IMG/VR virus record: IMGVR_UViG_3300022665_001184
Span: 1-21,987 of that record
Strand: one strand, 5' to 3'
Length of the DNA stretch: 21,987 nucleotides
From: a virus
The notes beneath the pieces were generated by a model. That model saw only the letters and a list, made by a program, of their open reading frames with translations. It did not search any database and was not told the origin of the DNA. Positions 1-21,987 of this stretch are shown in pieces (within the stretch, counting starts at the first letter, position 1; the number at the start of each line of letters is the position of its first letter). Position numbers and translations under genes: made by a program.

Positions 1-420
1 CTTCTGCTCTTTCGCTAATCCCTCTGCAATATTCGCCTTTCCCGACATAACTATCGGCATTTGCACGGCAGCATGCATTAGCTCAAGATCTATTTGCAGA
101 ACGGTGTCGAACTTCTCACCAATATCCCCAAAATCTATAACCTTCATATCAACAGTATCGTCTGTGACCCATTCATGCTTATAATTCATCCATTCAAGAT
201 CGCTACTAAACGCTTCGAGATCAGGAGTACTTGGAATAATTCCTTTTTCAAATTTCCCAACCTTTACATGAATGGGAGAGTTCGCCTTCCTCTTCATTAA
301 CAAATGAAGATTTTTTAAATTACCCAAAAACCCATCTATGAGTGGTATGGCCGGGTAGATTATTCCTACACCATATGGATCATCACCTATTTCATTAAAT
401 TTGAGATGTGCTATTTGGAA
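1..420 (-). pseudogene. Portal protein, internal fragment cut by an inversion
   Basis: The reverse strand is open in one frame from about 420 down to position 1 and continues off the window. It encodes about 140 residues, including FNEIGDDPYGVGIIYPAIPL near the beginning and MHAAVQMPIVMSGKANIAEG near the end. These resemble conserved blocks of phage portal proteins: the GDDPYG block, and the block with a GK.N..EGLA signature. Portal proteins form the dodecameric ring through which DNA enters the capsid. No start codon fits: upstream in this frame there is only a stop at 433-435. The next gene, on the opposite strand, is the usual neighbour of a portal and seems to begin with a portal C-terminus. 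I infer that the portal gene was broken between 406 and 432 and that this piece lies inverted. The family call rests on motif recognition only. Confidence 0.72.
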
Positions 421-1167
421 CGGTTTAAAGTGTTAACAGATCTTTTAAAAGTCCCATTCATTAGTATTGGGTTGAGTAAGCAATTACAATTAGAAGTCGG
501 TCGTTTGCTCAAAATACCTGAGGAGGAAATTGAGAGTGATGAGGATCAACGGCAAGATGAGGAAGAAGAGCAGACTCAACCAAAGGTTCCAGGTACACAA
601 GCAATTGAAGAACGATTCGACTACACACTACGAGAATGGCTTGGCTTCGATTTCCAAGAATATAAGAATGGGATACAACGATTCCTAACCAAACACAAAT
701 TCAGACTCCTTATTGCAAAGAATAATGTAGATCTTCAAGCTGGGAAGCTTAATGCATTTCAAGTTGATCGATTACGGTTTGTATTGCAAAGAGGGTTTGA
801 AGAAGAACAAACGATCAGGGAGATAGCGAGTGAGATTAATAAAAAGGTTAAACCTCCTGATCTATTCCAGGTTAAGGATGGTGAGATCAGGAAGAATAAG
901 GATGGATCTAACAGGCTTGTTGTCAGCTCGGAGTTGAGAGCTATTAATATGGCTCGTACACAAATAACTTTTGTTGCTAATCAAGGCGCTTTAATAAATT
1001 ATAGAGATGCAGGAATTGAGGAAGTTAGTTGGGTTGCATCTTTTGGACCACGAACATGCCCGATTTGCGAAGCGTTGAATGGGAAGATAATGAATGCTAG
1101 GAATCCAGAAGAAGTTCCTCCGGCACATTCTATGTGTCGTTGCACATTAATTCCGGTGATAAAATGA
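406..1167 (+). CDS. Head morphogenesis protein (Mu F / SPP1 gp7-like), possibly with portal C-terminus
   Basis: Minor head protein of 253 residues as drawn. The C-terminus carries the family hallmark: RTCPICEALNGK, then PPAHSMCRC, a likely metal-binding Cys/His cluster (C-x2-C, H-x3-C-x-C). The middle part, about residues 65-190, is helical and charged as in SPP1 gp7-like proteins, which bind the portal and are packaged with DNA. Residues 5-55 (ERFKVLTDLLKVPFISIGLS onward) look like the end of a portal protein, followed by an acidic linker (DEDQRQDEEEEQ) at about 45-57. The ATG at 406 has no ribosome binding site and lies in the junction zone with an inverted portal fragment, so it is probably not the native start. 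The frame may be the end of a portal fused to this protein, or the native start may lie further in. The stop overlaps the next ATG (ATGA). Confidence 0.8.
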   Translation: MCYLERFKVLTDLLKVPFISIGLSKQLQLEVGRLLKIPEEEIESDEDQRQDEEEEQTQPKVPGTQAIEERFDYTLREWLGFDFQEYKNGIQRFLTKHKFRLLIAKNNVDLQAGKLNAFQVDRLRFVLQRGFEEEQTIREIASEINKKVKPPDLFQVKDGEIRKNKDGSNRLVVSSELRAINMARTQITFVANQGALINYRDAGIEEVSWVASFGPRTCPICEALNGKIMNARNPEEVPPAHSMCRCTLIPVIK

Positions 1168-1286
1168 TATTACCCCCATGTGAAACAAAAGATTGTAAAA
1201 ATAACGGATTTGTAAGAATAGGAAGAAAATTTTATTGTGGTGAATGCATTGGTAAGATTCAGCAAACGAAACAACCAACCGTATAG
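1164..1286 (+). CDS. Small zinc-ribbon-like protein (40 aa)
   Basis: A 40-residue protein whose ATG overlaps the stop of the head morphogenesis gene (ATGA). It reads CETKDCKNNGF, then FYCGEC: two cysteine pairs (C-x4-C and C-x2-C) separated by 13 residues, which fits a small zinc ribbon or zinc knuckle. The tail is short and polar. Such peptides occur in viral operons as DNA- or protein-binding adaptors, but no function can be assigned. The four-base translational overlap and the four regularly placed cysteines are the evidence that it is real. The next gene's ATG at 1291 follows its stop by only four bases. Confidence 0.6.
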   Translation: MILPPCETKDCKNNGFVRIGRKFYCGECIGKIQQTKQPTV

Positions 1287-1290
1287 TGCT

Positions 1291-1554
1291 ATGCCTCATA
1301 CAGGTGATATGGTACTGCCCTTAGCTAGTGGGAAGTCTGGATTGGATAATGAAAGTGTGCTTGTTATAGGAACATGGGACGATTACACAGGCAGTGAAAC
1401 AATATTCCCATCAGATGTTTATTATGCGGGTGCAGCAAATAAGGCATCACCACGAGCAAAAGCTGAAGGAGCTGATATTGATGCTATAGATCGCAGAGGA
1501 TTTAGGACGGCAACACACCGTTCACGACAATTTTTGGAGTATATAAAATTATGA
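1291..1554 (+). CDS. Unknown small virion-module protein (87 aa)
   Basis: The frame is open from a GTG at 1237, but the ATG at 1291 is chosen because it follows the zinc-ribbon stop by four bases and avoids overlapping that gene. The product starts MPHTGDMVLPLASGK and contains the acidic aromatic stretch GTWDDYTGSE, then an Arg-rich C-terminal part (RRGFRTATHRSRQF). No signal peptide or membrane segment is visible. I do not recognise the family. Its place just after the head morphogenesis gene suggests a structural or assembly role. The stop overlaps the next ATG by four bases, so translation is probably coupled. Confidence 0.6.
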   Translation: MPHTGDMVLPLASGKSGLDNESVLVIGTWDDYTGSETIFPSDVYYAGAANKASPRAKAEGADIDAIDRRGFRTATHRSRQFLEYIKL

Positions 1555-1997
1555 CAAAAGTAGAAGAAGAAGTGAGCATAGATATTAAAAAAGATAAAGA
1601 TAAAATTAGTGTTAAGATTAAAGATGATGAACAACAAATTATTCCAACACAAAGTTCGAGAAGGGTTAAAGATATAGACTTTCAACTAAACCTTCTCACA
1701 ACAACCACATCCTCTATCATACTCAAAAAGATTAATGGATTCCTTCAATCTTTTATTCTATCAGCAAGCAAGCAATGCAGCATAACCATCAGATTTTCTA
1801 CACTCCCAAATATAGTTTTATATGAAAACAGGCAATTTCATGGAACTCAATATCTTCCATTACGAGCCCAGGCAATAAAGCATGATGCCACATTTTTCAG
1901 TTTTGGAGTTGAAAAATGGGCTATTAATAATGAGTTAGAGATTATTGTAGACGGATCTATTGGAACAGTGGTTAATGGAACAGTGAGGTATGTATAA
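1551..1997 (+). CDS. Unknown protein with lysine/acidic N-terminus and beta-rich body
   Basis: 148 residues. The first ~38 are highly charged (VEEEVSIDIKKDKDKISVKI) and probably flexible or a short strand repeat. The rest alternates hydrophobic and polar residues as in beta-sandwich proteins (QLNLLTTTTSSIILKKINGF, and ELEIIVDGSIGTVVNGTVRY at the end). No cysteine cluster, signal peptide or membrane segment is seen. It starts inside the stop codon of the preceding gene, and its own TAA shares a base with the next ATG, so it belongs to a tightly coupled set with its neighbours. Such small beta proteins next to fibre genes can be tail or fibre attachment parts, but that is inference; the family is not recognised. 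Confidence 0.6.
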   Translation: MTKVEEEVSIDIKKDKDKISVKIKDDEQQIIPTQSSRRVKDIDFQLNLLTTTTSSIILKKINGFLQSFILSASKQCSITIRFSTLPNIVLYENRQFHGTQYLPLRAQAIKHDATFFSFGVEKWAINNELEIIVDGSIGTVVNGTVRYV

Positions 1998-2290
1998 TGG
2001 GTGAGATAATAATTGATGGGACAGGAAATTCGTATCCTTTAAAAGTTAATGCTGATGGCAGCATCAACACCAATTCTGCAATGGCTCGAATACATATAGG
2101 TAGTGGAACTGCCACATACCGTGCATCTGCAGAGCCAGGCGCAAATACCGCTAGCGGTGTATGGCAGATGTCTCGAACAAATAGAGAAAGTTTTCAGGGA
2201 ATAGCTAAAGCAGCTGTTACAACATGGGCTTCTGGCACTGGATCATTTGACAAGATTGTTGATGCTTTATTCACATCACCTTATTTATAA
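1997..2290 (+). CDS. Unknown small structural-type protein (97 aa)
   Basis: 97 residues, rich in Gly, Ala, Ser and Thr. It begins MGEIIIDGTGNSYPLKVNADG, a short beta-hairpin-like segment of a kind seen at the start of many virion proteins, then has a polar middle (ARIHIGSGTATYRASAEPG) and a helical-looking end (FDKIVDALFTSPYL). No signal peptide. It is linked by one-base overlaps (TAATG) to both the gene before it and the giant fibre-like gene after it, which suggests that the three are made together. It could be an adaptor for the fibre; I cannot name a family. Confidence 0.6.
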   Translation: MGEIIIDGTGNSYPLKVNADGSINTNSAMARIHIGSGTATYRASAEPGANTASGVWQMSRTNRESFQGIAKAAVTTWASGTGSFDKIVDALFTSPYL

Positions 2291-5200
2291 TGAAAAAAAA
2301 AAATATAATAATTTCAATAATTATATTAGTTTTGATATTATCAATAGCGTATGCACAAGTAGAATTTACGGTGTCTGATCGTTTAGTGCTTGAAGTGTTT
2401 AATCCATTCTCATTCCAAGACGATCTTATCAGATCAGCAAATTTTTCTGGAGAGAACATCACTGCTGACAATTTTATTGGTAATGGTAGTCCGCTTACTG
2501 GAATATCCGGATTTGTCAATAGCACTGCTTGGAACAGGACTGGATCAAATGTCATTCTCGCTAACCAAAATGATAATGTGGGAATAGGTACTGCATCCCC
2601 CACGGCGCCATTAGACGTGAATGGTGATATGGTATTGTCTGGTGGCAGCCAAAATTATAATTTCACTAATCGCCTTAACGCTTTGGTTATACAAGGTCAA
2701 TCGTTAAACACAGAGGCTTTGGTGGAATTATTTACAGGTTCTGGTGATGGTACTGATGAATTAGAGTTACGAGTTTACGCTGTTGGAAAATCAGATAACA
2801 TCAACGATAGTGAGTTCTTTCAGTTTGGATATGCTCCTATTCCTAAGACATTTGATATTGAGACAAAGGCTCTTGGTACAGGTAAAGCTCGTGACATTCA
2901 AATAATAGATAATGGCACTACTTGGATGAGATTTCTTGCTGGTGCTGGGGTAAGCATTTCTCGCACGTTAAATGTGACTAATGTTAACATAAGCAGCGAT
3001 CTTAATGTGATTGGAAATGTTAATATAACATCAGATTTAATCAGTCCAACTATCTATGATGTTTCTTCTCAAGGATTGGTTTTAGCAATGAATTTCAATA
3101 ATGGAAGTATTACAGGTAGTACTGTTTTAGATAGCTCTGGGGAGAATAATCATGGAACTAATAACGGAGCAACACACAATGCTACAGACGGGTTTGATAA
3201 TTTATTGAGTGGTGCTTTTGATTTTGATGGAGTGGATGATTATATAGAAATACTTGATAGTGGTAGTTTGGATATTACGGATGCGATAACTATAGTTGCA
3301 TGGATTAATGCTGATACATTTGGTTCGTTTGAACGTATAGTAGATAAGAAGGTTAATGAATGGACTTTTGTTTTAACAGACACAAGCCCTTTTACAGGTT
3401 TAGAATTTTGGATTAACGGTGTTGTTCGAGCAACTACTTCAACTGGTGAACTAACAGCAGACACATGGCATTTTGTTGTAGCCACTTATGATAAAGATTT
3501 GGGAGGAACAGAAGAGGTTAAAATATATATTGATGGTGTTAGTAAAGCTACAGGGGATTTTTCTACTGCTATAGGTACTAACGCTGATTCTGTAGATATT
3601 GGAAGAGAAACTACAGGTGAAGCAGGTAAGTATTTCGACGGAACAATAGACGAAGTATCTGTATGGAATAGGGCATTATCATCAGATGAAGTTAAAAGGC
3701 TTTATTTACAGAGAGTCGAGTTTTATAATTCTTATGTTTCTCAAAGAGACATTTTTGTTAACGCCTCTGGAAGTGTTGGAATAGGAACATCAAGTCCATC
3801 AGCAAAGCTCCATATAGATTCTTCAACAACCAATGAAGTGGCAAGATTCGTCTCAACAGATGCATTAGCACATTTGAGAGTAGAAGATAATTCTGGTCAT
3901 GTATTATACAGTAGTTCTGGGGATGATTCAAGAATATATACTGGTGATGATGATAACACTCAAAAATTAACAATAAAAGCAACTTCTGGGAATGTTGGAA
4001 TAGGAACGACAACACCAAACTATCTTCTTGAGATTGCAGATACTTCAGGAGAAGGTCTATCACTAAATGTTTCTGAAGTGCTATTTGTGAATGGGAGTAG
4101 TAACAGTGTCGGAATAGGAACGGCTAGTCCAATAGGAAGATTTACGATCAAACAAGGTTCAGATAATTTTCTTGAGGGGTTAACAATAGTTGATTCAGGA
4201 AGCACAGACAGATGGGATTTGGCTCTTGCAGGTAATGATTTGTTCTTTGGATTTAATAGTGCTACAAAAGTTTTCTTTGGAGATGATGGAAAGGTAGGTA
4301 TAGGAACTACAGTGCCAGAGGCTACTTTGGATGTGGAATCATCAGGGACAAACAGTCAAAGTATTATCAGAGGAAGATCCGATAACGGTGTTAGGTATTT
4401 ACTTGCTACGGACTTGTTAGATGATGGTTACATGTTCTTATATGATTCTGGCGAGATAGCTCAGACGGCTTTCAGAACTAATAGTAATCCTTCTTACATA
4501 GCAGGTGGTGGTAGTTTTGGAATAGGAACAAGCACGCCAGCTTATAAATTACAAATCCAAAACTCATCAGAAGCACTGAATGTTTCAAACTTTTTATTCG
4601 TGAATGGAAGTGGAGTAGGCATAGGCACTGCACGTCCTCAAGTAGAACTTCATGTTATAGGAGATGTTAACATTACTGGAACAGATAATAACATGCAACT
4701 TGGTTGTGGTAATATTACTGGAGAGGATACTGAGCTTTGTACTCTTTCACAACAATTTGGTGATGCTACTGCTAATATCACTACTTTGAATTTGACGAGT
4801 CAGGGTCAGTTTGATGCTAATGCTGTTTATATTGGTTTGGCAACTGCTAACATTTCTGCTAATGCTATTGTAGTAGGCGATGCAACTTCTAACATATCTA
4901 ATAGAATGAATGTGAGCGGTGGCAATTTTAATGGTGCTGTTAAAATAGATGGTTCTGCTGATGTGGAACAATTTATAGTGCAGGGTCATTCTACTCAAAG
5001 TGCAAACTTGTTTGTTGCTGAAGATTCAGCAGGGACAAATATGCTTTCAGTTAATAATGCAGGAAACACTTTTATTAGAGGAACATTGGATATAAGAGGT
5101 AGTCTTTCAGATGGTGCAGGGAATGTTATAATAGCAGATAGTTTAGATATAACTGGAACAAACTCGGACTTAACACTAAATCAGGATGGAACAGGAGCAA

Positions 5201-6882
5201 GAAGCAATAACCTAATACTAATAGATGATACCAACACGTGGTGGACAAGAATAAGCGGAAACCAATACCATATTAGAGATAATACGGCAGGGACAGAGCC
5301 TTTCAGGATTGATGAAGGAGCATCAACAGGAACATTATCATTACAAGCAGACGGTGATGTGACTATGACACAAGGGAATGTTGGCATAGGCACTTCAAGT
5401 CCAGGTACGCAATTAGAATTGGAATCGAATAATCCACAAATTCTTTTAGATGATAATACTGCTGATAATATTTATATTGGTAATGTTAATGCAGATTTTG
5501 AAATTCGTGATACTGGAAACTCCAATGTTTTGTTCGTTATTGAACAAGCAGGAGACGTGGGGATAGGCACAACAGATCCCATTCAGTTACTTCATATCGA
5601 GGATGCTGCTGGATCAGATACAGAGTTATTAATTCGAGCAGGCACAGCGGTAGCTTCTGTTGGAAATGATGCTATCTTAACTTTAAATGCCATCGCTAAT
5701 AATGCGGCACAAGACCAAGTACGATTCAGAGCTATTCACACAGGTGGTGAGAATGTTAATTTTGTTATTGAGCAAGATACAAGTGCGGGTGCTTTGACAG
5801 AGGTGTTAAGAATAGATACAGATGGGGATGTTGGCATAGGCACTTCAAGTCCATCTGAAGTATTAGAAGTTGAAAAGAATCAAAATGATTTCACGGTATT
5901 GAGAGTTGAAAACACCAATACTGGCACAGGTGGAAGAACTGGAGTGACAATTGTAAGTGGTAGTGTTAGTACTTTTATTGAATCTGTCCAAAGTAGCAAT
6001 ACAGTTGTAAGTGGTTGGGCTGATAGTACTGTACTTACTTCAGACGCAGATATGTATATTGGTCCTTTTGGTGGAACAGATAAAATATTTTTTCAAACGG
6101 GTAGTGTAGCTGGAACAAGAATGACAATTTTGGATACGGGAAATGTCGGAATTGGTACTTTAAGCCCTCCTTACGAGTTGACTGTTGGTGATGGTCAAAC
6201 TTTTCTTCAGGACGGCACTGGTGCTTTTCCTTTAATAATACACAGGAACGCTAACAGTGCCAATTTTGGTGTTGTTATACAATTTAGTTTAAATAATAGT
6301 AATAATGCGCTTCAAGAATACGCTGAGTTACTAGGTATTCTAAGACTAAGTACTGCAGGAAGTGAGGATGGTGATTTAGTTATAAGAGGTATGAACGATG
6401 GCACAATGAGATCCATTGCTAACTTCACTGGTGATGATGAAAGTTTATACATGAGCGGTAATATCATTCTTGGTGGTGGTCGCATAGACATTTGTGACGG
6501 AATTTGCGATCCCGATGCCGCAACTGGTGATGGTGACTTGTACGTTGAGGGTAATTTGGAAGTGGATGGTTCAATATGCATAGAAGGAAGCACAGGAGGA
6601 CCTTGCACTGAAAGCTTAGGAAATCTTCAAGTAGAAGATGGCAGTATTTGTGTAGGAAACGCTGGTTGTGATCCTGGAACTGACGGGACGATACTCATAG
6701 AAGGAGATTTCACTAGCTCTGACACTGGAGACTTAGGATGGAGTGTGCAAACAGGAGCGAACACTGCTTGCACTGCCACTTGCACTAATGCTTGTGTGTT
6801 CGGTTTTGATGATGGAGTGGATACTGTTGTTAGTTGTTCATCAACAGCAGCTGACACTTGCGTTTGCGCAGGAGCGAGTTAA
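2290..6882 (+). CDS. Giant secreted fibre/adhesin with LamG domain and GIGT repeats
   Basis: 1530 residues. A hydrophobic signal peptide (about 1-23, ending IAYAQ) is followed by many N-x-S/T sequons. Residues ~258-475 form a LamG/concanavalin-like jelly roll (ending in FDGTIDEVSVWNRALSSDEV), a fold that typically binds sugars. Eleven copies of the motif (V/F)GIGT..P....L.V lie near residues 97, 496, 569, 607, 669, 744, 776, 1032, 1090, 1180 and 1286. This repeat is common in phage tail fibres and large surface adhesins and usually marks trimeric beta-rich shafts. The C-terminus has no S74-type chaperone motif that I can see; instead it is Cys-rich and ends TACTATCTNACVFGFDDG, then SSTAADTCVCAG. 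A signal peptide is odd for a virion part and points to export to the host surface. It could be a receptor-binding fibre assembled outside the cell, or a virus-encoded host surface adhesin. Confidence 0.85.
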   Translation: MKKKNIIISIIILVLILSIAYAQVEFTVSDRLVLEVFNPFSFQDDLIRSANFSGENITADNFIGNGSPLTGISGFVNSTAWNRTGSNVILANQNDNVGIGTASPTAPLDVNGDMVLSGGSQNYNFTNRLNALVIQGQSLNTEALVELFTGSGDGTDELELRVYAVGKSDNINDSEFFQFGYAPIPKTFDIETKALGTGKARDIQIIDNGTTWMRFLAGAGVSISRTLNVTNVNISSDLNVIGNVNITSDLISPTIYDVSSQGLVLAMNFNNGSITGSTVLDSSGENNHGTNNGATHNATDGFDNLLSGAFDFDGVDDYIEILDSGSLDITDAITIVAWINADTFGSFERIVDKKVNEWTFVLTDTSPFTGLEFWINGVVRATTSTGELTADTWHFVVATYDKDLGGTEEVKIYIDGVSKATGDFSTAIGTNADSVDIGRETTGEAGKYFDGTIDEVSVWNRALSSDEVKRLYLQRVEFYNSYVSQRDIFVNASGSVGIGTSSPSAKLHIDSSTTNEVARFVSTDALAHLRVEDNSGHVLYSSSGDDSRIYTGDDDNTQKLTIKATSGNVGIGTTTPNYLLEIADTSGEGLSLNVSEVLFVNGSSNSVGIGTASPIGRFTIKQGSDNFLEGLTIVDSGSTDRWDLALAGNDLFFGFNSATKVFFGDDGKVGIGTTVPEATLDVESSGTNSQSIIRGRSDNGVRYLLATDLLDDGYMFLYDSGEIAQTAFRTNSNPSYIAGGGSFGIGTSTPAYKLQIQNSSEALNVSNFLFVNGSGVGIGTARPQVELHVIGDVNITGTDNNMQLGCGNITGEDTELCTLSQQFGDATANITTLNLTSQGQFDANAVYIGLATANISANAIVVGDATSNISNRMNVSGGNFNGAVKIDGSADVEQFIVQGHSTQSANLFVAEDSAGTNMLSVNNAGNTFIRGTLDIRGSLSDGAGNVIIADSLDITGTNSDLTLNQDGTGARSNNLILIDDTNTWWTRISGNQYHIRDNTAGTEPFRIDEGASTGTLSLQADGDVTMTQGNVGIGTSSPGTQLELESNNPQILLDDNTADNIYIGNVNADFEIRDTGNSNVLFVIEQAGDVGIGTTDPIQLLHIEDAAGSDTELLIRAGTAVASVGNDAILTLNAIANNAAQDQVRFRAIHTGGENVNFVIEQDTSAGALTEVLRIDTDGDVGIGTSSPSEVLEVEKNQNDFTVLRVENTNTGTGGRTGVTIVSGSVSTFIESVQSSNTVVSGWADSTVLTSDADMYIGPFGGTDKIFFQTGSVAGTRMTILDTGNVGIGTLSPPYELTVGDGQTFLQDGTGAFPLIIHRNANSANFGVVIQFSLNNSNNALQEYAELLGILRLSTAGSEDGDLVIRGMNDGTMRSIANFTGDDESLYMSGNIILGGGRIDICDGICDPDAATGDGDLYVEGNLEVDGSICIEGSTGGPCTESLGNLQVEDGSICVGNAGCDPGTDGTILIEGDFTSSDTGDLGWSVQTGANTACTATCTNACVFGFDDGVDTVVSCSSTAADTCVCAGAS
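5378..5403. repeat. 26-bp exact repeat inside fibre gene, copy 1
   Basis: A 26-base stretch coding for the GIGT motif is identical to 5828-5853, 450 bases downstream. Other GIGT motif copies in the gene differ at silent positions, so this pair is the most recent duplication or conversion within the fibre shaft. Confidence 0.8.
5828..5853. repeat. 26-bp exact repeat inside fibre gene, copy 2
   Basis: Second copy of the 26-base GIGT-coding stretch at 5378-5403, in the same reading phase (offset 450 bases = 150 codons). Recombination between the two copies would remove or add 150 residues without shifting frame. Confidence 0.8.
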
Positions 6883-6884
6883 AA

Positions 6885-7499
6885 ATGAAAAAAATAATAA
6901 TAGGGATTATGATGTTATTATTAATTATCCAAGTATCGGCACAAATAAATATACAAACAGCAACAGTACAAACTCAGGAAGTGATAAATACAAAAACTGA
7001 TGGAATAATAAATATGAGTGAGAGTCCTAGAATAACATTTTATTCAATAGAATTAAAAAAGAATATTACTCGTAATTTTGAGGGAACAGATAGGTATAAT
7101 CAATGCAAAGCAAATAGTGGATTGTTATACGTAGGTGATGTGTTATCTTTTAATTGCACAGATTATGTTGATTATGATGATTATCTTGAGAAGAAAATGG
7201 AAGAGAATGTTGAAAGCCTAAAAACAAGCCCACCATCTGATGTAAGCGGTTTGCAATTCCAAGTTGAGAGTTTAGAGTTATTGATACAACAATTATTATC
7301 TAGAATTGAAGTATTGGAAGCCATGCTTAACATCACAGAAGAACCGGCACAAACACCATTGTATTCTTGTCCTGGAAGGGCTGATGAAGAATGTCCTGGA
7401 GGATTGAGCAAACTTAACGCTGAAGGTTTACAAACAAGATGTTATAATCCTTTCCTGATCGGCTGGAAGAATTGTAAAACAGGGTGGACGCTGAAATGA
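6885..7499 (+). CDS. Secreted coiled-coil protein with Cys-rich C-terminus
   Basis: 204 residues from the ATG at 6885. Upstream in-frame codons exist from 6858, but they lie inside the fibre gene, and the ATG at 6885 gives a clean signal peptide (MKKIIIGIMMLLLIIQVSAQ). The mature part has N-x-S/T sequons, a central coiled coil of about 28 residues (VSGLQFQVESLELLIQQLLS onward), and a C-terminal domain with four cysteines and the motif GLSKLNAEGLQTRCY followed by WKNCKTGW. It starts two bases after the fibre stop, so the two are probably co-translated and co-exported; it may trimerise and cap or anchor the fibre (inference). The stop overlaps the next ATG (ATGA). The family is not recognised beyond its secreted, disulphide-rich character. 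Confidence 0.75.
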   Translation: MKKIIIGIMMLLLIIQVSAQINIQTATVQTQEVINTKTDGIINMSESPRITFYSIELKKNITRNFEGTDRYNQCKANSGLLYVGDVLSFNCTDYVDYDDYLEKKMEENVESLKTSPPSDVSGLQFQVESLELLIQQLLSRIEVLEAMLNITEEPAQTPLYSCPGRADEECPGGLSKLNAEGLQTRCYNPFLIGWKNCKTGWTLK

Positions 7500-7759
7500 A
7501 AGATTATGCAAAACTAGCTAAGACAAATAACGGCTTGAAAGGAGATGAAACGACAAGACAATTATGTTTCATACTATTAGGAAAGATTGATGATAATGCT
7601 AAGAGAGATGAGGATTATCATCATGAATTGAGAAAAGAGCTTATTAAAGCAAATGAGGGTGTTGTGAAGAATAAAACTGGTATTAAATATTTAAGATGGA
7701 TGTTTGGGATCTCGATAACACTTCTTCTTGCTATAATAGGATATTTTTTGAATATGTAA
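7496..7759 (+). CDS. Small tail-anchored membrane protein, XhlA/holin-like
   Basis: 87 residues from the ATG at 7496, which overlaps the preceding stop by four bases; an in-frame GTG at 7484 is a less likely start. The first ~60 residues are charged and helical (DDNAKRDEDYHHELRKELIK), followed by one C-terminal membrane helix (WMFGISITLLLAIIGYFLNM). This layout, a soluble coiled coil followed by a short basic loop and a terminal membrane helix, resembles the XhlA class of holin-associated proteins. It could also be a membrane anchor for the fibre complex encoded just before it. No lysis enzyme is seen in the window, so a lysis role is unproven. Its stop codon touches the 52-bp promoter repeat. 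Confidence 0.6.
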   Translation: MKDYAKLAKTNNGLKGDETTRQLCFILLGKIDDNAKRDEDYHHELRKELIKANEGVVKNKTGIKYLRWMFGISITLLLAIIGYFLNM

Positions 7760-7809
7760 TAATTATATAATTAAAATATATGTATTTAAATACATTAAAA
7801 ATATATTTT
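7758..7809. repeat. 52-bp AT-rich palindromic repeat, copy 1
   Basis: These 52 bases are identical to 12686-12737. The repeat begins within the stop codon of the upstream gene and contains two perfect palindromes, AATTATATAATT and ATGTATTTAAATACAT, plus inverted arms AAAATATAT and ATATATTTT. The central palindrome contains the TATA box of the protease operon. It is likely a promoter with an operator-like dyad, and may also help end the upstream transcript. Confidence 0.85.
7785..7792 (+). promoter_or_regulatory. Archaeal-type TATA box of the head operon (leaderless)
   Basis: TTTAAATA lies at the centre of a 16-bp perfect palindrome. Its midpoint is about 27-28 nt before the ATG at 7816, the usual archaeal distance from TATA box to transcription start. 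Transcription should therefore start at or next to the start codon, giving a leaderless mRNA. This agrees with the lack of a Shine-Dalgarno site before 7816. Confidence 0.65.
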
Positions 7810-7815
7810 ATCAAA

Positions 7816-8943
7816 ATGCCTTTACCTAAACCTAGTCCAACTGAGAAAAGACAAGCTTTTATTTCTAGATGTATGGGTAGTAGTCAAACTAAAGCAGATT
7901 TTCCTGATCATGAACAGAGAGCAGCAGTATGTTTTAGTCAATGGAAAAGATCAAAGGAAGAATTTGTGGAGAGAGATTGGCATAAATTAAGTTTTGTAGT
8001 ACCTATTACTGAAAGCATTACCACAGAGGATGATTTTTTAATTAAAGGAATAGCAATTACTACTACAACAACTCGCAATAGAACAAAATTTATTGCTAAA
8101 GAATTGCGTAAATCAGTACAATCATTGAATGATAAGCCAATTCTTAAAGATCATAACAACTCAGTTGATAGCATTGTTGGACGTACAACAATGAATAATA
8201 AATTTAGTGAAACTCATAAAAGAATAGATTTTGAGGCTAGAATTGTCGATGAAGATATGCAAAAGAAGATATCACAGGGATTAATTAAAAATGTGAGTGT
8301 AGGAGCAGTTGTTGAAGATCTTATAGAGCATACAGATGAAGAAACTGATGAAAAATCAATGATAGCAACAGGGATCGATTTTGTTGAATTATCATTAGTC
8401 GCAGTTCCCGCAGATCCAGATGCGGGTTTTGCAAAAGCTGTTATGGAAAGTTATAGTTTGAAAGAGGAAGCAAATTTTTTTAATAAACAGGAGGTTATCA
8501 AAATGTCTGAAGAAAAGAAAGTTGAAGCTCCAGTCAAAGAAGAAGTGAAGCAAGAACCTGTAAAGGTTGAGATAGATACAAGTAAGCTTCATGAAGTGAT
8601 TGGAGAAGCTGTGAAAGCAGGGATTACAGAGGGAATGAAGGCAATAAAAGAGCAGGAAGAAGAAGAACCTGCAAAAGAGGAAGAAACGCCTAAGGAAGAG
8701 GAGCCTGCAAAAGAGGAAGAGCCAAAAAAAGAGGAAGAGCCAAAGAAGGAAGAAGAGCCTGCAACTGATGAAACTAAGGGAGAAGTTGCAACAGATGAAC
8801 CAAAAGGGGAAGGATCTGCTTTTGATAATTATTTAATTGAAAGATCTGAATCTGGGAAGGGTTATTCAATATCAATGAAAGAATATCCAACGGGAATTAG
8901 CAGATTAAATCCAAATGCTGATTATCCTTGGGAGGTAAAATAA
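7816..8943 (+). CDS. Prohead protease (HK97/S78-like) fused to scaffold domain
   Basis: 375 residues. The ATG at 7816 is chosen over an in-frame ATG at 7780 because the latter lies within the TATA-box repeat. Residues ~50-215 match the HK97-type prohead protease pattern: FLIKGIAI, the likely catalytic histidine at about 113 in LKDHNNSVDS, the likely catalytic serine at about 161 in KNVSVGAV, then FVELSLVAVPADPDAG. The protein carries an extra N-terminal ~45 residues with two cysteines (SRCMGSSQTKADFPDHEQRA). From residue ~230 on it is a Glu/Lys/Pro-rich low-complexity tail (repeats like EEEPAKEEEP) with a structured end, typical of scaffold or delta domains. The protease cleaves scaffold and capsid precursors during head maturation. 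A strong internal start at 8503 would yield the scaffold alone. It is the first gene of the head operon. Confidence 0.87.
   Translation: MPLPKPSPTEKRQAFISRCMGSSQTKADFPDHEQRAAVCFSQWKRSKEEFVERDWHKLSFVVPITESITTEDDFLIKGIAITTTTTRNRTKFIAKELRKSVQSLNDKPILKDHNNSVDSIVGRTTMNNKFSETHKRIDFEARIVDEDMQKKISQGLIKNVSVGAVVEDLIEHTDEETDEKSMIATGIDFVELSLVAVPADPDAGFAKAVMESYSLKEEANFFNKQEVIKMSEEKKVEAPVKEEVKQEPVKVEIDTSKLHEVIGEAVKAGITEGMKAIKEQEEEEPAKEEETPKEEEPAKEEEPKKEEEPKKEEEPATDETKGEVATDEPKGEGSAFDNYLIERSESGKGYSISMKEYPTGISRLNPNADYPWEVK
8503..8943 (+). CDS. Nested scaffold protein from in-frame internal start
   Basis: Within the protease gene, an AGGAGGT site at 8489-8495 is followed after 7 bases by ATG at 8503 in the same frame. 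The product would be 146 residues, starting MSEEKKVEAPVKEEVKQEPV and consisting only of the acidic low-complexity region and its conserved-looking end. This is the arrangement of lambda C/Nu3, where a scaffold is made from an internal start inside the protease gene. Because the full-length gene is probably leaderless while this start has an almost perfect Shine-Dalgarno site, the scaffold could be made in large excess. The architecture is visible; the separate product is inference. Confidence 0.65.
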   Translation: MSEEKKVEAPVKEEVKQEPVKVEIDTSKLHEVIGEAVKAGITEGMKAIKEQEEEEPAKEEETPKEEEPAKEEEPKKEEEPKKEEEPATDETKGEVATDEPKGEGSAFDNYLIERSESGKGYSISMKEYPTGISRLNPNADYPWEVK

Positions 8944-8944
8944 A

Positions 8945-9409
8945 ATGGCAGCAGCAGGATTAGGAAACCCATTAGGATACATCCCTGTCGGCGATACAGG
9001 AAATCCAATGATTATTTCAGGAAGAGCACGAGCTGAAGCAATTAGTGGTGGTGTATTCGTGTTTGCATCAGGAGCAGATGGTGTTGTTAGCTCAGGATTA
9101 TCAAGCTTTGTAAATGCAGATTTACTATTTGCACGTGATGCAAGTGGATCAAGATTTAATGGAATTTGTGCATATAGTATAGGAAGTAATGTGCCTATAG
9201 CAGTTATTAGAAATGCTGATGTATTACTTGCATGTAATGGAACTGTATTAGCAGGAGCATCAGTAGGATGTGACGGAAATAATGCAGTTGCACAGATTGG
9301 ATCAACAACAGAAGTATTAAATGATGGAGCATCAAAAATGATTGGACGAGCATTAACTGGAGCAGCATCAGGAACAACAAATTATGCTCTCATTCATGTA
9401 ATGGGATAG
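8945..9409 (+). CDS. Putative capsid decoration (cement) protein, DUF2190-like
   Basis: 154 residues, rich in Gly, Ala and Ser, starting two bases after the protease-scaffold stop and ending 12 bases before the major capsid gene. The opening (GNPLGYIPVGDTGNPMIISG) and the beta-rich alternation through IGSNVPIAVIRNADVLLACN resemble DUF2190-type decoration proteins, which form trimers on the capsid surface and stabilise it. The two cysteines at the centre (LLACNGTVLAGASVGC) could pair. The position between protease and capsid genes is where lambda D-like proteins are encoded. The assignment rests on composition and position as much as on sequence. Confidence 0.65.
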   Translation: MAAAGLGNPLGYIPVGDTGNPMIISGRARAEAISGGVFVFASGADGVVSSGLSSFVNADLLFARDASGSRFNGICAYSIGSNVPIAVIRNADVLLACNGTVLAGASVGCDGNNAVAQIGSTTEVLNDGASKMIGRALTGAASGTTNYALIHVMG

Positions 9410-9421
9410 AGGTGAACAAAA

Positions 9422-10264
9422 ATGCAACACATTAAAGAATTGTTAACAACTGGAACAGGAACAGAAGGTCAGCTTCTTATACCTAGGAAGATTTTTGATA
9501 CTCTAGTTCAGGACCAGGAGAAAGCATTAATTCCAAGAAGTGAAGCTGGTTGGTTCTTTAATCCAGCGATGGTTCCAGGATCATCAGTTGACTTCGACAC
9601 GGAAGATGAAGACAAGATGGACGTGCGAGAAATCGCAGAGGGAGGAGAAATATTCCTTGATCAGGACGAGTATTCAAGCACTAATATCAAACCAACGAAA
9701 TATGGTGTTGCTATTAGAATAACAAGAGAACTTATAGAAGATGCAAAATGGAATCTTCTACAAAGGAATATTGAGAAGGCTGGAAGAAGATTGGCTGAAA
9801 ATGAAAACTCATTGATTGTTGGTCAACTAGACAATGCTGCAAATACAGTAACTGGTGGATCTGCAATTACTATTCCAAATATTACAAGAGCAATGCAGCA
9901 TTTGGAAGATAGTGATTATGAACCAACATCATTCCTTATAGGAATGGAAGTGTTAAACGATCTGAGAAACATTGATACTTTTGTAGAAGCTAACAAACTT
10001 GGGAGTACAGAAATGCTTCGAAGTGGATTTGTTGGTACAATATATGGTATGAATGTTATGAAAGTTTCAACAAATGCAGGGATGACAACGACAAGTTCAT
10101 ATATATTTGATAGACGAAATGCATATGCAATTGTTGAAAAACGAACAATTACCGTTGAAAATTTTGACTTGCCAACATTTGACATGAGTGGTGCAGTCAT
10201 TACACAACGACTTGCAGTTGCGTCTATTCGAACAAATGCAATTGCCAAAATTACGACAACATAA
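9422..10264 (+). CDS. Major capsid protein, HK97 fold
   Basis: 280 residues with AGAGGTGA at 9408-9415 as ribosome binding site, 6 bases before the ATG. Features of HK97-fold capsid proteins visible: an N-terminal arm with LIPRKIFDTLVQDQEK, an E-loop-like acidic segment (VDFDTEDEDKMDVREIAEGG), the spine-helix region with RRLAENENSLIVGQLDNAAN, the P-domain segment LIGMEVLNDLRNIDTF, and a C-terminal beta segment with GTIYGMNVMKVS then ITQRLAVASIRTNAIA. It builds the icosahedral head; its short length (no large delta domain) fits a separate scaffold supplied by the upstream gene. No N-terminal signal or membrane segment. Confidence 0.88.
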   Translation: MQHIKELLTTGTGTEGQLLIPRKIFDTLVQDQEKALIPRSEAGWFFNPAMVPGSSVDFDTEDEDKMDVREIAEGGEIFLDQDEYSSTNIKPTKYGVAIRITRELIEDAKWNLLQRNIEKAGRRLAENENSLIVGQLDNAANTVTGGSAITIPNITRAMQHLEDSDYEPTSFLIGMEVLNDLRNIDTFVEANKLGSTEMLRSGFVGTIYGMNVMKVSTNAGMTTTSSYIFDRRNAYAIVEKRTITVENFDLPTFDMSGAVITQRLAVASIRTNAIAKITTT

Positions 10265-10277
10265 GGAGGTGACTTAA

Positions 10278-10733
10278 ATGGGTAATGCATTACAAGATGG
10301 ATTAAGTTTACCTGATCTATTTGCAGATACAGCACTTCAAACTGCTGAGATTGGTAGTGGTGCTGTCATGACTGTTAATATCAGTGGTGGACAGGTCACT
10401 ACAGCTAAGATTGCAGCATTAGCAGTAACAGCTGCTGAAATTGGTGCTGCTGCAGTAACAGCAGCTAAGCAAAATTGTATAGGTCTTGGGAGTCCAGTAC
10501 TTGTTGGTAATCATTTACAAATTGGAAGTGGTGTAACAGGTGCAGGAAGTGATGTATGGCATCTTTTTCCTACAGCATTTGCAGCAGCGCCAATTGTGAC
10601 TGTATCACAGGCTGAGACTAAAGAAGCTATTCAAGCACCAATAGGAAGTATGGTAGCAGGAAGTTTCTATGTTCAAACTGTGGGTGCAAGTCAAACATTT
10701 ACTTTTATAGCTGTTGGATCAGGCAACCTATAA
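10278..10733 (+). CDS. Putative head fibre / capsid-attached protein
   Basis: 151 residues with a near-perfect ribosome binding site, GGAGGTGA at 10265-10272, five bases before the ATG, suggesting high expression like the capsid protein. Residues ~20-65 contain short repeats of the form TAEIGSGAV, TAKIAALAV and TAAEIGAAAV, a pattern of phage head and tail fibre shafts (collagen-free triple beta-helix type). The C-terminal ~75 residues look like a compact beta domain (IVTVSQAETKE, then SFYVQTVGASQTFTFIAVGS), as in surface knobs. A capsid-attached fibre is the most likely reading; a neck or tail fibre is possible. Confidence 0.6.
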   Translation: MGNALQDGLSLPDLFADTALQTAEIGSGAVMTVNISGGQVTTAKIAALAVTAAEIGAAAVTAAKQNCIGLGSPVLVGNHLQIGSGVTGAGSDVWHLFPTAFAAAPIVTVSQAETKEAIQAPIGSMVAGSFYVQTVGASQTFTFIAVGSGNL

Positions 10734-10734
10734 A

Positions 10735-10749
10735 TTTTTTATTTTTTTT
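10735..10749 (+). terminator. T-tract, probable archaeal terminator after capsid genes
   Basis: Directly after the stop of the head-fibre-like gene the plus strand has TTTTTT, one A, then eight T. Archaeal RNA polymerase stops at such T-runs without a strong hairpin. It would cut off part of the transcripts after the most abundant head proteins. No convincing hairpin precedes it. Confidence 0.5.
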
Positions 10750-10795
10750 ACGCCTATATGGCATGACAAGTAGAGTCGATAAGGAGGTAATTTAA

Positions 10796-11176
10796 ATGGT
10801 TAGAGGAGAACGTATAAAATCAGTTATATTTCCACAACAAACTCTTTCTGCTGCTAGCAGTGGATTGGCATTATTCACTGATGAAGTGATAAATGGTGAA
10901 ATTCTTCAAGTTGAACATGGTTTTAATCAGAATGGTAGTTTAGCATTAGAAGCATCTGGAATTGCCAATACTGAAATTTGGAGAGTGAATGCGTCAAGTG
11001 GTACTAATACGTCTGTTGCTTATCCAGGACATTTATTGGAAGATACAATAGGTAGTGCAATTGGATTTGGTGGGACAGTGGCTTTATTTGTTGTTCATGA
11101 TAAATTAAAATTAATAACTGGTAGTTTAATCAGTGGAACATCTGCTAATCTTGATGTGACAGTCAAGTATAGGTGA
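10796..11176 (+). CDS. Unknown beta-rich head-module protein
   Basis: 126 residues; GGAGGT at 10783-10788 lies seven bases before the ATG. The sequence alternates polar and hydrophobic residues (SVIFPQQTLSAASSGLALFT, ALFVVHDKLKLITGSLISGT) and ends TSANLDVTVKYR, as expected for a beta sandwich with no membrane segment. It is the first gene after the T-tract. It could be a second decoration protein or part of the neck; I do not recognise a family. Confidence 0.6.
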   Translation: MVRGERIKSVIFPQQTLSAASSGLALFTDEVINGEILQVEHGFNQNGSLALEASGIANTEIWRVNASSGTNTSVAYPGHLLEDTIGSAIGFGGTVALFVVHDKLKLITGSLISGTSANLDVTVKYR

Positions 11177-11180
11177 TCGA

Positions 11181-11561
11181 ATGGTCACATATAATTTAGG
11201 ATCTGTCGGATCTGTTGTATTAATATTAGTTCCCGAAACTCCAACAGCAATCAGCGGTACACCATTATTAGGTATTGCTGATCGTGAACGATTGTTTATG
11301 GAAGATTATACTGGACAATCGATTGGAAGCACAGGAATAGCTGAGAAGTTTCAACCAGCTCTTATCGATCTTACACAAGCAGAAGTATATGGAATATTAG
11401 AAGCTGAAAGTGCAGCCGATGATACATTAAGATTGGCAGATTTTAGTGTGAAATCTGCAAGATCATCTAAGAATTCGCAGTCAACTATATATCATGAAAT
11501 GGGAATTCAAAAACTTAATAATCTTGGAAGAAAAGTGAGGTTTTTTAAAGCAAATGGATAG
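11181..11561 (+). CDS. Unknown head-tail module protein
   Basis: 126 residues, starting four bases after the previous stop. The N-terminus is hydrophobic and beta-like (LGSVGSVVLILVPETPTAIS) but lacks the basic residues of a signal peptide. The rest is mixed, with a likely helix at DLTQAEVYGILEAESAADDT and a basic end (LNNLGRKVRFFKANG). Its position between capsid and connector genes suggests a connector or assembly role. The family is not recognised. Confidence 0.55.
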   Translation: MVTYNLGSVGSVVLILVPETPTAISGTPLLGIADRERLFMEDYTGQSIGSTGIAEKFQPALIDLTQAEVYGILEAESAADDTLRLADFSVKSARSSKNSQSTIYHEMGIQKLNNLGRKVRFFKANG

Positions 11562-11610
11562 TAATAAAAAACATAAAGGAAAAAAGAAATTAAGAAAGTA
11601 GGTGATACCA

Positions 11611-11898
11611 ATGTCAAAAGTACAATTAGCATATACTGGACTACATATGCCCAGAGAAATAGTAGAGGTTGATGAGTTTCTAGCACCAGCTCTTATTAAA
11701 AGAGGAGATTATAAAGCAGTTAATGTGGCTAAGGTGTTGAAGGAGAAAGAGGAAGTTGAAGAAGTTCCAAATGAGACATGGACAGAGAAAGAAATAAAGA
11801 AATGGATGAAAGAAAAGAATGTTCCAATAAAATATGATACTTCGAATGAAGAAAAAGCAGATAAATTAAAGGAGTTAAAAGATGCTGGATATTTATAA
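11611..11898 (+). CDS. Small protein with C-terminal HeH/LEM-like helical domain
   Basis: 95 residues. The ATG at 11611 is preferred to the in-frame GTG at 11602 because AGGTGAT at 11600-11606 sits four bases before it. The N-terminal half (LAYTGLHMPREIVEVDEFLA) is followed by a charged linker with KEKEEVEEVP. The C-terminal ~40 residues (WTEKEIKKWMKEKNVPIKYD through KADKLKELKDAGYL) fit the helix-extended-helix pattern of HeH/LEM/SAP-like domains, which occur at the ends of several phage head-tail proteins. A connector-associated role is likely by position. The stop shares one base with the next ATG. Confidence 0.65.
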   Translation: MSKVQLAYTGLHMPREIVEVDEFLAPALIKRGDYKAVNVAKVLKEKEEVEEVPNETWTEKEIKKWMKEKNVPIKYDTSNEEKADKLKELKDAGYL

Positions 11899-12317
11899 TG
11901 GTAAGTGTCGGAACATCAAGAGATCAATTTCAAAAAATATTGGATGCAAATTCAGATAAAATTAGGTTTAGAAAGTTTACAATAGCTCGTTCTGCAACAG
12001 ATTATGATGATGAAGTAACATTATCATCTCCTGTTGATACTTGGGCAAGTGGAAATGTTCAACAAGTAGATTCTCTTTCAAATTCTCAAGATGCATTATT
12101 AGTGCAACAAGGAAAGTTATTACAAAATGATATTAAAGTTTATGTATTAGGAACTATTGATACATCGGGAACGTGGAAGATGGGATTGGGCAGTCCGCAT
12201 AGGGAGGAGTATGCACCGATCCCTGATGGTATACAAACTCATTTTATTAATGGCAGTCCTATTTATAAAAAATTGTTTTTAAGGGTTCTTCCAAATGGAT
12301 CTTTAATAGGTGAGTGA
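11898..12317 (+). CDS. Head closure / neck-type protein
   Basis: 139 residues, translationally coupled to the previous gene (TAATG). It starts MVSVGTSRDQFQKILDANSD and then becomes beta-rich (KIRFRKFTIARSATDYDDEV, then LLQNDIKVYVLGTIDTSGTW). A small beta-barrel protein at this position, between connector and HK97 gp10-like genes, is usually the head-closure or stopper protein that seals the head until the tail is attached. This call is by position and general character; there is no diagnostic motif. Confidence 0.5.
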   Translation: MVSVGTSRDQFQKILDANSDKIRFRKFTIARSATDYDDEVTLSSPVDTWASGNVQQVDSLSNSQDALLVQQGKLLQNDIKVYVLGTIDTSGTWKMGLGSPHREEYAPIPDGIQTHFINGSPIYKKLFLRVLPNGSLIGE

Positions 12318-12318
12318 T

Positions 12319-12690
12319 GTGGCAAAAGATTTTTCAATTGAAATACGAGGAATACCTGAAGTTCAAGCTTTTTTAAAAAATTCTTCTAAACAAAAGCAAC
12401 GACGAGTTAATAAAACTATTCATAGGGAAGGATTTAGGGTAGAGGCTGAGGTTAAGCAAAGTATTGCTGGTCAAAGATCCGAGCCTAGAAGTGTTGATAC
12501 TGGAAGATTTTTAAATAGTGTGCAAACGGATAATAGTAAATATTTTCAGTCAAGAATTTTCTCAAATGTTCGTTACGCAATTCACTTAGAAAAGGGTACA
12601 AGTAGAATAAATCCCAGGCGACATTTTAAAAATAGTGCAAATAGGAAGAGGGTAGAGATCGTTAATAATATTTCAAGAGCGCTACAATAA
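12319..12690 (+). CDS. HK97 gp10-like neck/tail completion protein
   Basis: 123 residues from the GTG at 12319, which has AGGTGA at 12308-12313 five bases upstream; an in-frame GTG at 12310 has no such site and would overlap the previous gene. The family pattern is clear: a basic helical N-terminal part (NSSKQKQRRVNKTIHREGFR), the conserved VDTGRFLNSV block near residue 65, then YAIHLEKGTSRINPRRHF near the C-terminus. HK97 gp10-like proteins act at the head-tail interface or in tail completion. Its stop lies within the second 52-bp repeat, so the protease-to-gp10 unit is exactly bracketed by the two repeat copies. Confidence 0.8.
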   Translation: MAKDFSIEIRGIPEVQAFLKNSSKQKQRRVNKTIHREGFRVEAEVKQSIAGQRSEPRSVDTGRFLNSVQTDNSKYFQSRIFSNVRYAIHLEKGTSRINPRRHFKNSANRKRVEIVNNISRALQ

Positions 12691-12737
12691 TTATATAATT
12701 AAAATATATGTATTTAAATACATTAAAAATATATTTT
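12686..12737. repeat. 52-bp AT-rich palindromic repeat, copy 2
   Basis: All 52 bases match 7758-7809 (offset 4928). As in copy 1, the repeat begins at the end of the upstream gene, here two bases before its TAA. The two copies bracket the complete protease-to-gp10 gene set. Identity over an intergenic stretch while the flanks differ suggests recent duplication, or selection for the whole element as a regulatory site. Confidence 0.85.
12713..12720 (+). promoter_or_regulatory. TATA box in repeat copy 2, upstream of tail-terminator gene
   Basis: The same TTTAAATA in the same 16-bp palindrome as at 7785. Here the next start codon, 12787, is about 70 bases away, so transcription from this box would begin near 12743 and leave a leader of about 44 nt. 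The leader contains two similar blocks, CAAGCGAGA and CAAGCGAGG, and GAGG near 12777-12780 could serve as ribosome binding site. Confidence 0.55.
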
Positions 12738-12786
12738 TATTATTCTGCTATCAAGCGAGATAGTAAGAAGCCAAGCGAGGCATGAT

Positions 12787-13248
12787 ATGGTAACAGCAAT
12801 CAGCGGACCAACATTCATAAGTGATACTCTCATATTCACTAGAGATGTTCTTAGAGATAATATAACAGATCCTCTCAGTCGTAATGGTTCCAATTTTGTC
12901 TTCACATCATATCCTCGTGATGATTTTAAATTTCAATATCCAATAATAACTGTTAAAGAGGACGGATTTAGTCAAATACAACGATTAGGGATGCAAAGCG
13001 AAGCGGCAGCAATGAGAATGCCTATAGAAGTGAGAGTGTGGGCTCGTAATGAGAAAGAAAAAGATACTATAAGCCAAGATGTGTTTAATTTTCTTAAAAA
13101 AAATCAATTTGGGACAGGATCAATATCAACAGATGTAGAACTTCATGATTTTACTCTAGTGAATTCAAACAATGTTGATGAAGATGGGAGTGCGGGGATT
13201 AAGAGTAAAGTAATGGAGTATTCATATTTGTATATTAATCAAGCGTGA
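12787..13248 (+). CDS. Tail terminator / tail completion protein
   Basis: 153 residues. After an N-terminal helix region (SDTLIFTRDVLRDNITDPLS) the sequence has the layout of tail-terminator proteins: an aromatic basic segment (FVFTSYPRDDFKFQYPIITV), then the strand-helix unit MRMPIEVRVWARNEKEKDTI followed by SQDVFNFLKK, and a final strand VMEYSYLYINQA. Tail terminators stop tail-tube growth and join tail to head. Gene order (after an HK97 gp10-like gene and, in the restored order, just before the tail-tube gene) agrees. A leader with a repeated CAAGCGAG block precedes it. Confidence 0.65.
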   Translation: MVTAISGPTFISDTLIFTRDVLRDNITDPLSRNGSNFVFTSYPRDDFKFQYPIITVKEDGFSQIQRLGMQSEAAAMRMPIEVRVWARNEKEKDTISQDVFNFLKKNQFGTGSISTDVELHDFTLVNSNNVDEDGSAGIKSKVMEYSYLYINQA

Positions 13249-13250
13249 AA

Positions 13251-13718
13251 ATGGCAAATAATTGTATATGTGGATGTGGAAAGATTACCAAATATGGACA
13301 ATACTCTAGAGGACATTCACCAAATAGTAGAAATGGATTTAATAAACATAATAATAGAAATTCAAAAAAAAGAATAGAAACATCAATAAAACGATATGGA
13401 AAAGTTAAAGGACGACCAAAAGGTATGAAACATACAGATGAAGCAAAAAAGCTTATGTCCAATAAAATAAAAGAATATTATAAACACAATAGACATCCTA
13501 ATTATCAACAAATAAAAATTCTATGTAAGTATTGTAAAAAAGAATTTGTGGGATATAAAACAAGGATTACATGTTCAAATTTATGTAATTCAAAACAAAA
13601 TTGGAGTGATAAAAGTTATATAGAAAAAAATAGAAAATCTCATTTAGGAATTATTCCTTGGAATAAAGGAATGAAAGGAATGGGAATACAAGTTAATTGG
13701 CGGTCCAAAAAATTCTAA
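13251..13718 (+). pseudogene. NUMOD3 homing-type endonuclease, N-terminal half, broken near 13705
   Basis: The frame begins at ATG 13251, two bases after the tail-terminator stop. It shows an N-terminal zinc-finger-like CICGCGKITKYGQYSRGH, a NUMOD3-type DNA-binding motif (GRPKGMKHTDEAKKLMSNKI), a second cysteine cluster (ILCKYCKKEFV then ITCSNLC), and a second NUMOD3-like motif LGIIPWNKGMKGMG. No HNH or GIY-YIG nuclease core is present. The last ~15 codons overlap, on the other strand, the end of the large glycoprotein gene, and the protein stops just after QVNWR, where related phage endonucleases continue into an HNH domain. A matching HNH C-terminal part lies at 21551-21739 on the minus strand. 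I infer that the gene is split by an inversion junction near 13700-13710. Confidence 0.7.
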
Positions 13719-16700
13719 ATGAGCAGCATCAAAATAACATTCACTACAAATTGATGTAAAATAGAAGTATGGCAATAAGAATCTATCACTGCATCCACTC
13801 AAATCAATAAATTGCCATATACTCCTACTATTATCCTTATCTGGATTTATTGTAATATTAGACAATATTCTTTCATATGTTTCATTATAAACAAATCCAT
13901 CAACTTTAGCTGTTGTATTGCTAAAAGTCACATTAAGACAGGAGTCTATCGTCTCATTAGACTTAACATATATATCTAGTGGCTCATCATATCCTAAATT
14001 ACTAATATTAAATATTGGCGTAGAGTTTGTTTGCCTGACAGGAGTTATATTTTTGCTATTATTAGTTCGTGCAAGAACATCATACACTTGTAGTATGGGT
14101 AGACTAATATTATATGGCGAAAATTTCACAAGTATCTTATGTATTGCTGAAGTGCTAGCATCATGAGCTGTTGCAGTGTAATTCAAACTTCCCAAAAAAT
14201 CAAATTGAATATCTGACACATTAAAAGTGTCTCCATCAAATGTATAGTTTATTTCACATTGGGTACATGTTTCGAATCGTGATTTGTTTAACACTACAGG
14301 ATTAACACTTGCATTATTAACAAAATTATTGATTTGCACTTGTCCAGCATCTCCCACAGTTATTTTGATTGGAACAAGACCAATTATGTCAGGTTCAGAA
14401 ATATTAACCTTCTTTGGAGAATTTGAACCATCTAAAACATCAGGGAAATTCCAGTCAATAATCCCATCACTATTATAATCAATCGAAATATTTGATGCGC
14501 TTGCATTAACTATATTAATACTCACACTTCGAACAATTGGGCTGCTTGTGTTTACTGTTGAGTTAAGAAAAGCTTTCCAACATATATTGCTTCCAACAGT
14601 ATCAAAAATATGAAGAATACCTGGATCTACCTTTTCAAAAGTTCGATTAGTAATATTACACACACTACTCATATAAAATGTAGCATCAGTGTCAGGAGGC
14701 TCATGCCAACTAGCATCAAGAGTTGCTCTAATAATATTATCTGGTATATTAATCATTGTTCCTGTAATATTTCCTTCAGGATCATATCTACCATTTGTGC
14801 TTCTGTTCAACATTGCACCTCCCCACTTGATTTCCTCAAGGATTAAGGTAGCGTTTGACGGAAGCCCGGTGCCACCACCATCACCACAAGTGTGGGTTGC
14901 ATCGAGAAAGAACCTGAATCGTAAGCGTTGAGTAAAATCAAGACTCGATAAATCTTTCACACCTTCTGTCGTGCCATTAATAAAAACTTCCCATGATGTA
15001 CTATCATTTCTAATTAAGGTGAGGTTATGACCAGCACGTTCACTTGTGAATCCTGCTGTATTTTTATGATCCTTAAAATAATTCTTCAACAAAACAGTGC
15101 TCGTCCCGTCGTATACTTGAATGTTAATATTACTGAACCTCGCTTTTCCTGAGACTGAACAAGAACCTGCATCCTGCTGCCAATGATACAATAATTGGAT
15201 AATGCTCGTGTTATGAAAGTTTGCAATTGCTGAAGATTCAAGAAACTCAAATGATTGAGGACCAACGTTACTATGATGAGCAGATGCTACAAGATGAAGA
15301 TTACCAGACTTATAAGACAAGTCACCAAATCCTGGCGAAGAACCAGCTATTTTATTCATACTCCACAATGTATTATTATTATCGAAATCGTCAAAAACTC
15401 CAGGAGCTGTAACATTATCAGTAAATGTCCAATTATGAGTGAATGTATTGTTGAATTTTTCATTATGATCAAGTTCATTTCCAGCATCTACATCAAATCC
15501 ACTTACATCAAATGTTAAATTTTGTGTTGAACCTGTAGTGTTAGTGAATATAATTTGTGATCCAGCCTTTGCGTAAGTTAAATTAACTGTAAATTTATAA
15601 ATAGAATTATGAATGAAATCATTTTGAATAACATGAAAATCACTGAAATTGCCTCTAAAATATATAGTTTCATTTCCATAACTCACATTTAAATTCCTCA
15701 CTGTTCCATTAGCTGTCATATTAAATTGCACTGCCTCCATTTCAGTGCGATTATCCATAACTACAGTTATTAGGGTTGTATTTCGTAAATTTTCTGTAGC
15801 TCCAACTGTAGTGTTTGCTCGTCTCAATGTTGTAATGTTAAAATCAAATATTGTGGATCCCTCATTACACGATACATTAATTCCAAGTCCAGGAGCATCA
15901 ATATCTATGCAAACCTCTCCTTGACTAACTGCTTGAAGCCGTGCAATGCTATTCAATTCGTATTTTCTTGAATCGTTTAAAAGATTTAAAAATAAAGTTA
16001 GACCAGTCTCGTTATAATTCACATTCAAACATCCACTCATACTAACATTATTTTCAGTAGCATCTGAATTTATGCAAGATGCATAGATACATTGTGTTGT
16101 ATCAACAGTGAGGTTGGGGAGTAAAGTAAAAGAATGGCTTGTAACCTCAGTTGTAGATAATTTATATTCCGAATTATTAGCTACCATTGTTGTGTAGTTT
16201 TCATCACTTCTTGAAGTGCTGCAATTTGCATTTTCATTAGTCACAAATGTTCCTGTTAGTAAATTTGAAGATACATTTATTGTATCTCCTACATTCCATA
16301 CTGACGTATTTCCAATAGTATTATTAGATGTTACATTCCAAGTTGAATTAGTAGGTGGTGTAAGATCAGGTAGATCTACTGGTCCTCCTGTAATGTTGAT
16401 AGTAAGGTCATCCCAGAAGTTAGGACCTCCTGCAACATTGGTGTCAGTGTCAAGCCTGATTGTATTAATACACTTGTCAATAGGGCGTGAGTCGTTAAAA
16501 ATTAAGCTATCATTAATATATCCTGTAATATTTGTACCATTAGTTCCTCGTACAATAAAATGCATCTTAGTCCAACCACTGTCTGACCTAGTGTTATTAG
16601 TAATATTAAAAGATCCTACGGTTGCAAATGTATAATTCTTTTCTCCAGCTTGACTAGCAGTATTATTATCAATTCCCAATCTAGCTATTGAAACAGTATC

Positions 16701-17054
16701 ATGGTAAAGAGCAATCGTAGCTCTTGACCCAGCAGTGTTATTAGAAGAATATATTTCAATAGTGAGATTAAAACAGTCTCCAAGTAGATAGTCAACTCTT
16801 CCACCACCAGCACTCCCTCCTTTTATTCCAAGAGTTCCTGATTGCGCTTGTATATTAGAGTAATTGAAGAGGTTGTTCTGATTTGTAGTATTCCATCCAC
16901 CTACAAGGAGATGTTCATTATTGCTTCCAGAGGTTCCGTCAATAGTCGTGTCAGCTGAATCAGTAATTGTTCTTAAAACCTCTACATCTTCTAACTGGTC
17001 AGCATAGACAAATAGTATGAATAATAAAAATACTAGTAAAATTATTTTTTTCAT
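13644..17054 (-). CDS. Large secreted glycoprotein (LamG-like N-domain), tail-tip or surface protein
   Basis: 1136 residues from the ATG at 17054, which shares a base with the upstream stop (TGATG); the longer start at 17075 lies inside the upstream gene and would spoil the signal peptide MKKIILLVFLLFILFVYADQ. Residues ~20-220 resemble a concanavalin/LamG-type domain (YLLGDCFNLTIEIYSSNNTA and the end NFWDDLTINITGG). The rest is a chain of beta-rich segments with several dozen N-x-S/T sequons and scattered Cys pairs. No C-terminal membrane anchor or GIGT repeat is seen. Position after tape measure and distal-tail genes suggests the receptor-binding protein of the tail tip, yet the signal peptide implies export. 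The last ~20 residues (after FFGPP) are antisense to the broken endonuclease gene, so the native C-terminus is probably lost. Confidence 0.75.
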   Translation of the reverse strand: MKKIILLVFLLFILFVYADQLEDVEVLRTITDSADTTIDGTSGSNNEHLLVGGWNTTNQNNLFNYSNIQAQSGTLGIKGGSAGGGRVDYLLGDCFNLTIEIYSSNNTAGSRATIALYHDTVSIARLGIDNNTASQAGEKNYTFATVGSFNITNNTRSDSGWTKMHFIVRGTNGTNITGYINDSLIFNDSRPIDKCINTIRLDTDTNVAGGPNFWDDLTINITGGPVDLPDLTPPTNSTWNVTSNNTIGNTSVWNVGDTINVSSNLLTGTFVTNENANCSTSRSDENYTTMVANNSEYKLSTTEVTSHSFTLLPNLTVDTTQCIYASCINSDATENNVSMSGCLNVNYNETGLTLFLNLLNDSRKYELNSIARLQAVSQGEVCIDIDAPGLGINVSCNEGSTIFDFNITTLRRANTTVGATENLRNTTLITVVMDNRTEMEAVQFNMTANGTVRNLNVSYGNETIYFRGNFSDFHVIQNDFIHNSIYKFTVNLTYAKAGSQIIFTNTTGSTQNLTFDVSGFDVDAGNELDHNEKFNNTFTHNWTFTDNVTAPGVFDDFDNNNTLWSMNKIAGSSPGFGDLSYKSGNLHLVASAHHSNVGPQSFEFLESSAIANFHNTSIIQLLYHWQQDAGSCSVSGKARFSNINIQVYDGTSTVLLKNYFKDHKNTAGFTSERAGHNLTLIRNDSTSWEVFINGTTEGVKDLSSLDFTQRLRFRFFLDATHTCGDGGGTGLPSNATLILEEIKWGGAMLNRSTNGRYDPEGNITGTMINIPDNIIRATLDASWHEPPDTDATFYMSSVCNITNRTFEKVDPGILHIFDTVGSNICWKAFLNSTVNTSSPIVRSVSINIVNASASNISIDYNSDGIIDWNFPDVLDGSNSPKKVNISEPDIIGLVPIKITVGDAGQVQINNFVNNASVNPVVLNKSRFETCTQCEINYTFDGDTFNVSDIQFDFLGSLNYTATAHDASTSAIHKILVKFSPYNISLPILQVYDVLARTNNSKNITPVRQTNSTPIFNISNLGYDEPLDIYVKSNETIDSCLNVTFSNTTAKVDGFVYNETYERILSNITINPDKDNSRSIWQFIDLSGCSDRFLLPYFYFTSICSECYFDAAHLEFFGPPINLYSHSFHSFIPRNNS

Positions 17055-17869
17055 CAAATTCCAACCTCTGTACACACTCCTCTTTCAACCTCATGAACTC
17101 TACACTCCCCATATTCTTCATAATTCCTATCTCCTATAGGAATTGACCATTTATACAATTTTCCTCCAACAATGTTAGAGTTCTCATAAATAATATTATT
17201 CACTTCAATTCCTATCCTTTTTCCATTATAATATTGAATATCAAAATAATCAACAAATCTTCTAGTAATATTTTTTGCCTCAACACAAGTGTTATTAGCA
17301 TAACAAAACCTTTCTACTGTTCTTACAACACTCTCCTTATAAATAGGAACTCTTCTACTTCTATTCTGATAAACTATTTTGTAGCCAAAAAATACAGGAT
17401 CAAACTCTTCTCCAGTTATCTTACCACCCCATTTAATAGTGTCAGTAGGATTATGTTTAAAAATAACAATCTTATATTGATTCTTCTTGCCCTTAATAAA
17501 CTTTTCAATATAACTATATCTGGAGGTTAGTGGAGTGGTCCAATCAAATTCTCTCCATCCAACTCCACAAGGATACTTTTCTCTATCTAATCTTTTTTTA
17601 GAAGAATATCTACCATCTTTTTTACAATAATAATACTCTTTAACATCTGGTTCAAAAGACAACTTCACCGCATTTTTATTATAAATATACCAAGTAGAAA
17701 TATTTTTAAGAGTTATATTGAATGGACCCTCACAAATATCGTTATAATCTCCTAAACAAAATTTATTTCCTGGAAGTTCAACATCAAAGTGTTGAGATAG
17801 AACAAACCATGTGATAAGTCCAATAATACTAACTGTTAGTCCAAGTCCTATATATTTTGTTCTAGACAT
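17054..17869 (-). CDS. Membrane-anchored extracellular protein, function unknown
   Basis: 271 residues. One N-terminal membrane helix (about residues 6-26, IGLGLTVSIIGLITWFVLSQ) is followed by an extracellular-type domain with sequons (FNITLKNIS, NNT, KNIT) and eight cysteines, starting KFCLGDYNDICEGPFNI. The C-terminal region (NGKRIGIEVNNIIYENSNIV) looks beta-rich. It overlaps by one base with both neighbours, so it is coupled to the distal-tail-like gene and to the large glycoprotein. I do not recognise a viral family; proteins with this look occur in DPANN-type archaeal genomes (recollection, not a search). It may anchor or present the glycoprotein at the cell surface. Confidence 0.7.
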   Translation of the reverse strand: MSRTKYIGLGLTVSIIGLITWFVLSQHFDVELPGNKFCLGDYNDICEGPFNITLKNISTWYIYNKNAVKLSFEPDVKEYYYCKKDGRYSSKKRLDREKYPCGVGWREFDWTTPLTSRYSYIEKFIKGKKNQYKIVIFKHNPTDTIKWGGKITGEEFDPVFFGYKIVYQNRSRRVPIYKESVVRTVERFCYANNTCVEAKNITRRFVDYFDIQYYNGKRIGIEVNNIIYENSNIVGGKLYKWSIPIGDRNYEEYGECRVHEVERGVCTEVGI

Positions 17870-18198
17870 TATATATCAACCAACATCATATCAACTGTAT
17901 AAACAGTTGATATACGATCTCGTACTACAGACAAAAATTCAACCTTCACATCTCTCGTGCCATCAAATACCCATGACACTGTATCATTATCTCTATAAAA
18001 ACCTTCTAACGTGGCTTGATCTGCATCTTTGTTCGTCCCTACCAACTCTGCTACTATTTTCCATTTTCTAGAATCTAATCCCATATTCTGCAGTTGATCA
18101 CCAGCTCGTGCTGGTATAGCATGATGAATAAGAGACTTCTTTTCAATAGGAACAATACTTGATGCATTAATAGTTACTCCACCTAATGTTACTGCCAT
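17869..18198 (-). CDS. Distal tail / baseplate-like protein
   Basis: 109 residues, with GAGGAGA ahead of the ATG and three bases separating it from the tape-measure stop. It begins MAVTLGGVTINASSIVPIEK and contains QNMGLDSRKWKIVAELVGTN, then a beta-rich end (VKVEFLSVVRDRISTVYTVD). Small proteins with an early G-x-D-R-x-W/I-x-I-x-G-type strand and a late V-x-x-V...Y-x-V strand, encoded directly after the tape measure, are usually distal-tail or baseplate-hub adaptors. This fits by position and motif style; an exact family is not claimed. Confidence 0.6.
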   Translation of the reverse strand: MAVTLGGVTINASSIVPIEKKSLIHHAIPARAGDQLQNMGLDSRKWKIVAELVGTNKDADQATLEGFYRDNDTVSWVFDGTRDVKVEFLSVVRDRISTVYTVDMMLVDI

Positions 18199-18200
18199 TA

Positions 18201-20006
18201 TTATCTCCTCGCTAATTGTTGATGAACGACATCACCAATCCTATTAGCCAATACTTCAACATCTGTATCATTATTTATTGTAGCGTTAATTTGAATATTC
18301 ACATCTCCTCCAATCAATCCTCCTATTGATGCCGGATCTTTTGTGCCAATAATAGTATCAGCACTACTAAATTTTTGTAATGGTTGTCCTGGTCGAGAGA
18401 TGAAATCGTTTAAAATAGGATTTCCTTGTGGATCTTTTGCTATTTCACCACCTACTATTTTAAATTTTCTTGTAGCACCACCTGCTCTAATGTCAGCAGT
18501 TGCTCCAGCAAATGACCTAATAACTTTTTCTCCTCCAATAAATAATTCTCTCGTAGCAGCAAATCCTTCTCCAAACCTCCTAGTGGTTTCATCAAGTTCT
18601 TTAATCCCATCAATTAATATTCTTAATGGACCTTCTGCTAGTATCTCAGCATTATCACCAAAAAGTGTTATTCCAAGTGCAGACTTTGCAAATTCATCAT
18701 TTAAAAGTTTCATAACATCAACTTCTTCATCTAGACTTTCAGTCAATGATTCAGTAGCATCTTTTACTTCAAACATTGAGTGAAGCCATTCTTTTCTTTC
18801 TCTCACACTTTCTCCCATTTGAAAATTAATATCTCTAATTCTTTCACTCATAACACGAAATTTATCTATAGGTTTTATTGTACTATCACTTAAAACGCTA
18901 AGAGTTACAATAAACTGAGCCATTCCAAGATTAATTACATCGAGTGTATTACCAAAAACTAGACGTAAACCAGCTGCTACTTCAGCAAAGGTTAAAGGTA
19001 TTAAACCTATTATTTTTGATAAAGTAATTGTTTTTTCTTGCGTATTATCAAGCGAATCACCAACATCTGCAAATAACACCTGTGCTAATTTTGTGAATCC
19101 TTTAGTCATTTCAGCTAATAAAGGTGTAAGAGTTCTAATAGCACCTGCCATTTTCTCTCCAACTAACGGGACTAATTCTTCAAATTGAGGTATTACATCA
19201 TCAAATAAAGTTTGAGCTAATTCTTTCATTGGTTCTGTAAGAAATGCTCCAAGATCCTCACCAAGCAAGGTTAATTCATCTTTCACATTAGAAAATCTTC
19301 CTACAACTGTTGTTGCAAATTTTTCAGATAAATTAGCAAATCTACCACCTTCACTACTCATATCCATAAATGCTTGAACAACAACCTCAGAACTTATTTT
19401 TCCAGCTGATGTTAATTTAAATATTTCTGCAGTTGTGACACCCAAAGTTTTTGAAAGCACATTAATTAATGGCACTCCAAGAACAGCAAAATCTCTTAAT
19501 TCTCTTCCAGTTAATTTCGCCTGCGTTTTTACCTGACCCAAATTTAATATTAATCTTTGTAATCCCTCTTGCCCCCTTCCAATTCCAGCTGCAACATCAC
19601 CCACGGCTTTTAATGTTGGAAGAACTTCTTTAGCTTCAAATCCAACAGCTAGTAATTGTCTAGCTGATAGTCTTATACCTGCAATTTCGAAAGGAGTTTT
19701 TTTAGCAAAATCAGATAATTTTGTTAAAAATTTAGTAGCTTCCTGAGCACTTCCAAGCATTGTTTCAAAAGCTATTTGATTTTGCTCAAGATCAGAAGCA
19801 AGTTTAATAGTTGTTTTTCCTAATTTTATCATAGCAATTCCTATTACTCCAACAGCTATTGCTGCTGCACTAGCAGCAACACCTAACGCTCTCATTCCTA
19901 TACCAGCTTTTTTAAATGTAGAACTAAATTTGTCAACGCCTCTAATAATAATATTAACAGTAGCACCCCCTGCTGCACCACCAACAAAAGAACTAAGACT
20001 AACCAT
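18201..20006 (-). CDS. Tape measure protein
   Basis: 601 residues, starting within the stop of the chaperone extension (TAATG), with AGGAG a few bases before. The N-terminal part holds a Gly/Ala-rich hydrophobic segment (GMRALGVAASAAAIAVGVIG). The tape-measure core follows: DLEQNQIAFETMLGSAQEAT, FAKKTPFEIAGIRLSARQLL, LTGRELRDFAVLGVPLINVL and LTSAGKISSEVVVQAFMDMS, all characteristic of siphovirus tape measures. Length times about 1.5 angstrom per residue predicts a tail near 90 nm. The protein sets tail length and is ejected with the DNA. A 115-bp piece of this gene (19184-19298) recurs at 21873-21987. Confidence 0.9.
   Translation of the reverse strand: MVSLSSFVGGAAGGATVNIIIRGVDKFSSTFKKAGIGMRALGVAASAAAIAVGVIGIAMIKLGKTTIKLASDLEQNQIAFETMLGSAQEATKFLTKLSDFAKKTPFEIAGIRLSARQLLAVGFEAKEVLPTLKAVGDVAAGIGRGQEGLQRLILNLGQVKTQAKLTGRELRDFAVLGVPLINVLSKTLGVTTAEIFKLTSAGKISSEVVVQAFMDMSSEGGRFANLSEKFATTVVGRFSNVKDELTLLGEDLGAFLTEPMKELAQTLFDDVIPQFEELVPLVGEKMAGAIRTLTPLLAEMTKGFTKLAQVLFADVGDSLDNTQEKTITLSKIIGLIPLTFAEVAAGLRLVFGNTLDVINLGMAQFIVTLSVLSDSTIKPIDKFRVMSERIRDINFQMGESVRERKEWLHSMFEVKDATESLTESLDEEVDVMKLLNDEFAKSALGITLFGDNAEILAEGPLRILIDGIKELDETTRRFGEGFAATRELFIGGEKVIRSFAGATADIRAGGATRKFKIVGGEIAKDPQGNPILNDFISRPGQPLQKFSSADTIIGTKDPASIGGLIGGDVNIQINATINNDTDVEVLANRIGDVVHQQLARR
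19184..19298 (-). repeat. 115-bp direct repeat, original copy in tape measure gene
   Basis: These bases are identical and in the same orientation as 21873-21987, which ends at the window edge. This copy lies in the intact tape measure gene. Confidence 0.9.
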
Positions 20007-20538
20007 TATCGTCTCCTACCTCTTTGCTTTTGTGTATTTCTTTTTTTTCTTCTTTCCTCAATATTATAAGCTTGTATAATCATGTTAATCTCTGGAATAG
20101 TTAATGAATTGATATTAAAAAAATTATAGCCCATCTTATGCATGAAATAGATAAATTCCCGTTCCTGAGCTACTTCGACAAAAAATCTGCGTCTTTAATA
20201 GCCTCTCTTTTTGATGAAGCCTTTTCCACTTCTTTTTGAGTTCTTCCACTACTCAATGCTATAATAGCTGTAGTTATAGCATCAATATATTTTGTCTTCA
20301 TAAAAGAAAGTTCATCATCAGAAAACTTTGGATCAATGCAACAATCTCTAATCATTTCCAAATCCTGATCTTTTGTTGTGCTACCATTTTCAGATTTAGT
20401 AATCATTTCTCTAATTTTTCCTCTGGGCAAAGGTTTCAATAAAATTTCTTGCTCTTTCAACAACTCTAATTTAATTTTTTGAGGAATTAACTCACCTTTC
20501 TCATTCCTCTCTAATAAACACTCTTCTTTATTTAGCAT
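20006..20538 (-). CDS. Tail assembly chaperone G-T fusion made by -1 frameshift
   Basis: The upstream frame (20538 to 20170) encodes the G-like part. Near its end the coding strand has the heptamer T TTT TTG (20185 down to 20179), a canonical X XXY YYZ slippery site. Slipping back one base gives GTC GAA GTA and continues for 57 codons without a stop, through VEVAQEREFIYFMHKMGYNF and IPEINMIIQAYNIEERRKKR, to a TAA that overlaps the tape-measure ATG by one base. The fusion is 177 residues. The T-like tail is helical and basic, and the arrangement equals lambda gpG/gpGT, in which the fusion binds the tape measure and helps the tube to polymerise. The -1 frame has no good start of its own, so frameshifting explains it best. 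Not tested experimentally here. Confidence 0.8.
20170..20538 (-). CDS. Tail assembly chaperone, G-like
   Basis: 122 residues encoded between the tail-tube and tape-measure genes, the invariant place for tail assembly chaperones. The sequence (KLELLKEQEILLKPLPRGKI, then REMITKSENG, and a central helix DDELSFMKTKYIDAITTAII) is short, charged and helical as expected. The stop TAG follows three codons after a slippery T TTT TTG, so this is the product of normal termination; the longer product is listed separately. A GGGGGTGG-like purine-rich stretch lies before its ATG. A 139-bp part (20252-20390) recurs inverted at 21740-21878. Confidence 0.78.
   Translation of the reverse strand: MLNKEECLLERNEKGELIPQKIKLELLKEQEILLKPLPRGKIREMITKSENGSTTKDQDLEMIRDCCIDPKFSDDELSFMKTKYIDAITTAIIALSSGRTQKEVEKASSKREAIKDADFLSK
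20179..20185 (-). promoter_or_regulatory. -1 ribosomal frameshift slippery heptamer
   Basis: The minus strand reads T TTT TTG in the frame of the chaperone gene (codons GAT TTT TTG TCG). It fits X XXY YYZ, and the frame reached by a one-base backward slip is open for 57 codons up to the tape-measure start. I did not find an obvious strong pseudoknot just downstream by eye. Confidence 0.72.
20252..20390 (-). repeat. 139-bp inverted repeat, original copy in chaperone gene
   Basis: These bases, in an intact coding context, are exactly complementary (inverted) to 21740-21878. This copy is taken as the original because it lies inside an intact gene. Confidence 0.9.
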
Positions 20539-20556
20539 AAAAAACCACCCCCTATG

Positions 20557-21549
20557 CTAAAATATGTTGTATAATTGTATTGCATCATTTACCAACACAC
20601 TAACTACCTGCGGTACTAGGGTGAATGAATATTCATTCACACCCTCATTAGGCGAAGGAATTTCTGCAGCAGTAATTTGTCCACCACTAAATGTTATAAT
20701 AGCATCACGTGTTGCTGCTCCAGCATCAATAACCAATACTCCCTGCAGTGTACTTCCACCTTTGAAGTATTGATCATACAACTCTTTTGCCCTCTCACTA
20801 GATGCGTCAGCAGTGAAATTGAAAGTGTGGTCTCTATTTGTTGGTATTGGAACTGCTGTTACTCGACTTCCATTAACATAATGAGCAGGTTCCAAATTAT
20901 TATTTATTATTAATTCAAAGCTTTTCATTTCTGATTGTGTTGTTCCAGATGGTAAGCTAAGGTGTGTATCGCTCCATAAAAACGCTCTTGTTGTTGCAGC
21001 AGTTACAGCCGTTGATGCTCCTGAAGTAAAACTTACAGATTGAGCCATATAACTTACATCAACTGTTATAATATCTCCCTGACCCGCAGATACTGTAAAT
21101 GTGTTGACAATACATCCATTAGCTGTTCTGATAAAGTTTAATCCTGTACCAGGTGCCGTTTTACTATCTTCTATCGTGAAGCTAACGAATGGGTTTAATG
21201 GTCCTGATGTTGCTGAATTTCCCTGATCGCTATTTGCTTCACTCATTGTATGAGTGAATGGTGATGGCGACCCTGCATCGACATTACTACCTAAAGCAAA
21301 TGCTAAAAATTTCCAATCTTGTGGAAAGTATGTAAATGTTCCATTAACATCACGTGGTCCGTTATTATACACATCAACATTTCTATCTCCTGCACCTAAA
21401 TATCTTGTTAATTGAATATTCTCCTCTTCTCCTAAGTCGTGGCTCTGTACTTGCCCAATCCATTGTCCTGTACCTGATGCTGTTGCATATGTACCACTCT
21501 CGTACTGAAAAAGCACCTTATTTTGATCTGAAATAAATCTGGCGCACAT
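20557..21549 (-). CDS. Major tail (tube) protein
   Basis: 330 residues. GGAGGTG (minus strand, 21563-21557) lies seven bases before the ATG, inside the end of the HNH fragment. The N-terminus (NKVLFQYESGTYATASGTGQ, then WIGQVQSHDLGEEEN) is the style of siphovirus tail-tube proteins; the middle shows alternating strands (NFIRTANGCIVNTFTVSAGQ, IITVDVSYMAQSV) and the region MKSFELIINNNLEPAHYVNG that marks the tube-fold beta hairpins. The C-terminus (VNEYSFTLVPQVVSVLVNDA) ends in a strand. Tube proteins stack as hexamers around the tape measure. Strong ribosome binding and placement before the chaperone pair support the call. Confidence 0.82.
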   Translation of the reverse strand: MCARFISDQNKVLFQYESGTYATASGTGQWIGQVQSHDLGEEENIQLTRYLGAGDRNVDVYNNGPRDVNGTFTYFPQDWKFLAFALGSNVDAGSPSPFTHTMSEANSDQGNSATSGPLNPFVSFTIEDSKTAPGTGLNFIRTANGCIVNTFTVSAGQGDIITVDVSYMAQSVSFTSGASTAVTAATTRAFLWSDTHLSLPSGTTQSEMKSFELIINNNLEPAHYVNGSRVTAVPIPTNRDHTFNFTADASSERAKELYDQYFKGGSTLQGVLVIDAGAATRDAIITFSGGQITAAEIPSPNEGVNEYSFTLVPQVVSVLVNDAIQLYNIF

Positions 21550-21550
21550 T

Positions 21551-21739
21551 TTAAAACACCTCCATATGTTTTTCTTTTCTTATTTCTTGTTCAGCTTCAA
21601 CATGACACTTTCTACAAAGAGTCATTAAATTATTTGCTGAATTATCTTTACTAATTAAAAAAGGAATTTTATGATGTACATCAACTCTTTTGCCTTCAAT
21701 AAAACAACTTTGACATGTAAGATCATCTCTTAAACGAAC
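21551..21739 (-). pseudogene. HNH endonuclease, C-terminal part, N-terminus replaced at a junction
   Basis: The native coding part starts at about VRLRDDLTCQSC and shows the HNH core with zinc cysteines: TCQSC, VDVHHKIPF (HNH histidines), NSANNLMTLC and RKCH. The fold cuts DNA with a divalent metal ion. The frame continues upstream for a few codons (to 21757), but those codons come from the inverted copy of the chaperone gene that begins at 21740, so the true N-terminus is missing. The N-terminal DNA-binding half expected for such an enzyme is found at 13251 to ~13705 on the other strand. Its stop is one base before the tail-tube ATG and its 3' end carries the tube gene's ribosome binding site. 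Confidence 0.78.
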
Positions 21740-21878
21740 AAAATGGTAGCACAACAAAAGATCAGGATTTGGAAATGATTAGAGATTGTTGCATTGATCC
21801 AAAGTTTTCTGATGATGAACTTTCTTTTATGAAGACAAAATATATTGATGCTATAACTACAGCTATTATAGCATTGAG
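21740..21878 (+). repeat. 139-bp inverted repeat, displaced copy
   Basis: Exact reverse complement of 20252-20390, so the chaperone sequence now reads on the plus strand. It breaks the HNH gene on its left and merges on its right with a tape-measure fragment, sharing six bases (ATTGAG, 21873-21878). It has no start or stop of its own and is not a functional gene. Confidence 0.9.
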
Positions 21879-21987
21879 GTATTACATCATCAAATAAAGT
21901 TTGAGCTAATTCTTTCATTGGTTCTGTAAGAAATGCTCCAAGATCCTCACCAAGCAAGGTTAATTCATCTTTCACATTAGAAAATCT
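21873..21987 (-). repeat. 115-bp direct repeat, displaced copy at the window end
   Basis: Identical to 19184-19298 and continuing to the last base, so the true length is unknown. It encodes a tape measure piece (KDELTLLGEDLGAFLTEPMK) in the minus frame, which then runs into antisense chaperone sequence. The resulting 81-residue frame is an accident of the junction. Confidence 0.9.

Follow-up and report, generated by a model that had tools for sequence, protein, structure and literature searches.

A probable late operon of a presumed archaeal tailed virus encodes an exported protein of tail-fibre ancestry

Tail fibres of classical caudoviruses carry no signal peptide and are assembled in the cytoplasm. 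A fibre architecture of phage type can also be exported and act as an adhesin, since this is what the MAT (mosaic adhesive trimer) fibres of Bdellovibrio bacteriovorus do, which are phage-fibre-like, bear a signal peptide followed by a conserved beta N-domain of ~130 aa, and have been imaged both on the surface of the predator and inside its prey (PMC10769870). Head-tailed viruses of methanogens and ANME encode SH-like sheath proteins with signal peptides (159-288 aa, amyloid-like), which were proposed to aid egress (PMC11576556). A phage-encoded surface adhesin of the PblB type is likewise reported to mediate adhesion (PMC4508584). Little is known of how viruses recognise and leave DPANN archaea, which often live attached to other cells, and the gene cassette described here raises the question of whether a secreted fibre could serve a tailed virus.

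The window, that is the whole stretch of DNA analysed (21,987 bases), is a complete IMG/VR virus record and itself a tailed-virus fragment with genes for MuF, prohead protease, HK97-type capsid, neck, tape measure and tail protein. Relatives of its capsid gene were found in 22, later 80, IMG/VR contigs, and the comparison group comprised ~100 (101) viral contigs. Since the sole related contig in a host genome bin is L024, from a Pacearchaeota bin and with a capsid relative of 60% identity, we infer Pacearchaeota or nearby DPANN archaea as the host. In L024 the portal/MuF-G105-G148 genes (3525-7046) are inverted with respect to the protease. Elsewhere in the group, many glycosyltransferase- or sugar-like genes and preQ0-synthesis-like genes were read from the sequence (G194; L135 7978-19999, L136 8546-12556).

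Table 1. Features of the window that belong to the cassette, the promoter-like element and the tail module
Feature	Coordinates	Strand	Description
G97	1997..2290	+	Small signal-less protein; in many contigs its gene directly precedes that of an exported fibre or another gene, at times fibre-like
Exported fibre, 1530 aa	2290..6882	+	Signal peptide 2290-2355, N-module, LamG, GIGT stalk, Cys-bearing C-terminus
P204	6885..7499	+	Exported coiled-coil protein, C-terminal Cys4 domain 7350-7496
Tail-anchored coiled-coil protein, 87 aa	7496..7759	+	Anchor at C-terminus
Late-promoter-like element	7758..7809	+	Palindrome AATTATATAATT and TATA-like box upstream of protease; ends the cassette transcription unit
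Second copy of the element	12686..12737	+	Upstream of 153-aa gene and tail module; 52-nt perfect repeat of 7758-7809
Second exported giant, 1143 aa (about 1140)	13644..17075	-	72 N-glycosylation sequons against 25.5 expected
A7-type protein	17054..17869	-	N-terminal membrane anchor and conserved Cys-bearing ectodomain; tail module, behind tape measure gene

The sequence-only reading had described a 1530-residue signal-peptide fibre with LamG and GIGT repeats, a secreted coiled-coil Cys protein and a tail-anchored membrane protein, translationally linked. All three genes are present (Table 1), with the start of P204 better set at ATG 6885, giving 204 aa, and that of the tail-anchored gene moved from GTG 7484 (91 aa) to ATG 7496 (87 aa). 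The linkage was borne out too: the G97 stop and fibre start overlap in TAATG at 2288-2292, fibre and P204 are 2 nt apart, and P204 overlaps the 87-aa gene in ATGA at 7496-7499. The same reading placed the cassette between a head gene and the protease gene; the position is right, but the cassette closes the portal/MuF operon and a promoter-like element stands before the protease operon. The palindrome of this element, AATTATATAATT, occurs 63 times in 36 of the 101 contigs against 1.5 copies expected, nearly always preceding portal, protease or 153-aa genes, and the element stands at the start of the operons for portal, protease and tail. No promoter of its own was seen before the window cassette. 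Judged by its position, the cassette probably closes the portal operon, is driven by an apparent common late promoter and forms part of the late gene set. G97, the Cys4 domain, the second exported pair (13644-17869), the promoter repeat and the rearrangement of the contig come in addition to what the sequence-only reading saw.

The fibre begins with MKKKNIIISIIILVLILSIAYA followed by Q, a cleavable-looking signal peptide ending in A-Y-A. Its N-module (to about residue 75) consists of this signal peptide and then YNPFTGkLDYv-NFTGxN (core NPFTGkLDY-NFTGxN); it is kept in the window, L014, L021 and L081, is weaker in L075 and L117, and was recognised by eye in L129, L131 and L158. For this module a match in the middle of Vibrio phage hub proteins (E 0.1) was set aside. 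A single LamG domain (PF13385, E 3.4e-27) covers residues 313-469 (3226-3696), and 11 G[IV]GT copies form a stalk at about 3748-6279 that contains the DNA repeat families D1/D2/D5. The protein matches a PHROG tail fibre (E 5.7e-23) and aligns with the signal-less fibre of L024; its stalk matches the tip structure of the Bdellovibrio MAT fibre Bd2133 (8ond, E 6.9e-10) and its LamG region an S-layer-type protein (4qvs, E 5e-5). In phage records we found just GIGT/LamG matches to marine phages, all below 60% identity, and peptide-pattern searches of viral contigs with P204 and the whole fibre gave no match.

With classical GIGT or S74 caudovirus fibres (PHROG 9942/18345), the window fibre shares stalk repeats and, in relatives, gene position, but it departs from them in bearing a signal peptide, so that it has the GIGT homology of a tail fibre and lacks the signal-less N-terminus of cytoplasmic synthesis. 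It resembles MAT in combining a signal peptide with a GIGT-type stalk like that of phage tail fibres and with adhesive parts that vary; whereas MAT is cell-encoded and used by a predator on prey, the window fibre belongs to an archaeal virus late operon, with LamG and with Cys4 and A7 partners. We conclude that the cassette fibre appears to stem from a tail-fibre gene converted to export and to act outside the cell.

P204 starts with MKKIIIGIMMLLLIIQVSA followed by Q. In its AlphaFold model a signal helix and a helical stretch (97-147) lead to a compact C-terminal Cys4 domain (pLDDT 92-94), for which no significant fold match was found despite the confident prediction. This unnamed four-cysteine domain, with the pattern YYC..R-C-LS-TRCY-C-GW, also ends a 185-aa protein of L051, follows a membrane anchor as the only domain in L051, L081, L088, L106, L107, L120, L126 and L132, and forms part of longer ectodomains in L127, L129 and L131 (the last with LamG-like sequence). 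The full Cys4 alignment varied too much to serve in scanning contigs, for which a closer subset worked. In L112 and L117 Cys4 is fused to the fibre C-terminus (in L112 the fibre is truncated on the 5' side, leaving its signal peptide out of view). These fusions, together with gene order, link fibre and P204 and are the best evidence that the two may cooperate. P204 had no match in phage records, and its single host match (a 543-aa ORF, 21% identity, without N-terminal signal) was discarded as spurious. A7 proteins, which combine a membrane anchor with a Cys-bearing ectodomain, occur at 31 loci of viruses, with tail or head genes as their usual neighbours; the AlphaFold model of the A7 N-part is beta-rich and matched no known fold significantly. 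Tail-anchored coiled-coil proteins like that of the cassette adjoin many late genes and are only loosely conserved.

Stretches of the fibre N-part match 32 of 193 host-phylum genomes, large host ORFs included; one of these, a Pacearchaeota chromosomal protein of 5212 aa with a signal peptide and 23 GIGT motifs (L133 242-15880), is a cellular counterpart of the stalk. Cys4, by comparison, appears in one of the 193 (on a 3.3-kb contig of similar arrangement) and A7 in none, in a search run without a positive control. For this reason the stalk seems to be shared with the hosts while the partner domains look viral, and the gene set is not confined to host chromosomes.

Comparable exported sets precede the protease in two other viruses, as the sequence-only reading had proposed to look for: L081 has the order MuF-G105-G148-G97-exported fibre-exported 425 aa-Cys4-183-protease, and L091 has GIGT fibre (1536+ aa)-exported 187 aa-87-tail-anchored 103 aa-protease. 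Exported proteins were called by a test of N-terminal hydrophobicity, not by SignalP, and this test flags 11 of 854 core virion genes, 4 of the 11 being tape measures. By the same test, signal peptides are conserved among the fibre homologues. Large exported ORFs were flagged in 19 of the 101 contigs, window included, one of which, a 526-aa ORF in L060, was dropped as a false positive. The flagged ORFs, which often bear LamG, are found at three positions: ahead of the protease gene, in the interval from capsid to neck genes, and following the tape measure gene. The MuF-protease slot of the 44 contigs that span it holds a large exported ORF in 3 (window, L081, L117), a large signal-less one in 11 (L060 counted) and small ORFs only in 30; exported genes also lie in this slot in contigs that start inside it (L051, L064, L069, L075, L088, L091). 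Fibre and P204 are, on these comparisons, almost certainly exported, viral and part of a recurrent set.

Exported ORFs of at least 200 aa contain 748 N-glycosylation sequons against 361 expected from composition (2.07x), and other ORFs 1327 against 1290 (1.03x), a difference with a Mann-Whitney p of 8e-11 in which related sequences are treated as independent. The window fibre is not itself enriched (28 against 23.9 expected). A second exported pair in the window's tail module spans 13644-17869 and includes the sequon-rich giant of Table 1. An exported viral protein of 2472 aa in L142 (G197; 6907-14325), whose gene sits between a gene in the tape-measure position and a distal tail gene, has 152 sequons.

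Sequence and comparison together establish the export signals, the conserved cassette, the fibre ancestry, the gene fusions and a probable late operon; from these we infer trimer, tethering, adhesion and place of action. Our best explanation, to which we give about an even chance, is that a tail-fibre gene, in a version made for export and expressed late, supplies the infected cell with an adhesin of viral origin on its outer face. The fibre would be made with a Sec signal peptide, leave the infected archaeal cell and fold outside into a long GIGT stalk with a lectin-like LamG domain, being trimeric by analogy. Exported partners that the virus also encodes would hold it near the envelope, in the window P204 through its Cys4 domain and in relatives membrane-anchored Cys4 or A7 proteins, and the fibre would bind glycans or surface proteins on the host or its partner cell. 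Possible effects are an envelope altered for release, new particles kept off debris, or cells held together for spread. The conserved, virus-enriched cassette of a proposed exported adhesin furthermore offers annotation targets and domain models in G97, the exported fibre, Cys4 and A7.

Known precedent makes us prefer a surface adhesin to a fibre loaded onto virions, which the shared slot and G97 nevertheless leave as an unlikely but serious candidate. In that case the fibre would be exported, mature between membrane and S-layer and dock on leaving virions as a receptor-binding protein, with G97 as virion-bound adaptor. G97 (75-119 aa, without signal peptide) lies directly before the exported fibre in the window and 10 distinct viral contigs (L014, L021, L075, L081, L117, L129, L131, L158, L171, L183), and elsewhere precedes signal-less proteins. 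A virion role is argued because relatives carry such signal-less, partly fibre-like proteins in the MuF-protease slot or after G97, as in L188, where GIGT repeats follow G97, and L078 has a slot protein with an S74-chaperone-looking C-terminus. Two cassette-bearing contigs (62.9 and 56.4 kb), judged by eye from ORF tables, show no signal-less unassigned ORF of at least 250 aa in their late region, and the late operon fits as well. Against it, we know of no tailed virus that loads exported fibres, and L078 has a signal-less fibre in addition to an exported A7 giant, which argues that exported giants are not simply replacements. The general proposal that tailed archaeal viruses export receptor-binding fibres, fold them outside the membrane (disulphide-bonded, N-glycosylated) and load them at exit via G97 as a cytosolic adaptor is, in our judgement, slightly more doubtful still; if true, it would be an extracytoplasmic assembly route for receptor-binding fibres undescribed in tailed viruses. 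Of the undescribed surface system put forward by the sequence-only reading, export, viral origin and recurrence are supported; surface action and virion decoration are both compatible with the sequence.

It is rather improbable that the exported proteins act in egress by integrating into and weakening the host surface layer. The SH-like proteins are a precedent, being likewise exported, host-envelope-like and encoded by archaeal tailed viruses (PMC11576556), and the stretches common to the fibre and large host ORFs, the late promoter and the tail-anchored neighbours would agree with such a role. The window fibre, however, is a long lectin fibre with virus-specific anchors that has the signal peptide of the SH-like proteins but neither their length nor their domains; its layout is that of an adhesin, no enzyme or sheath fold was found among its domain-family and solved-structure matches, and the tail-anchored protein has no lysis or holin family match, with weak unrelated Pfam/PHROG matches and none in NCBIfam. 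Cargo for lysogenic conversion, excluding other viruses and expressed apart from the late genes, would account for the several slots and their variable content, but is made very improbable by the stop-start coupling to late genes, the shared late-promoter element, the missing promoter of its own and the pairing with G97.

We found no earlier description of such a cassette in the records; the phrase "signal peptide" is absent from a paper on tailed archaeal viruses (PMC8651126), and the words signal, adhesin and LamG from one on archaeal proviruses that includes Woesearchaeales (PMC11705971).

An artefactual join of a viral contig to host surface genes, which the inverted contig ends, the split HNH gene and the presence of GIGT sequence in hosts might suggest, is hardly credible and already contradicted, as equivalents lie on many independent contigs and the region from 1.2 to 13.2 kb, in which the cassette falls, agrees with relatives and has no junction, L081 reproducing the order around the cassette. 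Outside that region, the portal fragment at 1-327 is inverted with respect to MuF, both being one ORF in L081, and the tail module (13.65-21.75 kb) is inverted compared with relatives. An HNH-type endonuclease gene is apparently split between 13245-13718 (+) and 21551-21757 (-), with the tail-module inversion between its parts. Inversions of this kind commonly arise when amplification or assembly yields a chimera, which is what the contig ends suggest, though a true inversion is conceivable. The last 250 bases (21730-21987) are tape-measure/chaperone copies, 139 nt inverted and 115 nt direct, both perfect.

Follow-up and report, generated by a model that had tools for sequence, protein, structure and literature searches.

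A split HNH endonuclease gene and an inverted tail block mark a probable chimera in a viral contig

The 21,987-nucleotide stretch of viral DNA analyzed here (the window) is very probably a chimeric contig of non-biological origin, arising in amplification or assembly. A gene for what appears to be a single HNH endonuclease lies in two pieces on opposite strands, some 8 kb from each other, and the tail genes that accompany its catalytic half are inverted relative to those of all related viruses. The real virus would have an uninterrupted HNH endonuclease gene flanked by those of the tail terminator and tail tube, all three on one strand; the contig carries at least four strand-switching misjoins, at about 415, about 13705, 21739/21740 and 21873-21878 (hereafter J1 to J4). 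The features around the endonuclease are as follows.

12787..13248, plus strand: tail terminator-like protein, left neighbor of the endonuclease; named by position, with 32 relatives by sequence
13251..13709, plus strand: predicted N-terminal part of a free-standing HNH endonuclease; residues 17-81 match the L006 and L015 endonucleases
13700..13712: J2, strand switch over about 8.0 kb; the forward endonuclease gene meets the large secreted protein gene at its 3' end
13710..21739, minus strand: block inverted against all relatives; terminator-tube order in 54/54, L002 collinear
20557..21549, minus strand: tail tube protein, the predicted true right neighbor of the endonuclease; Pfam Phage_tube_2, 3.6e-17
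21551..21739, minus strand: C-terminal HNH nuclease core, predicted to belong to the same endonuclease, with its 5' end cut; Pfam, PHROG and L033 matches

The open reading frame at 13251-13718 (+) encodes 155 aa and has no nuclease domain in a Pfam search, in agreement with the original prediction, which had been made by reading the sequence. Pfam reports none of the NUMOD3 motifs described there in this frame; they are seen in the L057 endonuclease and weakly in that of L015. Residues 17-81 of the protein match the complete endonucleases of L006 and L015 (E about 1e-13), which have a C-terminal HNH domain and, as in the window, are located in the gap between the terminator and tube genes. Genuine endonuclease sequence continues in the frame until about 13703-13709, and past approximately 13709 it runs antisense to the gene of the large secreted protein. 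The 21551-21739 (-) frame, whose first residues are VRLRDDLTCQSC, had been described as an HNH core without an N-terminus, and it indeed matches HNH PF01844 (2.1e-9, Pfam) and PHROG 8446 (1.7e-10) and is cut at the junction; the apparent start of the longer frame, 21551-21757, arises because the bases upstream come from the chimeric end. This half has 55% identity to the endonuclease of L033, also located in the terminator-tube gap.

When 13706 or 13709 is joined to 21739 on the reverse strand, the resulting frame is open. The spacing from a conserved W to the RD of the HNH core is constant in L033, L057 and L058, and a direct join (NWRS or NWRSK followed by VRLRD) falls about 3-4 residues short of it, which makes a small deletion at the join likely and fits the earlier suggestion that a few residues were lost. 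A WNY.DGRS stretch that is present in the same three endonucleases is absent from the window half, so the loss may also be larger than 3-4 residues, or the architecture may be different. The intact protein is predicted to have about 215-220 aa, and more with a larger loss. The 13251 protein had no match among viral contigs and phage records, the joined endonuclease had no relative in a set of one genome per prokaryote species, and an exact 26-mer from the HNH start identified no sister contig among the viral contigs searched, from which near-identical records may be missing. By these comparisons, 13251 to about 13706 (+) and 21551-21739 (-) are the predicted front and catalytic back of one endonuclease, as had been proposed.

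We collected 55 related loci by scanning IMG/VR twice, using the tail tube and tail-terminator-like proteins as queries, and compared each window protein with them. All best hits of the window proteins (421/421) are collinear on one strand. The tail terminator gene precedes the tail tube gene on one strand in 54 of the 54 loci holding both genes, which fall by single linkage on tail-tube identity into 35 clusters (90% cut-off), 26 clusters (70%) or 5 clusters (50%). The tube and tape measure genes are likewise in order on one strand in 28/28 loci, and portal and MuF share a strand in all 10 relatives holding both. L002 carries the terminator, tube, chaperone, tape measure, membrane-protein homologue and large secreted protein genes on one strand. 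The protein at 12787..13248 (+) received no Pfam or PHROG name. Relative to this order, the window has an inverted block from about 13706 to 21739, as the gene comparison indicates and as had been predicted. The block contains the genes for the endonuclease core, tail tube, chaperone, tape measure and large secreted protein, along with two small genes. A tail module on the opposite strand was seen in no relative, and neither was a 13251-like protein that ends naturally near NWRSKKF; either had been named as a sign against the prediction.

L002 holds the only relative of the large secreted protein among the fetched loci, and this homologue ends in ...CRDCVKTSDWNDTNIVVIG and a stop, about 15 residues past a shared C-x-x-C (CRDC...VVIG, then the stop). 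In the window protein the corresponding sequence is ...CSECYFDAAHLEFFG, with the counterpart CSEC...LEFFG at J2, after which the frame continues on the antisense strand of the endonuclease. The large gene therefore naturally ends near 13705, at the junction or no more than a few codons from it; the original prediction had noted that its end is antisense to the endonuclease. The large secreted protein itself (13710-17075, minus strand) is very rich in N-glycosylation sequons (N-x-S/T) and has no Pfam match above cut-off. We ruled out a site-specific or repeat-mediated inversion, as the breakpoints lack inverted repeats: the longest inverted match between the breakpoint flanks is 8 nt, and the random mean is 8.6.

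Both ends of the contig, which the original prediction did not mention, are also chimeric.

1..420, minus strand: portal gene piece; matches L045 portal residues 187-328, E 3.9e-40
408..425: J1, strand switch within the portal gene; span about 0.6 kb, overlap of up to 15 nt possible
21739..21740: J3, between the endonuclease core and an inverted chaperone-gene piece; span about 1.35 kb
21740..21878, plus strand: exact 139-bp inverted copy of 20252-20390, in the chaperone gene
21873..21987, minus strand: exact 115-bp copy of 19184-19298, in the tape-measure gene
21873-21878: J4, 6-nt overlap ATTGAG between the 139-bp and 115-bp pieces; span about 1.1 kb

At the right end, the 21873-21987 piece is in turn switched in strand relative to its neighbor at 21740-21878. 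An overlap of at least 6 nt, as at J4, has a chance frequency of 0.0023 among random position pairs in this window; no overlap was seen at J3. A search of 59 related loci, 584 kb in total, gave no exact inverted repeat of at least 50 nt. After a simple inversion, 21739 would be expected to be followed by the flank downstream of the large protein gene. That flank is absent there, and no reciprocal junction was found at the far end of the block, where scrambled chaperone and tape-measure DNA follows instead. At the left end, a plus-strand portal frame starting at about 415 resumes at L045 residue 378 (E 1.6e-36) and continues into MuF, leaving about 50 portal residues missing at J1. The portal gene is essential for any tailed virus. 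J1 is independent of the endonuclease junction.

The window has two further features. The first is a 52-bp AT-rich sequence repeated exactly at 7758-7809 and 12686-12737; it contains the 16-nt palindrome ATGTATTTAAATACAT. Each copy starts at a gene's stop codon and lies ahead of the following gene. Because of this intergenic position and the stop-codon start of both copies, we set aside the idea that the repeat marks a further chimera; a role as promoter, operator or RNA-processing element is possible. In addition, a 1530-aa secreted protein is encoded at 2290-6882, between the MuF and protease genes. It has a laminin-G-like domain (3.4e-27) and numerous GIGTxxP repeats, and the place is unusual for a large adhesin-like protein.

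All four contig junctions switch strand, with spans of about 0.6, 8.0, 1.35 and 1.1 kb, all below 10 kb. These inverted joins, together with the missing reciprocal breakpoint, correspond to the published signature of phi29 chimeras, and multiple displacement amplification (MDA) with phi29 is the probable agent. In such a reaction, a displaced 3' end would re-anneal through a few complementary bases to a nearby single strand and be extended there, giving inverted joins with intervening deletions, which the assembler would then have traced. In one single-cell MDA data set, inversion with intervening deletions accounted for 85% of 475 chimeras, and 337 of the 348 under 10 kb were inverted (PMC1855051); the window likewise has strand-switching joins below 10 kb and intervening deletions. 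In another data set, chimera overlaps peaked at 6 nt, with distances from 0 to over 5,000 nt (PMC4595205), compared with 6 nt at J4 and none at J3. The published chimeras come from documented amplification, whereas the window is known from its public contig sequence alone. Independent random template switches do not explain why the two ends of the inverted block fall almost at a single genomic position, only a few bases apart; a template end or nick at the endonuclease, or an assembly-graph branch node left there by the first chimera, could account for the shared breakpoint.

A sub-case of the artefact, which differs only in agent, is pure assembler error on unamplified reads, in which true pieces were placed in the wrong orientation. 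The misjoins at the contig ends with one branch-like point would suit it, as would the single breakpoint shared by the two ends of the block, which is what an assembly-graph branch would give. We nevertheless consider it unlikely: the breakpoints have no repeats, as judged from the inverted matches given above, and the exact 139- and 115-bp pieces with their 6-nt overlap resemble real chimeric molecules. The original prediction had offered either an artefact or a true inversion, and the first is strongly favored over the second. A genuine viral inversion with one breakpoint inside a homing endonuclease gene would explain why a single clean block is inverted against its flank, and why the break falls in the gene of a DNA-cutting enzyme. 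Against it stand the lack of a reciprocal junction after 21739, the portal gene that is likewise broken at the other end of the contig, the count of zero inverted relatives, and breakpoints without inverted repeats or recombination sites, although these are not obligatory. A homing endonuclease gene also normally protects its own allele from cleavage. We consider it very improbable that a real variant exists with an inverted tail module, possibly from a misrepaired endonuclease cut, and with scrambled ends from an unstable recombining population.

A further reading is that the two endonuclease pieces are unrelated genes, each complete or decayed by itself, which we regard as quite improbable. 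Their best relatives do differ (L006/L015 versus L033), and no single protein among phage records covered 80% of the product of the proposed in silico join. However, both halves match endonucleases from the same gap in relatives, the frame stays open across the join, each half ends exactly at a chimeric junction, and a combination of zinc-finger-like and HNH parts occurs in L058.

With the two halves read as one gene, the endonuclease of the window is predicted to belong in the terminator-tube gap. This gap measures 25-102 nt in most loci, and 581-893 nt with HNH open reading frames in L006/L007/L009, L014, L015, L016 and L033. By inspection, the complete HNH endonucleases found there are of at least four sequence types. 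The site is thus occupied in some relatives and empty in others, and by this comparison free-standing HNH endonucleases, which are ordinary mobile genes, have inserted there repeatedly in several lineages, making the gap a candidate homing-endonuclease hotspot. The window endonuclease resembles free-standing HNH (NUMOD3/zinc-finger) homing endonucleases in its C-terminal PF01844 core and basic modular N-terminus. Those of the relatives lie between structural genes that remain unbroken; unlike them, the window gene is in two pieces because of the misjoin, and its 13251 part has no NUMOD3 by Pfam. Among isolates, the capsid protein is nearest to those of the haloviruses HFTV1, HRTV-4 and HGTV-1 (23-27% identity over 58-71% of the protein), and no bacteriophage record matched at the threshold of the halovirus matches, so an archaeal host is likely from the capsid sequence. 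These tailed archaeal haloviruses are distant, and the close relatives of the window are uncultivated IMG/VR contigs only.

Tail-gene inversion in viruses should not be deduced from this record, whose gene order and terminal sequences need correction before they enter comparative analyses. Split essential genes, exact inverted end duplicates and strand order against relatives together form a test that requires no reads and is applicable to public virus collections. The real biology that remains is modest: HNH endonucleases have inserted repeatedly into the terminator-tube gap.
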